Part shown: positions 1 to 64,000 of the stretch, piece after piece
How positions within the stretch are numbered: position 1 is the stretch's first letter
Layout of the letters: each line of letters begins with the position of its first letter
DNA from: Muricomes intestini
GTDB taxonomy: Bacteria; Bacillota; Clostridia; Lachnospirales; Lachnospiraceae
Direction: 5' to 3'
NCBI RefSeq assembly: GCF_004346165.1
Contig: NZ_SLZZ01000010.1
Coordinates: 62,001 to 126,000, forward strand
Length of the DNA: 64,000 nt
Made by a program: the position numbers and the translations under genes
The notes under the pieces: generated by a model
What the model was told of the DNA's origin: nothing
The model's input: only the letters and a program-made list of their open reading frames with translations
Database searches by the model: none

Positions 1-2
1 AT

Positions 3-1424
3 ACATTTATCAAACGTTCAAAAATCTTAAGCGCCATCAGAAGATACCTGGACGGTGAAGGCTTCATGGAAGTGGAAACCCCTATGCTGGTGAGTAATGC
101 CGGCGGTGCAGCTGCAAGGCCTTTTGAGACACACTTTAATGCCTTAGATGAAGACTTTAAACTCCGCATTTCTCTGGAGCTTTACTTGAAGAGGCTGATC
201 GTAGGCGGCATGGAGCGTGTATACGAGATTGGCCGTGTATTCCGCAATGAGGGACTGGACACAAGACATAACCCCGAATTTACGTTGATGGAGTTGTACC
301 AGGCATATACAGATTATCACGGTATGATGGACCTGACAGAGAACCTGTACCGCTATGTAGCGCAAGAAGTGCTGGGAACTACTACAATCGAATATAGTGG
401 AGTCGCAATGGATCTGAGCAAGCCGTTTGAAAGAATCACAATGGTAGATGCTCTGAAAAAGTATGCAGATATAGATTTTAATGAGATTAAGACTACAGAG
501 GAAGCAAAGGCCTTGGCAAAGGAAAAGGGAATCGAATTTGAGGACAGGCATCAAAAGGGGGATATCCTGAGTCTGCTTTTTGAAGGGTATGTTGAGAAAC
601 ACTTGATTCAGCCTACCTTTGTCATGGATCATCCCATAGAAATATCTCCATTGACAAAGAAGAAACCCAAAAATCCAGAGTATGTAGAACGTTTCGAATT
701 CTTCATGAATGGCTGGGAGATGGCAAATGCCTACTCAGAGCTTAACGATCCGATTGACCAAAGAGAAAGATTCAAGGCACAGGAAGCACTGCTGGCACAG
801 GGAGACGAAGAGGCAAATACAACTGATGAAGACTTCCTAAATGCATTGGAAATTGGGATGCCTCCTACTGGAGGGATTGGATTCGGGATAGACAGAATGT
901 GCATGCTGCTGACAGACTCGACCGCGATCAGAGATGTACTGCTGTTTCCGACAATGAAGTCCTTAGATGGTGTAAATAAGAAAAATGATGTAAATAATAC
1001 AGCTTCTGAAGCACCTGAAAAAAATGTAAAAACTGAGTCTGAAAAGATTGATTTTTCTAAGGTAAAGGTAGAGCCTTTATTTGAGGAATTTGTTGATTTT
1101 GATACATTCAGCAAGTCAGATTTCCGTGCAGTAAAGGTTAAGGCTTGCGAGGCTGTTAAGAAGTCGAAGAAGCTTTTACAGTTCACTCTTGATGACGGAA
1201 CAGGCACAGACAGAACCATTTTAAGCGGTATTCATAGCTTTTATGAGCCGGAAGAACTGGTTGGAAAGACTCTTATTGCTATCACAAATCTTCCGCCGAG
1301 AGCTATGATGGGCATTGACTCTTGCGGTATGCTCCTCAGTGCTATTCATGAAGAAGAAGGCGAAGAAAAGCTTCATCTTCTGATGGTTGATGACCACATT
1401 CCGGCAGGTGCAAAGCTTTATTAA
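3..1424 (+). CDS. lysS: Lysyl-tRNA synthetase, class II (5' end outside window), with C-terminal tRNA-binding domain
   Basis: Charges tRNA-Lys with lysine in the cytoplasm. The frame is open from the left edge, so the N-terminal anticodon-binding domain lies outside the window. Class II motif 2 is seen as [17 protein letters not shown] and motif 3 as [14 protein letters not shown], followed by the usual ending LLFPTMK. Instead of stopping there, the protein continues through an Asn/Lys/Glu-rich linker of about 40 residues. It then enters a tRNA-binding OB-fold of about 110 residues ([40 protein letters not shown]), like the C-terminus of MetRS or the MetG beta subunit. Known LysRS proteins usually lack this domain. 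It probably strengthens tRNA binding (inference). This is a host gene, not ICE cargo. Confidence 0.95.
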
Positions 1425-1573
1425 GATGATGTAAAGATGTACCGTTTTACCGAATAGACGGGACGTACTTCATTTGATAAAAAACTAAAAAAACAGCGAT
1501 TTACATCAAACTTACATCATTTGATGCAGAAATCGGTGCAAGCAAGAAAAAATCGCATAATTAGTGCAATGAG

Positions 1574-1604
1574 TGGGCAATTCCAATCGGAGTTGCCCAT
1601 TTTT
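1574..1604 (+). terminator. Rho-independent terminator after lysS
   Basis: TGGGCAATTCC pairs with GGAGTTGCCCA (one G-T wobble) across an AATC loop and is followed by TTTTT. The stem also resembles a fused pair of the repeat ends that flank cargo genes elsewhere in the window. Confidence 0.7.
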
Positions 1605-1619
1605 AAAACAAACAGAAAT

Positions 1620-1634
1620 ACAAATCGGAATTTG
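1620..1634 (+). repeat. Cargo-boundary repeat, left type
   Basis: ACAAATCGGAATTTG lies just before the ribosome site of the TfoX-N gene. Near-identical copies precede two cargo genes near 56.1 and 57.1 kb. Its reverse complement resembles the right-type repeat found after cargo genes. Confidence 0.6.
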
Positions 1635-1644
1635 AGGTGGAAAT

Positions 1645-1965
1645 ATGGCATCAAGCAAGGAATACTTAGAGTTTATTTTAGGGCAGCTATCTGAGTTAGA
1701 AGAAATTACTTATCGAGCTATGATGGGAGAATTTATTATTTATTATCGTGGCAAGATTGTAGGCGGTATCTATGATGATAGATTACTTGTTAAACCAGTA
1801 AAATCAGCAATTAGTTATATGCCGACAGCTCCGTATGAATTACCCTATGAGGGAGCAAAAGAGATGTTGTTGGTAGATGAAGTTGATAATAAGGAATTTT
1901 TGACAGGCTTGTTTCATGCAATGTATGATGAACTGCCAGCCCCAAAACCGAAAAAGAAGAAATAA
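1645..1965 (+). CDS. TfoX N-terminal domain family protein
   Basis: A protein of 106 residues that matches the N-terminal domain of TfoX/Sxy in size and pattern: an N-terminal helix, then YRAMMGEFIIYYRGKIVGGIYDDRLLVKP. The C-terminal Sxy domain is absent and the protein ends in a Lys-rich tail. TfoX itself regulates competence in gamma-proteobacteria. Stand-alone N-domain proteins are common in Bacillota mobile DNA, and I assign no role to this one. A GAGGTGG ribosome site precedes the ATG. It sits alone between two terminator-like hairpins and is bracketed by the left- and right-type cargo repeats, so it is probably a cargo gene. Confidence 0.8.
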   Translation: MASSKEYLEFILGQLSELEEITYRAMMGEFIIYYRGKIVGGIYDDRLLVKPVKSAISYMPTAPYELPYEGAKEMLLVDEVDNKEFLTGLFHAMYDELPAPKPKKKK

Positions 1966-1966
1966 A

Positions 1967-1981
1967 CAACTCCCAGTTTGG
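1967..1981 (+). repeat. Cargo-boundary repeat, right type
   Basis: CAACTCCCAGTTTGG starts within five bases of the TfoX-N stop codon. It matches the right-type element (CAATTCCAGTTTG) seen after arsC and after cargo genes near 56.7 and 59.2 kb, with a C in place of one T. Confidence 0.5.
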
Positions 1982-2040
1982 AGAATTAGAATTGAGAAAC
2001 TCGGTGTTTGTCTTGATGAAAAATAGATAGTTTATAGTGG

Positions 2041-2073
2041 AACATCTGTCAGAAGCGGCAGGTGTTTTCTTTT
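2041..2073 (+). terminator. Terminator-like hairpin upstream of the ars operon
   Basis: AACATCTGTC pairs with GGCAGGTGTT (two G-T wobbles) and is followed by TTTTCTTTT. The rest of the 1966-2150 gap shows no gene; it may be remnant mobile DNA. Confidence 0.5.
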
Positions 2074-2153
2074 GGCTCTTGTTGTTCCTGAAATCATGAG
2101 CATACACTTCTAATAAAGGGTGATGGGAATTTTGTAAACCATAAAAATAAACA

Positions 2154-2206
2154 TTGACAATCATCTATGCATAATGCATAATAGAAACATAGACAATTAT
2201 CTATGT
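2154..2206 (+). promoter_or_regulatory. Promoter and ArsR-type operator of the ars operon
   Basis: A -35 box TTGACA and a -10 box CATAAT are separated by 17 bases. Just downstream is a perfect inverted repeat, ACATAGA-6-TCTATGT, and a related half (ATCATCTATG) overlaps the spacer. An operator between the -10 box and the arsR ribosome site fits autorepression by ArsR, relieved by metalloid. Confidence 0.8.
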
Positions 2207-2219
2207 AAAGGAGGACAAT

Positions 2220-2516
2220 ATGAATACAATAGATGTAGCACTTATTTGTAAAGCATTGGGAGATAGTAATAGATTGCAGATTATCCAAATGCTCTCCGAC
2301 GGAGAAAAATGTGGTTGTAAACTATTGGAGGCTTTTGAGATTACACAGCCTACACTTTCTCATCATATGAAAATCTTAAATGAATGTGAGCTGGTGAATG
2401 ATTGGAAAGAAGGTAGATGGCATCATTATTCATTGAATTGTGAGACCTTGAATGCCTTTAAAACTTTTATTGAAGGATTATCCTGCTGTAAAGAGGAAAG
2501 AGGGTGCTGTCAATAA
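2220..2516 (+). CDS. arsR: ArsR-family metalloid-responsive repressor
   Basis: A winged-helix repressor of 98 residues that would release DNA on binding a metalloid. It has the typical ArsR core: ALGDSNRLQIIQML, a recognition-helix region TQPTLSHHMKIL, and a beta-wing with GRWHHYSLN. Cys residues lie near the start of the DNA-binding region (EKCGCKLLE) and in a Cys-rich tail (SCCKEERGCC). These two places could provide the thiol ligands for As(III) or another soft metal. A strong AAAGGAGG site precedes the ATG. The stop codon overlaps the next start (TAATG), so the permease is translationally coupled. Regulation is probably through the operator just upstream. Confidence 0.92.
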   Translation: MNTIDVALICKALGDSNRLQIIQMLSDGEKCGCKLLEAFEITQPTLSHHMKILNECELVNDWKEGRWHHYSLNCETLNAFKTFIEGLSCCKEERGCCQ

Positions 2517-3514
2517 TGATTTGGGAGTTTATTCAAAATCAGATTTTGGGAATGAAATGGATGAGTACATTAATTGGAAATCTTCTTGAGAAAATTGGCT
2601 TGGATACTTCAAGTAGAATGGGTGGAAGTGTACAGTTTTTCCTATATGATGTTTTGAAGATAACGATATTGCTTTGTATCCTGATTTTTATGATTTCCTA
2701 TATTCAAAGCTACTTTCCACCAGAACGAAGTAAGAAGATTATGGGGCGTTTTCATGGAATCTGGGCAAACTGTATTGCAGCATTACTTGGTACGGTGACA
2801 CCATTCTGTTCTTGCTCGTCCATTCCACTGTTTATTGGATTTACCAGTGCAGGACTTCCATTAGGTGTGACATTTTCCTTTCTGATTTCTTCTCCAATGG
2901 TAGATTTAGGAAGTCTGGTTTTGCTGATGAGTATCTTTGGATCAAAAGTTGCTATCATATATGTGATTGTAGGGCTTGTTATTGCGGTAATAGGTGGAAC
3001 AATTATTGAAAAGCTTCATTTGGAGAATGAAGTGGAAGCGTTTATTCGAAAAGCGAATGCGGTCGATATTGATATGGATGAACCAACGCAAAAAGAAAGA
3101 CTTTCTTTTGCAAAACAACAGGTTATAGACACCTTTAAGAAAGTATTTCCATATATTTTGATTGGTGTCGGAATAGGAGCTGTTATTCACAATTGGATTC
3201 CAGAGAGCTGGGTAGAAAAGATTCTTGGCAGTGATAATCCATTTGGTGTAATTCTGGCAACGTTGGTCGGCATTCCTATGTATGCAGATATTTTTGGTAC
3301 GATACCAGTAGCAGAAGCATTACTTGCAAAAGGGGCACAGCTTGGAACAATCTTAAGTTTTATGATGGGTGTGACTACACTTTCGTTACCGTCAATGATT
3401 ATGCTTAGAAAGGCAGTGAAACCGAAGTTACTAGGAATTTTTATTGTAATATGTGCAGTTGGAATAATTATTGTTGGATATTTCTTTAATGCAATTCAGT
3501 ATCTACTGGTTTAG
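2516..3514 (+). CDS. Permease of the DUF318/ArsP-like family
   Basis: A multi-spanning inner-membrane permease of about 332 residues that probably exports arsenicals or another thiophilic metal. The family signature TPFCSCSSIPLFIG lies near residue 105, and a second conserved block, GIPMYADIFGTIPVAEAL, lies in the C-terminal half. A hydrophilic loop (about residues 175-210) separates two groups of membrane helices, as usual for the family. I chose the ATG inside TAATG; an in-frame GTG lies four codons upstream. The arsR and arsC neighbours favour arsenic as substrate. ArsP proteins proper export trivalent organoarsenicals, so the exact substrate is open. Confidence 0.85.
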   Translation: MIWEFIQNQILGMKWMSTLIGNLLEKIGLDTSSRMGGSVQFFLYDVLKITILLCILIFMISYIQSYFPPERSKKIMGRFHGIWANCIAALLGTVTPFCSCSSIPLFIGFTSAGLPLGVTFSFLISSPMVDLGSLVLLMSIFGSKVAIIYVIVGLVIAVIGGTIIEKLHLENEVEAFIRKANAVDIDMDEPTQKERLSFAKQQVIDTFKKVFPYILIGVGIGAVIHNWIPESWVEKILGSDNPFGVILATLVGIPMYADIFGTIPVAEALLAKGAQLGTILSFMMGVTTLSLPSMIMLRKAVKPKLLGIFIVICAVGIIIVGYFFNAIQYLLV

Positions 3515-3540
3515 AAAAAAGAAAAAAGGAGATTGAAATT

Positions 3541-3906
3541 ATGAGCTTATTTGGAAAGAAAAAGGACGAAAAGGAAATGGTTAAGGAACAATCAGGTTGT
3601 TGCTGTGGTGGAAATTGCAATGAAGAAAGCGTTGAGGCAGCAAAGGAAACTCTTTCATCAGGAGCAAATGTGAAAGTTCTTGGTGGCGGTTGTGATAAAT
3701 GCAATGCATTGGAGAAGAATGTGAAGGAAGCGCTTAGTGAGCTTGGCATGACGGATGAGATTGACCATGTTACAGATTTTGGTCAGATTGCGGCAATGGG
3801 AGTTATGAGTACACCTGCTCTGGTTATTGATAATAAAGTAGTCTCAATGGGGAAAGTATTAAGTAAGGATGATGTGATAAAAGCATTAAAGAAAGTTAGG
3901 GGATAG
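3541..3906 (+). CDS. Thioredoxin-like small redox protein with Cys-rich N-terminus
   Basis: 121 residues. After a charged N-terminus comes a Cys cluster (SGCCCGGNCNEE), then a compact thioredoxin/glutaredoxin-like domain of about 75 residues. The active-site motif is GGGCDKCNAL (CxxC) and the cis-proline segment is STPALVIDNKVV. It resembles the redox-active disulfide protein family often encoded beside this permease type. It probably reduces ArsC or hands a metal to the permease (inference from position). The N-terminal Cys cluster is unusual for a plain thioredoxin and could bind metal. It lies 26 bases after the permease gene and 2 bases before arsC. Confidence 0.85.
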   Translation: MSLFGKKKDEKEMVKEQSGCCCGGNCNEESVEAAKETLSSGANVKVLGGGCDKCNALEKNVKEALSELGMTDEIDHVTDFGQIAAMGVMSTPALVIDNKVVSMGKVLSKDDVIKALKKVRG

Positions 3907-3908
3907 GT

Positions 3909-4298
3909 ATGAAGAAAGTAGCGTTCATTTGTGTCCATAATTCATGCAGAAGTCAGGTTGCAGAAGCATTGGGAAAGCATTTTGCATCCGACGTATTTGA
4001 AAGTTATTCTGCTGGAACGGAAACGAAGCCACAAATAAATCAGGATGCAGTTCGTATTATGAAAGAAATGTATGGCATTGATATGGAGAAAGAACAGTAT
4101 TCAAAGCTGATTTCGGATATACCAGAGCCAGATATTGCTATTTCTATGGGATGTAATGTTGGATGCCCGTTCATTGGAAGACCATTTGATGATAACTGGG
4201 GATTGGATGATCCGACAGGAAAATCAGACGAAGATTTCATCAAAGTAATTAATCAGATAGAACTGAAAATAAAGAATATGATAGATAGGATGAAATAG
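3909..4298 (+). CDS. arsC: Arsenate reductase, thioredoxin-coupled (low-molecular-weight phosphatase fold)
   Basis: Reduces arsenate to arsenite, which the exporter can remove. The phosphatase loop is CVHNSCR (Cys8-x5-Arg14) and the acid segment is WGLDDPTGK. Two further Cys, at 82 and 86 (MGCNVGCPF), would carry the disulfide relay. In the classical staphylococcal enzyme these are Cys82 and Cys89, so the spacing is shorter here. The length of 129 residues is normal. It is the last gene of the operon, followed by a strong terminator. Low-molecular-weight tyrosine phosphatase is the alternative reading, but the extra Cys pair and the operon favour arsenate reductase. Confidence 0.92.
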   Translation: MKKVAFICVHNSCRSQVAEALGKHFASDVFESYSAGTETKPQINQDAVRIMKEMYGIDMEKEQYSKLISDIPEPDIAISMGCNVGCPFIGRPFDDNWGLDDPTGKSDEDFIKVINQIELKIKNMIDRMK

Positions 4299-4299
4299 A

Positions 4300-4313
4300 C
4301 AGATTCCAGTTTG
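4300..4313 (+). repeat. Cargo-boundary repeat, right type
   Basis: CAGATTCCAGTTTG lies directly after the arsC stop codon, at the same relative place as the copies after the TfoX-N, kinase-like and acetyltransferase genes. Confidence 0.55.
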
Positions 4314-4320
4314 CCAACTT

Positions 4321-4362
4321 GCCCTTTGAGAGAGGAGAAATCCCTTTCTCAAAGGGCTTTTT
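4321..4362 (+). terminator. Terminator of the ars operon
   Basis: GCCCTTTGAGA pairs perfectly with TCTCAAAGGGC and is followed by TTTTT. Confidence 0.9.
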
Positions 4363-4437
4363 CTATTTATACGGATATTCGCAAACTACAAGATAAAGCC
4401 AAAACTTCATATACTCTAAGCACAAGGAGGTTGAGGT

Positions 4438-5829
4438 TTGGCTATGAATAACAGTTTAGCTGAAGTACACCCGGAGCTTGTTTCGGAGTGGTCGGAAAAG
4501 AATTTAACGCTTACGCCTGATGACATTACTTTCGGTTCAAATAAAAAAGTATGGTGGAGAAGTGCTTGCGGTCATGAATGGCAGGCAAGCGTTAAGGCTC
4601 GTTCTAATGGAGAGAAATGCCCGATATGCTCTGGTGCAAGAGTAATTGCAGGAATTAACGATTTGGCAACATTAGAGCCGCTACTGGAAAAGCAGTGGTC
4701 GGAAAAGAATAAGATAAAACCGACAGAGGTTTCTATTGGTTCTCATAAGAAAGTGATATGGAGATGTAAAAAAGGTCACGAGTGGGAAGCTGTCGTTAAG
4801 AGCAGGACAATAAATAAAACGGGTTGCCCGTATTGCTCTCATAATAAAGTGTTGGCAGGATTTAATGACCTTGCAACGCTTCTGCCGGATATAGCTGCCG
4901 AGTGGTCGGACAGAAATTATCCGTTACTTCCAACTCAGGTTACGGTCTTTGCCAATCGTAAGGCTTGGTGGACGTGTAAGGATTGCGGCAGAGAGTGGAA
5001 TACCCTTATTTCTACCCGTTCCAGTGGCAGTAAATGCCCGTATTGCAGTGGGTACATATTCTCGAAAGGGTTTAACGATTTGCAGACAACACACCCTGAA
5101 ATTGCTTCGGAGTGGTCGGAGAAGAACTTACCATTGAAACCTGATGAGGTAAATGCAAAGTCGAGGAAAAATGTCTGGTGGAGATGCAGTAAATGCGGTA
5201 ACGAGTGGAAATCAGTTATCAATGCCCGTGTGAAAGGTACGGTATGCCCTGTTTGTGCGGAGAGAGAAGTCCTTACCGGATATAATGATTTGGCGACAAC
5301 AGATAGTCAGCTTCTTAGCGAATGGGATTATGAACAGAATAAATTGAAGCCGACAGAAATATCACGAACTTCAGCAAAGAGAGCGTGGTGGAAATGCAGG
5401 CACGGTCATTCGTGGAGTATGAAGATAAATGAAAGAACGATATTGAATAAAGGCTGTCGAATTTGTGAGCAGGAGTATTTATCCTTGTTTCCTGCTTTGG
5501 CTGTCAGCTATTATTCTAATAGGAAAGGCTTGAAAGCAGAACTTGGTTCTGACCGATTGCTTGGAGTTCCGCTTGAAACATACATACCTTCAGAGAAGTT
5601 GGCTATTGAGTCAGGAAGTGCCGATGAGAATTTAGAAATAATGAAAGCATATATGTGCAAGCAAAGAGGAATAAGGCTGATTAAGCTGCCGATGAAAGGC
5701 ACAGAACTGGATTATGCCAATAATTTAAAGAAAGCTTTTCAGAGCGTACATATATTTATTTCTTCCGATACCGAGGAAGATGTGGAGATAATCAAAAATA
5801 CATTTGAAAGATGGAGGGACAGCCAATGA
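4438..5829 (+). CDS. Zinc-ribbon repeat protein (DUF4379-like) with nuclease-like C-terminal domain
   Basis: 463 residues. About residues 5-340 hold five treble-clef/zinc-ribbon repeats of some 65 residues each. Their pattern is S-EW-(15-20)-W(W/R)-(C)-GHEW...R...CP-C, for example GEKCPICSG and GTVCPVCAE. Some repeats use CxxC...CPxC and others C-GH...CPxC. The last 110 residues contain PLETYIPSEKLAIES and RGIRLIKLP. These fit the core of a Vsr-like or PD-(D/E)XK endonuclease fold, but the catalytic pattern looks eroded (ET where D is usual, no clear H/D-K). A TTG start is chosen because AGGAGG lies 7 bases upstream; an ATG follows two codons later. DNA binding is likely and activity is unproven. 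Confidence 0.75.
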   Translation: MAMNNSLAEVHPELVSEWSEKNLTLTPDDITFGSNKKVWWRSACGHEWQASVKARSNGEKCPICSGARVIAGINDLATLEPLLEKQWSEKNKIKPTEVSIGSHKKVIWRCKKGHEWEAVVKSRTINKTGCPYCSHNKVLAGFNDLATLLPDIAAEWSDRNYPLLPTQVTVFANRKAWWTCKDCGREWNTLISTRSSGSKCPYCSGYIFSKGFNDLQTTHPEIASEWSEKNLPLKPDEVNAKSRKNVWWRCSKCGNEWKSVINARVKGTVCPVCAEREVLTGYNDLATTDSQLLSEWDYEQNKLKPTEISRTSAKRAWWKCRHGHSWSMKINERTILNKGCRICEQEYLSLFPALAVSYYSNRKGLKAELGSDRLLGVPLETYIPSEKLAIESGSADENLEIMKAYMCKQRGIRLIKLPMKGTELDYANNLKKAFQSVHIFISSDTEEDVEIIKNTFERWRDSQ

Positions 5830-6005
5830 GAGAGAAAACCTATCATCTATACTTAAATGAAGAAGAACGAAGCCGAGTGATACAATCGCTCATTGAACTG
5901 AAGAACAATTTAGCAGCCCAGGGACGATACACAGACGCAGTAGATGATGTCCTCTGCAAAGTGCTTGGAGCAAAGAAAAAGAAATTGAAAATTGAATACA
6001 TTTAG
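5826..6005 (+). CDS. Small ICE-associated protein, paralogue of the gene at 28.9 kb
   Basis: 59 residues, acidic N-terminal half and basic C-terminus (AKKKKLKIEYI). It aligns along most of its length with the 67-residue protein at 28.9 kb: YH-L, VI-SL, K--L, G--TDAVDD, then KKK-K. The ATG follows GGAGGG at 8 bases and overlaps the previous gene by 4 bases, so the two are coupled. Function is unknown; the shared TDAVDD core marks a small family within the element. A terminator follows directly. Confidence 0.7.
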   Translation: MREKTYHLYLNEEERSRVIQSLIELKNNLAAQGRYTDAVDDVLCKVLGAKKKKLKIEYI

Positions 6006-6015
6006 AACGTGTTTT

Positions 6016-6052
6016 GCCGTCTGTTTCTTAACCGGAGCAGGCGGCTTTTTTT
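6016..6052 (+). terminator. Terminator
   Basis: GCCGTCTG pairs with CAGGCGGC (one wobble) and is followed by seven T. Confidence 0.85.
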
Positions 6053-6538
6053 ATTTCAAAAATTTTTTAAAAAATTTTTGGAAAAGCGGAGATTTTGGGT
6101 GTGCATTTCATACCCCTTTGTCCAAATGAGTGAAGGGGTTCATTCCGGATAGCAAAAACGGAAGCCTTTTCGCTTGAAAATTGAATAAGTCATTCACTAA
6201 GACTTTATTTCTGATGATAGCCACTTTAGCAGGTACGCCGTGATTTCTGTATTTCAGAATAGCGAGAACTCCGGTTATGAGTATCAGGTTGCTCCTAATA
6301 TGGCGATGACAGTCAGAATGATAATGATACTTCTCTACGGAGCTGGCGGAGTACCCGGCAGAGGTTAGAATCCTATGATACAGATAAGCAGTCTGTTCCT
6401 TAGTGACTTCCCATAAGCATTTTGCTTGGCAAGGGGTGTTGAGAACAAATATTGCTATGACCGATTAGGAAATGAGTCGGTCAGGTACATAGCCATAATG
6501 CGGTGGCTATGAATTTTCAGAAAGGAGGGCAAAAAGAA
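6053..6538 (+). other. Structured untranslated region before parA
   Basis: A stretch of about 490 bases with no convincing ORF. It holds several hairpins close to parA: GACCGA/TCGGTC near 6460 and CATAGCC/GGCTATG near 6486-6509. It also has an A/T block (AAAATTTTTTAAAAAATTTTT) right after the terminator. It could be a long 5' leader, a partition or replication site, or a small RNA. I do not recognise a known RNA family. Confidence 0.5.
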
Positions 6539-7363
6539 GTGTCAAACTGCAAAACGATTTCCGTATGTAACCAGAAAGGCGGAGTCGGAAAGACCACCAC
6601 AACAGTTAATCTTGGAGTCGGGCTTGCAATGCAGGGCAAGAAAGTATTGCTCATAGACGCAGACCCGCAGGGAGATTTAACGACTTGTCTTGGTTGGCAG
6701 GATACAGACGGCTTGGGTATCACGCTTGCAACGAAACTCACAGATGTAATCAATGAAACGATGACAGACCCTATGGTTGGTATCCTGCACCACGAAGAAG
6801 GTGTTGACCTTGTTCCGGCAAACCTTGAGCTTTCAGCAATGGAATTTAACCTTGTGAACGCAATGAGCAGAGAAACTACCCTTAAAAATTATCTGAGTCA
6901 AGTGAAGAACAGATATGATTATGTAATTATAGACTGTATGCCTTCACTTGGTATGGTTACTCTCAATGCTTTATCGGCGGCAGACAGTGTTATCATTCCG
7001 GTTCAGGCTCAGTATTTGCCTGCAAAGGGTATGACACAGCTTGTGCAGACCATTTCAAAAGTAAAGAAGTATATCAATCCGGATATTAAGATAGACGGTA
7101 TGCTGCTTACTTTGGTGGATAGCCGAACAAACCTTGCAAAGAGTACGGTAGAAGCACTCAGGGCGAATTTCGGTAATCAGATAAGAATGTATCGAACACA
7201 AATCCCGATTGCCGTGAAAGCTGCTGAAACTTCTTCCAAAGGCAAAAGCATTTATGCTTATGAGCCAAACAGCACAGTGTCTAAGGCATACGCTGAATTT
7301 ACAAAGGAGGTGTTAGCCGATGGCAGGAAGAAAGAGCGACTTCACTCTCACGAAGCTCGATGA
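6539..7363 (+). CDS. parA: ParA/Soj-type partition ATPase
   Basis: A cytoplasmic Walker ATPase of 274 residues that positions DNA together with ParB. The deviant Walker A motif NQKGGVGKTTTTVNL is near the N-terminus, Walker A' is LLIDADPQGDLT and Walker B is YVIIDCMPSLG. I chose the GTG start 9 bases after AAAGGAGGG; an upstream in-frame GTG would put the ribosome site inside the gene. It overlaps parB by 44 bases. On an ICE this pair usually supports maintenance during the excised state (family knowledge). Confidence 0.93.
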   Translation: MSNCKTISVCNQKGGVGKTTTTVNLGVGLAMQGKKVLLIDADPQGDLTTCLGWQDTDGLGITLATKLTDVINETMTDPMVGILHHEEGVDLVPANLELSAMEFNLVNAMSRETTLKNYLSQVKNRYDYVIIDCMPSLGMVTLNALSAADSVIIPVQAQYLPAKGMTQLVQTISKVKKYINPDIKIDGMLLTLVDSRTNLAKSTVEALRANFGNQIRMYRTQIPIAVKAAETSSKGKSIYAYEPNSTVSKAYAEFTKEVLADGRKKERLHSHEAR

Positions 7364-8267
7364 TTTATTTACCACGCAGGCACAGAGAGATGAAGAACAG
7401 CTTTCAAAAATCCGAGATATTCCATTGGAGCTGATTGATGATTTTCCCGACCACCCGTTTAAGGTCAGGGACGATGAAGATATGATGCAGCTTGTGGAGA
7501 GTGTCAAGGAAAGAGGGGTTATTACTCCGGCAACGGTAAGGCAGAAAGAGGACGGCAGATACGAACTTGTTTCAGGACACAGACGAAAGCGAGCGCGTGA
7601 ACTGGCAGGATTTGAAACCCTGAGAAGTGAGATTGTAGACCTGAACAGAGATGAAGCGACCATTTTAATGGTTGAAAGTAATTTCCAGAGGTCAGAGATA
7701 TTGCCGAGTGAAAAAGCCTTTGCCTATAAAATGCGTTTGGAAGCAATGAAAAGGCAAGCAGGCAGACCGAGCAAAGAAAATGGAGTCCCAGTGGGACACA
7801 ATTCTATTGTGGGTAAATCAAGAGAGATTTTAGCTTCTGAGAGTCAGGACAGTAACACACAAATACAGCGTTATGTCCGCCTGACAAACCTTGTTCCCGA
7901 GCTGCTTGAATTTGTTGATGAGGGGCGTATTAAAATGCGTCCTGCCGTAGAACTTTCCTATCTTGACGAAGATTGTCAGCGTGATGTGGTTGACGAAATC
8001 GACCTGAATGACGCTACCCCGTCACACGACCAGACAATCCGTATGCGAAAGTTATTCAACGAGGGCAACCTTACAACAGAAGCAATCCACGCTGTTATGT
8101 CTGAGGAAAAGCCGAACCAAAAGGAAAAAATCGTGTTGAGGGGCGACAGAGTAAGACAGCTTATCCCGAAAAACATTCCCGTCAGTCAGACGGAGGATTT
8201 TGTCTGCAAGGCATTGGAGCATTACAACAAGTTTTTGCGTAACCGTGCAGAGCGTGACAGCAGATAG
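7320..8267 (+). CDS. parB: ParB-type partition protein
   Basis: 315 residues. An N-terminal ParB/sulfiredoxin-fold domain (about 35-130) has the arginine-rich box VSGHRRKRARELAG and the NFQRSEILPSEKAFAYK segment. A helix-turn-helix region follows at about residues 160-215 (SREILASESQDSNTQIQRYV). It would bind a centromere site and load onto DNA as a CTP-dependent clamp (family knowledge). It is translated from inside the parA 3' end, with GGAGG before the ATG. Three CTATCTC repeats just downstream could be its site (inference). Confidence 0.92.
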   Translation: MAGRKSDFTLTKLDDLFTTQAQRDEEQLSKIRDIPLELIDDFPDHPFKVRDDEDMMQLVESVKERGVITPATVRQKEDGRYELVSGHRRKRARELAGFETLRSEIVDLNRDEATILMVESNFQRSEILPSEKAFAYKMRLEAMKRQAGRPSKENGVPVGHNSIVGKSREILASESQDSNTQIQRYVRLTNLVPELLEFVDEGRIKMRPAVELSYLDEDCQRDVVDEIDLNDATPSHDQTIRMRKLFNEGNLTTEAIHAVMSEEKPNQKEKIVLRGDRVRQLIPKNIPVSQTEDFVCKALEHYNKFLRNRAERDSR

Positions 8268-8338
8268 CCTGTTTTACAGTTCCCCTTTCTCACACTCTAA
8301 CCCCTTAGTTATACTTTTACCTACCGAAAATGATATAT

Positions 8339-8383
8339 ACTATCTCACTTGAATATAACTATCTCAAAGTATATGTCTATCTC
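8339..8383. repeat. Three direct repeats CTATCTC, spaced 19 and 18 bases
   Basis: CTATCTC occurs at 8340, 8359 and 8377 in an A/T-rich gap between parB and the adhesin gene. The spacing of nearly two helical turns suits a protein-binding site. The rest of the gap 8268-8502 shows no gene. Confidence 0.5.
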
Positions 8384-8502
8384 TAAGGGGGAATCGCACA
8401 GTATGAACAGACTGGAGGTGTATGCTAAAATGAAAAATTAACGAAAAATCCGCATTTGTTTTTCGGCAGGTAAATCTTGTCGTAAGAGAAAATCCACAAA
8501 GG

Positions 8503-8529
8503 CACATCGTAGAAATACGGTGTGTTTTT
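8503..8529 (+). terminator. Terminator or attenuator in the adhesin leader
   Basis: CACATCGTA pairs with TACGGTGTG (one wobble) over a GAAA tetraloop and is followed by TTTTT, 24 bases before the adhesin start. Its place between promoter region and ribosome site suggests attenuation rather than simple termination. Confidence 0.65.
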
Positions 8530-8552
8530 CAATTTTTACAGGAGGAAACGCA

Positions 8553-11500
8553 ATGATAAAGTCAAAATTCAAAAGAGTCACGTCGCTTTTCTTGGCGACC
8601 CTTATGTGTGTGACCACTTTTGCAGGCATTGGCTCGACAACAGCATATGCTGCTTCGGGAGAAAAAGCCGATGTTTATATGGTCGATTTCCCTCGTGATG
8701 GCGATGCTAATTACGATGGGGTATGGGGACACAGCAATTTGACCTTGAAAAATGGTTGGCATACCGGACGTTCCAATTTTACCAATCTTAAGGCTATTGG
8801 CTCATACTCAGGTAATGTTGCTTATTGTATTGAGCCGGGAATTTCGCTCAAGGTCGGTCAGACAATGAATAAGTATGACGAAAATTATTTTAATAACCTT
8901 GCAGCCAATGGGGTTATTTCCGGAGATGAAATCCGTCTTTTCGTTGGTCGTATTTTACAGTATGGCTATCGTGGGACAATCTCGACTTCTTGGAGGTCAC
9001 AGAATGAAGCGGCAGCAAACAGCATTGCACAGGCTTATGCCACACAGCTTCTTATTTGGGAAACTGTTATCGGAGAGCGTGATGCAAACTTCAATCATGT
9101 AGCAGCCAGTGGTTGCAGCAATGTGAAAGATGTCATCAATGCAAAGCATCCGCTTCGCAATAAGATTTTCAGTTATTACAACAGTATGGTGCAGAGTGTA
9201 CAGAACCATGCGACCATACCGAGCTTTTGTAATAAATCATCCGGTTCAGCAAAGACAATAGAACTTGAGTGGAACGGAAGTAAGTACACAACTACTCTGA
9301 CAGACTCCAATAATGTGCTGTCCAAATATAATTTCAAAGCAAGTATCAGTGGAGTGAGCTTTTCAGTGAATGGTAACAAACTTACTGTTTCTATGGATAC
9401 TGCACCGAGTAAGGAATTTACCATTACCGCAACGAAGAAAAATGCAGTCCGCAGAGGTGTGGTTGTATGGTCAGAGGGTAAACACGGTCAGAACTCCAGT
9501 GTGCAGGATGTTGTCAGCTATGCTCAGGAAGTAAGCGACAGTATCAACGGTTATGTGAAGATGAAAGTCAGCTATGGTTCTTGTCAGATTGTAAAGACCA
9601 GTGAGGACGGAAAAGTTGACGGTATTAACTTCACGATTACTGGAAACGGTATCAATCAGACAGTTACAACAGCCAATGGCGGTAAGTTCCAGATTGATAA
9701 CCTTATGCCGGGTATCTATACCGTAACCGAGCAGACATACGATAAGTATGAGCCGCAGGAAACACATAGAGTTACTGTTGTGGCAGGGCAGGTTGCAAAG
9801 GTCAATTTCAATAACAAATTGAAGCGTGGCGACCTTCAGGTGGTGAAGTCCTCAGAAGATAACCTTGTTGAAGGTGTGAAGTTCCATCTTCTCGGTACTT
9901 CTCTTTCCGGTGATGCTGTTGACCAGTATGCAGTTACGGACAAAGACGGTGTGGCAACTTTCAAAGATGTGCTTATCAGTGGTTCTGAACCATATACCCT
10001 TGAAGAAGTAGACACAGCTATCCGTTATGTTGTGCCAAAAAATCAGACTGCACCAGTGAAGTGGAAAGAAGTAACCACAAGAAACTTCAATAACATTTTG
10101 AAGAAGTTTACTGTAACAGTAACAAAGAGTGACGCTGAAAAAGGCGAAGCACAGGGTAATGCCAAACTTTCAGGAGCAGTTTACGGTATCTATAAGGGCG
10201 AAACGCTTGTAGATGAATATGTTACTGATGAAAATGGTCAGTTCACTACCAAAGAATATGTTTGTGATACCGACTGGACAATCCGAGAAATTACACCGTC
10301 AGAGGGATATTTGCTTGATAAGACTATCCATGAAGTAGGTGCAGACCCGAAACTTTATGAGGTGGAACACAACCTTACTTCCAATGATGTAACCGAGCAG
10401 GTAATCAAAGGCAATGTGGCTATCATCAAACATACCGATGACGGAGAAACAAAGATTGAAACACCTGAAAAGGGTGCTTCCTTTGAGATTTATCTGAAAT
10501 CTGCCGGAAGCTATGACGCAGCAAATAAAGATGAGAGAGATACCATTGTTTGCGATGAAAATGGCTTCGGTCAGACAAAAGATATGCCGTATGGTATTTA
10601 TACCGTACACCAGACTTCCGGTTGGGAAGGCAGAGAGATGATGGATGATTTTGATGTGTTTATTTCACAGAACGCACAGACTTATCGTTATCTCATCAAT
10701 AACCGTAACTTCGAGAGCTTTGTCAATGTAGTCAAGGTGGACGCAGAAAGCGGAAAGAGTATTCCGTATGCAGGAGCAGGATTTAAGATTTACGACCCGC
10801 AGGGCAATCAGGTCAAAATGACCTTTACTTATCCGACACCGACCACGATTGATGTGTTCTATACCGACGCAAATGGTTCTCTTGTCACACCTGAGAAACT
10901 GGATTACGGCAAGGGATATTCTATCGTAGAGGTACAAGCTCCATACGGATATGTACTTGATGATACTCCGGTATATTTTGATATTACCGAAGAAAATTCC
11001 ACAGAGGAAGGCGGCGTAACTGTTGTGAAAGTCAATAAACCGAATATGGCACAGAAAGGTACTATCACGGTTGAAAAGACCGGAGAAGTATTTAGTGGTG
11101 TCAATGTAAGTGGTTCTGAGGACAGTGATGTTATCTATCAGCCTGTTTATGAAGTGTCAGGACTTGAGGGTGCAGTTTATGAAGTCCGTGCTGCGGAAGA
11201 TATTAGCACACCGGACGGTACACTCCGCTATTCAAAGGGCGAAGTGGTAGATACTATCACAACAAGCTCCGATGGATTTGTTAAGAGCAAAGAACTTTAT
11301 CTCGGAAAATACGAGGTCAAGGAAATTACCGCACCTTATGGAATGGTAGTGAGTGGCGAAACACATACGGTTGAGCTTACTTATGCAGGTCAGAATATCT
11401 CTGTTACCGAAACTTCCACATCGTTCTATAACGAAAGACAGAAAGTGCAGGTAAGCCTTGCAAAAGCCATTGAAAAGGATAAGACATTTGATATTGGCGA

Positions 11501-12803
11501 TAACGGAGAAATCAAAAACATCAGCTTTGGTCTTTATGCCGCAGAAGATATTGTATCTGCAAGCGGTACAGTTATTCCGGCTGATGGACTGATTGAGATT
11601 GTCAGCGTAAATGAAAATGGAACAGTTGTTATGAAGTCAGACCTTCCGTTTGGCAAATACTATGTCAAAGAGACTGCAACCGATGAGCATTATATTCTCT
11701 CTGATACGAAGTATCCGGTTGTATTTGAATACGCAGGTCAGGATACCGCAACGGTTGAAATCAAAGTGAATGACGGAAAAGAAATCAAGAATGAACTTAT
11801 CTATGGTTCTGTATCAGGTAAGAAGATTGACGAGAATGGAGAAGCACTTGAGGGTGCTGTTATCGGTATCTTCAAAGCCGAAGAAACAGAATTTACAAAG
11901 GATACTGCACTTATGACGACTACCTCTGAAAAAGACGGTAGTTTTTCTTTTGCAAAAGTTCCTTATGGCAAATGGATTGTAAGAGAAATCGAGCAGCCAA
12001 AGGGATTTGTTCTTGATGAAAAAGCGTATGAGGTCAATATCAGCAAAGCCGAGCAGGTAGTTGAAATTGAGATTGTCAATGAGTATGTTCACGGCAATAT
12101 CAGACTCACGAAGGTGGACGCTGAATATCCGGATAACAAGCTTACGGGTGCAACCTTTGAGGTATATAAGGACACCAATGAGAACGGAAAGATTGATGAT
12201 GGAGATGAACTTATCGGAAATCTTGAAGAAACTGAAACCGGAATTTATGAGATGAAAGAGCTGCTTTACGGAAAATATATTGTCCGTGAAACAAAAGCAC
12301 CGGAGGGCTTCCTGCTTGATAAGGGAGAATACTCTGTTTTCATTGAGAAAGACGAAACAACTTATTCCGTTGAGAATAAGGCTGGAGTTGGATTTATCAA
12401 TGAAGCTATGCGTGGAACACTGAAAATCGTCAAGACATCTTCAGACGGTAAGGTCAAAGGTTTTGCGTTCAGAGTAACCGGAGCAAACGGGTATGATATG
12501 ACATTTGAAACAGATAAGAATGGCGAAATCGTGATTGAGGGACTTCGTATTGGCGAATATACCATATCAGAAGTGGCAAACAATGCATCTGCCGCATATA
12601 TCACACCTGCCGACCAGAATGTTACTATCAAACTTGATGAAACAGCCGTTGTAAAAATGCACAATGAGTTAAGAGATACGCCGAAAACAGGAGATGATAC
12701 CAATATGAAACTTTGGTATGTCCTTGCCGGACTTTCTGCTGTCGGTATCGCTGTAACTTCTGTTGTTGCACACAAAAAGAAGAAAAAGGAGAGTAACGAG
12801 TAA
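8553..12803 (+). CDS. Giant wall-anchored thioester adhesin with about ten Cna-B/SpaA domains
   Basis: 1416 residues. A signal peptide (MIKSKFKRVTSLFLATLMC..., cleavage near AYAA, residue 34) is followed by a thioester domain. Its reactive pair is Cys92 (AYCIEPG) and Gln165 (ATQLLIWE), which can bond covalently to host amines. From about residue 350 come ten or so Cna-B/SpaA domains, each ending in patterns such as VREIEQPKGFVLD or VRETKAPEGFLLD. These domains usually form Lys-Asn isopeptide bonds and make a stiff stalk. The C-terminus is a sorting signal: TPKTGD, a hydrophobic helix and KKKKKESNE. The ATG with GGAGGAAAC is preferred over an upstream in-frame GTG. On an ICE it may promote mating contact or colonisation (inference). 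The TAATG overlap couples it to the next small gene. Confidence 0.93.
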   Translation: MIKSKFKRVTSLFLATLMCVTTFAGIGSTTAYAASGEKADVYMVDFPRDGDANYDGVWGHSNLTLKNGWHTGRSNFTNLKAIGSYSGNVAYCIEPGISLKVGQTMNKYDENYFNNLAANGVISGDEIRLFVGRILQYGYRGTISTSWRSQNEAAANSIAQAYATQLLIWETVIGERDANFNHVAASGCSNVKDVINAKHPLRNKIFSYYNSMVQSVQNHATIPSFCNKSSGSAKTIELEWNGSKYTTTLTDSNNVLSKYNFKASISGVSFSVNGNKLTVSMDTAPSKEFTITATKKNAVRRGVVVWSEGKHGQNSSVQDVVSYAQEVSDSINGYVKMKVSYGSCQIVKTSEDGKVDGINFTITGNGINQTVTTANGGKFQIDNLMPGIYTVTEQTYDKYEPQETHRVTVVAGQVAKVNFNNKLKRGDLQVVKSSEDNLVEGVKFHLLGTSLSGDAVDQYAVTDKDGVATFKDVLISGSEPYTLEEVDTAIRYVVPKNQTAPVKWKEVTTRNFNNILKKFTVTVTKSDAEKGEAQGNAKLSGAVYGIYKGETLVDEYVTDENGQFTTKEYVCDTDWTIREITPSEGYLLDKTIHEVGADPKLYEVEHNLTSNDVTEQVIKGNVAIIKHTDDGETKIETPEKGASFEIYLKSAGSYDAANKDERDTIVCDENGFGQTKDMPYGIYTVHQTSGWEGREMMDDFDVFISQNAQTYRYLINNRNFESFVNVVKVDAESGKSIPYAGAGFKIYDPQGNQVKMTFTYPTPTTIDVFYTDANGSLVTPEKLDYGKGYSIVEVQAPYGYVLDDTPVYFDITEENSTEEGGVTVVKVNKPNMAQKGTITVEKTGEVFSGVNVSGSEDSDVIYQPVYEVSGLEGAVYEVRAAEDISTPDGTLRYSKGEVVDTITTSSDGFVKSKELYLGKYEVKEITAPYGMVVSGETHTVELTYAGQNISVTETSTSFYNERQKVQVSLAKAIEKDKTFDIGDNGEIKNISFGLYAAEDIVSASGTVIPADGLIEIVSVNENGTVVMKSDLPFGKYYVKETATDEHYILSDTKYPVVFEYAGQDTATVEIKVNDGKEIKNELIYGSVSGKKIDENGEALEGAVIGIFKAEETEFTKDTALMTTTSEKDGSFSFAKVPYGKWIVREIEQPKGFVLDEKAYEVNISKAEQVVEIEIVNEYVHGNIRLTKVDAEYPDNKLTGATFEVYKDTNENGKIDDGDELIGNLEETETGIYEMKELLYGKYIVRETKAPEGFLLDKGEYSVFIEKDETTYSVENKAGVGFINEAMRGTLKIVKTSSDGKVKGFAFRVTGANGYDMTFETDKNGEIVIEGLRIGEYTISEVANNASAAYITPADQNVTIKLDETAVVKMHNELRDTPKTGDDTNMKLWYVLAGLSAVGIAVTSVVAHKKKKKESNE

Positions 12804-12892
12804 TGGAAGCAAAGACAATTATCGCTATCGCATTAGTTGCCGTTATTGTCGGTGGCTTTATCTTTCTTCAGGTTAAAAACCGTAAGAAGTAA
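12803..12892 (+). CDS. 29-residue single-span membrane protein
   Basis: Starts inside the adhesin stop codon (TAATG). It is almost entirely one hydrophobic helix (IIAIALVAVIVGGFIFLQV) followed by a basic end, KNRKK. The helix resembles that of the 52-residue protein at 25.4 kb (IALVAVGVIAGGFIG). Function unknown; perhaps a small partner in the membrane for adhesin or channel assembly. Confidence 0.65.
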   Translation: MEAKTIIAIALVAVIVGGFIFLQVKNRKK

Positions 12893-12916
12893 GTAACAAG
12901 CGAACATTAACCAGTC

Positions 12917-12952
12917 GGGGCAGAGCGTAAAAACTCTGTCCCTTTAATTTTT
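12917..12952 (+). terminator. Terminator of the adhesin operon
   Basis: GGGGCAGAG pairs with CTCTGTCCC (one wobble), then TTTAATTTTT. Confidence 0.8.
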
Positions 12953-12963
12953 GGAGGAACATT

Positions 12964-13260
12964 ATGAAACAACAGAAAACGGTGGAGAGCCGAGTGCTTG
13001 AAATCTTAAAGGAATGCCCGATGTCGAGGTATGATGATATGCTTCTTATTTTGCATTATTACAATCGGTACGGATATATACCTGCCGGAAATCTTCCGCT
13101 TGAGGATATTGTATTTAATTACCGAGCATACGGACTTCCTTGTTTTGAAACCATACGCAGGGCAAGGCAGAGAGTACAGTCCCTTTTTCCTGAGTATTCA
13201 CGTAATCCGCAGAAAGAAGAACAGAGCGGGAGTATTTCTATTGTAATCAACATTAACTAA
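12964..13260 (+). CDS. Conserved ICE hypothetical protein
   Basis: 98 residues; I do not recognise a family with confidence. The sequence is mostly helical and contains a segment like a winged-helix region (YDDMLLILHYYNRYGYI, then TIRRARQRVQSLFPEY). It ends in a hydrophobic strand (SISIVININ). A GGAGG site precedes the ATG. It heads the run of small genes that leads into the large helicase gene, suggesting a role in DNA processing. Confidence 0.65.
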   Translation: MKQQKTVESRVLEILKECPMSRYDDMLLILHYYNRYGYIPAGNLPLEDIVFNYRAYGLPCFETIRRARQRVQSLFPEYSRNPQKEEQSGSISIVININ

Positions 13261-13272
13261 GGAGGTATTTTC

Positions 13273-13533
13273 GTGAAAGACAAAGCAACTTTTCAGAATA
13301 AGGTCAAGGTGCTGAATAAACTCTTTGACTCCGGTTGTGATACGGAGAAAAAGTTGCAGCAGCTTGATATGGAAGCAATCCTGAAAATCCCGAATATCAC
13401 GATTCCTGATATGGGTGTGATTATGGAGCTTCAGAAGAATACAAAGTCCGGTAAACTCTTTTCGTATTTGGGCGGCGGTTCTGATGAAGCAACAAAAATG
13501 AGAGGTAAGGAAAATGAAGCAACAGGAGAATAG
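13273..13533 (+). CDS. Small conserved ICE hypothetical protein
   Basis: 86 residues, GTG start 7 bases after GGAGG. It has an alternating charged helix (NKVKVLNKLFDSGCDTEKKLQQL) and a Pro/Ile segment (KIPNITIPDMGVIMEL). No known motif is seen. Its end overlaps the next gene by 20 bases, so the two are probably co-translated. Proteins of this size and order precede the helicase gene in related elements (general knowledge; no specific family claimed). Confidence 0.65.
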   Translation: MKDKATFQNKVKVLNKLFDSGCDTEKKLQQLDMEAILKIPNITIPDMGVIMELQKNTKSGKLFSYLGGGSDEATKMRGKENEATGE

Positions 13534-13813
13534 AGCAGAGCCGCAGGAAAAGCAAATTCGATTTATAGACAGTCATTACAACTTAAAATTCTATATTCCC
13601 GATGGTGGAATAATCAGGATTACTTTTCGTGATGGACACACAGCAGACAGAGTGTGCAAGTATATTGATGACTACCATTTGTACGTCGGGAATTGCTGCT
13701 ATCATATATGCGAGTTTGCTGAAAAAATGGAGCTTAATGGAAGCAAAGTTGAACCTATCAATCAATCCGAACCGTCAAAAAACAAGACCAGAAACAGAGA
13801 AAAACAGCGATAA
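13514..13813 (+). CDS. Small conserved ICE hypothetical protein
   Basis: 99 residues. A beta-rich core (LKFYIPDGGIIRITFRDG, then VCKYIDDYHLYVGNCCYHICEFAEKM) is flanked by charged, disordered ends. The Cys pair and His could be a minimal metal site, but no standard zinc motif is formed. It overlaps the preceding gene and lies 15 bases before the helicase gene. Function unknown. Confidence 0.65.
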   Translation: MKQQENRAEPQEKQIRFIDSHYNLKFYIPDGGIIRITFRDGHTADRVCKYIDDYHLYVGNCCYHICEFAEKMELNGSKVEPINQSEPSKNKTRNREKQR

Positions 13814-13828
13814 GGAGGTGCAAGAGTA

Positions 13829-16800
13829 ATGGCACGAAAATATGACCTTATTTCTGAGCTTTACAACCGCACCTGCAAAACGGTTGTGTCAAATCCTCAG
13901 AACTGGCAGGCATTCTTAGCTTCGGCTTGCCGAAATTATAAGTTACGTTATGACGAACAGCTTCTTGTATATGCACAGCGACCTGATGCAACAGCGGTTC
14001 TTGAGATAGAGCAGTGGAACAAAATTTTTGGCAGATGGGTCAACCGAGGTGCAAGAGGTATTGCTGTTTTTGCTGATGAAAACCGTTCACGGCAAAGACT
14101 GACACATTACTTTGACATTTCAGATACTCACGAAAGCAGATATTCAAGAACAGTCCCGATTTGGGATATGCGTCAGGAATACGAAGCTGATGTGATTGAA
14201 ACATTGGAAAGCACTTTCGGAGAGATTGAGAATAAGAGCAGTCTTGCCGAAGCAATTATGGAAGCAGCAAGAAATGCGGCAGAGGATAATATCCCTGATT
14301 ATCTGCAAGACCTTTACTATGCAACCGAGGGCAGTTCATTTGAGGAAGTGGAAGAGGATATTGTGGCTTCCATTTATAAAAATGTTGTAGCAAACAGTGT
14401 GGCATATATGATGATGTCAAGGCTTGGCATCGATACGGATGGTTATTTTGAACTTGATGATTTCAGAGATGTTACCAATTTCAATACGCAGGAAACACTC
14501 AATGCACTTGGATTTGCTACCAGTGATATTGCAGAAATGGGATTGATGGAAATATCTAAAACAATTACTGCACTCAACCGTCAAAATCGCATAATTGTCG
14601 GTCAGGACAGAAATGAATACAATAAGGTTGAAAATAACGACGAAAGGAGTTTGGACAATGAACGAACTGACCTACACGATGGTGGGCGATTACAGCCTTC
14701 CAAACCTGAAACTTCCACAGCAGCCGGAAGTGACTTTGGGCAGATACGCTCAGATGAGGAGAGAGTTTCTGAAGGAACATCACAGAGTCCTTTACTACAA
14801 TCTCCTGACGAGGGGCGAACTGACACAGCACTTGGCGGAAGTGGAACAGAGAGCCAGCAAGATGGAGGAAACAATCCTGAGCCAGATGGCACAGAAAGAG
14901 GGAGTGACCGAACAGATGAAAGCGGAGGATATGATGAAATGGGTTCGTCTGATGAACTCCCTTCGCAGCTCGGCACAGGAAATCGTGAAAGCGGAAGTGA
15001 TATTCGCTTAGAGTATTACGACAGAACACACGAGGATAAAAGCCTTCCGTTCTTTGGACGTGATGAAGTAATCAATGAAATTCTCAGAACGACACCACAT
15101 TTGTCGGCTAGTCTGGAAGAAATCAAAGATTATTATGAACGTAATCCTGATAACAAAGACCGCACAGAGTATATAAAGAGTATTTTCAATAATGATTATA
15201 CTGAACTTACTTTAGAGGACGGCAGGATAGTAGGGTACAAGACCTTTGAAAACGTTCTGCATTTGTGGGAGGGCAAATACGACAGCAGAACCGCACAGAG
15301 CTTTTATGATTGGGCTGTTATTGCCCGACATTTTGAAGCTATGCGATTACTGGGAGAATTAAGTGACAGCATAAAACCATTACCGTCAATGAACGGTCAG
15401 ATGACATTCATATTAGACGGTCGGGCAGAGGAAAAGAAAACCTCTGCCTTTACTTTTTCTCAGGAGATTATCGATGCTGTTCTTGCGAATGGAAGCGGAT
15501 TTTCTGAGGGAAAAATGCGTATCTATGAACAGTTTGAAAAAAGCCTTTCTGCAAAAGAAAATGCCGACTTCTTGAAAAATGAATACGGTTGGGGCGGTTC
15601 TTATCCTGTCATAATCGGAGCAGGCATTGATGAGAGCCATGATGGAAAAGGTATTACGATTACGAAAGGCATCGGTAAAGAGAAGCCACATATCACGCTT
15701 TCTTGGTCGCAGGTGGAGAAGCGTATCGGGGAACTTATCCGAATGGACAGATACTTAAACCCAAAGGAAAAAGAACACTATCCTCAGTGGCTTGAAAGTC
15801 AAGAGGAACGCAGAGCCAAAATCGAGGAAACGAAAAGAAATCGTGAGATACTCTCTAATGCACCACCGGAGCAGGAGGTCAAACCAGCCGAAAAAGAACC
15901 TGAAGAAGCAGAACAGCTGCAAGATGTGAAATATGAATATCATCTTGGCGATAAGGTGTATATCGGTGCTTCTGAGTACGAAATCTTATCTGTTGATGAT
16001 GAGAGAGTAATGCTCTATGACTATGATGTGCCACTGTTTAATAAGGAATTTTCACGCACAGAGTTTGATAGAAAAGTGCGAGAGAATCCGATGAATGAGC
16101 ATTTGATTGTAAAGGAAGAACCTGCCGAAGAAAGAAATGAAAAAGAGCCTGAGCCGGTAGTTCCCGCTTGGGAGCAGAAGAAAAAAGTCAAAGGCTTTGA
16201 CTTGCATCCTGATGTGCCTATGGCAGACCGTCACACCTTTAATCTTAGAGAAAATGAGGTTGAAACGGTTGGTAAAAAGGAACGCTTCCGCAGAAATATT
16301 ATGGCAATACAGCTTCTCAAAAAATGTCAGCAAGAAAACAGATTTGCCACGCCTGAAGAACAGATTGTTTTATCAAAGTATGTCGGTTGGGGTGGGCTTT
16401 CAGAAGCCTTTGATGAAAATAATTCAGCGTGGGCAACGGAATATCTGGAACTTTCTTCGGTATTAACACCGGAGGAATATGCTTCGGCAAGAGAAAGCAC
16501 ATTGACTGCGTTCTACACGCCGCCTGAAGTTATCACAGCTATTTATAAGGCAATGGAGCAGATGGGCTTTAAGGAAGGCAACTTGTTAGAGCCGTCCTGC
16601 GGTATCGGTAATTTCATCGGTATGCTGCCGGACGCAATGCAGAACAGTAAGATTTACGGTGTGGAACTTGATACGATTTCCGCAGGGATTGCACAGCAGC
16701 TTTACCAGAAAACAACCATTGCGGCAGAGGGATTTGAAGAAACCAATCTGCCGGACAGCTTCTTTGATGGAGTTGTCGGAAATGTACCTTTTGGAGATTT

Positions 16801-19800
16801 TAAGGTATCGGATAAAAGGTATGACAAGCATAAGTTCCTGATACACGATTACTTTTTTGCCAAGTCCCTTGATAAGTTAAGACCCGGCGGTGTAATGGCT
16901 CTTGTAACGAGCAAAGGCACAATGGATAAGGAAAACTCGGCGGTACGAAAATATATTGCACAGAGGGCAGAGCTTCTTGGAGCAATCCGATTGCCGAATA
17001 ACACCTTTAAGGGTAATGCAGGAACGGAAGTCGTTTCAGATATTCTTATCCTACAAAAGCGTGACAGACTGATAGATATTGAGCCGGATTGGGTTCATCT
17101 TGATACCGATGAGAACGGAATTAAGATGAACTCTTATTTTGTGCAGCACCCTGAAATGATACTCGGAGAAATGAAAATGGTATCAGGGCGTTTTGGTATG
17201 GAAGCAACTTGTGTGCCATATGAAAACGCAGACCTTGCAGCACAGCTTGATGAAGCAGTAGCAAACATTCACGGAGAAATCACGGAATATGAAACCGAGG
17301 AAGAACTGGAGGAGGAAGATAATTCTATTCCGGCAGACCCGACAGTGAGAAACTTTTCCTATACGGTGGTGGACGATAAAATCTATTATCGTGAAAATTC
17401 CCGTATGACTCCGGTGGAAGTGTCGGCAACCGCAGAGAACCGAATTAAGGGTATGATTGCTATTAGAAATTCCGTCAGAACGCTGATTGAATTGCAGACA
17501 GAAGATTACCCTGACAGCGAAATCAAAGCGGAGCAGGAGCGATTAAACAGACTTTATGATACCTTTTCAGGTAAGTACGGACTCATTAACAACCGTGCAA
17601 ATACTTCTGCTTTCTCGCAGGACAGTTCATTCTCTTTGCTTTCCGCATTGGAGATAATCGGAGAGGACGGAGAACTGGAGCGTAAGGCTGATATGTTTTC
17701 TAAGAGGACAATTAAACCGCATACTCCGGTTACTTCTGTTGATACGGCAAGCGAAGCATTGGCGGTATCTCTTGGAGAAAAAGCCACGATTGATATGGAC
17801 TATATGATGGAGCTTTCCGGTAAATCGGAGAATGAAATCTTTGAGGACTTAAAGGGTGTTATCTTCTTAAACCCGCTTTATGAGTATGGAAATTCTTACG
17901 AGCCGAAGTATCTGATGGCTGATGAATACCTTTCGGGTAATGTCAGGGAAAAGCTGAGGATTGCAAAGAACTCGGCAGAACTCTATCCGGAAGATTATAA
18001 GGTCAATGTGGAAGCACTTCAAAAGGTGCAGCCGAAAGACCTGACTGCAAGTGAAATTTCCGTGCGACTTGGTGCAACTTGGCTGCCGCCGGACGATGTG
18101 CAGGAGTTTATCTTTCATTTGCTTGAAACACCACGCTATGCACAATGGAATATCAAAGTTCACTTCTCTCCATTTACGAGTGAGTGGAATATTGAGGGCA
18201 AATCTTACGACAAAGGAAATGTAAGGGCATATAACACTTACGGAACTTCCCGCATCAATGCCTATAAGATTATCGAGGAAACACTGAACTTAAAAGATGT
18301 GCGTATCTTTGATTATATCGAAGATGATGAGGGAAAGAAAAAGGCTGTCCTGAATAAAAAGGAAACAGCGATTGCTCAGTCGAAGCAGGAAATGATTAAG
18401 CAGGAATTTCAGGACTGGATATGGTCTGACCCTGAACGAAGGGAAAGGCTTTGCAAATCCTACAATGAGAAATTCAATAGCGTCAGACCTCGTGAGTATG
18501 ATGGAAGTCATATCATCTTCAATGGTGTGAACCCTGAAATTGAACTCAGGGAACATCAGAAAAATGCGGTTGCCCATATCCTTTACGGAGGAAATACGCT
18601 TCTTGCACACGCAGTCGGAGCAGGAAAAACTTTTGAAATGGTAGCGGCAGCACAGGAGTCGAAAAGGCTTGGACTTTGTAATAAGTCACTGTTTGTTGTA
18701 CCAAATCACTTGACCGAACAATGGGCGGCTGAGTATTTGCAGCTCTATCCGGCGGCGAATATCCTTGTCGCAACAAAGAAAGATTTTGAAACCAAGAATC
18801 GTAAAAAGTTCTGCGGCAGGATTGCAACCGGAGATTATGACGCCGTTATTATCGGACATTCACAGTTTGAGAAAATCCCGATGTCCATTGAAAGACAGAG
18901 GGCAATCTTAGAACAGCAGCTTGAGGAGATAACTGGAGGAATTGCAGAACTCAAGCGAAACCGAGGGGAAAACTTCTCCATAAAGCAGCTTGAAAAGTCA
19001 AAGAAATCTATCAAGCAGAAACTTGATAAACTCAATGACCAGACGAAAAAAGATGATGTTGTAACCTTTGAGGAACTTGGTGTAGACAGGCTTTTTGTTG
19101 ATGAAAGCCATTATTACAAGAACCTTTATCTTTATACAAAAATGCGTAATGTGGGCGGTATCGCACAGACGGAAGCACAGAAATCTTCCGACCTCTTTAT
19201 GAAGTGTCGTTACCTTGACGAGATTACCGGAGGTCGAGGAACCGTATTCGCAACGGGTACACCTATCTCAAACAGCATGGTGGAACTCTATACGATACAG
19301 CGATATTTGCAGTACAGCACGCTTGTGAAAAATGGGTTGCAGCACTTTGACGCCTGGGCTTCCACTTTCGGAGAAACCATTACGGCAGTGGAACTTACAC
19401 CGGAAGGAACAGGATACAGAGCAAAGACAAGGTTCGCAAAATTCTATAACCTGCCTGAACTAATGGCGATGTTCAAGGAGATAGCGGACATTAAGACAGC
19501 GGATATGTTGAACCTGCCAGTACCGGAAGCAAAGTACCATAGCATTGCAGTAAAGCCGTCAGAAATGCAGAAAGAAATGGTTGCTTCCCTTGCAGAGAGA
19601 GCCGAGCAGGTGCGTGGCGGCGGTGTGGATTCAAGCGTAGATAATATGCTGAAAATCACGAATGACGGAAGAAAACTGGCTCTTGACCAGCGTATGCTAA
19701 ACGATATGCTGCCTGATTTTGAGGGCAGTAAAATCAATGCCTGCGTCGATAACATCTATCGGATATGGAAAGAAAATGCCGACAAGAAATCAGCACAGCT

Positions 19801-19814
19801 TGTGTTTTGTGACC
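13829..19814 (+). CDS. Giant N6-methylase/SNF2-type helicase, first exon (interrupted by group II intron)
   Basis: The first 1995 residues of a protein of about 2395. N-terminal 250 residues: ArdC-like/ssDNA-binding region (FLASACRNYKLRYDEQLLVYA). About 275-390: low-complexity acidic linker. About 920-985: adenine-methylase-like motifs EPSCGIGNF and GNVPFGDF, the latter departing from NPPF/Y, so catalysis is uncertain. From about 1590: helicase core with LLAHAVGAGKTFEM, the DEAH-like VDESHYYKN and ATGTPISNSM. Related elements carry one such gene near the relaxase, thought to remodel or protect transferred DNA. AAGGAGG precedes the ATG. The unspliced frame continues only eight codons into the intron. 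Joining base 19814 to 22633 gives D-L-S-T-P, the expected motif, in frame. Confidence 0.9.
14658..15011 (+). CDS. tnpV: TnpV-family protein, nested in another frame of the helicase gene
   Basis: 117 residues that follow the TnpV family pattern: MNELTYTMVGDYSLPNLKL, then VTLGRYAQMRREFLKEH, LAEVEQRASKMEETILSQM, and KAEDMMKWVRLMNSLRSSA. The gene lies wholly inside the coding sequence of the large helicase, in a different frame. It has its own ribosome site (AAAGGAG, 10 bases before the ATG). In the helicase frame the same DNA encodes a Gly/Ser/Asp/Glu-rich linker with no evident fold, which suits overprinting. TnpV proteins occur with Tn4451-type elements; their function is not settled. Confidence 0.75.
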   Translation: MNELTYTMVGDYSLPNLKLPQQPEVTLGRYAQMRREFLKEHHRVLYYNLLTRGELTQHLAEVEQRASKMEETILSQMAQKEGVTEQMKAEDMMKWVRLMNSLRSSAQEIVKAEVIFA

Positions 19815-20608
19815 GTGTAGCGATACGTTGCTACAAATAAACTAAGAATGGGGCTATGCCCTGTGAGGAGGTAAAAGTAGCGGAGGAAACAGAGTTTTCT
19901 CTAACTGATATTCTGAAGAGTGGAATGAAGGGGTAACGCCTGGAAACGCTCACCTAATACTACGTTGGAGGCTAAGGAGTGTAATATCCTGAGCTGACAC
20001 AGCACGTTGAAGTCGGCTGAAAATCGCCCAAACAAGCTTATGCTGTTGTGGAAAGCTGTCCAGAGGTGGATGGTGCGGTCTATAGGTCGGGGGTCTATAA
20101 AGTTCTCATGGCAAGAATGTGGTTGACTACCACTGACAAAAACCCGAATGAAAATGTCAAGAAGAAAGAGCGGTAGAAATGCCGTTGCCACGAAAGTGGT
20201 GTGTGTGAGGTTGAGTAAGGCGGTCGCAATGAAAGACCTTGCGGTGTTACAGGCATCGGCAAGCACACTGGCAAAAAGGGTAGCACTAAAAGAACTATGC
20301 AGAGATAAGAATATCGGAACGTAGAAAGTCTCAGATGTGGAGCGATTGCACGTTATGAAGCATGAAAACGGAAAGCCATGTCGCCATTGAGGGGGTGTGG
20401 TATAACTTTTCTTAATCTGGGATGAAAGAGCAGCCATGGTACCGTGTCCGTTAGCGATAACAGGATTTAGAAGCCGTGAAAAAAGTAAGCGGTGGAGGGA
20501 CGGGCTGTAGTCAAGAATGTGATGAATAAAACGAAAGGAGCATTATTAACAGACATCATAGGTTCGAGTAGGACTAAGAAAGGCGAACCCGAAAGGAGTG
20601 AGCCGACT

Positions 20609-22522
20609 ATGACAACAGAGAAAAGGGCTTTGAAGAAAACAAAGCTAAGACATGCAGAATACTATGACTTTCAAGATATTCAAGATAGATTGTACAAGGA
20701 TAGTGGGGATGGAAAAGAATTTCGCAATCTTATTGAAGTGATTACCATGCCTGAAAATATCCGTATGGCATATAGAAATTTAAAGAAAAATCATGGAAGT
20801 CATACACCGGGAACAGATAAAAAGACAATCAATGATATAGAAAAGTTGGCTGATGAACAGTTGATAAGCAAGGTACAGGAAAAATTCAGATGGTACAGAC
20901 CGCAAAGTGTCCGCAGAGTGGAGATACCAAAAGGTAACGGAAAAGTTCGTCCACTAGGAATTCCTACAATAATGGATAGACTGGTGCAACAGTGTGTGCT
21001 ACAGGTATTAGAGCCTATCTGTGAAGCGAAGTTTCACGAACACAGTTATGGTTTCAGACCAAATAGAAGCACGGGAAATGCGATTGCACAGTCATATAAA
21101 AACATGCAGATGAGTCATTTGCATTATGTTGTGGACATTGACATTAAAGGATTCTTTGACAATGTGAATCATAGCAAGTTGTTAAAGCAGCTTTGGACAC
21201 TTGGTATCAGAGATAGGAAATTAATCTCAATTATATCAACAATGTTAAAAGCAGAGGTAGCAGGTATTGGGTTTCCAGAAAAAGGAACACCACAGGGTGG
21301 AATTATTTCACCATTGTTATCTAATGTGGTGCTAAACGAGCTTGACTGGTGGCTTGCAAGCCAATGGGAGGAATTTCCCACAAAGTATCCATTCAATGAC
21401 CGCCGAAATTCTAACGGTAGTCCATGCAGAGGAAATAAGTTTGTCTCATTGCGGAGAAGCGGTTTGAAAGAAATAACCTGTGTCAGATACGCTGATGACT
21501 TTAAAATTTTTACGAGTAATTATCAGAATGCTGTAAAATTGTTCTATGCAACGAAAGGGTGGCTCAAAGACCGCCTCGGGCTTGATATTAGTCCAGAAAA
21601 GTCGAAGATTGTTAATCTTAAAGAGAAATATTCAGAGTTCCTTGGATTTAAGATGAAAGTGATTCCCCGTGGTAAACGTATGAATAAAGACAACATGGGA
21701 GAACCACGATATGTAGTACAAAGTCATGTCAGAGAAAAATCAATAGAAAAGATAAGAGAGGAATTGAAAAAACTGATTTATGCAATCGAATATCCGCCAA
21801 ACAAGGCTAATTGTATTTATGCCGAAGTAAGCAAATATAATTCGTTTGTGTTGGGTGTCCATGGTTATTACAGCATGGCTACCCAAGTAAGTGCAGATTT
21901 CAGACCAATCGCCTTTTCAGTCCAAAAGAGCTTAAAAGCAAGGTTAAGACAGCGGATTAAAACCGCCAAAGAAGTCAGGAAAAACAAAATCCCGATTCAC
22001 ATCACAAATGTTATCCGTGATAAATATGGAAAAAGTGACCAAATGAGATATGTGAATGACCTCGCTCTCGCCCCGATAGGGTATGTGCGGCATTCCCATC
22101 CGATGCAAAAAGCGTATGGGGCGAACTCATACACAATAAAAGGTAGGGAATTAGTGCATAAAAAGCTGGAGGGCGTTGATATGGCAGTCCTGCATGATTT
22201 AATGAGAAATCCTATTGAGGGAGAATCAATTGAATTTAATGATAATAGGCTGTCATTATACTCAGCACAAAAAGGAAAGTGTGCAGTCACTGGAAAACAG
22301 ATAGATACGGACAATGTAGGATGTATCAGAAAGATTCCAAAAGAGCATGGAGGTACTGATAAATACAGTAATCTTCTGCTTGTTAGTGGAGAAATACAGA
22401 AATTGCTGTATATCAAAGATACAGATACTTTTAATGTGGAAGTGGAGAAGTTAAATCTTGACGCAAAACGGTCGGAAAAACTGCTAAAGCTTAGAAGCCT
22501 TGCTTTTGTTGAGAGTTGTTAA
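20609..22522 (+). CDS. ltrA: Group II intron reverse transcriptase/maturase with HNH endonuclease domain
   Basis: 637 residues from the ATG that follows GAAAGGAG; the frame stays open 39 codons further upstream. It helps the intron RNA fold and splice, and drives retrohoming by nicking the target and reverse transcribing. Reverse-transcriptase blocks are seen from about residue 60: VRPLGIPTIMDRLVQQ, YGFRPNRST, VVDIDIKGFFDNV, GTPQGGIISPLLSN and the catalytic RYADDFKIF. A maturase X region follows. The C-terminal HNH domain contains CAVTGKQ and HGGTDKYSNLLLV. All core residues look intact, so the intron may be active. It is encoded in intron domain IV, between the 5' structured part and domain V. 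Confidence 0.93.
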   Translation: MTTEKRALKKTKLRHAEYYDFQDIQDRLYKDSGDGKEFRNLIEVITMPENIRMAYRNLKKNHGSHTPGTDKKTINDIEKLADEQLISKVQEKFRWYRPQSVRRVEIPKGNGKVRPLGIPTIMDRLVQQCVLQVLEPICEAKFHEHSYGFRPNRSTGNAIAQSYKNMQMSHLHYVVDIDIKGFFDNVNHSKLLKQLWTLGIRDRKLISIISTMLKAEVAGIGFPEKGTPQGGIISPLLSNVVLNELDWWLASQWEEFPTKYPFNDRRNSNGSPCRGNKFVSLRRSGLKEITCVRYADDFKIFTSNYQNAVKLFYATKGWLKDRLGLDISPEKSKIVNLKEKYSEFLGFKMKVIPRGKRMNKDNMGEPRYVVQSHVREKSIEKIREELKKLIYAIEYPPNKANCIYAEVSKYNSFVLGVHGYYSMATQVSADFRPIAFSVQKSLKARLRQRIKTAKEVRKNKIPIHITNVIRDKYGKSDQMRYVNDLALAPIGYVRHSHPMQKAYGANSYTIKGRELVHKKLEGVDMAVLHDLMRNPIEGESIEFNDNRLSLYSAQKGKCAVTGKQIDTDNVGCIRKIPKEHGGTDKYSNLLLVSGEIQKLLYIKDTDTFNVEVEKLNLDAKRSEKLLKLRSLAFVESC

Positions 22523-22549
22523 ACTGCTAATTCATCAGTTCTTGATGGC

Positions 22550-22584
22550 AAGCCGTGTGAGCTGAAAGGTTCATGCACGGTTTA
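22550..22584 (+). ncRNA. Group II intron domain V
   Basis: AAGCCGTGTGAGCTGAAAGG and TTCATGCACGGTTT form the conserved domain V hairpin: AGCCGTG pairs with CACGGTT, with a GAAA loop. It is the catalytic core of the ribozyme. Confidence 0.85.
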
Positions 22585-22632
22585 GAGTGGGGGAAAAGGG
22601 GGAGATAATATCAAACTCTTACCTATCACTAT

Positions 22633-23834
22633 TTTCCACGCCGAAGAATGATGGCACATTTTCCGTCTATAACGACATCAGAAAGAAGCTGATTGAGAGA
22701 GGTATTCCTGAAAGTGAAGTGAAGTTCATACACGAAGCCGACACGGATATGAAGAAAAAAGAACTGTTCCAAAAGACCCGCAAGGGAGAAGTCAGAGTGC
22801 TTCTCGGCTCTACTCAGAAGATGGGAGCAGGAACGAATGTGCAAGACAAACTTATCGCACTTCACGACGTGGATTGTCCGTGGCGACCTTCAGATTTGGA
22901 GCAGCGTTCCGGTAGAATTGTCCGTCAGGGCAATGAAAATCCGCAGGTAGATATTTACCGTTATGTAACAGAGCAGACATTTGATGCATACCTCTATCAG
23001 CTTGTGGAAGGTAAGCAGAAGTTCGCAAGTCAGATTATGACGAGCAAATCTCCGGTCAGGTCGGCAGAGGATATTGATGAAACAGCACTGTCCTATGCGG
23101 AGATAAAAATGCTTGCAACAGGCAATCCGTATATCAAAGAAAAGATGGACTTAGACATTCAGGTGCAGAAGCTAAAGATGTTAAAATCCAATTTTTTATC
23201 GGAGAAATATGGACTAGAGGATAAGGTCATCAAGTTCTACCCACAACAGATTGCTTACTTAAAATCCCGTGTAGAGGGACTTACAAAAGATGTTGAAACA
23301 GCAAAATTACACCCGAAACCGATAGACGAGCAGCCGCTTGGAATGACGGTATCGGGTGTTTCTTATTCCGAAAAAGCCGAAGCAGGTCAGGCAATCATCA
23401 ATACCTGCAAGTCAATGAACAGTCCTGATGCGATACCACTTGGCGAGTACCGTGGCTTTCAAATGGAACTGTATTTTGATACGGTGCAGCGTAATTATGT
23501 TGTGAAATTGAAAGGCGAAACGAGCAGAGATGTACCGCTTGGCGATGATGCTCACGGTAATATCGTGAGAATAGATAACGGCATAGAACGCTTTGAGGAA
23601 GCACTTGCTGATACGAAAAACAGCCTTGAAAATACGGAGAAGCAGTTTGAAACAGCGAAGCAGGAAATCGAAAAGCCGTTTGCAAAGGAGGAAGAATTGA
23701 GGGCAAAAACTGCCCGACTTGATGAGCTGAATATCCTGCTCAATATGGATAAAAAGGAAAATGAGATTGTCGGCGGAGAGCCTGATGAGGGCGAAGCAGT
23801 CGGCGGCAGAAAGGAGAAATCGTATGAGAGATAA
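22633..23834 (+). CDS. Giant N6-methylase/SNF2-type helicase, second exon
   Basis: The last 400 residues of the interrupted helicase. After the joint it reads STPKNDGTFSVYNDI, then the helicase C-terminal motifs LLGSTQKMGAGTNVQ, WRPSDLEQRSGRIVRQGN and TFDAYLYQLVE. A coiled-coil tail follows (about the last 200 residues). Without splicing, a stray start inside the intron would give a fragment lacking Walker A, unlikely to be active alone. The stop lies 20 bases before the next gene. Confidence 0.9.
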
Positions 23835-23854
23835 ACAGGAAGGCGGTGGTCGAT

Positions 23855-24817
23855 ATGCCATTTATCGCACCTGAGTTAATCATTCAGGCGAAGCAGATGG
23901 ACTTATTAACCTACCTGATAAATTATGAACCGTATGAGCTGGTTAAGTTTTCAGGTAACACCTATTGCACAAGAACCCACGATAGTTTGAAGATTTCAAA
24001 CGGGAAATGGATATGGTGGTCGAGAGGTATCGGTGGCAGGAGTGCTTTGGATTATCTGATTAAGGTCAAAGGTTACAGCTTCCTTGAAGCGGTGGAAACC
24101 ATTATCGGACACACATCGATTCAGGCTCCGGTCTATGAAAAGCCACAGCCAAAAGAGGAAAATAAACCGCTTCTTCTCCCTGAAAAATGTTCTTCCAACA
24201 GAGTGATTACAGAGTATTTTTTCGGGAGAGGAATAGATTTTGAAATCATCAATTACTGTATCTCTAATGACCTTATCTTTGAGAGCCTGCCGTATCATAA
24301 TGTTGTGTTTGTAGGCTATGACGAGAAGAAAGAGCCGAAATATGCAGCCTACCGTTCCACGAATAAGCGTAGGATTATGGGCGATTGCAGTGGCAGTAAA
24401 AAAGATTATTCTTTTCGGCTTGGTAAGGAAAACTTGGAGGAAGTACACCTCTTTGAGTGTGCCATAGACCTGTTATCCTATGCCACGCTTGCGAAGCTGA
24501 ACGGGCAGGATTGGAAAGAAATGAGCTTTGTTTCGCTGTCCGGGGTGTATTCTCCGGCAAAGAAAATTGAGGACAGTAAAGTGCCGATTGCACTGGAAAA
24601 GTATCTTGGCAGTAACCCATCTGTCAGGAAAATCCGTATCCATTTTGACAATGATATAGCGGGCAGAAAGGCAGCACAGACCTTAAAAACTATTCTGCCG
24701 GATAAGTATGAAGTCGTTGATGAGCCACCAAAAGCAGGTAAGGACTTCAACGATTTTCTTTGTATGCGGATGGGAATTTACAATAAAAAAACACACGAAA
24801 GGAATGAAGAACGATGA
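23855..24817 (+). CDS. Toprim-domain primase-like protein (DUF3991/Toprim_2)
   Basis: About 320 residues. The N-terminal third resembles the zinc-binding/DUF3991 part of primase-like proteins (YTCxRTHDSLKI pattern, WWSRGIGGRSALDYLIKV). The C-terminal part is a Toprim fold: VHLFECAIDLLSYA (acidic residue), SLSGVYS, and IRIHFDNDIAGRKAAQTL (DxD-like), then GKDFNDFL. Such proteins may prime or process the transferred strand after entry. I chose the ATG about 11 bases after AGGAAGG. It overlaps the next gene by 4 bases (ATGA). Confidence 0.85.
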   Translation: MPFIAPELIIQAKQMDLLTYLINYEPYELVKFSGNTYCTRTHDSLKISNGKWIWWSRGIGGRSALDYLIKVKGYSFLEAVETIIGHTSIQAPVYEKPQPKEENKPLLLPEKCSSNRVITEYFFGRGIDFEIINYCISNDLIFESLPYHNVVFVGYDEKKEPKYAAYRSTNKRRIMGDCSGSKKDYSFRLGKENLEEVHLFECAIDLLSYATLAKLNGQDWKEMSFVSLSGVYSPAKKIEDSKVPIALEKYLGSNPSVRKIRIHFDNDIAGRKAAQTLKTILPDKYEVVDEPPKAGKDFNDFLCMRMGIYNKKTHERNEER

Positions 24818-25233
24818 ATGATTCTAAGATTAAAGTTCTCTTGGTAGAACCGGAAAAATACCCAAAGGAAATTGTAATTGACGACAGTCTGGAAGCAATG
24901 CAGGAGGTTGTCGGCGGGGATATTGAGGAATATATGCCCTATGACGATGACGTTGCAATCATCTGTAATGAGGAAGGAAAGATGAGAGGACTTCCGCTTA
25001 ACCGTGCAGTTTATGTGCAGGACAATGATAAGAAAGAGATGGTAGATATTATCTGCGGCAAATTCTTTATCTGTTATGCACCGCCTGAGAGTGAGAGTTT
25101 TCAGAGCTTGCCGGACGATATGATGAAGAAATACAAGGAACAGTTCAAGTATCCCGAACGCTTTTCTAAGGAAGTGGGCGGCAATATCGTGGCTGAACCT
25201 TTTAAGCCGAAATCAAAGGATTATGAGAGATAG
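24814..25233 (+). CDS. DUF3846-family protein
   Basis: 139 residues, acidic. The N-terminal half carries the DUF3846 pattern: IKVLLVEPEKYPKEI, LEAMQEVVGG and then LPLNRAVYV. This small domain recurs in ICE and phage genes of Bacillota and has no established function. It overlaps the toprim gene by 4 bases and so belongs to the same transcript. It ends shortly before the candidate oriT. Confidence 0.8.
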   Translation: MNDSKIKVLLVEPEKYPKEIVIDDSLEAMQEVVGGDIEEYMPYDDDVAIICNEEGKMRGLPLNRAVYVQDNDKKEMVDIICGKFFICYAPPESESFQSLPDDMMKKYKEQFKYPERFSKEVGGNIVAEPFKPKSKDYER

Positions 25234-25245
25234 TAGACTGAGAAC

Positions 25246-25329
25246 GGGGCAACCCGGAGGAGATGTTTATTCTTAGCGAGCAGTGTATTTGGATAGCACA
25301 CTACCAAATACCTCGTTAGGGGTTGCCCC
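25246..25329. other. Candidate origin of transfer (oriT)
   Basis: An outer pair of perfect 10-base arms, GGGGCAACCC and GGGTTGCCCC, encloses a smaller hairpin GTATTTGG-11-CCAAATAC. This nested structure lies in the non-coding gap just upstream of mobC and the relaxase gene, where oriT sits in many mobile elements. The nick position is not determined. Confidence 0.6.
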
Positions 25330-25356
25330 TAATACCCCAAGAGAAAGGAGAACGCT

Positions 25357-25515
25357 ATGTGTGAGATAGCATTGGTTGCCGTCGGTGTAATTGCCGGCGG
25401 CTTTATCGGAGTTACTTTTATGTGTCTGTTCCAGATAAATAAGGACAGACACTATATCATCACAAGAAAGGATGGCACAGAAAATGAGGAAAAGAAACAT
25501 TCAGAAGATTGTTAG
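25357..25515 (+). CDS. DUF3789-like small membrane protein
   Basis: 52 residues with one N-terminal membrane helix (IALVAVGVIAGGFIGVTFMCLF), then a charged tail (INKDRHYIITRKDGTENEEKK). Matches the small DUF3789 family often encoded beside mobilisation genes. AAAGGAG precedes the ATG, and its end overlaps mobC. The same helix pattern is seen in the 29-residue protein after the adhesin. Function unknown. Confidence 0.75.
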   Translation: MCEIALVAVGVIAGGFIGVTFMCLFQINKDRHYIITRKDGTENEEKKHSEDC

Positions 25516-25825
25516 GTTCAGTCGAGATGAAGCACAGGATTTACAGAAGAAAGCAAAAAAGGCTTGCCTGAGTGAAGCCGGACTTATCCGTTTGCTTCTT
25601 CGAGGATATGAGCCGAGAGAAAAGCCGGACGAAAGATTTTATGATGTAATGCGTGAGCTTTCTTCTATCGGCAACAACATCAATCAACTTGCAGTTAAAG
25701 CAAACGCTCTTGGCTTTGTTGACGCACCGCAGCTTAAAAAGGAAGCGGAGCGTTGGCATAAGTTTCAGGCAGATATTGAGCGTACTTATTTAAGACCCAA
25801 TAAGAGTGAAATGAAATGGCAGTAA
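25484..25825 (+). CDS. mobC: MobC relaxosome accessory protein
   Basis: 113 residues. The N-terminus (RNIQKIVRFSRDEAQDLQKKA) is a ribbon-helix-helix-like DNA-binding segment. The MobC signature LIRLLLRGYEPREKP and MRELSSIGNNINQLA follow. MobC proteins bind at oriT and help the relaxase open the strand. The ATG chosen lies 12 bases after AAAGG; an ATG four codons earlier has no room for a ribosome site. It overlaps the relaxase gene by 10 bases. Confidence 0.9.
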   Translation: MRKRNIQKIVRFSRDEAQDLQKKAKKACLSEAGLIRLLLRGYEPREKPDERFYDVMRELSSIGNNINQLAVKANALGFVDAPQLKKEAERWHKFQADIERTYLRPNKSEMKWQ

Positions 25826-27180
25826 GCAAGTTGTGGGCAGTCAATTCAAGGCTTGGTCAGGTTATTGATTATGCCGCCAATCCTGAAAAGACGGCGGCAG
25901 ATATTTATACCGATGAACAGTATCAGGCACTTGCAGATGTTCTCTCCTATGCAAAGGACGAAGAAAAAACCGAAAGGGAATATTACGTCGAGGGCATTAA
26001 CTGCAATCCGACCACTGCTCGTGACCAGTTTGTATCTGTAAAGCAGGCATACGGTAAAGAGGATGGAATACAAGCCTATCACGGATATTTGAGTTTCAAG
26101 GAACAGAATATCACACCGGAGCTTGCACAGAAAATCGGGATGGAGTTTGCAAACGAAGTGTGGGGGAAAAGATTTCAAGTTGTTGTTACAACGCATCTGA
26201 ACACTAAGCACTTGCATTGTCACTATGTAATCAACTCTGTTTCATTCAAAGACGGCAAGCGATGTCAAGATACTTCGTGGTTTAAGTTCAGAAAAGTTGC
26301 CGACCGTATTTGTGAGAAATATGGATTATATTACAATCCAAACCCGAATCGCAGTAAGCAATCCTCTTACTACTATAAGCAGGAACAGGCGGGAATGCCG
26401 ACCAGATATTCTATGGTGCGAGAAGCCATAGATGAAGCGATTGCCCACAGCACAAATATCAGAAGTCTTGACTACGCTCTGACGCAGATGGGATATGAAC
26501 ATTGTCTAAGCGAGAGCCGAAAGTATTGGACGATTGTACCGAAAGGGTACACGAAACCCATACGACTTAAAAATCTCGGAGAAGATTATACCGAGGAAGC
26601 AATTAGGCGTAGGCTTATGGAAAATCAGAGAGTACGCATAGTTCCGTTTGCAAAGCAGACGGTGGTTATCAGGCAGTACCGATTGCCTACAAGAGAAAAT
26701 AAAATCAAAAAAGTGGGCGGACTGTATGGTTTGTATCTGCATTATTGTTACAGGCTCGGTTATCTGCCAAAATACAAAAAACAGAATACAGCAAGGCTTC
26801 ATTATCTTCTCAAAGAAGATTTATTGAAGCTGGATAAAATCACAGCAGAGACAAGGCTGCTCGGACGAGAAAATATTTTTACGGACGAGCAGCTTTTCTC
26901 ATATAAAGAGTCGCTGAAAGGTCAAATTAAAACTTTGAATGACGACAGAACGCACCTGCGAAAAAAAGCAAGAACAAAGATGAGTGACGATGAGCTGTCT
27001 AAGGTCAAAGAACAGATTTCGACGGTAAGCGACAAAATTCGGGAGCTGAACAAAGAGGTTCGTCTCTGTGACGACATTGCCGAGAGGTCAAAGGTTATGG
27101 AGCAGAACCTTGAAACAATCAGAGCCGAAGAAGAAAAACAACAGCGAAAGGAGCAAAAGCGAAATGACAAATTCAGGTGA
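25816..27180 (+). CDS. Relaxase, MobA/VirD2 family (MOBP type)
   Basis: 454 residues. It nicks one strand at oriT, stays bound to the 5' end and pilots it into the recipient. The metal-binding motif is seen as THLNTKHLHCHYVIN (HxxxxHxH) near residues 128-142. The relaxase domain covers about residues 1-200 (AVNSRLGQVIDYAANPEKT, GYLSFKE). The C-terminal 150 residues are a charged coiled coil. The nicking tyrosine was not assigned with certainty. It overlaps mobC and the following pcfB-like gene, giving a tight relaxosome operon next to the candidate oriT. Confidence 0.93.
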   Translation: MAVSKLWAVNSRLGQVIDYAANPEKTAADIYTDEQYQALADVLSYAKDEEKTEREYYVEGINCNPTTARDQFVSVKQAYGKEDGIQAYHGYLSFKEQNITPELAQKIGMEFANEVWGKRFQVVVTTHLNTKHLHCHYVINSVSFKDGKRCQDTSWFKFRKVADRICEKYGLYYNPNPNRSKQSSYYYKQEQAGMPTRYSMVREAIDEAIAHSTNIRSLDYALTQMGYEHCLSESRKYWTIVPKGYTKPIRLKNLGEDYTEEAIRRRLMENQRVRIVPFAKQTVVIRQYRLPTRENKIKKVGGLYGLYLHYCYRLGYLPKYKKQNTARLHYLLKEDLLKLDKITAETRLLGRENIFTDEQLFSYKESLKGQIKTLNDDRTHLRKKARTKMSDDELSKVKEQISTVSDKIRELNKEVRLCDDIAERSKVMEQNLETIRAEEEKQQRKEQKRNDKFR

Positions 27181-27970
27181 CGCAGCCGAACAGGTCGTCA
27201 GGTTATCCCTTGAAGGCTTTGAAGTTGCTGCAAGACTTACCGGTTCAGCCGCAAAGAATATCGCAATTCTTCTTGCTTCCGTATTAAAACAGGAAGCAAC
27301 GCAGGCGAACAAGACCAGAGGTAAAGCCCGTCTTACCAATATGATTAAATCGGGCAAGGAGTTGAAGGTATTTTCCATTCCGAATAAGGATTTAAAGAAG
27401 TTTACCGAACAGGCAAAACGCTACGGTGTTCTCTATTGTGTTCTCCGAGATAAGAACACAAGGGGAGATAATGTCCCGATTGATATTATCGCACGTGCGG
27501 AGGACGCTTCTAAAATTCGGAGAATCGTTGAGAGATTTGAACTCGGTAAGGTGGATAAGGCGGCAATCGTAACAGAATCGCAGAAAGCGGTTGAAAAACG
27601 AGAAGCCGTGGAAAAAGATAAGCCGACAAAATCCAAGAATGAAATCATCACGGAGGAAGCTGTACGAAAACCACTTCAGAAAGAGGAAAACGCACAGTCA
27701 AACCCCACAACCGCCAAAACGGACAAAAACCCTCCGTCAAGGCAAAACTCAGAGCCGGAAGATATGCAAACTGATAAGGGTATCGCTGTTGACAGACAGA
27801 AGAAGCCATCGGTCAAAGAAAAACTTGACCGCTATAAGGCTCAGGCAAAACAGCAAAAAGAAGCAGAACGCAAAGAGCCGGAAACAGATAAGGCAAAGCA
27901 TCCTTCTGCACAGAAGCAGACGGTACACCAGCAGCCGAAAACAAAATCCAAGAAACCGAAAGAGAGGTAA
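27164..27970 (+). CDS. PcfB/DUF3801-family protein
   Basis: 268 residues from the ATG after GAAAGGAG, overlapping the relaxase gene by 17 bases. The N-terminal 140 residues match the PcfB/DUF3801 pattern (GFEVAARLTGSAAKNIAILL, LKKFTEQAKRYGVLYCVLRD). The rest is a long Lys/Glu/Gln/Pro-rich disordered tail. PcfB of pCF10 is an auxiliary factor that links the relaxosome to the coupling protein, a role that suits its place between relaxase and coupling protein here. Confidence 0.85.
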   Translation: MTNSGDAAEQVVRLSLEGFEVAARLTGSAAKNIAILLASVLKQEATQANKTRGKARLTNMIKSGKELKVFSIPNKDLKKFTEQAKRYGVLYCVLRDKNTRGDNVPIDIIARAEDASKIRRIVERFELGKVDKAAIVTESQKAVEKREAVEKDKPTKSKNEIITEEAVRKPLQKEENAQSNPTTAKTDKNPPSRQNSEPEDMQTDKGIAVDRQKKPSVKEKLDRYKAQAKQQKEAERKEPETDKAKHPSAQKQTVHQQPKTKSKKPKER

Positions 27971-27975
27971 TTACA

Positions 27976-28860
27976 ATGACAGAAAATTTTACTCCTGCAA
28001 AAGCAGGCACTCAGCGACCGAGACTTTCCAAAGAGGAATATGCCGAAAAGAAACGAGCCGAGAAAGACGGTGTGTATCAGCTTGCGGATGAAGCGGCGAA
28101 AGAGATTGTATCTTCGCCGGAGAAATTCAAAGCGTTCCTTGATACACAGAGCCGACTTGACAGATATTCAGCAGTCAACGCACTTTTGATTTACAAGCAG
28201 TATCCGCAGGCGGTACAGCTTAAAGATTTTGATGACTGGAGCAAAGACAACATTAAAATCACAAAGGGTGCTAAGAGCATTTCTATACTTGAACCGGTGG
28301 AATATGCAAAGCGTGACGGTACAACAGGCATTTCCTACAATGTGAAGAAAGTGTTTGATGTGGCACAGACCAATGGGAAACGACCGCCCGCACCGACAGC
28401 TAATCGTGACCCGAAAGCACTGATTACCACAATGCTTGATTCCTCGCCTGTGAATGTGGAAGCGACAAACGACCTCCCTTATCCAAATATGGCAGCGTTC
28501 TATAACAATGAGGAGCAAACCTTGTATGTAAAGCGTGATGTGGGAGACAGCGTAGCGGTTGCTCAGTGTGTGGCACAGGAACTGGGACACGCACAGCTTT
28601 CCATTAACAGCGACAGTTACAGTCGTTCCGATATGGGATTTCAGGCGGTATGTATCGGATATATGCTTTGCAAAAAGTACGGTATTGATACACAGAATTT
28701 TGCCATTAACCGTATTCCGGATAAGCTCGCTAACAAAGAGCCAAAGGACATTCGTTTTGAACTTTCCAAGACGAGAAATGCGATGACAGATATTCATTCC
28801 CGTGTATCAGACGAACTGTACAAGAAAAAGCAGGCACGCACAAAAGATTATGAAAGATAA
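27976..28860 (+). CDS. ArdC-like protein with degenerate protease motif
   Basis: 294 residues. The N-terminal half resembles the ArdC ssDNA-binding domain: FLDTQSRLDRYSAVNALLIYKQYPQA and ITKGAKSISILEPV. The same kind of region starts the giant helicase. The C-terminal half resembles the metallopeptidase part, but the HExxH motif reads QELGHAQ, so the first zinc ligand is lost. ArdC proteins protect entering DNA from restriction. Here protection by ssDNA binding is possible and proteolysis is unlikely. Confidence 0.8.
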   Translation: MTENFTPAKAGTQRPRLSKEEYAEKKRAEKDGVYQLADEAAKEIVSSPEKFKAFLDTQSRLDRYSAVNALLIYKQYPQAVQLKDFDDWSKDNIKITKGAKSISILEPVEYAKRDGTTGISYNVKKVFDVAQTNGKRPPAPTANRDPKALITTMLDSSPVNVEATNDLPYPNMAAFYNNEEQTLYVKRDVGDSVAVAQCVAQELGHAQLSINSDSYSRSDMGFQAVCIGYMLCKKYGIDTQNFAINRIPDKLANKEPKDIRFELSKTRNAMTDIHSRVSDELYKKKQARTKDYER

Positions 28861-28871
28861 GAGGTACAGAT

Positions 28872-29075
28872 ATGGCGAAAGAAGAACTTTACCATATAGC
28901 GTTGGATGATTATGAACACGGTATCGTTATCCGTTCTCTTAATGATGAGAAAACAGATTTAATGAACGAGGGGAAATCAACCGATGCTGTGGACGACCTG
29001 ATTATCAAGGTCGGGACTGCCCCAAAGAAAAAATTCAAGGTTATCGAAAAGGAACGCTCCGGCGATGCGAGATAA
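28872..29075 (+). CDS. Small ICE-associated protein, paralogue of the gene at 5.8 kb
   Basis: 67 residues. It shares YH-A/L, VIRSL, K-DL, GKSTDAVDDLI and a KKKFKV end with the 59-residue protein at 5.8 kb. The N-terminal half is acidic and the C-terminal half basic. It overlaps the coupling-protein gene by 11 bases, suggesting translational coupling. No known fold is recognised. Two copies in one element suggest a regulatory or structural partner used in two operons (inference). Confidence 0.7.
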   Translation: MAKEELYHIALDDYEHGIVIRSLNDEKTDLMNEGKSTDAVDDLIIKVGTAPKKKFKVIEKERSGDAR

Positions 29076-30855
29076 CGAAAGACAGTCTGCGATTATTCTT
29101 TCTGTCATCGGTATTTTTCCGGTTGTGTGGCTGGCACTTCTCATAGCTCCGTCAGTTAAAGGCGGATTGCCGGAGATATTGCCGAGCCTGATGAATGTAT
29201 TTAACAATCCGTTTCATATAGAAGTTTGTGAGGACAGCGTGAAAACCGTCCTCATTTTGCTTTTGTGCTATGGAATGGGTATCGGGATATATTTCTCCAC
29301 ACAGAGAAACTACCGCAGGCGGGAGGAACACGGTTCTGCAAAATGGGGCAATGCAAGAGCCGTGGATAAGAAGTACAGACAGTCTCCGTATTCCGATAAC
29401 AAGCTGATGACGCAGAATGTCCGTATCGGATTGAATGCGAAAAAGCACAGACGAAATCTGAATACACTGGTATGCGGCGGTTCCGGTGCAGGTAAAACAA
29501 GATTTTACTGTAAGCCCAACCTTATGCAGTGCAATACCTCTTTTGTAATCCTTGACCCGAAAGGCGAAATCTTGAGGGATACGGGAAAACTTCTTGAGAA
29601 AAAAGGATATGAGGTCAGAGTTCTTGACCTTATCTCTATGGAAAAGAGCCACTGTTACAATCCGTTTGTGTATCTTCAGAACGACAACGATGTGCAGAAA
29701 CTTGTAACTAACTTATTCAAAAGCACCACACCAAAGGGTAGTCAGTCCCAAGACCCGTTTTGGGACACTTCAGCTTCTATGCTCCTTTTGGCGTTGGTGT
29801 TTTATTTACGCTATGAAGCACCGGAGGAAGAACAGAACTTTGCAATGGTTATGGAAATGCTCAGAGCCGGTTCGATTGAGGACGAGGAGGATACAAGACC
29901 ATCTCCTCTCGATGAATTATTTGCAGAGCTTGAGATGAACAATCCCGACCATATTGCTCTAAAGTATTACCGTTCCTATCATTCCGGTTCGGCAAAGACG
30001 TTGAAATCCATTCAGATAACGCTTGCCGCAAGACTTGAGAAATTCAATCTTGAAAGCCTTGCTTCTTTAACTTCGGCAGACGAGTTAGACCTGCCCTCTA
30101 TGGGAGAAAAGAAAGTCGCCTTGTTTGCACTGATACCCGATAACGACTCCAGTTTTAATTTTCTGGTGTCGATTTTATATACCCAACTGTTTCAGCAGTT
30201 ATTCTATGCCGCCGACCATATCCACGGAGGTTCGCTTCCCGTTCCCGTCCATTTTCTGATGGACGAATTTGCCAATGTTTCATTGCCGGATGACTTTGAC
30301 AAAATACTTTCGGTAATGCGTTCCAGAGGTGTGTCGGTCAGTATCATCTTACAGAACTTGGCACAGCTTAAAGCCTTGTTTGAAAAGCAATGGGAAAGTA
30401 TCGTGGGCAACTGCGATGAATTTCTGTATCTTGGCGGCAACGAGCAAAGCACACATAAATATGTGTCGGAACTGCTCGGCAAAGAAACTATCGACACGAA
30501 CACTTATGGTAAGAGTTCCGGTCGAAGCGGTAACTACTCCACCAATTATCAGATAAGCGGTCGTGAACTTCTCACTCCGGATGAAGTGCGTATGCTGGAT
30601 AACCAATATGCGATTTTATTTATCCGAGGGGAGCGACCGATTATGGATTTTAAGTACGACATCTTGAAACACCCGAATGTGGCATTGACAACAGACGGAA
30701 AAGAGAAACCGTACAAGCACGGAGAAGTGACGATACCGCACTCATCTATTTCCGTTCTTGCCATTGACCCGGATGATGTTGAGGAAAGCAATTACGGAGA
30801 AACCACTTACGAACTTCTGTCCGATGAGGATTTTGAAGTAGATAACAATTTTTAA
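29065..30855 (+). CDS. VirD4/TraG-type coupling protein
   Basis: 596 residues. A membrane ATPase that docks the relaxosome to the mating channel. Two N-terminal membrane helices (IILSVIGIFPVVWLALLIA and about residues 62-80) are followed by a soluble ATPase domain. It has Walker A VCGGSGAGKTRFY (about residue 140), VILDPKGEILR, Walker B HFLMDEFANV and the QNLAQLKALF motif. The C-terminus is acidic (LLSDEDFEVDNNF), often used for substrate recruitment. It is the first gene of the channel block. Confidence 0.95.
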   Translation: MRDNERQSAIILSVIGIFPVVWLALLIAPSVKGGLPEILPSLMNVFNNPFHIEVCEDSVKTVLILLLCYGMGIGIYFSTQRNYRRREEHGSAKWGNARAVDKKYRQSPYSDNKLMTQNVRIGLNAKKHRRNLNTLVCGGSGAGKTRFYCKPNLMQCNTSFVILDPKGEILRDTGKLLEKKGYEVRVLDLISMEKSHCYNPFVYLQNDNDVQKLVTNLFKSTTPKGSQSQDPFWDTSASMLLLALVFYLRYEAPEEEQNFAMVMEMLRAGSIEDEEDTRPSPLDELFAELEMNNPDHIALKYYRSYHSGSAKTLKSIQITLAARLEKFNLESLASLTSADELDLPSMGEKKVALFALIPDNDSSFNFLVSILYTQLFQQLFYAADHIHGGSLPVPVHFLMDEFANVSLPDDFDKILSVMRSRGVSVSIILQNLAQLKALFEKQWESIVGNCDEFLYLGGNEQSTHKYVSELLGKETIDTNTYGKSSGRSGNYSTNYQISGRELLTPDEVRMLDNQYAILFIRGERPIMDFKYDILKHPNVALTTDGKEKPYKHGEVTIPHSSISVLAIDPDDVEESNYGETTYELLSDEDFEVDNNF

Positions 30856-30873
30856 TCACAGGAGGAAATTACA

Positions 30874-31233
30874 ATGAGATTTTTTAAGAAAAACATAGAA
30901 AACAAAGCAACCTCTAAACTGCCGATGACCGGAAAGGTTAAGAAAGGCTATCGTGCATACTGCGTGGCAGTATTGGCGATGACCGTTGTACTCGGCACAG
31001 GTGTAACCGCATTTGCGGCAAACGACCCTATCACGGTAGTAAACAATCTGTCCGATTTCATTTTCGGACTTATCCGTGCAATCGGACTTATCCTGCTCGG
31101 CTTCGGTATCGTGCAGGTCGGACTTTCTTTGAAGTCCCACGACCCGTCCCAGAGAGCAAACGGTTTTCTTACTCTTGCCGGAGGTATCATCATTACTTTC
31201 GCAAAAGAAATCCTTACTCTTATCACAGGCTAA
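30874..31233 (+). CDS. Maff2-family (VirB2-like) small membrane protein
   Basis: 119 residues. A basic N-terminus is followed by a signal-like helix (YCVAVLAMTVVLGTGVTAFAA). Two hydrophobic helices then span a short loop (LSDFIFGLIRAIGLILLGFGIVQVGLSL, then GFLTLAGGIIITFAKEILTLI). This is the layout of VirB2/TrbC-like channel or pilin subunits, called Maff2 in these elements. GGAGGAAAT precedes the ATG. A strong hairpin after it could let this subunit be made in excess over the genes downstream. Confidence 0.85.
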   Translation: MRFFKKNIENKATSKLPMTGKVKKGYRAYCVAVLAMTVVLGTGVTAFAANDPITVVNNLSDFIFGLIRAIGLILLGFGIVQVGLSLKSHDPSQRANGFLTLAGGIIITFAKEILTLITG

Positions 31234-31250
31234 GAAGCAACAGTTATCAC

Positions 31251-31286
31251 GGGGCATACTCGCCAAAACGGGTATGCCCCATTTTT
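31251..31286 (+). terminator. Terminator or processing hairpin after Maff2
   Basis: GGGGCATAC pairs with GTATGCCCC and is followed by ATTTTT. It lies inside the transfer operon, so partial read-through is expected. Confidence 0.8.
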
Positions 31287-31304
31287 ACAAGGAGGTGCGA
31301 ATGA

Positions 31305-32141
31305 ATGAGCGATAACTGGGTAGTTCAAAACCTCGAAAACGCTCTTGAAACTTGGAACGATAAATTAAGCGAGATATGGCGGCTTTTAACCACAACACCG
31401 CAGGATTTCAAAGGCGGAAGCATATGGAATGTGATGGTAACTATTAACGGAGCAGTTCAGGCAATCGGGCTTGCACTATTAGTGCTGTTCTTTGTGGTGG
31501 GAGTTGTACGTACCTGCGGAAGCTTTACCGATGTGAAAAAGCCGGAACACGCACTGAAATTGTTTGTTCGCTTTGCCATTGCCAAAGGTGTCATAACCTA
31601 CGGTATGGAGCTTATGCTTGCTTTATTCAATATCGTTCAAGGTATCATTTCAACTATTATGACATCATCGGGATTTGGAACACCGAATCAAACGACGCTC
31701 CCATCCGAAATGGTAACAACCATTGAGGACTGCGGATTCTTTGAAAGCATTCCGCTATGGGCAGTGACTCTGATAGGCGGTCTTTTTATTACGGTGTTGA
31801 CATTCATTCTGATAATGACGGTTTACGGCAGATTTTTCAAACTGTATATGTATACGGCATTAGCACCGATACCGCTATCTACCTTTGCCGGAGAACCAAC
31901 GCAGAATGTGGGCAAGAGTTTTATTAAAAGTTACTGTGCGGTACTGCTTGAAGGTGCAGTTATCGTGCTTGCCTGCATAATCTTCTCATTGTTTGCGTCA
32001 AGTCCGCCGGTAGTAAACCCGGATGCTGCGGCAGTCACACAGGTATGGTCATATATCGGAGAACTTGTATTTAATATGCTTGTTCTTGTCGGTGCAGTAA
32101 AGATGAGTGACCGTATTATCAGAGAAATGATGGGCTTATAA
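31305..32141 (+). CDS. TrbL/VirB6-like channel membrane protein
   Basis: 278 residues with five or six membrane helices: about 45-68, 85-115, 150-180, 205-230 and 245-265 (for example AVQAIGLALLVLFFVVGVV and AVTLIGGLFITVLTFILI). A conserved loop reads YGRFFKLYMYTALAPIPLSTFAG. It corresponds to the polytopic VirB6/TrbL component that forms the inner-membrane channel. It is preceded by AAGGAGGTG, lies right after Maff2 and leads into small genes, PrgI and VirB4, the usual order for this ICE family. Confidence 0.85.
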   Translation: MSDNWVVQNLENALETWNDKLSEIWRLLTTTPQDFKGGSIWNVMVTINGAVQAIGLALLVLFFVVGVVRTCGSFTDVKKPEHALKLFVRFAIAKGVITYGMELMLALFNIVQGIISTIMTSSGFGTPNQTTLPSEMVTTIEDCGFFESIPLWAVTLIGGLFITVLTFILIMTVYGRFFKLYMYTALAPIPLSTFAGEPTQNVGKSFIKSYCAVLLEGAVIVLACIIFSLFASSPPVVNPDAAAVTQVWSYIGELVFNMLVLVGAVKMSDRIIREMMGL

Positions 32142-32156
32142 CGGAGGTTCAAGAAA

Positions 32157-32327
32157 ATGAAAAACACAAGCAGGACAGGTCGGCAGAAATATTTCTCTGC
32201 TGACCGTAGATGTAAAGACTGCGTGTATAACGGCGGTAAAAGAAGGGGCGAGTGTATTTGTCTTACGGATATTTGCGTTGTGCCTTCTAAAATTCGACCG
32301 ATTCGCAGAGAAAGGAAAAACAAATGA
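32157..32327 (+). CDS. Small Cys-rich ICE protein
   Basis: 56 residues, very basic, with five Cys: CKDC near residue 20, then CIC and a final Cys near 40. This could form a small zinc-binding knuckle. ATG follows GGAGG by about 9 bases, and the stop overlaps the next start (ATGA), so it is a real member of the operon. No known family is recognised. Confidence 0.65.
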   Translation: MKNTSRTGRQKYFSADRRCKDCVYNGGKRRGECICLTDICVVPSKIRPIRRERKNK

Positions 32328-32611
32328 AAACAGTACAGATATATAACTTACACCTCGTTACCGGCGAGGTTGTTCAGGCGACTGAAGATTATGAACTTAA
32401 AGGGAAGAAAACAATCGTCAGCCTTTTTCAAAGAGCAGATGATGAGGATATTTTTCTCATTACTGATTTGCTCTTAGGTTCTTGCTATATTCTGAAAAAG
32501 AATATTGCGTATATTGCAACCGGAGATGTCAGAGTTGACGCTGAACCTGACCGATTTGAAACAAATACTTGCTTGTTAAGGAGAGTGAAGAACTGTGGAA
32601 GTGAAGATTAA
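32324..32611 (+). CDS. Conserved ICE hypothetical protein in the channel operon
   Basis: 95 residues, beta-rich (VQIYNLHLVTGEVVQATEDYEL, DIFLITDLLLGSCYILKKNIAYIATGDV). The ATG shares bases with the preceding stop codon, and its 3' end overlaps the prgI-like gene by 17 bases. No catalytic motif is seen. Its position between the VirB6-like and PrgI genes suggests an accessory part of the channel. Confidence 0.65.
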   Translation: MKTVQIYNLHLVTGEVVQATEDYELKGKKTIVSLFQRADDEDIFLITDLLLGSCYILKKNIAYIATGDVRVDAEPDRFETNTCLLRRVKNCGSED

Positions 32612-32960
32612 CAGAGAAATACGAAATTACACAGAATCAATGTTTTTCGGACTGTCGCTCAGACAGTTCATTTTTTCTGTACTTGCGTGTGGTGTGGCAG
32701 TAGGATTGTACTTCTTACTCAAACCACATCTTGGAACAGAAACGGTATCGTGGGTGTGTATTTTGGGAGCTGTGCCTTTTGCGACTCTCGGATTTGTGAA
32801 ATACAACGGAATGACAGCTGAGAAATTTATATGGGCGTGGATTAAGTCCGAATTTCTTATGCCTAAGAAATTGGTATTTCACTCCACAAACACCTATTTG
32901 GGGTTGATGAAACAGAGCATTGAAAAAAAGATAAAGGAGGCTTACAAGAATAATGATTAA
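32595..32960 (+). CDS. PrgI-family (VirB3-like) membrane protein
   Basis: 121 residues. Pattern of PrgI: a short basic N-terminus (INREIRNYTESMFFGLSLRQ), then two adjacent membrane helices (FIFSVLACGVAVGLYFL and WVCILGAVPFATLGFV). A conserved KYNGMTAEKFIWAW segment and a basic tail follow. It is the VirB3 counterpart that anchors the VirB4 ATPase. GTG start after AAGGAG. It overlaps virB4 by 8 bases. Confidence 0.88.
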   Translation: MEVKINREIRNYTESMFFGLSLRQFIFSVLACGVAVGLYFLLKPHLGTETVSWVCILGAVPFATLGFVKYNGMTAEKFIWAWIKSEFLMPKKLVFHSTNTYLGLMKQSIEKKIKEAYKNND

Positions 32961-35286
32961 GACATTAAACAATATCTTTAAGCAGGATAAGGAAAAATTT
33001 GTTGTGCCGAAGGGTGTGCAGGACTGTATTCCGGTTACTGCCATCTATGATGACGGTATTTTCAGAGTGGGCAAAGACAAGTATTCTAAATCCTTTAAGT
33101 TCACGGATATTAACTATGCGGTTGCCAGCCGAGAAGATAAAGAAGCGATGTTCCTTGAGTATTCGGAACTACTTAACTCTCTTGACAGTGGAGCAACCAC
33201 AAAACTCACTATCAACAACAGACGACTGAACCGTTTGGACTTTGAGAAAACAATCCTTATCCCTGAAACCGGAGACGAACTGGACGAATATCGGGAGGAA
33301 TACAACAAAATGCTTCTTGATAAGGCAACGGGAGCAAATTCTACGGTGCAGGATAAGTATGTTACCATCTCCATTAACAAAAAGAATGTGGATGACGCAA
33401 GAACCTATTTTGCCCGTGTAGGTGCGGACTTGATTTCACACTTTTCACGACTTGGAAGTAAGTGTGTGGAACTTGAAACGGACGAGCGACTTCGTATTAT
33501 CCACGACTTCTTCCGTGTGGGAGAGGAAACTTCGTATCATTTTGATATTAAGGAAACCCGAAAGAAAGGACACGATTTTAAGGACTATATCTGCCCGGAC
33601 TCTTTAGAATTTGAAAGTAATTATTTCAAAATCGGCAATCGTTATGGCAGAGTTATCTTTTTACGTGAATATGCGTCCTATATCAAGGACAGTATGGTGG
33701 CAGAACTTACGGATATGAACCGAAATCTGATGATGTCCATTGATATTGTACCTGTTCCTACAGATGAAGCAGTCAGAGAAGCCGAGAACAGATTGCTCGG
33801 TGTAGAAACCAACATCACAAACTGGCAGAGAAAGCAGAATATGAACAACAACTTTTCGGCAACCGTTCCTTATGATATGGAACAGCAGAAAAAGGAAATG
33901 AAAGAGTTCCTTGATGACCTTACCACCCGTGACCAGAGAATGATGTTCGCAGTGCTTACGATGGTGCATACCGCAGATACCAAAGAACAGCTCGATAACG
34001 ATACGGAAGCGTTGCTCACAACAGCGAGAAAACATCTTTGTCAGTTTGCGGTTCTTAAATTTCAGCAGATGGATGGGCTTAATACCGTTATGCCATACGG
34101 TACAAGGAAAATTGACACCTTCAGAACCCTTACAACCGAAAGCCTTGCAGTGTTTATTCCGTTCAGAGTTCAGGATATTTACCACGAAAACGGTATTTAT
34201 TACGGTCAGAATGTTATCAGCAAAAATATGATAATTGCCGACAGAAAACAGCTTCTTAACGGTAATTCCTTTATCCTCGGTGTATCCGGTGGCGGTAAGT
34301 CCTTTGCGGCTAAGGGAGAGATTGAAAATATTATCCTTTCTTCCGATGCTGATGTAATCATCATCGACCCTGAGAGGGAGTATTCCCACCTTGTAAATGC
34401 ACTTGGTGGAGAGATTATCAATATCTCCGCAACATCGAAAAACCATATCAATGCAATGGATATGAACAAGGACTATGGCGACGGAGCAAATCCTGTTATC
34501 TTGAAATCCGAGTTTATTATGTCCCTTTGCGAACAGCTTATCGGCGGTACAAATCTCGGAGCAAAGCAGAAGTCCATCATTGACCGTTGTACTGCAAGCG
34601 TTTACCGCACCTATCAGCAAAACGATTATACCGGTCAGGTTCCGACCTTGCAGGATTTCAGAGATGAACTTCTCAAACAGGATGAGCCGGAAGCAAAGGA
34701 AATCGCTCTTGCTATTGAGTTGTTTACTCACGGTTCGCTGAACACATTTGCAAAGCAGACAAATGTAGATACTCACAATCGACTTATCTGTTATGACATT
34801 CTCGACCTTGGTAAGCAGCTTATGCCAATTGGTATGCTTGTCGTCCTCGATAGCATTTTGAACCGAATCACACAGAACCGAGCAAAGGGTAAGCATACCT
34901 TTATCTTCATTGATGAGATTTACCTTTTGTTCCAGCACGAGTATTCTGCAAACTTCCTCTTTACACTCTGGAAGCGTGTAAGAAAGTACGGTGCATACGC
35001 AACCGGTATCACTCAGAATGTGGACGACCTTTTGCAGAGCCATACTGCAAGAACAATGCTTGCAAACAGCGAGTTTATCATTATGCTCAATCAGGCTTCT
35101 ACCGACAGACTGGAACTTGCAAAACTTCTGAATATATCTGACCTTCAGCTTTCGTATATCACGAATGTTGATGCAGGACACGGACTTATCAAGGTGGGTA
35201 GTTCTCTTGTACCGTTTGCAAACAAGTTTCCGAAGAATACAAAATTGTATCGCTTGATGACGACGAAGCCCGGTGAAGGCATATAA
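32953..35286 (+). CDS. VirB4/TraE-type mating-channel ATPase
   Basis: 777 residues. It powers assembly of, and transport through, the conjugation channel at the inner membrane. The N-terminal VirB4 domain (about 1-400) includes ISINKKNVDDARTYFARVGA. The ATPase domain has Walker A FILGVSGGGKSFAAKGE (about residue 440), VIIIDPEREYSHL, Walker B HTFIFIDEIYLLFQHEY, and GITQNVDDLLQS. It ends with NTKLYRLMTTKPGEG, typical for this ICE family. AAGGAGG precedes the ATG, which overlaps the prgI-like gene. It closes the first part of the transfer operon; a repeat-rich gap follows. Confidence 0.95.
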   Translation: MIKTLNNIFKQDKEKFVVPKGVQDCIPVTAIYDDGIFRVGKDKYSKSFKFTDINYAVASREDKEAMFLEYSELLNSLDSGATTKLTINNRRLNRLDFEKTILIPETGDELDEYREEYNKMLLDKATGANSTVQDKYVTISINKKNVDDARTYFARVGADLISHFSRLGSKCVELETDERLRIIHDFFRVGEETSYHFDIKETRKKGHDFKDYICPDSLEFESNYFKIGNRYGRVIFLREYASYIKDSMVAELTDMNRNLMMSIDIVPVPTDEAVREAENRLLGVETNITNWQRKQNMNNNFSATVPYDMEQQKKEMKEFLDDLTTRDQRMMFAVLTMVHTADTKEQLDNDTEALLTTARKHLCQFAVLKFQQMDGLNTVMPYGTRKIDTFRTLTTESLAVFIPFRVQDIYHENGIYYGQNVISKNMIIADRKQLLNGNSFILGVSGGGKSFAAKGEIENIILSSDADVIIIDPEREYSHLVNALGGEIINISATSKNHINAMDMNKDYGDGANPVILKSEFIMSLCEQLIGGTNLGAKQKSIIDRCTASVYRTYQQNDYTGQVPTLQDFRDELLKQDEPEAKEIALAIELFTHGSLNTFAKQTNVDTHNRLICYDILDLGKQLMPIGMLVVLDSILNRITQNRAKGKHTFIFIDEIYLLFQHEYSANFLFTLWKRVRKYGAYATGITQNVDDLLQSHTARTMLANSEFIIMLNQASTDRLELAKLLNISDLQLSYITNVDAGHGLIKVGSSLVPFANKFPKNTKLYRLMTTKPGEGI

Positions 35287-35483
35287 GGAGGTGTTTTCTA
35301 TGGTTGTGTAGGAGCAATTGTTACGCATAAAAACCGTGTAATAAGCCATAAAACACAATTATTGTGCATAGTGGCTACACCTGCCGTTAAAGTACAATTA
35401 TTATAGATAATAATCCGTCCAAAAGTACAATTGTTAACTATAATAACGGCAAATTAGCTTTGTAGCAAAATAAAGATGCGAAG

Positions 35484-35507
35484 GCCACTCGTTATCGGGT
35501 GGCTTTT
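35484..35507 (+). terminator. Terminator after virB4
   Basis: GCCACTCG pairs with CGGGTGGC over a TTAT loop, followed by TTTT. Confidence 0.7.
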
Positions 35508-35593
35508 CCGCTTTCAAAACACGGATGTGCTTTAGGTAGTTATCTATCATCGCCAGAATTATGTCTAATAATTGTCATTTAAAGGAGAGGAGT

Positions 35594-35647
35594 ATGATTA
35601 ACAATTGTATGTTCACAATGGTGTGCAGGGACAATAAAGTCCCATAA
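35594..35647 (+). CDS. Possible leader peptide (17 residues)
   Basis: ATG after a very strong AAAGGAGAGGAG site encodes MINNCMFTMVCRDNKVP and stops within the first ACAATAAAGT repeat. Its start region is repeated 319 bases downstream. Peptide expression is not proven. Confidence 0.4.
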   Translation: MINNCMFTMVCRDNKVP

Positions 35648-35912
35648 TTTCCGTGTATAGTTTCATAAAACACAATAAAGTCATATACAATCTGCAATCC
35701 CGATGAAAATACAACAAAGTCATATACTCAAATGCAAAAATGACAATAAAGTTGCATAAAATCGAGTTTACAAGATTTGTGGGTTGTGTTTTGTGCGCTA
35801 TCGCAAAAAGTTAGGAGTAACGTCGAGCGTGTGCATTGCTCTATAAATGGGTGATGCCTGCGTTTGTATGCGTTTTGTATGAAACTTTAATGTATTTTTT
35901 AGCAAAAGGAGT

Positions 35913-35963
35913 ATGCAACATTATTGTATGTTCACATATGGTAAAAATTCAATTCAGAAATAA
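35913..35963 (+). CDS. Possible leader peptide (16 residues) overlapping the DUF6075-like gene
   Basis: ATG directly after AAAAGGAG encodes MQHYCMFTYGKNSIQK. The DUF6075-like start codon lies inside it in another frame, so ribosomes ending here could restart on that gene. It shares CMFT and surrounding DNA with the peptide at 35.6 kb. Confidence 0.4.
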   Translation: MQHYCMFTYGKNSIQK

Positions 35964-36339
35964 AGCACACATAGATTTCGTCTTTGAAAATCTCGAAAAG
36001 TGCAGACACAATGACTGCTATCATCAGGCATTTTTCTATGTGATGGGAATTTCAGAAGAAACCAGAATGAATATCGGAAAAATGTTTGATTTTAAGAACG
36101 ATTGCATTGTGCCGGAGGGGATGTATGGTGGCTGGCAGACCAGTGGAACAGTCAAGGTCTGCCACCTTGCCTTTAATCTTTGGAACGGTTTTACGGAGGA
36201 GGGAAAAGAAAATCTTTTCACACCGGATGAATTGTTCTGTTGCGGATATGCTCCCTACTTTATGGAGGGTATCAAACTCAGGTATCCGGAATATTGCAGA
36301 GATTTGACTCCGCCCAAACGAAAAGATATGGAAAGGTAA
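35938..36339 (+). CDS. DUF6075-like ICE protein
   Basis: 133 residues starting MVKIQFRNKAHIDFVFENL. The sequence is a compact, Cys- and aromatic-rich domain (CRHNDCYHQAFFYVMGISEETR, then FTPDELFCCGYAPYFMEGIKL). It matches a conserved protein commonly found between virB4 and sortase genes in this ICE type, called DUF6075 in databases as far as I recall. The frame is open further upstream, but those residues look unlike the family. This ATG has no ribosome site of its own and may rely on the overlapping leader ORF. Confidence 0.7.
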   Translation: MVKIQFRNKAHIDFVFENLEKCRHNDCYHQAFFYVMGISEETRMNIGKMFDFKNDCIVPEGMYGGWQTSGTVKVCHLAFNLWNGFTEEGKENLFTPDELFCCGYAPYFMEGIKLRYPEYCRDLTPPKRKDMER

Positions 36340-36351
36340 AGGTACAAAACG

Positions 36352-37119
36352 ATGAATAAGAAATTGAGAATTGCGGTTATTTCGCTTTTGAGTATTATGC
36401 TTGCTGTGAGCATTGGATTCTTGGCTAAAGACTACTGCGACTCCAAAAATCAGGCGGAACTCTACGACAATCTGATTGAAACCGTTGAAGAAATAGATGA
36501 TACGCAAGATACAATGTCCTATTCCGAAGATAAGGACTTTCTGCCTGACTATCAGGAATTGTATATGCAGAACAATGATATGGTAGGATGGATAAAGGTT
36601 GAGGATACCAAAATCAATTATCCGGTTATGCAGTCAAAGGATAATCCGAATTTCTATTTAAGACACGGATTTGATAAAGGTTATACAGTGTACGGTTGCC
36701 CGTATGTACAGGAGAACTGCGATGTGGATGCTCCGTCAGATAACCTTGTTGTCTACGGTCATCATATGAACGACAATTCGATGTTCGCCGGATTGATGAA
36801 GTATGCCGATAAATCTTTTTGGGAAAAGCATAAAACCATTCAGTTTGATACGCTGACCGAGAAAGGTAAATACGAGGTAGTGGCAGTTTACAAGACGGTA
36901 GTATATACAGACAGTCCGAACAGCTTCAGATATTATGATTTTGTCAATGCAGATACAGAAGATGATTTCAATGCGTATATCGCCAAGTGCAAGGAACTTG
37001 CTTTGTATGATACGGGAATAACCGCAGAATACGGCGATAAATTGATTACGCTTTCTACCTGTGAATATTCCCGTAACAACGGAAGAATGGTTGTCATGGC
37101 AAAGAAAGTGGCTGAGTAA
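36352..37119 (+). CDS. srtB: Class B sortase
   Basis: 255 residues. A membrane-anchored transpeptidase that links sorted proteins to the wall or to each other. An N-terminal membrane helix (LRIAVISLLSIMLAVSIGFLA) is followed by the sortase beta barrel: DMVGWIKVEDTKINYPVMQ, LVVYGHHMNDNSMFAGL with the catalytic His, TLSTCEYSRNNGRMVVMAKK with the catalytic Cys and Arg. The only visible sorted protein in the element is the adhesin with a TPKTGD signal. Class B enzymes often use NPxTx signals, so the pairing is an inference. Confidence 0.93.
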   Translation: MNKKLRIAVISLLSIMLAVSIGFLAKDYCDSKNQAELYDNLIETVEEIDDTQDTMSYSEDKDFLPDYQELYMQNNDMVGWIKVEDTKINYPVMQSKDNPNFYLRHGFDKGYTVYGCPYVQENCDVDAPSDNLVVYGHHMNDNSMFAGLMKYADKSFWEKHKTIQFDTLTEKGKYEVVAVYKTVVYTDSPNSFRYYDFVNADTEDDFNAYIAKCKELALYDTGITAEYGDKLITLSTCEYSRNNGRMVVMAKKVAE

Positions 37120-37136
37120 GGAGGGATAAGCCTTGT

Positions 37137-37631
37137 ATGATTAGTTTGATAAATTTAGCGGTGTTGTTCGTAGCTAAGGTTGCGGACAACGCCCTTAGTA
37201 CAACAAAAACAATATTGGTACAGAGAAGTCGGTGGATACTTGCAGGCATTGCGGTTATCATATCCGACTTCATTTATTTTTGGATAACGAAAAGAGTTGT
37301 TTCTGCGAATAACGAGATTGCAATGCTTGTTGTTGCCGTTGCAGGTGGTGTGGGTTGTTCTCTCGCCTGCTTTATCAATGAGAAAATGTCAAAGGACAGA
37401 ACCTATGTGAATGTGATTATGTCCGATGACCTTGAAGAAATGAAGCGTTTACGAGATTTCCTTGCACAGCACCACATCACAAATGTTGCAAGCGACAGTT
37501 ACACCCTCGATTGGAACGCAAAGACAATCTCTATTATCGCTTATCCTGAAACAAAAGCAGAAAGCCGATTGATTAACGAGTATATTGCCGACAGTTCGAC
37601 AAAATTCAAGAGAGTGATTCAACCGGCTTAG
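37137..37631 (+). CDS. DUF5698/DUF2179-like (UPF0316) membrane protein
   Basis: 164 residues. Two or three N-terminal membrane helices (LINLAVLFVAKVADNAL, WILAGIAVIISDFIYFWI, IAMLVVAVAGGVGCSLACFI) precede a small cytoplasmic domain of about 75 residues (VIMSDDLEEMKRLRDFL, then TISIIAYPETKAESRL). The layout resembles the UPF0316 group, but I see only weak motif support. It lies between sortase and the wall hydrolase, so it may act in the cell envelope. Confidence 0.6.
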   Translation: MISLINLAVLFVAKVADNALSTTKTILVQRSRWILAGIAVIISDFIYFWITKRVVSANNEIAMLVVAVAGGVGCSLACFINEKMSKDRTYVNVIMSDDLEEMKRLRDFLAQHHITNVASDSYTLDWNAKTISIIAYPETKAESRLINEYIADSSTKFKRVIQPA

Positions 37632-37645
37632 GAAGGAGGTTTGAT

Positions 37646-39385
37646 GTGGCTGATATTAAAACAAGAGAAACAGTCAAAGGCACGATAAAGACCTTGGATA
37701 AAGCTGCCATTGCTGGTCAGAAAATGAAACAGGCATATATCGCCACAAAGGACAAAGCAGAACATTCGGTAAATACAAATGAGAATACTGCGGAAGAATA
37801 TGCTGCCGATAAGACGGAAGCCGGAATTGATGAAATCGCACATAAAGGTGCGTATGCTTTTGATAAAGCTGGACGAAAAGGCGTTCAGGAAACAAAGCAG
37901 AATATTCAATCTGCCAAAGAGGGCATACAGCGTTTCAAACAGCAGAGAGCAGAAAAGGCAATGAACGCTCAGAAAACGCAAGGCAGACCTACAACGGTTG
38001 GTAGTTCTTCAGCACAGACTCAAACAACATCGGCAATCAGGACACTTGAAAAGCCGGAGAAAATGGTTAAACAATCTGCGACTTCCGCAGGAAAGAAGAA
38101 TATTAAACTTGCAGGTAAGGAAGCGGCAAAAACAACGCAGAGGTCTGTTAAGACTGCCGAGAATACCGCAAAGGCAAGCATTAAGACCAGTCAGCAGACG
38201 GCAAAAGCCGCACAGAAAACCGCTCAGGCGACGGTTAAGGCTTCACAGAAAGCGGCACAGGCGGCGAAGAAAGCGGCGAAAGCTACAGCAGATACCGTCA
38301 AAGCCACAGCGAAAGCTACTGTTGCGACAGTCAAAGCGATTATTGCAGGGACAAAAGCACTTGTAGCAGCAATCGCAGCAGGCGGTTGGATAGCGGTGTT
38401 GATTATTATGATTGTCGTGTTGTTCGGTGCTGCCGTAGCAATGTTCGGAGGAGGGAGTGACAGTAATTCCTATACTCCGGTAAGTGCAGAGGTAGAAGCC
38501 TACGAACCCATCATACAGAAGTATGCCAAAGAGTACGGCATTCCTGAGTATGTAGAACTTATCAAGGCGGTTATGATGCAGGAAAGCGGCGGCAGAGGAC
38601 TTGACCCTATGCAGGCAGCAGAGGGAAGTTTCAATACGAAGTATCCGCACGAACCTAATGGGATTAAAGACCCTGAATATTCTATCCAGTGTGGAGTTCA
38701 GGAATTGAAAGCGGCTCTTACCTCGGCAGAGGTGGAAAGTCCGATAGATATGGAGCATATCAAACTTGCCCTACAAGGCTACAACTTCGGTAATGGGTAT
38801 ATTTCTTGGGCAAAAACAAAGTATGGCGGTTATTCTTATGCCAATGCAGTAGAGTTTTCCACTCAGCAGGCACAAAGGCTTGGTTGGGACAGTTATGGAG
38901 ATACCCAATATCCGGCTCACGTTCTGAGGTACTATCCGTATGGGCGAGCCTTTACTGCCGGAGGTAATCAGGCGATTGTTGAAGTTGCCTTGACGCAGGT
39001 AGGCAATCAGGGCGGACAACCTTACTGGAGTTGGTACGGCTTTAACAGTCGAGTGGAATGGTGTGCCTGCTTTGTATCTTGGTGTGCTGACCAATGCGGG
39101 TATATTGAAAGCGGACTTGTTCCGAAATTTGCAGGTTGTGTGGACGGTGCAAATTGGTTTAAGTCAAATGGAAAATGGCAAAATCGCACTTATGAACCAA
39201 AGGCAGGAGATATTATCTTCTTTGATTGGGAAGGCGACGGTACAACAGACCACGTTGGTATCGTAGAGAAGTGTGAGAATGGCACAGTTTATACCGTAGA
39301 GGGTAACTCAGGCGACGCCTGCAAGCAAAGACAGTACGCAGTCGGAAGCAGCAATATCTATGGATACGGTATTCCGGCGTATTAA
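37646..39385 (+). CDS. Cell-wall hydrolase: membrane helix, lysozyme-like and CHAP domains (VirB1/CwlT-like)
   Basis: 579 residues. It opens peptidoglycan for the mating channel. Residues 1-230 are a Lys/Ala/Thr-rich region with many short repeats (AAQKTAQATVKASQKAAQ). One membrane helix (about 245-268, GGWIAVLIIMIVVLFGAAVAMF) precedes a bacteriophage-lysozyme/SLT-like domain with VMMQESGGRG. The C-terminal CHAP domain has the catalytic pair in EWCACFVSWCADQ and DHVGIVEKC. The GTG start follows AGGAAGGAGG. Two-domain CwlT-type enzymes have this design in ICEBs1 and CTn elements. Confidence 0.92.
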   Translation: MADIKTRETVKGTIKTLDKAAIAGQKMKQAYIATKDKAEHSVNTNENTAEEYAADKTEAGIDEIAHKGAYAFDKAGRKGVQETKQNIQSAKEGIQRFKQQRAEKAMNAQKTQGRPTTVGSSSAQTQTTSAIRTLEKPEKMVKQSATSAGKKNIKLAGKEAAKTTQRSVKTAENTAKASIKTSQQTAKAAQKTAQATVKASQKAAQAAKKAAKATADTVKATAKATVATVKAIIAGTKALVAAIAAGGWIAVLIIMIVVLFGAAVAMFGGGSDSNSYTPVSAEVEAYEPIIQKYAKEYGIPEYVELIKAVMMQESGGRGLDPMQAAEGSFNTKYPHEPNGIKDPEYSIQCGVQELKAALTSAEVESPIDMEHIKLALQGYNFGNGYISWAKTKYGGYSYANAVEFSTQQAQRLGWDSYGDTQYPAHVLRYYPYGRAFTAGGNQAIVEVALTQVGNQGGQPYWSWYGFNSRVEWCACFVSWCADQCGYIESGLVPKFAGCVDGANWFKSNGKWQNRTYEPKAGDIIFFDWEGDGTTDHVGIVEKCENGTVYTVEGNSGDACKQRQYAVGSSNIYGYGIPAY

Positions 39386-39407
39386 AAATTCCAGACGGTG
39401 TCTGGAA
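39383..39407 (-). terminator. Terminator of the minus-strand gene
   Basis: TTCCAGA pairs with TCTGGAA. Read on the minus strand, the hairpin is followed by TTTTTAAT. On the plus strand there is no T-run. A second 12-base-pair hairpin (GATGGCT/AGCCATC arms) at 39417-39442 may stop plus-strand transcripts. Confidence 0.6.
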
Positions 39408-39474
39408 AATCGAAAAGATGGCTGCTCAGTTGAGTAGCCATCGGGTACATTATGAGAAATCGGTTGTTTCTCTG

Positions 39475-39900
39475 TTATTCAGGAAAATATGGTGTGTGAT
39501 AAGTGAAGCTGAAAAGCATATCGGCATTTTCTTTACTGCCGTCTAAAAAGGAAATATCATCGGCAAGGATAAAAAGAATTGCCAATAACTTCTTGATATA
39601 TCCAGTGTAGCAGGCATAATCTACATAGATGTTGGCGATATATCCCTCGGCAAATTCTATCAGGTCAGCGTCAATTTCAAAGCTATTGGATAGCTCGTAA
39701 ACGGTCTTGATGAATTTATCTTTGTCAGCAATTCGCTCTTTACTTGGAACACTTCTGCGGTTCTTCTGTATAAATTTCAAAAAATCATTAGCTTCTGAAA
39801 AGTCGGGAGTGATTGAGCTGTCAGTTTCCAAATCTGTTTTGTAATCCTCAAATTTCTCTTTTTCAAACCGATTACTGAATATTATCTTTTGTTCGTCCAT
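39475..39900 (-). CDS. Hypothetical protein on the minus strand
   Basis: 141 residues, acidic, mostly helical: IIFSNRFEKEKFEDYKTDLE, DLIEFAEGYIANIYVDYACY, IKKLLAILFILADDISFL. No known motif is recognised. It is the only plausible complete gene on the minus strand apart from the silent hsdS cassette. It is transcribed away from the XRE regulator at 40.1 kb, from which it may be controlled. Proteins like this occur beside regulators in related elements (general impression). Confidence 0.65.
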   Translation of the reverse strand: MDEQKIIFSNRFEKEKFEDYKTDLETDSSITPDFSEANDFLKFIQKNRRSVPSKERIADKDKFIKTVYELSNSFEIDADLIEFAEGYIANIYVDYACYTGYIKKLLAILFILADDISFLDGSKENADMLFSFTYHTPYFPE

Positions 39901-40126
39901 TCCTTTTTACCCCTAAGTTTATTCTATGGAGATTGCTTAACGTGGCTCTTGGGTTGTACTTTGTCTTTCGCCATTAACAATCGTGAATTACTACTTTTAT
40001 AGTATAACATAAAAATAGTTGGAAATCATTACTGATAGTTGGTTTGACTTCCTTTTGGTGCGTGTGATTTGGAATCTACTTAACCTATACTATTAGTTAT
40101 GGAAACACACTAAGGGAGGTGATGTG
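39901..40126. promoter_or_regulatory. Divergent control region
   Basis: It separates the minus-strand gene from the XRE regulator. Two ATAGTTGG copies, about 20 bases apart, and a TATAGTATA palindrome are visible. A TTGACT at about 40043 and a TATACT near 40087 are the best -35/-10-like boxes, but their spacing is poor. No gene is seen. Confidence 0.4.
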
Positions 40127-40462
40127 ATGAAGCTCGATACAATCGGCAAGAATATAAGAAAGTTCCGACTTGCGAAGAAATTACGCCAAGAAGATTTGGC
40201 TGAGAAAACAGACTTGACAACAAATTATATTGGTATGGTTGAGCGTGGAGAGAAAATTCCGTCACTCGAAACTTTCATAAAGATACTAAATGCTTTAGAT
40301 GTATCATCGGATATGGTTCTTACAGATGTCTTGGAAACGGGATACACAGTCAAGAACTCTATGCTGAATGAGAAGCTTGAAAAACTTGCTCCTGAAGATA
40401 GAAACAGAATTTATGAAGTCATAGATACACTTGTGAAGCAGTCAAAGCAAATACTTCCATAA
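40127..40462 (+). CDS. XRE-family helix-turn-helix regulator
   Basis: 111 residues. An N-terminal HTH of the Cro/C1 type (about 3-60): IGKNIRKFRLAKKLRQEDLAEKTDL, then NYIGMVERGEKIPSLETFIKI. A short helical tail (LEKLAPEDRNRIYEVIDTLV) is probably used for dimerisation. The ATG after AAGGGAGG (7 bases) is preferred over the GTG just before it. Divergent from the minus-strand gene, so autoregulation of the shared region is likely. Confidence 0.9.
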   Translation: MKLDTIGKNIRKFRLAKKLRQEDLAEKTDLTTNYIGMVERGEKIPSLETFIKILNALDVSSDMVLTDVLETGYTVKNSMLNEKLEKLAPEDRNRIYEVIDTLVKQSKQILP

Positions 40463-40469
40463 AACACAG

Positions 40470-40502
40470 AAGTTCGTCCTAATCGACGAGCTTTCTTTTT
40501 TT
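40470..40502 (+). terminator. Terminator after the XRE gene
   Basis: AAGTTCGTC pairs with GACGAGCTT (one wobble), followed by TCTTTTTTT. Confidence 0.85.
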
Positions 40503-40520
40503 CAGTATAAAAAATTTCAG

Positions 40521-40550
40521 CTATCGACAAATTTTTCGGGACTTCGATAG
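40521..40550. promoter_or_regulatory. Inverted repeat CTATCGA/TCGATAG upstream of a small gene
   Basis: CTATCGA and TCGATAG are perfect arms separated by 16 bases, with AAATTTTTCG between. Very similar elements (AAATTTTTCG and CTATCG...CGATAG) occur at the lexA-like promoter at 61.8 kb, suggesting one shared regulator. Confidence 0.5.
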
Positions 40551-40617
40551 AGAGAATATGCTATAACAACAACTGTCAGTGATAGACACATACTAATAGA
40601 CATAGGAGGAAGTAGAA

Positions 40618-40833
40618 GTGAACGACATTTTCAGACAAATAGCGAAAGAAAATGGAACAACTGAAAAAGCAGTAAAAGAGGAAATGCAGTTTGCCATTCG
40701 GGAAGCAATGAAAAGTGCTGAACCGGAAGCAATAGCTTTTTGGAAAGCAGTTGCACCGGACGGAAAAGAGCCGCCGATAGAAAAGGTCATAGCAATGATT
40801 GCATTGAACGTTAATAATAAAATGTATAATTGA
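40618..40833 (+). CDS. Small conserved protein (often labelled Spo0A C-terminal-like)
   Basis: 71 residues: NDIFRQIAKENGTTEKAVKEEMQFAIREAM, then FWKAVAPDGKEPPIEKVI. The helical pattern resembles a short DNA-binding region; some annotations name such proteins after the Spo0A C-terminal domain, but the similarity is thin and no sporulation role is implied. GTG start after AGGAGG. It has its own operator-like repeat upstream and a terminator directly after, so it is a one-gene unit. Confidence 0.6.
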   Translation: MNDIFRQIAKENGTTEKAVKEEMQFAIREAMKSAEPEAIAFWKAVAPDGKEPPIEKVIAMIALNVNNKMYN

Positions 40834-40856
40834 GGTGCTTCGGCATCTCTTTTTTA
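40832..40856 (+). terminator. Terminator with TTCG tetraloop
   Basis: GAGGTGC pairs with GCATCTC over a TTCG loop, followed by six T. Confidence 0.88.
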
Positions 40857-40937
40857 TTATTCTTTAAAAGAGTTGCATTAGGTGTTTGTAAAAAGTGATA
40901 CCTTAATGCCTCAAAGGTTACATTTCTGTCCGAAATC

Positions 40938-40966
40938 TTGAAATGCCTGAAAATTTAATATATAAT
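40938..40966 (+). promoter_or_regulatory. Promoter of the small HTH gene
   Basis: TTGAAA and TATAAT are separated by 17 bases. Upstream, GCATTAGGT and ACCTTAATGC form an imperfect inverted repeat (about 40874-40908) that could be an operator. Confidence 0.7.
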
Positions 40967-41019
40967 GTTAAATGAGTAACTGTAACGAAGAAGAATTATA
41001 AGATGAAGAGGTGTTACTG

Positions 41020-41226
41020 ATGAAGATATGCTATAACAAACTTCAAAAACTTATGATTGACAATCAAATGAAAAGACAGGATTTAATGCGTGCAGCCGAA
41101 ATCACATCATACGCTGCAACGAAGATAAATAAGAATGAGCCAGTATCTCTTGAAGTACTGATGAGGATATGTCAGGTGTTTCACTGTGACATCGGAGATA
41201 TATGCGAAGTTATTTTAGACGAGTAA
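41020..41226 (+). CDS. Small Cro/C1-type HTH protein
   Basis: 68 residues, nearly all one HTH domain: CYNKLQKLMIDNQMKRQDLMRAAEI, SYAATKINKNEPVSLEVLMRICQVF, HCDIGDICEVI. It matches the small HTH_26-type regulators. I chose the ATG with GAGG about 9 bases upstream rather than the GTG three codons earlier. It stands 49 bases before hsdM and may act like a controller of the restriction locus (inference from position). Confidence 0.85.
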   Translation: MKICYNKLQKLMIDNQMKRQDLMRAAEITSYAATKINKNEPVSLEVLMRICQVFHCDIGDICEVILDE

Positions 41227-41275
41227 TAAAAAGTTATGTATTATGGTTCGCTTGATTTTATAGGAGGATATGTTA

Positions 41276-42781
41276 ATGGCATCGAGTAATAATGCAAATA
41301 TCGGATTTGAAAAACAGATTTGGGACGCAGCGTGTGTCCTTTGGGGACATATTCCCGCAGCAGAATACAGAAAGGTTATCGTAGGTCTTATTTTCCTGCG
41401 TTACATATCAAGTGCGTTTGAAAAGCGTTATCAAGAGCTTGTTGCAGAAGGCGACGGCTTTGAAGATGACAGAGACGCCTATGTTGAGGACAATATTTTC
41501 TTCGTACCGGAGGACGCTCGTTGGAGCAAAATTGCTTCATCTGCTCATACTCCTGAAATCGGTACGGTTATCGATGATGCTATGAGAGCCATTGAAAAAG
41601 AAAATACTACCCTTAAAAACGTATTGCCTAAGAATTACGCAAGTCCTGATTTGGACAAGCGTGTTTTGGGCGATGTTGTTGACCTGTTCACTAATATGGA
41701 TATGGGCGACACCGAGGAAAGCAAAGACCTGCTCGGCAGAACTTATGAGTATTGTATTCAGCAGTTTGCCGCTTACGAAGGTGTTAAGGGTGGTGAGTTC
41801 TACACGCCTGCAAGTATTGTTAAAACCATTGTTGCTATCTTAAAGCCATTCAAAAACTGCCGTGTATATGACCCTTGCTGCGGTTCGGGCGGTATGTTCG
41901 TACAGAGTGCAAAGTTCATTCAGGCTCACAGCGGTAAGCGTGGCGAAATCGCCGTTTACGGTCAAGAGTCCAATGCCGACACTTGGAAAATGGCAAAAAT
42001 GAATATGGCTATTCGTGGTATTGACGCCGATTTCGGCCCGTATCAGGCAGATACATTTTTCAATGATTTGCACAAGACTTTGAAAGCAGATTTTATTATG
42101 GCAAATCCGCCTTTCAACCTCTCTAACTGGGGACAGGAAAAGCTCAAAGACGATGTGCGTTGGAAGTACGGCACACCGCCTGCCGGCAATGCCAACTATG
42201 CGTGGATTCAGCATATGATACATCATCTTGCACCTAACGGAAAAATCGGTCTTGTTCTTGCAAACGGTGCTTTGTCCTCTCAGTCAAGCGGCGAGGGCGA
42301 CATCAGAAAGAACATAATTCAAGCCGACCTTGTAGAAGGAATTGTTGCTCTGCCTACGCAGCTCTTTTACAGCGTTACTATTCCTGTTACCCTTTGGTTC
42401 ATCACAAAGAATAAAAAGCAAAAAGGCAAAACCTTGTTTATCGACGCTCGCAAAATGGGTTATATGGTTGACCGTAAGCACAGAGATTTTACCGATGACG
42501 ATATTCAGAAGTTGGCAGATACATTTACCTCTTTCCAAGAAGGAACGATTGAAGATGTGAAAGGCTTCTGCGCTGTTGCTGATTTGCAGGAAATCGAAAA
42601 GCAGGACTTCATTTTGACTCCGGGCAGATATGTAGGTATCGAAGAAGTTGAGGATGATGGAGAACCGTTTGAAGAAAAGATGACCCGTCTTACTTCTGAA
42701 TTATCGGAGATGTTTGCAAAGTCTCACAAACTGGAGAACGAAATCCGTAAGAAACTGGGGGCGATTGGGTATGAAATGTAA
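41276..42781 (+). CDS. hsdM: Type I restriction-modification methyltransferase subunit
   Basis: 501 residues. Methylates adenine in the sequence chosen by HsdS. The N-terminal helical domain (GFEKQIWDAACVLWGHIP) is followed by the methylase core: VYDPCCGSGGMFV (SAM binding, about residue 203), VYGQESNADTWKMAKMN and the catalytic DFIMANPPFNLSNWG. The ATG chosen is 8 bases after AGGAGG; an ATG two codons earlier is too close. The end overlaps the hsdS start, so M and S are coupled. Confidence 0.95.
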   Translation: MASSNNANIGFEKQIWDAACVLWGHIPAAEYRKVIVGLIFLRYISSAFEKRYQELVAEGDGFEDDRDAYVEDNIFFVPEDARWSKIASSAHTPEIGTVIDDAMRAIEKENTTLKNVLPKNYASPDLDKRVLGDVVDLFTNMDMGDTEESKDLLGRTYEYCIQQFAAYEGVKGGEFYTPASIVKTIVAILKPFKNCRVYDPCCGSGGMFVQSAKFIQAHSGKRGEIAVYGQESNADTWKMAKMNMAIRGIDADFGPYQADTFFNDLHKTLKADFIMANPPFNLSNWGQEKLKDDVRWKYGTPPAGNANYAWIQHMIHHLAPNGKIGLVLANGALSSQSSGEGDIRKNIIQADLVEGIVALPTQLFYSVTIPVTLWFITKNKKQKGKTLFIDARKMGYMVDRKHRDFTDDDIQKLADTFTSFQEGTIEDVKGFCAVADLQEIEKQDFILTPGRYVGIEEVEDDGEPFEEKMTRLTSELSEMFAKSHKLENEIRKKLGAIGYEM

Positions 42782-43274
42782 GCTTTCTGATATTTGCAGT
42801 TTTCGCAAAGGAAAAGTAGAAGTAGAAAGCCTAAATGCGAAAAACTATATATCGACCGAAAATATGTTGCCAAATAAGTGTGGAATTACGGAGGCAAGCT
42901 CTTTACCGACTGTTTCTTTAACACAGGAATATAAAAACGGTGATGTCCTTGTTTCTAATATTCGCCCTTATTTCAAAAAAATTTGGCAAGCCCAATATGA
43001 TGGCGGTTGCTCAAACGATGTATTAGTCTTTGTTCCAAAACCTAATACAGATAAAGATTTCTTGTATTATGTACTTGCGGATGATGATTTCTTTACATAT
43101 TCTATGGCAACATCAAAGGGAACAAAAATGCCACGAGGAGACAAAACCTCAATAATGCAATACGAAGTTCCTCTGATTGATTTGCAGGTGCAAGAGAAAA
43201 TCGCAAGTGTTTTGAAGGCATTGGACAAGAAAATTGAACTTAATAATGAAATAAACAATAATTTAGCGGCTTAG
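42771..43274 (+). CDS. hsdS: HsdS specificity subunit, 5' half only (currently truncated by inversion)
   Basis: 167 residues, about 40% of a full HsdS. It has one target-recognition domain (KLSDICSFRKGKVEVESLNA to RGDKTSIMQYEVPLIDLQ) and the start of the central helix (QEKIASVLKALDKKIELNNEINNNL). It then ends with AA-stop, encoded by the recombination site. The matching second half lies downstream on the minus strand. Inversion between 43251 and 43944 would join them into a full subunit. In this state it may be inactive, or work as a half-subunit dimer. It overlaps hsdM by 11 bases. Confidence 0.9.
   Translation: MKCKLSDICSFRKGKVEVESLNAKNYISTENMLPNKCGITEASSLPTVSLTQEYKNGDVLVSNIRPYFKKIWQAQYDGGCSNDVLVFVPKPNTDKDFLYYVLADDDFFTYSMATSKGTKMPRGDKTSIMQYEVPLIDLQVQEKIASVLKALDKKIELNNEINNNLAA
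43251..43274 (+). repeat. hsdS inversion site 1 (plus orientation)
   Basis: 24 bases with the core TAAACAATAATTTAG that encodes the INNNL motif of HsdS. Identical over 24 bases, inverted, to site 4. Supplies the premature stop codon of the truncated hsdS. Confidence 0.85.
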
Positions 43275-43948
43275 AGTTCGGTGTCGGAGACATCCAATTC
43301 GCCGGACATAAGTTTAGGTAATAGCGTGTCTCTGATTTCAGCTAATCTCTTTATTTCTCTTGTTTTTGAAAGAATCATAGAGAAAATAGGCTGTACTAAT
43401 CCGTCAAATTTTTTCAAGACATCCTCGGTAGGCAAATATGTTGGATAGTTCTTTAGAATATCCGTTTTCAAATTTGTGAAAACACTACCATTACCAAGTG
43501 CAATTAGATTGTCTCGAATGTGTTTGAAATAAAGATACAGATATTCATTTGAAAACTTTGATGACGGAAAATAGAGCCAGCCGTCGTGTATGCAAGTATC
43601 TATATCAAGTATCTTAGGTAAACCGGGTGTGGCGCTATTTGATAAAACCAAACTGCCTGATTTAAGGTAAACAGTCTTTTTCAAACCAGCCTCAATGATG
43701 TATTCTTTAATTTCATTGATGAATGGAGAAGTAATACCAGTTGCATCAGATATTTTCAGCCAATGAAATCCACTATCTGACAAAAAGTTTTGGATAGGTC
43801 GAGGTGAACCACCACGTTTTATTTCAACAAAATCGCCAAGTACACCATTTATCCAAGTTTTAGGTACTTGCCTGTCAAATGGTTCAAAGTCTATAAACCA
43901 CGATTTAAAAAGAGCCATTGCTTGTTGCTCTAAATTATTGTTTAGCAT
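43271..43948 (-). pseudogene. hsdS: Silent hsdS 3' half (second recognition domain cassette)
   Basis: A headless HsdS C-terminal half on the minus strand: LNNNLEQQAMALFKSW, then a recognition domain (PKTWINGVLGDFVEIKRGG to NLKTDILKNYPTYLP) and the final conserved helix (KRLAEIRDTLLPKLMSGEL DVSD). There is no promoter-proximal N-terminal half, so it is probably not made as such. It is not decayed: the frame is fully open. It is a stored cassette that becomes expressed after inversion at the TAAACAATAATTTAG sites. Confidence 0.85.
43921..43944 (-). repeat. hsdS inversion site 2 (minus orientation)
   Basis: Contains the core TAAACAATAATTTAG on the minus strand, continuing as AGCAACAAG. Matches site 3 at 23 of 24 bases. 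Confidence 0.85.
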
Positions 43949-43974
43949 ATAACATACCCATAACTTCCGTGGGT

Positions 43975-44004
43975 GGCGGAAGTTAATATCGGGGGACTTC
44001 CGCC
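43975..44004. promoter_or_regulatory. Inverted repeat upstream of the hsdS recombinase
   Basis: GGCGGAAGT and ACTTCCGCC are perfect 9-base arms, 12 bases apart. They lie between the silent hsdS half and the recombinase start. No T-run follows, so an operator or RNA hairpin controlling the recombinase is more likely than a terminator. Confidence 0.5.
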
Positions 44005-44042
44005 CCATAGTCGTTCTCTAAGAATAAAAAGGAGAATTGACT

Positions 44043-45026
44043 ATGAAACAAGAGTTAATCAAAGATGTTATTCAGGGAATGTTACCCTACTTGAACAACG
44101 CACAAAACGAAAAATTGCAAGAGGTGTTGAAATATACCCTTGCAAAGTATGAGGTAACGGAAAATCAAAACAAAGAGGAATACTCGGAGCAGAACTATGT
44201 AGAACTGTTCCTATCGGCAAAGCGAATTGAGGGCTGCTCCGAGAAATCTCTTAAATACTACAAGGCAACTATCGAAGCTATGCTCTGTGAACTCAAAAAA
44301 GATGTCAAACACATAGTTACAGACGACATCAGAGGATACCTGACGGAATATCAGGAAAAGAAGAAATCAAGCAAGGTAACGATAGACAATATCCGCCGTA
44401 TTCTATCCAGCTTCTTCTCTTGGTTAGAGGACGAGGATTACATACTGAAAAGCCCAATAAGACGCATACACAGAGTAAAAACCGGCACGAATATCAAGGA
44501 GACATACTCCGATGAAGCGTTAGAGCTTATGAGGGATAACTGCTCAGAGCTTCGAGACTTAGCGATTATTGATATGCTTGCTTCAACGGGTATGCGTGTC
44601 GGCGAAATGGTACTGCTTAATCGAAATGATATTGATTTCAACGAGAGAGAATGTATCGTGTTCGGTAAAGGCAGTAAGGAGCGAGTAGTCTATTTTGACG
44701 CTCGCACAAAGATACATTTGCAGAACTATTTGGAGAGCAGGACGGACGACAATCCGGCGCTGTTTGTATCGCTGAAATCGCCACACGAAAGACTGAAAAT
44801 CGGCGGTGTTGAGGTTCGCCTTAGAGAATTTGGAAAGCAATTAGGAATTAACAAGGTACACCCGCATAAGTTCAGGCGTACACTTGCAACTATGGCAATA
44901 GATAAAGGAATGCCCATTGAACAGCTTCAACAACTCTTGGGGCATAGAAAGATAGATACAACCTTGCAGTATGCAATGGTAAAGCAGAGCAATGTTAAGA
45001 TTGCACATCGAAAATACATTGGATAG
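44043..45026 (+). CDS. Tyrosine recombinase (XerC/D-like) of the hsdS inversion system
   Basis: 327 residues. An N-terminal SAM-like core-binding domain (about 50-145) and a catalytic domain with the expected residues: Arg in STGMRVGEMVLL, HPHKFRRTLATMA (HxxR), LLGHRKIDTTLQYA (His and nucleophile Tyr). It lies inside the invertible region, between the silent hsdS half and the second hsdS gene. That is the usual place for the recombinase that shuffles hsdS in type I loci. It is unlikely to be the ICE integrase because it sits mid-element. AAGGAG is 8 bases before the ATG. Confidence 0.92.
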   Translation: MKQELIKDVIQGMLPYLNNAQNEKLQEVLKYTLAKYEVTENQNKEEYSEQNYVELFLSAKRIEGCSEKSLKYYKATIEAMLCELKKDVKHIVTDDIRGYLTEYQEKKKSSKVTIDNIRRILSSFFSWLEDEDYILKSPIRRIHRVKTGTNIKETYSDEALELMRDNCSELRDLAIIDMLASTGMRVGEMVLLNRNDIDFNERECIVFGKGSKERVVYFDARTKIHLQNYLESRTDDNPALFVSLKSPHERLKIGGVEVRLREFGKQLGINKVHPHKFRRTLATMAIDKGMPIEQLQQLLGHRKIDTTLQYAMVKQSNVKIAHRKYIG

Positions 45027-45040
45027 AGAGGATACAAACT

Positions 45041-46222
45041 ATGGAAAGAAAACTAATTCAACTTTCAGATGTTATTACGGACATAGCAGCGGGACCATTT
45101 GGTTCAAATTTGAAAGTTTCTTGTTTTGTAAATGATGGTTTTCCCATTATTGATGGTGCTAACTTGAAGAGTTTTAAGGTTACTGACAATATAACAAAAT
45201 TTGTTACGGAAGAAAAGGCACGTTCTTTGCATCGTTCTATCGCAAAGCGTGGGGACATTGTTGTTACAATAAGTGGTACACTCGGACAAATAGCATATAT
45301 TCCTGATGACTCCAACTATGAAGAATATTTATGCTCGCAAAGACAGTTTCGTGTGACTTTTGATACAACAAAAGTATATGTACCTTATTTGGTGTTTTAT
45401 TTTCATACATACGAGGGGAAACATAAGATATTGTCTTTTGCAAATCAGGTTGGTGTACCTGCGTTATCGCAACCGTTGAAAAATTTCCGACAAATTAGTG
45501 TCCAACTACCCACTTTAGAAACGCAAAAGAAAATTGCAAGCATTGTTGAGTCGATTAACGGAAAAATAGAACAAAATGAAATCATAAACAATAATTTAGA
45601 GCAGCAAGCTCAGGCAATCTATCAGCAAATGTTCATAGATAATGCTCGTTCTGATTGGGCAGAAGGCACTTTAAGTGATATTGCTGATATTACAATGGGT
45701 CAGTCGCCAAGTGGCAGTAGCTATAACGAGGACGGAACTGGCACAATTTTCTTTCAAGGTCGTGCGGAATTTGGATTTAGATTTCCGTCAGTTCGTCTAT
45801 ACACCACTGAACCTAAACGAATGGCACGGTCAAATGATACTTTGATGAGCGTTCGAGCACCGGTAGGCGACTTAAATGTCGCTCATATGGATTGCTGCAT
45901 TGGTCGTGGACTTGCTGCCATTCATTCTAAATCCCACCATCAATCCTTTGTTCTTTACACGATGTTTTCGCTTAAAAAACAGTTAGATGTTTTCAATGGC
46001 GAGGGAACGGTTTTTGGTTCTATCAATCGTAATTCGTTGAATGATATGCCAATTCTTATACCGTCTGATGATATTTTGGACGAATTTGAAAGGATTGTAG
46101 CACCGATGGATTTAACCATTCGCAATAATTACGATGAAAATTGCCGTTTGCAGGATATTCGTGATACCTTGCTTCCTCGTTTAATGTCCAGTGAACTTGA
46201 TGTCTCTGATATAGACATCTAA
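45041..46222 (+). CDS. hsdS: HsdS specificity subunit, full length
   Basis: 393 residues with two recognition domains. TRD1 spans about 5-165 (QLSDVITDIAAGPFGSNLKV to FRQISVQLPTLETQ). The central helix contains INNNLEQQAQAIYQQM, encoded by inversion site 3. TRD2 spans about 205-370 (GTLSDIADITMGQSPSGSSY to RNSLNDMPILIPSDD). The terminal helix reads LQDIRDTLLPRLMSSELDVSD. It sets which sequence the complex methylates and cuts. It starts 14 bases after the recombinase gene and ends inside inversion site 4. Either half can be exchanged by inversion. Confidence 0.93.
   Translation: MERKLIQLSDVITDIAAGPFGSNLKVSCFVNDGFPIIDGANLKSFKVTDNITKFVTEEKARSLHRSIAKRGDIVVTISGTLGQIAYIPDDSNYEEYLCSQRQFRVTFDTTKVYVPYLVFYFHTYEGKHKILSFANQVGVPALSQPLKNFRQISVQLPTLETQKKIASIVESINGKIEQNEIINNNLEQQAQAIYQQMFIDNARSDWAEGTLSDIADITMGQSPSGSSYNEDGTGTIFFQGRAEFGFRFPSVRLYTTEPKRMARSNDTLMSVRAPVGDLNVAHMDCCIGRGLAAIHSKSHHQSFVLYTMFSLKKQLDVFNGEGTVFGSINRNSLNDMPILIPSDDILDEFERIVAPMDLTIRNNYDENCRLQDIRDTLLPRLMSSELDVSDIDI
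45585..45608 (+). repeat. hsdS inversion site 3 (plus orientation)
   Basis: Core TAAACAATAATTTAG in the middle of the full-length hsdS, followed by AGCAGCAAG; 23 of 24 bases match site 2 in inverted orientation. Confidence 0.85.
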
Positions 46223-46242
46223 GCCGCTAAATTATTGTTTAT
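46219..46242 (-). repeat. hsdS inversion site 4 (minus orientation)
   Basis: Perfect 24-base inverted copy of site 1, overlapping the stop codon of the full-length hsdS. Inversion with site 3 would detach the second recognition domain and leave an INNNL-AA-stop end. Confidence 0.85.
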
Positions 46243-46261
46243 AAGGATAGGAGGGTTAGAA

Positions 46262-47053
46262 GTGAATAGGTTTGATAATGAAGATAAGATAATATCTCAA
46301 TTTCAGGAAGTCAACGACAATGAGGTTATGTTTGCAACTCAGTCTGAGACGATTGAAGCTGTTTATTTCTCAATTCATACAGAAACCTTATGGAAAAACT
46401 GGATAAATAGTTCCGGCAAGTCTGACCCGCCGCCTGATTACTATTCGCCAAAAGACGAGCTGATGATGGATGTTATGCGAGTTGACGACCACGCTTTTGT
46501 AGATGAAAAGGGAAAAATTCAAAATCCGACAAACGCCGGAGAAAGCAAGCTTTATAAAGAACTTAAAGAAAGCAGCATACAAGAAATCTACCCTAATGCA
46601 GAACTTATAGTTAATGCCAAAACACTTTTGCCGTCAGAGCAAGACCATAACTATTTGTTCTACAAGTCAAACTTTGAACGAATAGTTTCCGAACATATAA
46701 AAAAGCTTCCGCTTTACCAAAGCAACCACGACGGTTACAAAACCGTTTTGTTCGTTATGGATGAGTCCTCTGCGTATCTTCAATGTGAAAGCAATAAGCC
46801 GAATATGGATGAAGTACACGAAGGCGAAATGATAGCAGGAAAACCACACTTGTTCTTTTGGGATGAAAACTTCGTAAATGTCTTTTTACATAGCGGTATT
46901 GATTATTTGATTTGGTATGCACCATATAAACTGCTCAGAACTTCACAAGGGATTTTTGAACTTCCTAAGGTTGTGATGTTTGACTGTAAAACCGGAAACT
47001 ACGATAATTTAATCAAGTATAACGAAGAAAGAATATGCAGCTCCGAGCTGTAA
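46262..47053 (+). CDS. Unrecognised protein in the type I restriction operon
   Basis: 263 residues, acidic, no membrane segment; GTG start after GGAGGG. Visible blocks: SIHTETLWKNWINSSGKSDPPPDYYSPK, IVSEHIKKLPLYQSNHDGYKTVLFVMDESSAYLQ and VVMFDCKTGNYDNLIKY. The VLFVMDES and HLFFWDENF strands suggest an alpha/beta fold, but no nuclease or ATPase motif is clear. It lies between hsdS and hsdR with 10-40 base gaps, so it is expressed with the restriction subunits. It could modulate HsdR or be an added effector (inference). Confidence 0.7.
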   Translation: MNRFDNEDKIISQFQEVNDNEVMFATQSETIEAVYFSIHTETLWKNWINSSGKSDPPPDYYSPKDELMMDVMRVDDHAFVDEKGKIQNPTNAGESKLYKELKESSIQEIYPNAELIVNAKTLLPSEQDHNYLFYKSNFERIVSEHIKKLPLYQSNHDGYKTVLFVMDESSAYLQCESNKPNMDEVHEGEMIAGKPHLFFWDENFVNVFLHSGIDYLIWYAPYKLLRTSQGIFELPKVVMFDCKTGNYDNLIKYNEERICSSEL

Positions 47054-47069
47054 AAAAGGAGAAATGAAA

Positions 47070-50000
47070 ATGCCGGGATTATATACCGAAGCCGATTATG
47101 AAAATTCAGTAATCGAGCTGTTCAGAAATGATTTGGGATACGAGTACGCATACGGTCCCGATATTGAAAGAGACTTTTACAGTCCGTTATATGAGGAAGT
47201 TCTGCTTGACTCTCTGTACCGTTTGAACAGAGAGTTACCCGATGACGCCATTTCCGACGCACTATTCAAGCTGAAGAACTTTGAAAACGGAGAACTTGTA
47301 CAGAAAAACGCCGTGTTTATGGACTATCTGCAAAACGGTATCCCGGTTAGATATTTTGTTGACGGTGAGGAGCGTTCCTCTATCGTCTATCTTGTTGACT
47401 ATAAAAATCCCGACAATAACTCCTTTATCGTTGCTAACCAATGGACTTTTATTGAGAACAGCAATAAACGCCCCGATGTAATTCTCTTTTTGAACGGCTT
47501 GCCGGTTGTGTTGGTTGAGCTGAAATCTCCGTCTCGTGAAGAAACGGACGCTTCCGAAGCGTACAGGCAGCTCCGTAACTATATGATTGAGATTCCGTCA
47601 ATGTTCATTTACAACGCAATTTGTGTAATGAGCGACCAGTTGACCTCCAAAGCGGGTACGATCACCTCCGGTGAAGACCGCTTTATGGAGTGGAAAACAA
47701 AAGACGGCGACTACGAAAACACGCAATATGCACAGTTTGATACTTTCTTTGAGGGTATGTTCCAAAAAGAAAGACTGCTTGATATAATCAAAAACTTTAT
47801 TTGCTTTTCTAACGAGGGTATCAATTCGTTTAAGATACTTGCAGGGTATCATCAATACTTTGCGGTCAGAAAAGCGATTGAATCCACAAAACACGCTACC
47901 GTTACCGACGGTAAGGGCGGCGTATTTTGGCATACCCAAGGCAGCGGAAAGTCGCTGTCTATGGTGTTTTATGCTCATTTGTTGCAAGAAGCGTTAGACA
48001 GCCCGACGATTGTTGTTATTACAGACAGAAACGACCTTGACGACCAGCTTTATGGTCAGTTTGCAAAGTGCAAAGACTTTTTAAGGCAAGAGCCGGTACA
48101 CGCTACTTGCAGAAAGCTGACAGAAACTTCGGGTAAAAATGATGTCGGATTAAAGGACTGGTTGGATGGCAGACAGGCAAACGGCATTATTTTTACCACT
48201 ATGCAAAAGTTCGAGGAGTCTTACGAAGCGTTATCCGAACGCCGCAACATTGTGGTTATGGCAGACGAAGCACACCGTGGACAATATGGACTGACCGAAA
48301 CCGTGGACGCTAAAACCGGTAAGGTTAAAATCGGTACGGCTCGTGTTATCCGCAACACCTTGCCTAACGCTACATATATCGGCTTTACAGGCACACCTAT
48401 TTCTTCAAAAGACCGCAGCACCCGTGAGGTATTTGGTGACTATATCGATATTTACGATATGACGCAGGCGGTCGAGGACGGAGCGACACGCCCTGTCTAT
48501 TACGAAAGCCGTGTAATTAAGCTCAATCTCGATGAAGCAACGCTACGGATGATTGATACCGAGTATGATATTATGTCCGCCAACGCAGACGAAGAAGTTA
48601 TCGAAAAGAGCAAGCGTGAACTCGGTCAGATGGAAGCAATACTTGGCAACGATAACACCATCAATTCGCTTGTAAGCGATATACTCGACCACTACGAGAA
48701 CAACAGAGAAAACCTGCTGACAGGTAAAGCAATGATTGTTGCTTACTCTCGTCCTATCGCTATGAAAATTTATAAGCGTATTTTAGAGCTGCGCCCTGCT
48801 TGGACAGAAAAAGTGGCGGTTGTAATGACTTCCGGCAACAACGACCCGGAAGAATGGCGTGAGATAATCGGTAATAAGCACCACAAGGACGAGATTGCAA
48901 AGAAATTCAAGAACAACAACAGTCTGCTTAAAATCGCAATCGTTGTAGATATGTGGCTCACAGGCTTTGATGTGCCGTCCCTTGCCACTATGTATGTTTA
49001 TAAGCCTATGTCGGGACATAATCTAATGCAGGCTATTGCCCGTGTAAACCGTGTATTCCGTGACAAAGAGGGCGGTCTTGTTGTTGACTATGTCGGCATT
49101 GCAACAGCACTCAAAAAAGCAATGAACGACTATACCGCCCGTGATAAAAAGAATTATGGCGACACCGATGTTGCAAAGGTTGCTTTCCCGAAATTCCAAG
49201 AAAAGCTGTCCGTCTGCCGTGATAAGTTCCACGGATTTGATTATTCCAAGTTCCAAACCGGCACAGACCTTGAAAGGTCTAAGACTATCAGCGGTGCTGT
49301 CAACTTCATTATGGGCAGAGAAAAAATAGATGATAAGGACTCGTTTGTAAAAGAAGCACTTATGCTTCATCAAGCATTGTCCCTCTGTTCATCTATGGTT
49401 GATGAAAGCGACCGTATAGAAGCAGCGTTCTTTGAGGCAGTTCGTGTACTTGTTTTGAGACTTGCAAACACAGGAGTTGGCAAGAAAATATCCCTACCTG
49501 AAATGAATGCAAGAATTAACGAATTATTAAAACAGAGTATCAAAAGCGACGGAGTAATAAACCTATTCTCAGATGTTAAAGAAGAATTTTCCCTCTTTGA
49601 TCCAAAGTTCCTGCAAGAAGTTGCAAATATGAAAGAGAAAAACCTTGCTGTTGAACTTTTGAAAAAGTTGATTGCAGAGCAAGTTTCTGTTTACCGCAGG
49701 ACGAATGTGGTTAAGTCTGAAAAGTTCAGTGAGATTATGCAGCGTGCGCTCAATGCGTATTTGAACGGTATGCTGACCAATGAAGAAGTCATTGAAGAAA
49801 TGCTGAAACTGGCAAAGCAGATTGCGGCAGCACAAAAAGAGGGAGACCAACTCGGACTTACAGCCGATGAGCTTGCATTCTACGATGCCCTCACAAAGCC
49901 GCAGGCAATCAAGGACTTCTACGAAAACGACGAACTCATTGCCATTACAAAAGAGCTTGCCGATACACTCCGCAGAAACAAGACGATTGACTGGCAAAAG

Positions 50001-50144
50001 CGTGAGTCTGCAAGAGCAAAAATGCGTATGCTCATTAAGAAACTTTTGAAAAAGCATAAGTATCCGCCGGAGGGTATGGACGATGCAGTTCAAACCGTTA
50101 TGACTCAGTGCGAACTTTGGACAGATAATATGATGGAAGCGTAG
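47070..50144 (+). CDS. hsdR: Type I restriction endonuclease/translocase subunit
   Basis: 1024 residues. It cuts unmodified DNA after ATP-driven translocation. The N-terminal PD-(D/E)XK nuclease reads RPDVILFLNGLPVVLVELKSP. The SF2 helicase domains have WHTQGSGKSLSMVFYA (Walker A, about residue 290), VVMADEAHRGQYG (DEAH), IGFTGTPISS, and VVDMWLTGFDVPSLATMYVYKP with QAIARVNRVF. The C-terminal region contacts the methylase. The ATG chosen is 8 bases after AGGAG. All motifs are intact, so the system is probably active. Confidence 0.95.
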   Translation: MPGLYTEADYENSVIELFRNDLGYEYAYGPDIERDFYSPLYEEVLLDSLYRLNRELPDDAISDALFKLKNFENGELVQKNAVFMDYLQNGIPVRYFVDGEERSSIVYLVDYKNPDNNSFIVANQWTFIENSNKRPDVILFLNGLPVVLVELKSPSREETDASEAYRQLRNYMIEIPSMFIYNAICVMSDQLTSKAGTITSGEDRFMEWKTKDGDYENTQYAQFDTFFEGMFQKERLLDIIKNFICFSNEGINSFKILAGYHQYFAVRKAIESTKHATVTDGKGGVFWHTQGSGKSLSMVFYAHLLQEALDSPTIVVITDRNDLDDQLYGQFAKCKDFLRQEPVHATCRKLTETSGKNDVGLKDWLDGRQANGIIFTTMQKFEESYEALSERRNIVVMADEAHRGQYGLTETVDAKTGKVKIGTARVIRNTLPNATYIGFTGTPISSKDRSTREVFGDYIDIYDMTQAVEDGATRPVYYESRVIKLNLDEATLRMIDTEYDIMSANADEEVIEKSKRELGQMEAILGNDNTINSLVSDILDHYENNRENLLTGKAMIVAYSRPIAMKIYKRILELRPAWTEKVAVVMTSGNNDPEEWREIIGNKHHKDEIAKKFKNNNSLLKIAIVVDMWLTGFDVPSLATMYVYKPMSGHNLMQAIARVNRVFRDKEGGLVVDYVGIATALKKAMNDYTARDKKNYGDTDVAKVAFPKFQEKLSVCRDKFHGFDYSKFQTGTDLERSKTISGAVNFIMGREKIDDKDSFVKEALMLHQALSLCSSMVDESDRIEAAFFEAVRVLVLRLANTGVGKKISLPEMNARINELLKQSIKSDGVINLFSDVKEEFSLFDPKFLQEVANMKEKNLAVELLKKLIAEQVSVYRRTNVVKSEKFSEIMQRALNAYLNGMLTNEEVIEEMLKLAKQIAAAQKEGDQLGLTADELAFYDALTKPQAIKDFYENDELIAITKELADTLRRNKTIDWQKRESARAKMRMLIKKLLKKHKYPPEGMDDAVQTVMTQCELWTDNMMEA

Positions 50145-50161
50145 GTTGATGGAGAATGAAT

Positions 50162-52291
50162 ATGGACAAGAGATTTCAATGGACAGAATTTTATATGGAG
50201 TTGGCTTCTGCCCTACTTTCTTACAAAAACAATAGAAGTGACTTGATTGCTAAACTCAAAACTATCTTTGCCGATGCCGGAATGAATTTTCCGTTTAAGG
50301 AAAGAGGAAAAGAAGTATATGAGGACATCTGCCCGTTTACCGTTTTCGGCTCGTTTAATAAGGGCATAACAAATGCAAATCGTATTGCTTTGTTGGAACA
50401 ATTCGCAAAGCAATTTTCGATTAAGGCTGCTGTGCCGACAGAGTTTGACGGTATTCCGGTAGTAATGAATTTAAGTGCGTGGTTCTTTGCGTATAAAGAA
50501 AATCGTGGAGAACACGACATAGATAACCTTTGGGATTTGCTTGAAAAAGCAATAGCATATTCCGATGAAGCCTCCACAGATAATAAAAATGCTTTCATTG
50601 CTGCCTATGACACAGTTACAAAGCAGAAAATGATTAAGTGGAATATTACGATGGGACTTTATTGGGCAAGACCATATACATTCATCAATTTGGACTCTAC
50701 CAACGGAGCCTTTATTACGGATGTGGACAATATGCCCCATTATTTCACGACCATATTCTCTGATATAAATAAAGGATTACCCGACGGAAGAAACTATTTG
50801 TTTATGTGCGAGCAGGCAAAGAACGCTCTTAATCAGAAAGAATATGAGTATCACAGTTTCCCTGAACTGTCTTATTATGCTTGGAAAAGCAACAAATCGG
50901 GCAAAACAGAAGAAACCACAACAACCACAGTTGATTCAAATATAAAAGAAACGAATTATTGGATTTACTCTCCCGGTGACAACGCTTCAATGTGGGACGA
51001 GTTCTATAAATCCGGCATAATGGGTATCGGTTGGGACGATGTTACAGACCTTAAAGGATTTTCTTCAAAAGAGGAAATCAAAGAGTATATGAAAAAGGTT
51101 TACGACCCAAGTTACTCCTACAAAAACAACGCTCATTGCCTTTGGCAGTTTGCAAATGAAATTAAAGTCGGCGATGTGATTTTCGTCAAAAAAGGAATGC
51201 ATAAAATCATCGGAAAAGGCATTGTAACTTCCGATTATATCTATGATACCTCAAGAAGCACATACAAGCACATTAGAAAAGTTGACTGGCAAAACAAGGG
51301 CGAATGGGAACATCCCGGTCAGGCAGTTATGAAAACGCTCACCAACATATCGGCTTATCCCGATTATGTTCAAAAGCTGCTTGCTCTGTTTGCGGAAGAT
51401 ACTTCTGAGGAAGTATCGGAACAAAAGGAAATCAAGTATCCGTTGTATTCAAAAGATGATTTCCTGAATGAAGTCTATATGGATGAGGATACATATAACA
51501 CGCTTACGGAATTGCTTGAAGCAAAATACAATGTTATTCTGCAAGGCGCACCCGGCGTAGGTAAGACTTTTGCAGCAAAGAGGCTTGCTTACTCTATTAT
51601 GGGACAGAAAGACACCAGCCGTGTAGCAATGGTACAGTTTCATCAAAGCTACTCTTACGAAGATTTCATTCAAGGATACAGACCGTCAAAAGACGGCTTT
51701 GAACTTGAAAACGGGACATTCTATAAGTTTTGCAAAGAAGCGGAAGAAGATAATGAACGCCCCTATTTCTTTATTATTGATGAAATCAACCGTGGTAATT
51801 TGAGCAAAATTCTCGGTGAACTTATGATGTTAATCGAGAAAGATAAACGTGGCGAAAAAATCAAACTGCTTTATTCTAATGAATGGTTTACTGTACCTCA
51901 GAATGTCAGAATTATAGGTATGATGAACACCGCTGACAGAAGCCTTGCATTAATGGATTATGCGTTGAGAAGAAGATTTGCTTTCTTTGATTTCGCACCA
52001 GCGTTTCCTTCGGAAGGCTTCAAGAACTATTTGGCGGAAAAGAATTCTCCAAAATTAGAAAGCCTAATAACTGCTGTCGAGTCATTGAATAACACTATTT
52101 CTGCTGATGAGTCATTGGGAGATGGTTTCAGAATCGGTCACAGCTATTTCTGTACCGATGGAGAAATTACTGATGAATGGCTCAAATCCGTTGTGGAATA
52201 TGAAGTAATACCGCTTATCAAAGAATATTGGTTTGACGAGCCGACAAAAGTTAGAGATTGGTCTGCTACTTTAAGGAGTGCAATTAAATGA
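50162..52291 (+). CDS. mcrB: McrB-type AAA+ restriction GTPase with EVE-like domain
   Basis: 709 residues. The motor subunit of a modification-dependent McrBC restriction enzyme. The N-terminal part (about 1-255) is an unassigned domain. Residues of about 265-400 look like an EVE/PUA-type modified-base reader (NYWIYSPGDNASMWDEFY, GIGWDDVTDL, KVGDVIFVKKGMHKIIGKG). The AAA+ module has LQGAPGVGKTFAAKRLA, FIIDEINRGNLSKILGELMML and GMMNTADRSLALMDYALRRRF, the McrB signature. It follows hsdR by 17 bases and overlaps mcrC by 4, so both systems may be one transcript. Confidence 0.92.
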   Translation: MDKRFQWTEFYMELASALLSYKNNRSDLIAKLKTIFADAGMNFPFKERGKEVYEDICPFTVFGSFNKGITNANRIALLEQFAKQFSIKAAVPTEFDGIPVVMNLSAWFFAYKENRGEHDIDNLWDLLEKAIAYSDEASTDNKNAFIAAYDTVTKQKMIKWNITMGLYWARPYTFINLDSTNGAFITDVDNMPHYFTTIFSDINKGLPDGRNYLFMCEQAKNALNQKEYEYHSFPELSYYAWKSNKSGKTEETTTTTVDSNIKETNYWIYSPGDNASMWDEFYKSGIMGIGWDDVTDLKGFSSKEEIKEYMKKVYDPSYSYKNNAHCLWQFANEIKVGDVIFVKKGMHKIIGKGIVTSDYIYDTSRSTYKHIRKVDWQNKGEWEHPGQAVMKTLTNISAYPDYVQKLLALFAEDTSEEVSEQKEIKYPLYSKDDFLNEVYMDEDTYNTLTELLEAKYNVILQGAPGVGKTFAAKRLAYSIMGQKDTSRVAMVQFHQSYSYEDFIQGYRPSKDGFELENGTFYKFCKEAEEDNERPYFFIIDEINRGNLSKILGELMMLIEKDKRGEKIKLLYSNEWFTVPQNVRIIGMMNTADRSLALMDYALRRRFAFFDFAPAFPSEGFKNYLAEKNSPKLESLITAVESLNNTISADESLGDGFRIGHSYFCTDGEITDEWLKSVVEYEVIPLIKEYWFDEPTKVRDWSATLRSAIK

Positions 52292-53316
52292 TTCGCATAC
52301 AGAACATATACTATATGCTTTCCTATGCGTTTCAGGTTCTCAACGAAGATGGCTATAAGCAGGTTGCTACCGAAGAATTTGAAAATGCAGCCGAACTATG
52401 TGCTGCCATATTGATAAAAGGTGTTTCTTCTCAGCTAAAACGAGGATTGGGCAAAGAGTATATTGTTCAAACGGAGGAATTATCTTCATTAAGGGGTAAA
52501 ATTGATATTTCTGCTTCGGTAAAAGAGCAAACTATGCTGAGAAAACGCCTTGTCTGCAACTATGATGAGTTTTCGGTCAATTCATATATGAATAGAATTA
52601 TCCGAACAACAATGGACACGCTCGTAAGAAGCAATATCAGCAAGGATAGAAAAAAGCAACTTCGTAAACTCCTCATTTATTTTGCAGAAGTCGAACCTTT
52701 GAATCGTGAGAGCATAAATTGGAAGCTTCAATTTAATAAGAATAATCAAACCTATCAGATGTTGATTTCGATTTGTTATCTGATACTCAAAGGCTTGCTT
52801 CAAACAACTTCTGACGGAAGCACAAAGTTAATGGACTTCCTTGATGAGCAGCGTATGTGCAGGCTTTATGAGAAGTTCATTCTTGAATACTACCGTAAGG
52901 AACACCCTGAAATTCGGGCGTCAGCGTCTCAAATTCCTTGGGATACTGACGATGATTACAGAGAAATGCTCCCTGTTATGCAAAGCGATATTATGCTTAA
53001 AAGCGGAGATAAAACTTTGGTAATTGATGCAAAATACTATGCTCATACCACGCAAAGTCAGTACAATACAAATACGCTACATTCTGGAAATTTGTATCAG
53101 ATATTTACTTATGTGAAAAATCTTGATACAAGCAACTCCGGTAATGTTGCTGGAATGTTATTATATGCCAAAACGGATGAGATTGTGTTGCCAAATAATG
53201 ATTATAAAATGGGTGGAAATCAAATATCAGTAAAAACACTGGATTTGGACTGTGAATTTGCAGAAATAAAGAGGCAGTTAGATGATATAGTACAAAGATA
53301 TTTTGACTGTTCCTAA
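52288..53316 (+). CDS. mcrC: McrC-type nuclease subunit
   Basis: 342 residues. Partner of McrB that cleaves DNA. The N-terminal region (IRIQNIYYMLSYAFQVL, VQTEELSSLRGKIDIS) is typical of McrC/LlaJI-type proteins. The PD-(D/E)XK nuclease core is seen as PVMQSDIMLKSGDKTLVIDAKYY, with a following NLYQIFTYVKN helix. The start shares four bases with the mcrB stop (ATGA). Together with the EVE domain in McrB, the target is probably DNA with modified cytosine, though this cannot be read from sequence. Confidence 0.93.
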   Translation: MIRIQNIYYMLSYAFQVLNEDGYKQVATEEFENAAELCAAILIKGVSSQLKRGLGKEYIVQTEELSSLRGKIDISASVKEQTMLRKRLVCNYDEFSVNSYMNRIIRTTMDTLVRSNISKDRKKQLRKLLIYFAEVEPLNRESINWKLQFNKNNQTYQMLISICYLILKGLLQTTSDGSTKLMDFLDEQRMCRLYEKFILEYYRKEHPEIRASASQIPWDTDDDYREMLPVMQSDIMLKSGDKTLVIDAKYYAHTTQSQYNTNTLHSGNLYQIFTYVKNLDTSNSGNVAGMLLYAKTDEIVLPNNDYKMGGNQISVKTLDLDCEFAEIKRQLDDIVQRYFDCS

Positions 53317-53346
53317 TTATGGGCAGGATATTCGCAAAATTTACAA

Positions 53347-53375
53347 GGTCTGTTATGAAACTAAAATAACAGACC
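53347..53375. promoter_or_regulatory. Hairpin between mcrC and the next gene
   Basis: GGTCTGTTAT and ATAACAGACC form a perfect 10-base stem with a 9-base loop, 16 bases before the next start codon. No T-run follows. It may be an operator, an mRNA-stabilising hairpin, or a weak stop between the two genes. Confidence 0.5.
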
Positions 53376-53391
53376 GAAAAGAGGTATGAAT

Positions 53392-54561
53392 ATGGGCGAG
53401 ATTGTAAAAATGGATAATGGGAAAGACAATGAGATAATGGCAATGATGAACGATGCATCGTTGTGTCCGCTGTTAGAGGAAACAAAAGTTGGTGTTTCCA
53501 ATTACACAAAATTACCAGTAACAAGATTGACAGCTATGGGAACAGCGTTTCAACCATTGACAACTGCTGTGCAAACCGCAGTAACCGGAGCTGGTGGAAG
53601 TGGATTGTACTATGTTAATACAGCCGGAAAAACAATGTTTCAGATGAAGGAAACGGGCAATTTTATCGGTTCTCTGAAAACCTCAGCAGGTTTGGTTGGC
53701 GGAGGACAGGCTCAGATGATGCCGCTTGCTTTTGACCCAACAATGCTATTTATGGCGGCTGCACTTGCGAATATTGATAAAAAACTGGATTCTATAAAAG
53801 AAATGCAGCAGGAAATGATGGATTTTCTTGTTCAGAAGGAAAAGGCTGAATTAAAAGGAAATCTTACATTTCTGTATGACGTGTTCAATAATTACAAGTA
53901 TAACTGGAATAATGAAATGTATAAGAATAGCAATCATACAATGGTGCTTGCCATAAAAAAAGAAGCAGAAGCAAAGATAGTATTTTACCGTGAACAGATA
54001 ATTGCCAAAGTAAATAAGAAATCTTTGATTCATAGTGACCAGACGGTAAACAAGCAGTTGCAAGCGGTACAAGACCAATTTAAAGATTACCAGCTTGCAT
54101 TATATACACTTGCATTCTCCTCATTCCTAGATGTAATGCTTGTGGGAAATTATGACAAAGAGTATTTGTCCGGTATTTCAGAAAAATTGGATGATTATTC
54201 GATGAAATACAGAGAACTTTATACGCAGTGCTATGAAGAAATATCTGGATATTCTTCTACTTCCATACAATCCTCTTTGCTGAAAGGATTATCAAAGACA
54301 ACGAAAGCAGTCGGCAAGCTTGTAGAGCGGATACCAGTTGTTGGAGATACGCAGGCTGATGAAACGCTCATTGCAGCAGGGGAAAAGCTTGGCGACATAG
54401 GAACAGAAAAAATTCGTAAACAGATGCGGCAGTTGATTGAACGACAGAGTAACTTTGTCCGTCCGTTTATTGATAATATTGATACTGTAAATCGACTAAA
54501 TAATAATCCGGTACAGTTATTAGTAGACAAGGACAATCTTTATATTGCAACGATAGCATAA
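53392..54561 (+). CDS. Unrecognised protein after McrBC (possible defence component)
   Basis: 389 residues; ATG chosen 7 bases after AGAGG. I recognise no family. The N-terminal 110 residues are Gly/Ala/Thr-rich (FQPLTTAVQTAVTGAGGSGLYY, LKTSAGLVGGGQAQ). A hydrophobic helix then runs into a coiled coil (DPTMLFMAAALANIDKKLDSIKEMQQEMMDFL). The rest is helical with a second hydrophobic stretch (YQLALYTLAFSSFLDVML). The order of Gly-rich part, amphipathic helix and coiled coil recalls membrane-acting effectors, but no motif proves this. It directly follows the restriction block and precedes the UmuC-like polymerase. Confidence 0.65.
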   Translation: MGEIVKMDNGKDNEIMAMMNDASLCPLLEETKVGVSNYTKLPVTRLTAMGTAFQPLTTAVQTAVTGAGGSGLYYVNTAGKTMFQMKETGNFIGSLKTSAGLVGGGQAQMMPLAFDPTMLFMAAALANIDKKLDSIKEMQQEMMDFLVQKEKAELKGNLTFLYDVFNNYKYNWNNEMYKNSNHTMVLAIKKEAEAKIVFYREQIIAKVNKKSLIHSDQTVNKQLQAVQDQFKDYQLALYTLAFSSFLDVMLVGNYDKEYLSGISEKLDDYSMKYRELYTQCYEEISGYSSTSIQSSLLKGLSKTTKAVGKLVERIPVVGDTQADETLIAAGEKLGDIGTEKIRKQMRQLIERQSNFVRPFIDNIDTVNRLNNNPVQLLVDKDNLYIATIA

Positions 54562-54595
54562 TTTACTCGAAGAAATATTTAGAAGGGGGCATAGA

Positions 54596-56125
54596 ATGAT
54601 GACAAAGCAAAAGACCTATATCGCAATTGACCTTAAATCATTCTATGCTTCTGTGGAGTGTAAAGAACGAAATCGTGACCCATTGACAACAAATCTTGTG
54701 GTTGCAGATAAGAGCAGGACAGAGAAAACAATCTGCCTTGCGGTATCTCCGTCATTGAAAAGTTATGGGATACCCGGCAGACCACGCTTGTTTGAGGTCG
54801 TGCAAAAGGTAAAAGAAGTTAATAATACACGAAGGTGGAAAGCACCAAATCATACATTTGAGGGTTCGTCTGATGACAGTACAGAATTAAATGCGAATCC
54901 GGCATTAGAGATTGATTATATCGTTGCACCACCTCGTATGGCATACTATCTGGAGTACAGTACCAAGATTTACAGTGTTTACTTGAAATACATTGCTCCG
55001 GAAGATATTTTCCCTTACTCGATTGATGAAGTATTTATAGATGCAACAAAGTATCTGAATACCTATCAGATGACCGCAAGGAAACTTACCATGACGATGA
55101 TACAGGATGTTTTGAAAACGACTGGAATCACAGCAACAGCCGGAATCGGCACGAATATGTACTTGTGTAAGATTGCGATGGATATTGTGGCAAAGCACAT
55201 TGAGCCGGACAAGAATGGTGTGCGTATTGCTGAACTTGATGAAATGTCATATCGCCGGAAATTGTGGAGTCATCGCCCGATAACCGATTTCTGGAGAGTC
55301 GGAAATGGTTATGCGAAGAAGTTAGAGGAACACGGACTTTATACAATGGGCGATATTGCAAGATGTTCTATCGGAAAGCCGAATGAACTGTATAACGAGG
55401 AATTGCTGTACAAGCTGTTCGGTATCAATGCGGAACTGCTCATAGACCACGCTTGGGGATATGAGCCTTGCACAATGGAGCAGGTCAAAGCATATAAGCC
55501 GGAAACAAACAGTGTATCTTCCGGTCAGGTGTTGCACTGTCCATATGATTACGAAAAGGCAAAGTTGATTGTAAAAGAAATGACCGACCAAATGGTGCTT
55601 GATTTGGTGGATAAAGGACTTGTAACTGACCAGCTTGTGTTGACAATTGGCTATGATATTGAGAATTTAAGTAATCCGAACCTAAAATATCAATACAAAG
55701 GCGAGGTTACGATTGACCGATATGGACGCAAAGTTCCAAAGCACGCACACGGAACAGCGAATCTTGAGAAAAAGACTTCCTCTACTCGATTGATTACCAA
55801 CGCCGTGATGGACTTGTATGACAGGATAGTTGACGAGCATTTGCTTGTACGCAGAATAACAATCACAGCGAATAAACTTGTTGATGAAAAATCCGTCAAG
55901 CAGGAAGATGAATACCAGCAACTCGACCTCTTTACCGATTACGAAGCACAGAGGAAGAAGCAGGCGGAGGAAGAAGAAAAATTAGAACGGGAAAGGCGTA
56001 TGCAAGAAGCAATGCTGAGTATCAAAAAGAAGTTTGGCAAGAATGCTGTGTTGAAGGGAATGAACCTTGAAGAAGGTGCAACCGCCAAAGACCGAAACGA
56101 GCAAATCGGCGGTCATAAGGCTTAA
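54596..56125 (+). CDS. Y-family DNA polymerase (UmuC/UvrX-like)
   Basis: 509 residues. Error-prone translesion polymerase. The catalytic motifs are AIDLKSFYASVECKER near the N-terminus and FPYSIDEVFIDATKY (about residue 140). The helix-hairpin region (DFWRVGNGYAKKLEEHGLYTMGDIA) and little-finger domain follow. A beta-clamp-binding motif, QQLDLF, lies near residue 443, and the C-terminus is a charged coil. ICE and phage copies in Bacillota usually pair with a YolD-like gene; here that partner is 3.1 kb away because a block of cargo genes lies between. Confidence 0.93.
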   Translation: MMTKQKTYIAIDLKSFYASVECKERNRDPLTTNLVVADKSRTEKTICLAVSPSLKSYGIPGRPRLFEVVQKVKEVNNTRRWKAPNHTFEGSSDDSTELNANPALEIDYIVAPPRMAYYLEYSTKIYSVYLKYIAPEDIFPYSIDEVFIDATKYLNTYQMTARKLTMTMIQDVLKTTGITATAGIGTNMYLCKIAMDIVAKHIEPDKNGVRIAELDEMSYRRKLWSHRPITDFWRVGNGYAKKLEEHGLYTMGDIARCSIGKPNELYNEELLYKLFGINAELLIDHAWGYEPCTMEQVKAYKPETNSVSSGQVLHCPYDYEKAKLIVKEMTDQMVLDLVDKGLVTDQLVLTIGYDIENLSNPNLKYQYKGEVTIDRYGRKVPKHAHGTANLEKKTSSTRLITNAVMDLYDRIVDEHLLVRRITITANKLVDEKSVKQEDEYQQLDLFTDYEAQRKKQAEEEEKLERERRMQEAMLSIKKKFGKNAVLKGMNLEEGATAKDRNEQIGGHKA

Positions 56126-56140
56126 ACAAATCGGAAGTTG
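56126..56140 (+). repeat. Cargo-boundary repeat, left type (start of cargo block)
   Basis: ACAAATCGGAAGTTG begins one base after the polymerase stop codon. With the right-type copy at 59.2 kb it brackets the whole block of small genes that separates the polymerase from its YolD-like partner. Confidence 0.65.
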
Positions 56141-56156
56141 TGGAGGTAAAATATAG

Positions 56157-56702
56157 ATGAATCAAGGTAGAATTATTGTAATCACAGGTGCGCCGGGGAC
56201 AGGAAAAACTACAACGGCATCTGCTGTTGCAAAAGAATCAGATTTGGAAAAGTCTGTGCATATGCACACAGATGACTTTTATTATTATTTGAGTAAAGGG
56301 GCAATACCACCGCATTTGCCAGAATCAAATGAGCAAAATTTGATTGTCATTGAAGCGTTTTTAGAAGCTGCGAAGCGATATGCTCGTGGTGGATATGATG
56401 TAATTGTAGATGGTATTGTAGGACCGTGGTTTTTAGAGCCGTGGCTCAACATTGTTCAAGAGCATTATGAAGTACACTATATCGTTTTAAGGGCAAGTAA
56501 AGAAGAAACTATGAAGCGAGCTATCGAACGCTCAAAGTTAGACAGAGAAACAAATATTGAATTAGTTGAAACAATGTGGAAGCAATTTTCCAATTTAGGA
56601 ATCTATGAATTAAATGTTATAGATACAACTACGCATTCAATCAAAGATACTGTTTCAGCAGTAAAAGAAAAAATAGTAAGAGGTACGGCTTTACTATTTT
56701 AG
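56157..56702 (+). CDS. P-loop kinase-like ATPase
   Basis: 181 residues. Walker A ITGAPGTGKTTTASAVAKES at the N-terminus, then HTDDFYYYLSKGAIPP, GGYDVIVDGIVGPWFLEPWL (Walker B-like, with a catalytic acid) and a lid-like RAIERSKLDRETN. The layout is that of small-molecule kinases such as shikimate kinase or chloramphenicol 3-O-phosphotransferase. Substrate is unknown; self-protection by drug phosphorylation is one possibility (inference). TGGAGG precedes the ATG. The gene is framed by a left- and a right-type cargo repeat, the clearest example of a one-gene cassette. Confidence 0.82.
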   Translation: MNQGRIIVITGAPGTGKTTTASAVAKESDLEKSVHMHTDDFYYYLSKGAIPPHLPESNEQNLIVIEAFLEAAKRYARGGYDVIVDGIVGPWFLEPWLNIVQEHYEVHYIVLRASKEETMKRAIERSKLDRETNIELVETMWKQFSNLGIYELNVIDTTTHSIKDTVSAVKEKIVRGTALLF

Positions 56703-56703
56703 A

Positions 56704-56717
56704 CAATTCCAGTTTGT
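56704..56717 (+). repeat. Cargo-boundary repeat, right type
   Basis: CAATTCCAGTTTGT starts one base after the kinase stop codon. A weak left-type copy (ACAGGAATTTATC) follows within a few bases. Confidence 0.6.
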
Positions 56718-56773
56718 ATAACAGGAATTTATCAGAAAATGAGGAATAGTTGAAATGGAGGCGTTATAATAAC

Positions 56774-57097
56774 ATGAAGATTGAAGGGAACCAGAAAGAA
56801 CTGGATGCAATGGTGGAATTTCATAAGGGAAACCGTGTCGAGGGGTTGAGACTGCAAGAAGAATTTGCAGCGGAATTTCGTAAGGAGTATAAAGACAAAG
56901 ATCACTGTCCTTGCCTGAAATCCTGTCGTTATCACGGAAACTGTAAGGAATGTGTAGCAATCCACAGAGCGCATCAGGAACATGTTCCTAATTGTATGCG
57001 ACCATTGATTAATAAAAAATTGAAATTGATGTCAGAATTAACAGAGCATACCTTGGCAAATGAAATAGAAGCTCCACATGAAATTTTAAGAAAATAG
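56774..57097 (+). CDS. Small Cys-rich conserved protein
   Basis: 107 residues from the ATG that follows GGAGG; the frame is open eight codons further upstream. The centre carries CPCLKSCRYHGNCKECVAIH and a later HVPNCM, a dense Cys/His cluster suited to metal binding. The N-terminal helix reads ELDAMVEFHKGNRVEGLRLQEEF. Very similar proteins occur widely in Clostridia and have been labelled LPS biosynthesis proteins without support. I assign no role. Confidence 0.7.
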   Translation: MKIEGNQKELDAMVEFHKGNRVEGLRLQEEFAAEFRKEYKDKDHCPCLKSCRYHGNCKECVAIHRAHQEHVPNCMRPLINKKLKLMSELTEHTLANEIEAPHEILRK

Positions 57098-57103
57098 GCA
57101 AGT

Positions 57104-57151
57104 CAAATTCCCGTTTATTGGGAAGTCGCAGAGAACGAAAAATCGGAAGTT
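57104..57151 (+). repeat. Cargo-boundary repeat pair (right type then left type)
   Basis: CAAATTCCCGTTTA and AAAAATCGGAAGTT lie 20 bases apart between two cargo genes. Their arms can pair into one imperfect hairpin (AATTCC with GGAAGTT, GTTT with AAAA), like a folded recombination site. Confidence 0.6.
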
Positions 57152-57170
57152 TACAGCGAGGTGAAAGAGG

Positions 57171-57929
57171 TTGAATTATGTAGAATATGGAAAAGAAAAC
57201 AAATATGATGATGATATATTTTTTCAAAAATACAGTCAAATGAGTCGCTCACAGCAGGGACTAGCCGGTGCAGGAGAATGGGAAACATTGAGAAAGCTAC
57301 TGCCGGATTTTAAAGATAAGCGTGTGCTTGATTTAGGATGCGGCTATGGATGGCACTGTATTTATGCGATGGAACACGGAGCGTCTTCTGTTGTAGGTGT
57401 TGATATTTCTCATAAAATGCTCGAGGTAGCCAAAGAAAAAACACATTTTCCACAGGTTGAATATAAATGCTGTGCTATAGAAGATGTGGAATTCCCAGAG
57501 GAGAGTTTTGATGTAATATTAAGTTCACTTGCGTTTCACTATGTAGCAGATTATGAGATTTTAGTAAAAAAGATATATAGAATACTGAAGTCTGGTGGTA
57601 AGCTAGTTTTTACGGTTGAACATCCTGTTTTTACTGCCTATGGAACACAAGACTGGTATTATAACGAAAAAGGAGAAATACTGCATTTTCCGGTGGATAA
57701 TTATTATTATGAGGGCAAACGAACAGCTGTGTTTTTGGGAGAAAAGGTTACAAAATTTCATAGAACACTGACCACATATCTAAATACACTGCTTTCAAAT
57801 GGTTTTATAATAAATCATATTGTGGAGCCGCAGCCGCCGGAATACATGATGGATATTCCGGGGATGCAGGATGAAATGCGCCGTCCCATGATGCTGATTG
57901 TATCGGCGAACAAAAAAGTGGATAGATAG
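57171..57929 (+). CDS. Class I SAM-dependent methyltransferase
   Basis: 252 residues, cytoplasmic. SAM-binding motif VLDLGCGYGWHCIYA near residue 50, then VVGVDISHKMLEVAKE (acidic loop), FDVILSSLAFHYVADYE and LKSGGKLVFTVEHPVF. A C-terminal substrate cap contains PPEYMMDIPGMQDEMRRPMML. Most like small-molecule methylases of the UbiE/COQ5 type; substrate unknown. TTG start right after GAGGTGAAAGAGG. It follows a right/left repeat pair, marking a cargo boundary. Confidence 0.85.
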   Translation: MNYVEYGKENKYDDDIFFQKYSQMSRSQQGLAGAGEWETLRKLLPDFKDKRVLDLGCGYGWHCIYAMEHGASSVVGVDISHKMLEVAKEKTHFPQVEYKCCAIEDVEFPEESFDVILSSLAFHYVADYEILVKKIYRILKSGGKLVFTVEHPVFTAYGTQDWYYNEKGEILHFPVDNYYYEGKRTAVFLGEKVTKFHRTLTTYLNTLLSNGFIINHIVEPQPPEYMMDIPGMQDEMRRPMMLIVSANKKVDR

Positions 57930-57966
57930 AACTAAAACACCTATAAGGTATAAATGGAGGTAATTT

Positions 57967-58461
57967 ATGTTTAAAGAAAAAATTATTATAGAGATGAAAG
58001 AAGTATTCAAAGAAATTCCTTTTGGCATAGAGCATACTCTCAAAGTTTTGAAAAATGCAGAAGATATAATGAAAGGAGAAAATATCGGAGAGGAAGAAAA
58101 AGAATTCATCAGTATTATTGCTATACTACATGATATTGGTGCGGTTGAAGCACAAAAAAAATACGGTTCTATTGATGGTGTCTATCAAGAAAAGGAAGGA
58201 CCAGAAGTAGCGAAAGAAATATTAAAAAAGGTAGGCTATAACAAAAATATTGATAGAATATGCTTTATAATAGGCAACCATCATACTCCATCTAAAATTG
58301 ATGGACTTGATTTTCAAATACAATGGGAAGCTGATTTGCTTGAAAATTTAACGGTTATGGATAAGGAAAAAGAACAGGAAAAGATAAAAAAGTGTATAGA
58401 TGAAAACTTTAAAACAAACACAGGAAAAAGGATAGCTTATAATCGCTTTATTTTAGATTAG
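57967..58461 (+). CDS. HD-domain phosphohydrolase
   Basis: 164 residues. Metal-binding pattern: IEHTLKVLKNAED (first His), AILHDIGAVEAQ (HD), then IIGNHHTPSKIDG and IQWEADLLENL (final Asp). This is a single-domain HD hydrolase of the type that removes phosphates from nucleotides or similar small molecules. Substrate cannot be told. GGAGG precedes the ATG. It is in the same direction as, and 37 bases after, the methylase gene. Its base use is very A-rich compared with the transfer genes, suggesting a separate origin. Confidence 0.85.
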   Translation: MFKEKIIIEMKEVFKEIPFGIEHTLKVLKNAEDIMKGENIGEEEKEFISIIAILHDIGAVEAQKKYGSIDGVYQEKEGPEVAKEILKKVGYNKNIDRICFIIGNHHTPSKIDGLDFQIQWEADLLENLTVMDKEKEQEKIKKCIDENFKTNTGKRIAYNRFILD

Positions 58462-58572
58462 TAGTAGATTATTACAGTTATGTATTTTATATCGCATAAA
58501 GGTTGAAGGAAAGAACAACGAAACGAAGGTCGTAAAGCAAGATGATGAAAGCAAGATTATCCTTACAGAGAG

Positions 58573-58752
58573 CAATATGCCATTCTGCAAGTGGGAACAG
58601 GCGATAGCCCACTGACAATACCATTTTATGAAAAGTGTGGTTTTGTCCGTTCGCATATCCTATCAAATTTCTTTATAGATAATTATGACCACCCAATCTA
58701 TGAGAGTGGAATACAGTTGGTAGATATGGTGTATTTGCAAAGACCGTTATAA
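58573..58752 (+). pseudogene. Remnant of a GNAT acetyltransferase gene
   Basis: An open frame without a start reads YAILQVGTGDSPLTIPFYEKCGF, then NYDHPIYESGIQLVDMVYL, the C-terminal end of an acetyltransferase. Upstream in the same frame are stops. About 100 bases before, another frame gives KVEGKNNETKVVKQDDESKI, possibly debris of the same or another gene. The gap 58462-58783 holds nothing else. Confidence 0.7.
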
Positions 58753-58755
58753 TTT

Positions 58756-58768
58756 AAATTCAAGTTTA
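58756..58768 (+). repeat. Degenerate cargo-boundary repeat, right type
   Basis: AAATTCAAGTTTA follows the acetyltransferase remnant's stop codon and resembles the right-type copy at 57.1 kb (AAATTCCCGTTTA). Confidence 0.4.
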
Positions 58769-58783
58769 TGGAGAGTCACCGTT

Positions 58784-59209
58784 ATGATTAGAGAATTTCA
58801 AAGTGATGATATAAATAAAGTTGCAGATATATGGTTGGATACAAATATAAAGGCACATAATTTTATCCCCGCCGAATACTGGAAAAGCAATTTCAAATCA
58901 GTAAAAGAAGCGTTGTTACTGGCAGAGGTTTATGTGTATGAGTATGATACAGAAATACAGGGTTTTATAGGGTTAAATGATGAATATGTTGAGGGCATTT
59001 TTGTTTCTGGTGAAATGCAATCGCAGGGTATAGGTAAAATTCTGCTGAATTATGCAAAGGATAAAAGGAATAAGTTGTACTTGAACGTATACCAAAAGAA
59101 CGCACGGGCAATATCTTTTTATAAGAGAGAAGGATTTGAGATTCAGCATAGTGGCTTAGATGAGGCTACCGGAGAAAAAGATTATGTAATGACATGGCAA
59201 CACAAATAG
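58784..59209 (+). CDS. GNAT-family N-acetyltransferase
   Basis: 141 residues. N-terminal MIREFQSDDINKVADIWLDTN, acetyl-CoA-binding EGIFVSGEMQSQGIGKILLNYA (Q-x-x-G-I-G pattern), and LNVYQKNARAISFYKREGFEI. It resembles the YjaB/PhnO-type small GNAT proteins. The acceptor is unknown. GGAGAG precedes the ATG weakly. It is the last cargo gene before the right-type repeat that ends the block. Confidence 0.85.
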   Translation: MIREFQSDDINKVADIWLDTNIKAHNFIPAEYWKSNFKSVKEALLLAEVYVYEYDTEIQGFIGLNDEYVEGIFVSGEMQSQGIGKILLNYAKDKRNKLYLNVYQKNARAISFYKREGFEIQHSGLDEATGEKDYVMTWQHK

Positions 59210-59223
59210 AAATTCCAGTTTGT
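59209..59223 (+). repeat. Cargo-boundary repeat, right type (end of cargo block)
   Basis: GAAATTCCAGTTTGT directly overlaps the end of the acetyltransferase stop codon and lies 24 bases before the YolD-like gene. It closes the block that opens at 56126. Confidence 0.65.
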
Positions 59224-59247
59224 CGAGCAAAGGAGGTGCTGTAACAG

Positions 59248-59676
59248 ATGGATGAACATTCCTATGACGATATAATCAATCTGCCGAATCCGACATCGAA
59301 GAAGCATCCTCGTATGTCACTTCACGACAGAGCAGCACAGTTTGCTCCTTTTGCGGCACTTACAGGACACGACGCAGCCATTAAAGAAACCGCAAGACTG
59401 ACGGATGAACGTTTAGAGTTGAGTGATGAGGTCATTATGAGACTGAATGACCAATTAAATATGATTAGAGATAATATCGGCACAGAGCAGGAAGTATCAA
59501 TAACGTATTTCGTGCCTGATGATAAAAAATCCGGAGGAGCATATCTCACGCATTCCGGCGTAGTAAAAAAGATTGATGAATTTGAACGCAAACTGATTAT
59601 GCAGGATGAAACAGTTATCCCGATTGAACAAATCAGCGAGATTCAAGGAGAAATTTTCAAAGGACTATATGAGTAA
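59248..59676 (+). CDS. YolD-like protein, partner of the Y-family polymerase
   Basis: 142 residues. The N-terminus YDDIINLPNPTSKKHPRMSLHDRAAQFAPFAALTG is the hallmark of the ICE proteins that follow UvrX-type polymerases. The C-terminal 45 residues (HSGVVKKIDEFERKLIMQDETVIPIEQISEI) fit the YolD-like beta fold. YolD proteins are the proposed accessory factor of Bacillota translesion polymerases. AAAGGAGGTG precedes the ATG. Separation from the polymerase gene by 3.1 kb of cargo suggests insertion into an older operon. Confidence 0.78.
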   Translation: MDEHSYDDIINLPNPTSKKHPRMSLHDRAAQFAPFAALTGHDAAIKETARLTDERLELSDEVIMRLNDQLNMIRDNIGTEQEVSITYFVPDDKKSGGAYLTHSGVVKKIDEFERKLIMQDETVIPIEQISEIQGEIFKGLYE

Positions 59677-59696
59677 TAACTTGGAAAGGACAAACA

Positions 59697-60698
59697 ATGG
59701 AAACAAAGCCAAGAATATTATACTTAAAGAAAATATTAGAGGAACGAACGGACGAGGAACATCCGCTTTCGACGACGCAGCTAATCAATATATTGAATGA
59801 TGAATACGGAATATCTGCACATAGAACGACGGTCACAAAAGACATTGCAGCACTTCAGGAGTTTGGAATGGACATTGTTACTATCCACTCTACTCAGAGC
59901 AAATACTTTGTAGCCAGCCGCAAGTTTGAATTGCCGGAATTGAAACTGCTGATAGATGCAGTGGAGTCATCGAAGTTCATTACAAAGAAGAAAAGCGAAA
60001 CTCTGATTGAGAAGATACATACGATGACCAGCCCGGGGCAGGTGGCAAAGTTGAAGCGTAATAACTATGTGGTCAATCGAATTAAGCCGGATAATGAGCA
60101 GATATATTACATCATCGACGCTATAAATGACGCCATCAACGCAGGTAAACAGATTTCTTTCCAGTATTATGATTATACCGGATTAAAGAAAAAGGTTCTG
60201 AAGAATAAGGGCGAGGTATATAAGCTGAGTCCGTATAAACTTCTCTGGTGTGGGGACTATTATTATGTTCTCGGATATTATGAGAAGAAAAGCAAGGTTA
60301 TCAATTTCAGGGTAGACCGTATTGCTTCCAAGCCGGAGATATTGGATAAAGATATTATTCCTATGCCTGATGATTTTGATATTGAGAATTACACAAAGGA
60401 AGTTTTCTTTATGTTTTCAGGCGAAAAAGTCCTTGTGGATTTACGATGTGATAACAGCTTGATGAAAACAATGGTTGACCGTTTCGGAGAAGATGTGACA
60501 ACCCTTGCGTATGATATGACTTCTTTCAGGGTACAGACCGAAGTATCAGCCAGTCCGACCTTTTTCGGGTGGGTGTTTGGCTTTAATGGCAAGGTACAGA
60601 TACTTGCACCGGAAAGTGTAAAAGAACAGTACAGACAGATGATTGCACAAGCCGATGAGGGTATGCAGGAAAAAGGAAACAAAGAACAGGAAATTTAA
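59697..60698 (+). CDS. WYL-domain transcriptional regulator
   Basis: 333 residues. An N-terminal winged helix (ILYLKKILEERTDEEHPLS, then HRTTVTKDIAALQEFG) is followed by a WYL domain: ISFQYYDYTGLKKKVLKN, LSPYKLLWCGDYYYVLGYYEK and VINFRVDRIA. The C-terminal WCX-like part ends FFGWVFGFNGKVQIL. WYL proteins sense ligands such as nucleic acids and often regulate defence or mobile-element genes. It lies 20 bases after the yolD-like gene, so it belongs to the same operon. Confidence 0.9.
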   Translation: METKPRILYLKKILEERTDEEHPLSTTQLINILNDEYGISAHRTTVTKDIAALQEFGMDIVTIHSTQSKYFVASRKFELPELKLLIDAVESSKFITKKKSETLIEKIHTMTSPGQVAKLKRNNYVVNRIKPDNEQIYYIIDAINDAINAGKQISFQYYDYTGLKKKVLKNKGEVYKLSPYKLLWCGDYYYVLGYYEKKSKVINFRVDRIASKPEILDKDIIPMPDDFDIENYTKEVFFMFSGEKVLVDLRCDNSLMKTMVDRFGEDVTTLAYDMTSFRVQTEVSASPTFFGWVFGFNGKVQILAPESVKEQYRQMIAQADEGMQEKGNKEQEI

Positions 60699-60714
60699 TA
60701 CTCCAAAGCATACG

Positions 60715-60861
60715 ATGTCAAGAAACGGCAGAATCTTCCCGCAAAGCTCGCAGTATGAATATGCTGAGGGCGTGGAGTTTGAAGTTTATCCGTTTGCGGA
60801 TACAACCGACCCAAACTATCATTGTGAAATTTGGTTAGCCGTGAAGGAAAAAGCTGAGTAA
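60715..60861 (+). CDS. Small hypothetical protein
   Basis: 48 residues: MSRNGRIFPQSSQYEYAEGV, then EVYPFADTTDPNYHCEIWLAVKEKAE. No strong ribosome site is visible, but the gene lies 16 bases after the WYL regulator and its sequence looks like a protein rather than a shadow frame. Function unknown. Confidence 0.5.
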   Translation: MSRNGRIFPQSSQYEYAEGVEFEVYPFADTTDPNYHCEIWLAVKEKAE

Positions 60862-60884
60862 TAAGGACAGCAACTGCGAGTTGC

Positions 60885-60913
60885 TTGTTTGAGATAATGC
60901 GTGAGACTATAAT
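60885..60913 (+). promoter_or_regulatory. Promoter of the XRE/zinc-ribbon gene
   Basis: TTGTTT and TATAAT are separated by 17 bases. A small CAACT/AGTTG hairpin lies just upstream at 60871-60883. Confidence 0.6.
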
Positions 60914-60938
60914 AAAGGTGTAAGGGAGGTACTGCATA

Positions 60939-61706
60939 ATGGATACAAAACAGGTTATACTTGAACTTCGTACTCAAAAGGGAATGTCGCAGGATGAGCT
61001 TGCAGAAAAAGTTTTTGTAAGTCGTCAGGCAGTTTCACGTTGGGAAAACGGAGAAACAGTTCCGAATACGGAAACATTGAAATTGCTGTCAGAAGTATTC
61101 GATGTTTCCATAAATACACTTTTAGGCTCACCGAGAAAGCTTATTTGTCAATGCTGCGGAATGCCGCTTGAAAATGATGATATTATCGGACACAATCACG
61201 ACGGTTCTTTCAACGAGGACTATTGTAAGTGGTGTTATGCCGATGGAACATATACTTATAATGATATGGACGATTTGATTGAAGTTTGTGTTAAGAATAT
61301 GGTAAGTGAGAATTTCACGGAGGAACAAGCCCGTTCTTATATGAAAGAGCTGCTTCCTACTTTGGATTACTGGAAGAAATATGATGAGCTTAGTGATAAC
61401 GGTCAGTTTGAAGAATTCAAGAAAAAGCTAATCAATGAGATTAACGAATTGAATGTTGACGGAATGCCAAAGGTGGAAAAACTGAATGCCCTTGTGGGAA
61501 AGTATGTGAATCTTGAGTACCGGCTTCCGAATGGGCAAGCGGCTAAGTTTTTGAATGAGGCAAAGACATATCTGGGCAATCAGCTTGAATGTGAATACGG
61601 CGGCGATAGATGTTTCGGCGTTGTTGCAGATATGGATTTTATTCTTATTTGCACTTATGAAGAAGACGGTAAGAATCCGGAACTTGTATTGTATAAGAAA
61701 AGATGA
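60939..61706 (+). CDS. XRE regulator fused to a zinc-ribbon domain
   Basis: 255 residues. N-terminal XRE HTH (about 4-60): ILELRTQKGMSQDELAEKVF, RQAVSRWENGETVPNTETLK. A zinc-ribbon follows: LICQCCGMPLENDDIIG, NEDYCKWCYADGTYTY (CxxC...CxxC), the pattern of putative zinc-ribbon proteins that usually stand alone. The rest (about 115-255) is a helical part and a beta-rich tail (GDRCFGVVADMDFILICTYEE). GGGAGG precedes the ATG. It probably senses a signal through the C-terminal part and controls its own unit. Confidence 0.85.
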   Translation: MDTKQVILELRTQKGMSQDELAEKVFVSRQAVSRWENGETVPNTETLKLLSEVFDVSINTLLGSPRKLICQCCGMPLENDDIIGHNHDGSFNEDYCKWCYADGTYTYNDMDDLIEVCVKNMVSENFTEEQARSYMKELLPTLDYWKKYDELSDNGQFEEFKKKLINEINELNVDGMPKVEKLNALVGKYVNLEYRLPNGQAAKFLNEAKTYLGNQLECEYGGDRCFGVVADMDFILICTYEEDGKNPELVLYKKR

Positions 61707-61766
61707 GGATAGAGAAAAATAGTAAGCCATTGGAGTTAATGATTTCAGTGCAAGCAAAAAAAATTT

Positions 61767-61800
61767 GAGGTGTTAGCAAATTGCGACACCTCTTTTCTTT
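61767..61800 (+). terminator. Terminator after the XRE/zinc-ribbon gene
   Basis: GAGGTGT pairs with ACACCTC and is followed by TTTTCTTTT. Confidence 0.8.
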
Positions 61801-61814
61801 TGCGAAAAACCTAC

Positions 61815-61873
61815 TTGAAAAATTTTTCGTATCAGGTATAATAAAACTATCGAAAGCAAACTGCTTCCGATAG
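61815..61873 (+). promoter_or_regulatory. Promoter and inverted-repeat operator of the lexA-like gene
   Basis: TTGAAA and TATAAT are separated by 16 bases. Starting five bases after the -10 box, CTATCGAAAGC and GCTTCCGATAG form an inverted repeat with one mismatch. The position suits autorepression. Similar arms and the same AAATTTTTCG spacer text occur at 40.52-40.55 kb. Confidence 0.7.
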
Positions 61874-61894
61874 AAAAGAAAGCGAGGTGCAGGT

Positions 61895-62494
61895 ATGAGA
61901 AGCAAGAGTCCTGAACTTATGAGTGAAATAAAAAAGTATATCGAGGATTATTACCTGCAAAACAGACAATCCCCATCGACTACAAAAATTGCTGAAGCGG
62001 TTGGCATTGCCAGAGGCACAGCATATAAATACTTGGTAGAGATGGCTGAGAAGAATATGATTGAGTACGACGGGCAGGAGATTCGCACCAATGTGACCCG
62101 TAAGTACAGTGGCGAACAGACACAGACACCGATTGTAGGTTCTATTCCTTGTGGCAGTCCTCAGTATGAGGAAGAAAATATTGAAGAATATGTATCGCTT
62201 CCTACTGCTATTTTCGGCAAAGGAGATTTCTTCATATTAAGAGCGAGTGGTCAGTCTATGATTGAAGCAGGGATTGATGACGGCGACCTTGTGGTTGTCA
62301 AAAAGCAGGTAGAAGCCAATGAGGGCGATATAGTAGTTGCCCTTGTGGATAATCAGAATACATTGAAACGCTACTTCCGTGATGATGAGAATAAGAAAAT
62401 CATTCTCCATCCGGAAAATAAGAAGATGAAAGACATCATTGTAGATGAGTGCTGCATTCAGGGTGTGGCTTGTCACATCATCAAAGAACTATAA
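61895..62494 (+). CDS. lexA: LexA-like repressor with S24 autoprotease domain
   Basis: 199 residues. The N-terminal winged helix (LMSEIKKYIEDYYLQNRQSPSTTKIAEAVG) matches LexA. The C-terminal protease domain has the Ser in RASGQSMIEAGIDDGD and the Lys in QNTLKRYF. The cleavage site is usually Ala-Gly; here the aligned place reads SIPCGSP, so Cys-Gly. After DNA damage, RecA-stimulated self-cleavage would derepress the element (family knowledge). It heads an operon with a 39-residue protein, the ImmA-type protease and a zinc-ribbon protein. GAGGTG precedes the ATG. Confidence 0.88.
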   Translation: MRSKSPELMSEIKKYIEDYYLQNRQSPSTTKIAEAVGIARGTAYKYLVEMAEKNMIEYDGQEIRTNVTRKYSGEQTQTPIVGSIPCGSPQYEEENIEEYVSLPTAIFGKGDFFILRASGQSMIEAGIDDGDLVVVKKQVEANEGDIVVALVDNQNTLKRYFRDDENKKIILHPENKKMKDIIVDECCIQGVACHIIKEL

Positions 62495-62508
62495 CAGAGG
62501 ACAGACGA

Positions 62509-62628
62509 ATGAGAACACTTGAAGGAATTCGCTATCTAATCAATTTGGATAGTGCGGAAATACAACAGAACTTTGCCGGAGGAGTTGCACCGCCGGACAA
62601 GGTGGAGTCGGAGGTGGACACAACTTGA
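62509..62628 (+). CDS. 39-residue hypothetical protein
   Basis: MRTLEGIRYLINLDSAEIQQ, then NFAGGVAPPDKVESEVDTT. It starts 14 bases after the lexA-like gene and its stop overlaps the TTG start of the protease gene, so it is probably a real small operon member. No family recognised. Confidence 0.55.
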   Translation: MRTLEGIRYLINLDSAEIQQNFAGGVAPPDKVESEVDTT

Positions 62629-63350
62629 GTATTTATATGTCAAGAGCCGAGTTGGAAGAAATCAGCGAAGGCTTGATAACAGCTTATGCTAATAAGTTTA
62701 GCAATCGAGTGATTCAATCCATCGACATAGAACATTTCATTACAGAATTTCTTATGTTACGAATTGAATACGCTTCTTTCGCAGAAGATGATGCAGGCAG
62801 GATTGGCTTTCTGGCAGATGGAGCAACACCACTGCTGGTACATCAGGACGGAAAAATTATTCCCTTTGTTTTCCCGAAAGATACCATCGTACTTGATAAA
62901 TTTCTTCTTGCCGAAAAGGAGCAGGGACGTCGCAGGTTTACAATGGCACACGAAGCGTCACATCATATTTTGAGTAAGATGTATGCAATGCCGAGTGAAG
63001 GACGCTTTCATGCAGAGTATGACAGTGAGCGTAGTTATTCCAAAGAGGAACTGGCTCAGATGTTTGCGTCTGTTGAGTGGCAGGCAGATACAATGGGAGC
63101 TTCGCTTCTTATGCCGAGAAGAATTATTGAAAATGCCTTGGCGAAATATAATCAGTCAAATCCGATAAAAGTTTATGGCGATAATACCATCACTTCAAAG
63201 GATAAAGCAGTTATCCGCAGAATGGCAGTTTATATCGGAGTATCTTATACAGCCTTGGTTATCAGATTGAGAGATATGGGACTATTTGAGTATCACAATA
63301 TCCTTGAGTACATTTCCAATGAATTAAATCTGGGAGGTGTTTTGCAATGA
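62625..63350 (+). CDS. ImmA/IrrE-type metallopeptidase
   Basis: 241 residues. The zinc protease motif is RRFTMAHEASHHIL (HExxH) near residue 108, with a third acidic ligand in VEWQADTMGASLLMP (ExxAD). In ICEBs1 the ImmA protease cuts the element's repressor after DNA damage; here it follows a LexA-like gene and could act on one of the element's XRE repressors (inference). A TTG start with GGAGG about 10 bases upstream is likely; an ATG lies four codons later. It overlaps the next gene by 4 bases. Confidence 0.88.
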   Translation: MSIYMSRAELEEISEGLITAYANKFSNRVIQSIDIEHFITEFLMLRIEYASFAEDDAGRIGFLADGATPLLVHQDGKIIPFVFPKDTIVLDKFLLAEKEQGRRRFTMAHEASHHILSKMYAMPSEGRFHAEYDSERSYSKEELAQMFASVEWQADTMGASLLMPRRIIENALAKYNQSNPIKVYGDNTITSKDKAVIRRMAVYIGVSYTALVIRLRDMGLFEYHNILEYISNELNLGGVLQ

Positions 63351-63595
63351 GGTTACAGACTCAGGTAGCACCTGAAATACAAAAGAGATTGCTTCTGTCA
63401 AGAGTAGAAGCAGAAAGCCTGAAAGAGCGTGATATTCTCTGCCCGACTTGCGGGTTCAGGATACAGAGAGTTTTTTCAGACGCAACCGGACATTTGAGTG
63501 TGAAGTGTCAGAAATGCAAGAATGTCCACATCTTAAATCTCGCTTACTTCCGAAGAATCCGTAGGAACGGATATGGCAGGAATTGCAGGCGATGA
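63347..63595 (+). CDS. Small zinc-ribbon protein
   Basis: 82 residues. One zinc ribbon: ILCPTCGFRIQRVFSD, then LSVKCQKCKNVHILNL (CxxC...CxxC). The C-terminus is Arg-rich (FRRIRRNGYGRNCRR), suiting nucleic-acid binding. The start shares bases with the protease stop (ATGA) and follows GGGAGG. Resembles Com-like/zinc-ribbon proteins of mobile elements. It ends the lexA-like operon. Confidence 0.8.
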   Translation: MRLQTQVAPEIQKRLLLSRVEAESLKERDILCPTCGFRIQRVFSDATGHLSVKCQKCKNVHILNLAYFRRIRRNGYGRNCRR

Positions 63596-63742
63596 AGATT
63601 ACAAGTAAATATCGAAACGATTTCTAATCGAGTAAGCGGAGATAAGCAATTTATTTGCTAAACTACCAAGCACCGTACGAAGCCGGATAAGTGAAGAATA
63701 GAAGTATTCTTTGCTGTCCAGATTCGACGGTGCTTTTTTTGT
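63596..63742 (+). ncRNA. Structured RNA or elaborate terminator after the lexA-like operon
   Basis: AAGCACCGT (63668) pairs perfectly with ACGGTGCTT (63727), which runs into TTTTTTT. Between them a smaller hairpin, GAATA/TATTC, can form. The upstream 70 bases also contain short arms (AGCAAA/TTTGCT type). A multi-stem terminated RNA is likely, but I recognise no known class. Confidence 0.55.
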
Positions 63743-63778
63743 TGCTGTTTTATTCGATTATGCTTCGTGCAGTATTAG

Positions 63779-63808
63779 GTCTTTTCCCTTACTTGGGAAA
63801 GGACTTTT
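63779..63808 (+). terminator. Second terminator-like hairpin
   Basis: GTCTTTTCCC pairs with GGGAAAGGAC (one wobble), followed by TTTT. Confidence 0.65.
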
Positions 63809-63849
63809 ATGTTTTATAACGCATGGCAGTGCCAGATAGCTGAGTACCC

Positions 63850-63902
63850 GTAATCTCCGAATTTTGAAACTTATCAATTTTTCAAAATTCAAAGGAGATT
63901 AC
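63850..63902 (+). promoter_or_regulatory. Long hairpin that hides the ribosome site of the last gene
   Basis: GTAATCTCC pairs with GGAGATTAC, and inside it GAATTTTGAAA pairs with TTTCAAAATTC: 20 base pairs with a 3-base bulge. The right arm contains the AAAGGAG ribosome site of the gene starting at 63907, so folding should block translation. Confidence 0.75.
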
Positions 63903-63906
63903 GGAA

Positions 63907-64000
63907 ATGACAAACAAACTTACATTAACAGAACAAGAAGAATTATTTGCAAAGGATTGTAAACTGATAAACCTTAAATACGAATATAACGGTTATACCG
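63907..64000 (+). CDS. Start of a further gene (cut by the window edge)
   Basis: 31 residues are visible (MTNKLTLTEQEELFAKDCK, then LINLKYEYNGYT). The start follows AAAGGAG by 9 bases and the composition fits a helical protein, perhaps a small regulator, but too little is present to name it. Translation is probably controlled by the hairpin just upstream. Confidence 0.6.
   Translation, partial: MTNKLTLTEQEELFAKDCKLINLKYEYNGYT

What the first reader, a model, noticed from the sequence alone, without database searches (positions are those of the whole stretch)
42771..46242. Four-site hsdS inversion array with its own tyrosine recombinase
Sites at 43251 (+), 43921 (-), 45585 (+) and 46219 (-) share TAAACAATAATTTAG, which encodes the INNNL joint of HsdS. 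Inner sites (2, 3) continue as AGCARCAAG and outer sites (1, 4) as CGGCTTAG, adding a stop codon. Two first halves and two second halves can be joined in up to four ways, and outer sites can park a gene as a half-subunit. In this sequence the hsdM-linked hsdS is off and the distal one is complete. Carriage on an ICE means phase-variable methylation moves with the element.
Basis: partly seen in the sequence, partly recalled or inferred. Interest (0 to 1): 0.65.

Follow-up and report, generated by a model that had tools for sequence, protein, structure and literature searches.

The report
Shuffling type I restriction specificity locus
A gut bacterium's mobile element carries a DNA-modification system whose target-recognition gene is cut and rejoined by its own recombinase into four versions; about 80 relatives show that the two gene positions are almost always switched as a linked pair, so that exactly one complete version exists at a time.

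Summary
Four exact copies of TAAACAATAATTTAG (43252+, 43930-, 45585+, 46227-) are the only ones in the 3.7-Mb genome. They bound two second-half hsdS cassettes, and all four possible HsdS joins are open (372-405 aa). The hsdM-linked hsdS is off and the distal one is complete.

One reading needs correcting. The stop and read-through arms are the two ends of each cassette, not fixed outer and inner site types; many relatives show the opposite arrangement.

The array is a new member of a published kind, SsuCC20p of Streptococcus suis, carried here by a likely ICE.

New here:
(1) In 75 of 78 non-redundant typable loci exactly one hsdS is complete (Fisher 2e-18). Identical Lactococcus plasmids differ by a cassette swap-plus-flip with the recombinase unmoved. 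This fits recombination in pairs of events, although selection is not excluded.
(2) The recombinase mRNA leader is a covariation-supported H-type pseudoknot followed by a hairpin that hides the ribosome-binding site. It matches no Rfam family and is restricted to this recombinase clade.
(3) Recombinase-less two-site loci look like excision scars.

Switching in this strain was not shown, because no reads were available. The ICE's integrase and ends were not found.

The parts
41276..42781 (+). hsdM (type I methyltransferase subunit)
   Evidence: Pfam N6_Mtase E 8.6e-110, HsdM_N
42771..43274 (+). hsdS-A: first-half TRD1-A, parked; stops after INNNLAA (167 aa)
   Evidence: Methylase_S E 2.5e-13
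43252..43266 (+). recombination site 1 (downstream arm = stop end of cassette a)
43267..43929 (-). cassette a: second-half TRD2-a, now facing away from hsdM
   Evidence: Methylase_S E 4.5e-10; open when joined to either first half
43930..43944 (-). recombination site 2 (downstream arm = read end of cassette a)
43962..44005 (+). H-type pseudoknot of the recombinase leader: S1 43962-43968 with 43978-43984; S2 43971-43977 with 43999-44005
   Evidence: covariation score 0.464 vs 0.246 shuffled, 0/500; slid <=0.158; CM hit 48.9 bits
44006..44045 (+). hairpin P3 sequestering the Shine-Dalgarno sequence and start codon of the recombinase
   Evidence: fold z -5.1; SD paired (3-4 of its 4 nt) in 82/83 relatives and compensated outer arm
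44043..45026 (+). tyrosine recombinase (XerA-like), R/K/HxxR/H/Y residues present
   Evidence: Phage_integrase E 6.3e-32; NCBIfam recomb_XerA_Arch above cutoff
45041..46222 (+). hsdS-B, complete: TRD1-B joined to cassette c (393 aa)
   Evidence: Methylase_S E 3.2e-18
45585..45599 (+). recombination site 3 (downstream arm = read end of cassette c)
45600..46226 (+). cassette c: second-half TRD2-c, facing hsdM
46227..46241 (-). recombination site 4 (downstream arm = stop end of cassette c)
46262..47053 (+). 263-aa accessory ORF of unknown function, not part of the core system
   Evidence: no Pfam, NCBIfam or PADLOC match; homologues only in L126, L073, L030
47064..50144 (+). hsdR (type I restriction subunit)
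   Evidence: Pfam HSDR_N, SWI2_SNF2, T1RH-like_C

Best explanation
[quoted passage not shown] Two hsdS start halves are fixed: TRD1-A behind hsdM and TRD1-B behind the recombinase gene. Two interchangeable second-half cassettes, a and c, are each bounded by two inverted copies of one 15-nt site. A cassette's read end makes a full HsdS (one of four specificities); its stop end (CGGCTTAG) parks the start half as a 167- or 188-aa fragment. The XerA-like recombinase exchanges strands within the core, whose 4-nt spacer must match. Events usually come in pairs over the four sites (1x3 with 2x4, 1x4 with 2x3, or 1x2 with 3x4), so the cassettes stay antiparallel, the recombinase segment keeps its direction, and exactly one hsdS is complete. 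The recombinase is probably kept scarce by its leader, a pseudoknot followed by a hairpin over the Shine-Dalgarno sequence. Shown: anatomy, open reading of all four joins, exclusivity, leader covariation. Inferred: recombinase activity here, the paired mode (about 0.5), the leader acting in RNA (about 0.75), effects on methylation.
For: Four exact sites, unique in the genome. All four joins are open. Spacer identical within 80/81 loci. Exactly one hsdS complete in 75/78 non-redundant loci (38 ON/OFF, 37 OFF/ON, 2 OFF/OFF, 1 ON/ON; Fisher 2.2e-18). Eight independent pairs on the recombinase tree that differ in hsdS-A almost all differ the opposite way in hsdS-B (mean 7.7 of 8). Recombinase segment inverted in only 4 of 82 loci, all four still antiparallel. 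Simulation: any paired event keeps one complete hsdS, whereas a single 1x2 or 3x4 inversion gives none or two. Lactococcus plasmids with identical hsdM and recombinase proteins: pJM2A and pUC073A carry A+x, while pUCCL627F carries A+y by an exact swap-plus-flip with the recombinase unmoved. Cassettes >=80% identical occur in every position and strand. Recombinase-less two-site loci fit excision. Published SsuCC20p: recombinase-dependent switching, never two complete hsdS nor only truncated ones (PMC10790761). Leader.
Against: No reads of this strain, so it may be locked. Three of 78 loci (L005, L170, L027) and a Ligilactobacillus plasmid (BNS11) break the one-complete rule, so single inversions can happen or persist. 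L170 has five sites and runs of N, so its typing is uncertain. Assemblies show only the majority state, and selection for one complete hsdS would give the same table for loci with a normal recombinase segment. Only four loci test the antiparallel rule where selection cannot act (chance 1 in 16). pJM1A carries one cassette twice, which ordinary homologous recombination between plasmid copies can explain. The leader's RNA action is untested. The leader is absent from the branch with the exact S. suis core.
Confidence: 0.85

Rival explanations
1. Ordinary independent single inversions happen at all site pairs, and selection (or growth cost) keeps cells with exactly one complete hsdS and a correctly oriented operon.
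For: Explains 75/78 exclusive loci without a special recombination mode. Exceptions exist (L005, L027, L170, BNS11).
Against: ON/ON has no obvious cost. In four loci with an inverted recombinase segment exclusivity is automatic, yet the unused cassette is still antiparallel (1 in 16 by chance). Published S. suis overnight-culture long reads showed no molecules with two complete hsdS, with only truncated hsdS, or with inverted xerD (PMC10790761), a time scale short for selection.
Confidence: 0.4
2. The array is a fossil in this genome: relatives switch, but this copy is fixed by low recombinase expression or loss of a host factor.
For: One assembled state only; the recombinase start is buried in a strong hairpin.
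Against: Recombinase, all four sites and all four joins are intact.
Confidence: 0.1
3. RecA-dependent homologous recombination or horizontal exchange of hsdS pieces, not site-specific recombination, produced the different arrangements.
For: Cassettes move between species. pJM1A carries one cassette twice, as expected from recombination between plasmid copies.
Against: Shared sequence at the joints is 15 nt (25 nt between sites 2 and 3; about 59 nt at 83% between sites 1 and 4), and the spacer matches within loci. In SsuCC20p switching needs the locus recombinase (PMC10790761).
Confidence: 0.05

Closest known systems
SsuCC20p of Streptococcus suis (PMC5198162, PMC10790761)
   Same: hsdM, two start-half TRDs, two second-half TRDs each between identical short inverted repeats, a tyrosine recombinase gene between the two hsdS units, hsdR; always one complete hsdS; both hsdS positions can be used; four alleles; mobile carriage.
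   Different: Core TAAATCATCATTTA there, TAAACAATAATTTAG here. The recombinase in contigs bearing that exact core is about 63% identical and lacks the pseudoknot leader. Here on an ICE-like element in a Lachnospirales-type genome rather than a prophage region; that paper found SsuCC20p only in streptococci.
SpnIII / cod (ivr) locus of Streptococcus pneumoniae with CreX/PsrA
   Same: hsdS inversions by a locus tyrosine recombinase through short inverted repeats.
   Different: SpnIII has several repeat classes (15, 85, 333 bp; as cited in PMC10790761) and one expressed hsdS next to hsdM. Here one repeat class and two usable start positions.
SpnIV / tvr locus (PMC6265443)
   Same: hsdS shuffling by a tyrosine recombinase; excision and reintegration needs two recombinations; recombinase expression limited by an RNA structure (a transcription attenuator there).
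   Different: tvr uses direct repeats (TER, MPR) and TvrA/TvrT; here inverted single-class sites, and a pseudoknot plus Shine-Dalgarno hairpin with no T-tract terminator predicted at the leader.
Inverting hsdS systems of the REBASE survey (PMC7394358)
   Same: Duplicated hsdS with inverted repeats; 3.9% of type I systems.
   Different: The survey recorded only 100% matches longer than repeats known to drive homologous recombination, so 15-nt arrays like this one were probably missed (inference).

Membership tests
SsuCC20p-type phase-variable type I RM | hsdM, hsdR and four TRDs, two of which form one hsdS | tested here: met
SsuCC20p-type phase-variable type I RM | tyrosine recombinase gene between the two hsdS units | tested here: met
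   catalytic residues
SsuCC20p-type phase-variable type I RM | both second-half TRDs flanked by identical short inverted repeats | tested here: met
   four identical 15-nt sites
SsuCC20p-type phase-variable type I RM | exactly one complete hsdS per locus | tested here: met
   window and 75/78 relatives
SsuCC20p-type phase-variable type I RM | same core sequence | tested here: not met
   TAAATCATCATTTA vs TAAACAATAATTTA; core varies between loci, so not treated as defining
SsuCC20p-type phase-variable type I RM | two accessory hypothetical proteins | tested here: inconclusive
   one 263-aa ORF found; S. suis sequence not available to compare
SsuCC20p-type phase-variable type I RM | recombinase-dependent switching and allele-specific methylation | not testable with these tools
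   needs mutants and long reads
SpnIII (ivr/cod) | several distinct inverted-repeat classes and a single expressed hsdS | tested here: not met
   one 15-nt class; complete distal hsdS
SpnIV (tvr) | direct-repeat TER/MPR and TvrA/TvrT genes | tested here: not met
   sites alternate + - + -; the ORF list shows no candidate genes between hsdM and the recombinase
Integrative and conjugative element | relaxase, T4SS coupling protein, TraG/VirB4-like ATPase | tested here: met
Integrative and conjugative element | integrase and attachment ends around the cargo | tested here: inconclusive
   none identified; contig ends 1.1 kb past the window
Known RNA families (Rfam 15) | match to any covariance model | tested here: not met
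   no match up to E 5 in 43850-44150

The most novel reading that the evidence does not exclude
The four sites recombine only as a coupled set (two synapses at once), which hard-wires exactly one complete hsdS. The recombinase that does this is metered by a previously undescribed mRNA element, an H-type pseudoknot feeding a Shine-Dalgarno-sequestering hairpin, that could sense a ligand, the recombinase itself or translation of the neighbouring hsdS.
Probability: 0.35. Interest if true: 0.75.

Novelty: new member of a known kind. Interest (0 to 1): 0.5.

Why it matters
How SsuCC20p-type loci keep exactly one complete hsdS was stated as unknown by its discoverers. Here some 80 loci from many Bacillota show the rule is general, with a simple testable cause (paired recombination) and a clear rival (selection). 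Identical plasmids caught in different states make it testable in laboratory Lactococcus. A covariation-supported leader RNA gives a handle on what sets the switching rate. Because these loci ride on conjugative elements and plasmids, phase-variable methylation and restriction can spread between species.

Tried and rejected
Megablast of the array and of the whole RM block against plasmids: no match. Protein search found plasmid relatives at 59-68% identity instead. First cassette comparison used a wrong frame for one orientation and was redone. Long-term comparison of cassette positions could not tell swap from in-place inversion, since all four combinations occur. RNAalifold on the full leader alignment returned a weak wobble pairing of the pseudoknot loop with the P3 strand; its alternative-fold switch is not supported by double changes and is not claimed. 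Exact S-type site in viral contigs: none. The S. suis core pattern gave 65 viral contigs, mostly chance; of the three followed up, two (L220, L240) carry a type I hsdM and one does not. Literature search for a pseudoknot leader on such recombinases found nothing, within an open-access library only.

Full report
Observation. The 15-nt core TAAACAATAATTTAG is present exactly four times in the 3.7-Mb genome, alternating + - + - inside a type I RM operon. Order on the + strand: hsdM; TRD1-A; site 1; cassette a (reversed); site 2; recombinase; TRD1-B; site 3; cassette c (forward); site 4; a 263-aa ORF; hsdR. The core encodes INNNL at the HsdS joint. Joining either start half to either cassette gives an open HsdS of 384, 372, 405 or 393 aa; the parked halves are 167 and 188 aa and end INNNLAA. 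The recombinase keeps the R, K, HxxR, H, Y residues and is XerA-like.

Each cassette has a read end (AGCARCAAG here) and a stop end (CGGCTTAG here). Which end faces a start half decides ON or OFF. In the window both read ends point inward, so inner and outer sites look like two classes, but relatives show the mirror state in about half the cases.

Relatives. A genome-contig scan with the recombinase returned 80 loci. Further genome searches, plasmids and viral contigs added more. After removing copies with identical recombinase DNA, 78 typable loci with a normally oriented recombinase gave 38 ON/OFF, 37 OFF/ON, 2 OFF/OFF and 1 ON/ON (Fisher 2.2e-18). One OFF/OFF locus, L170, has extra sites and runs of N. 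On a recombinase tree the state changes some 21-24 times by parsimony, and eight independent pairs differing in hsdS-A differ the opposite way in hsdS-B in 7.7 of 8 on average. The recombinase segment is inverted in 4 of 82 loci, and there too the cassettes are antiparallel. Among 81 loci with three or more sites, 80 carry one spacer at all their sites, although nine spacers occur overall. This is what a tyrosine recombinase that needs matching overlap sequence would select (established knowledge of the family).

How switching probably works. A small simulation shows that a single inversion of one cassette yields zero or two complete hsdS genes. Every pairing of the four sites into two recombinations (1x3 with 2x4; 1x4 with 2x3; 1x2 with 3x4) keeps exactly one and leaves the recombinase in place. 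The first pairing is excision by direct repeats followed by reintegration. Published SsuCC20p data fit: alleles A, E, H and rarely D, and long reads without molecules bearing two complete hsdS, only truncated hsdS, or inverted xerD (PMC10790761). [quoted passage not shown] Two of their isolates lack xerD, TRD2 and TRD3, which is the segment that a 1x3 excision would remove (my inference). Recombinase-less two-site loci found here (L174, L177, L184; Lactococcus plasmid pLLUC310B) look like such scars.

Strain-level evidence. Four Lactococcus plasmids share identical hsdM and recombinase proteins. pJM2A and pUC073A are identical over the array and carry TRD1-A joined to cassette x. pUCCL627F carries TRD1-A joined to cassette y, with both cassettes exchanged and inverted and the recombinase segment unmoved and 100% identical, exactly the 1x4 plus 2x3 product. 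pJM1A has x in both places and uses TRD1-B, which homologous recombination between plasmid copies in two phases would give. Four Ligilactobacillus salivarius plasmids carry related arrays; BNS11 is OFF/OFF, a clear exception. An Enterococcus faecium plasmid typed as conjugative, pW142, shows the window's OFF/ON arrangement.

The recombinase leader. Between site 2 and the recombinase start lies a strongly folding stretch (z -5.1) that recurs in most relatives, also where hundreds of bases separate it from site 2. On 73 distinct sequences an H-type pseudoknot is supported: helix S1 (7 pairs, all with changes on both sides), helix S2 between the S1 loop and a downstream strand (97% paired, four pairs with two-sided changes), covariation score 0.464 against 0.246 shuffled (0 of 500) and at most 0.158 for slid versions. 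Relatedness of the sequences is not fully controlled by the shuffles, but the slid versions keep it. A third hairpin covers the Shine-Dalgarno sequence in 82 of 83 relatives, with compensated outer arms (55 perfect against 21.7 shuffled). No Rfam family matches. A model of it finds only recombinases of this clade among 75 held sources and only this copy in the genome. The branch with the exact S. suis core lacks the pseudoknot. The likely role is to keep recombinase translation low, as the tvr attenuator keeps TvrR transcription low in SpnIV (PMC6265443); this is inference.

Mobile setting. Relaxase, T4SS coupling protein, TraG/VirB4-like ATPase, sortase and NlpC/P60-type genes lie directly upstream and McrB/McrC-like genes directly downstream. 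In Lacrimispora amygdalina the same block (HsdM 98%, HsdR 92%, McrB 92%) follows less similar sortase (72%) and NlpC genes (50%), so the RM-McrBC block moves. Nearly identical upstream regulator genes (96-100%) precede different type I families with their own four-site arrays in L150 and L181 (HsdM about 41%), suggesting one cargo slot. No integrase or end was found in the window or the last 1.1 kb of the contig.

Verdict. A real, probably active array; a new member of the SsuCC20p kind. What is new is the general one-complete rule with a testable cause, and the candidate leader RNA.

Noticed in passing
43945-44045: Recombinase leader: covariation-supported H-type pseudoknot plus Shine-Dalgarno-covering hairpin, no Rfam match; candidate new regulatory RNA.
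   Followed up: yes
L174, L177, L184, L265: Two-site hsdM-hsdS(-hsdR) loci without recombinase, consistent with excision scars of four-site arrays.
   Followed up: partly
L025, L105, L170: Expanded arrays with five or six sites; L025 has two near-identical tandem site blocks, suggesting growth of the array by duplication.
   Followed up: no
L005, L170, L258, L027: Exceptions to the rule: OFF/OFF (L005, L170 with extra sites and Ns, and Ligilactobacillus plasmid L258) and ON/ON (L027).
   Followed up: partly
40124-41226; L150, L181, L014: Nearly identical upstream genes (86-100%) precede type I systems of different HsdM families (41% and 28% to the window), each with its own four-site array: one slot, exchangeable systems.
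   Followed up: partly
20492-22522: Group II intron-like reverse transcriptase ORF interrupting the ICE's large helicase/methylase-like gene (13829-19840 and 22587-23834).
   Followed up: no
46262-47053: 263-aa ORF between hsdS-B and hsdR with no family match; homologues in L126, L073 and L030.
   Followed up: no
50156-53316: McrB/McrC-like pair directly after hsdR, moving with the RM locus in Lacrimispora (L001).
   Followed up: partly
L173, L175, L176, L179, L186, L187: Contigs of several genomes break at or just beyond a site, as expected if populations are mixed or the repeats are unresolved.
   Followed up: no
L263 (pJM1A): Same second-half cassette present twice in opposite orientations, probably by recombination between plasmid copies in different phases.
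   Followed up: partly
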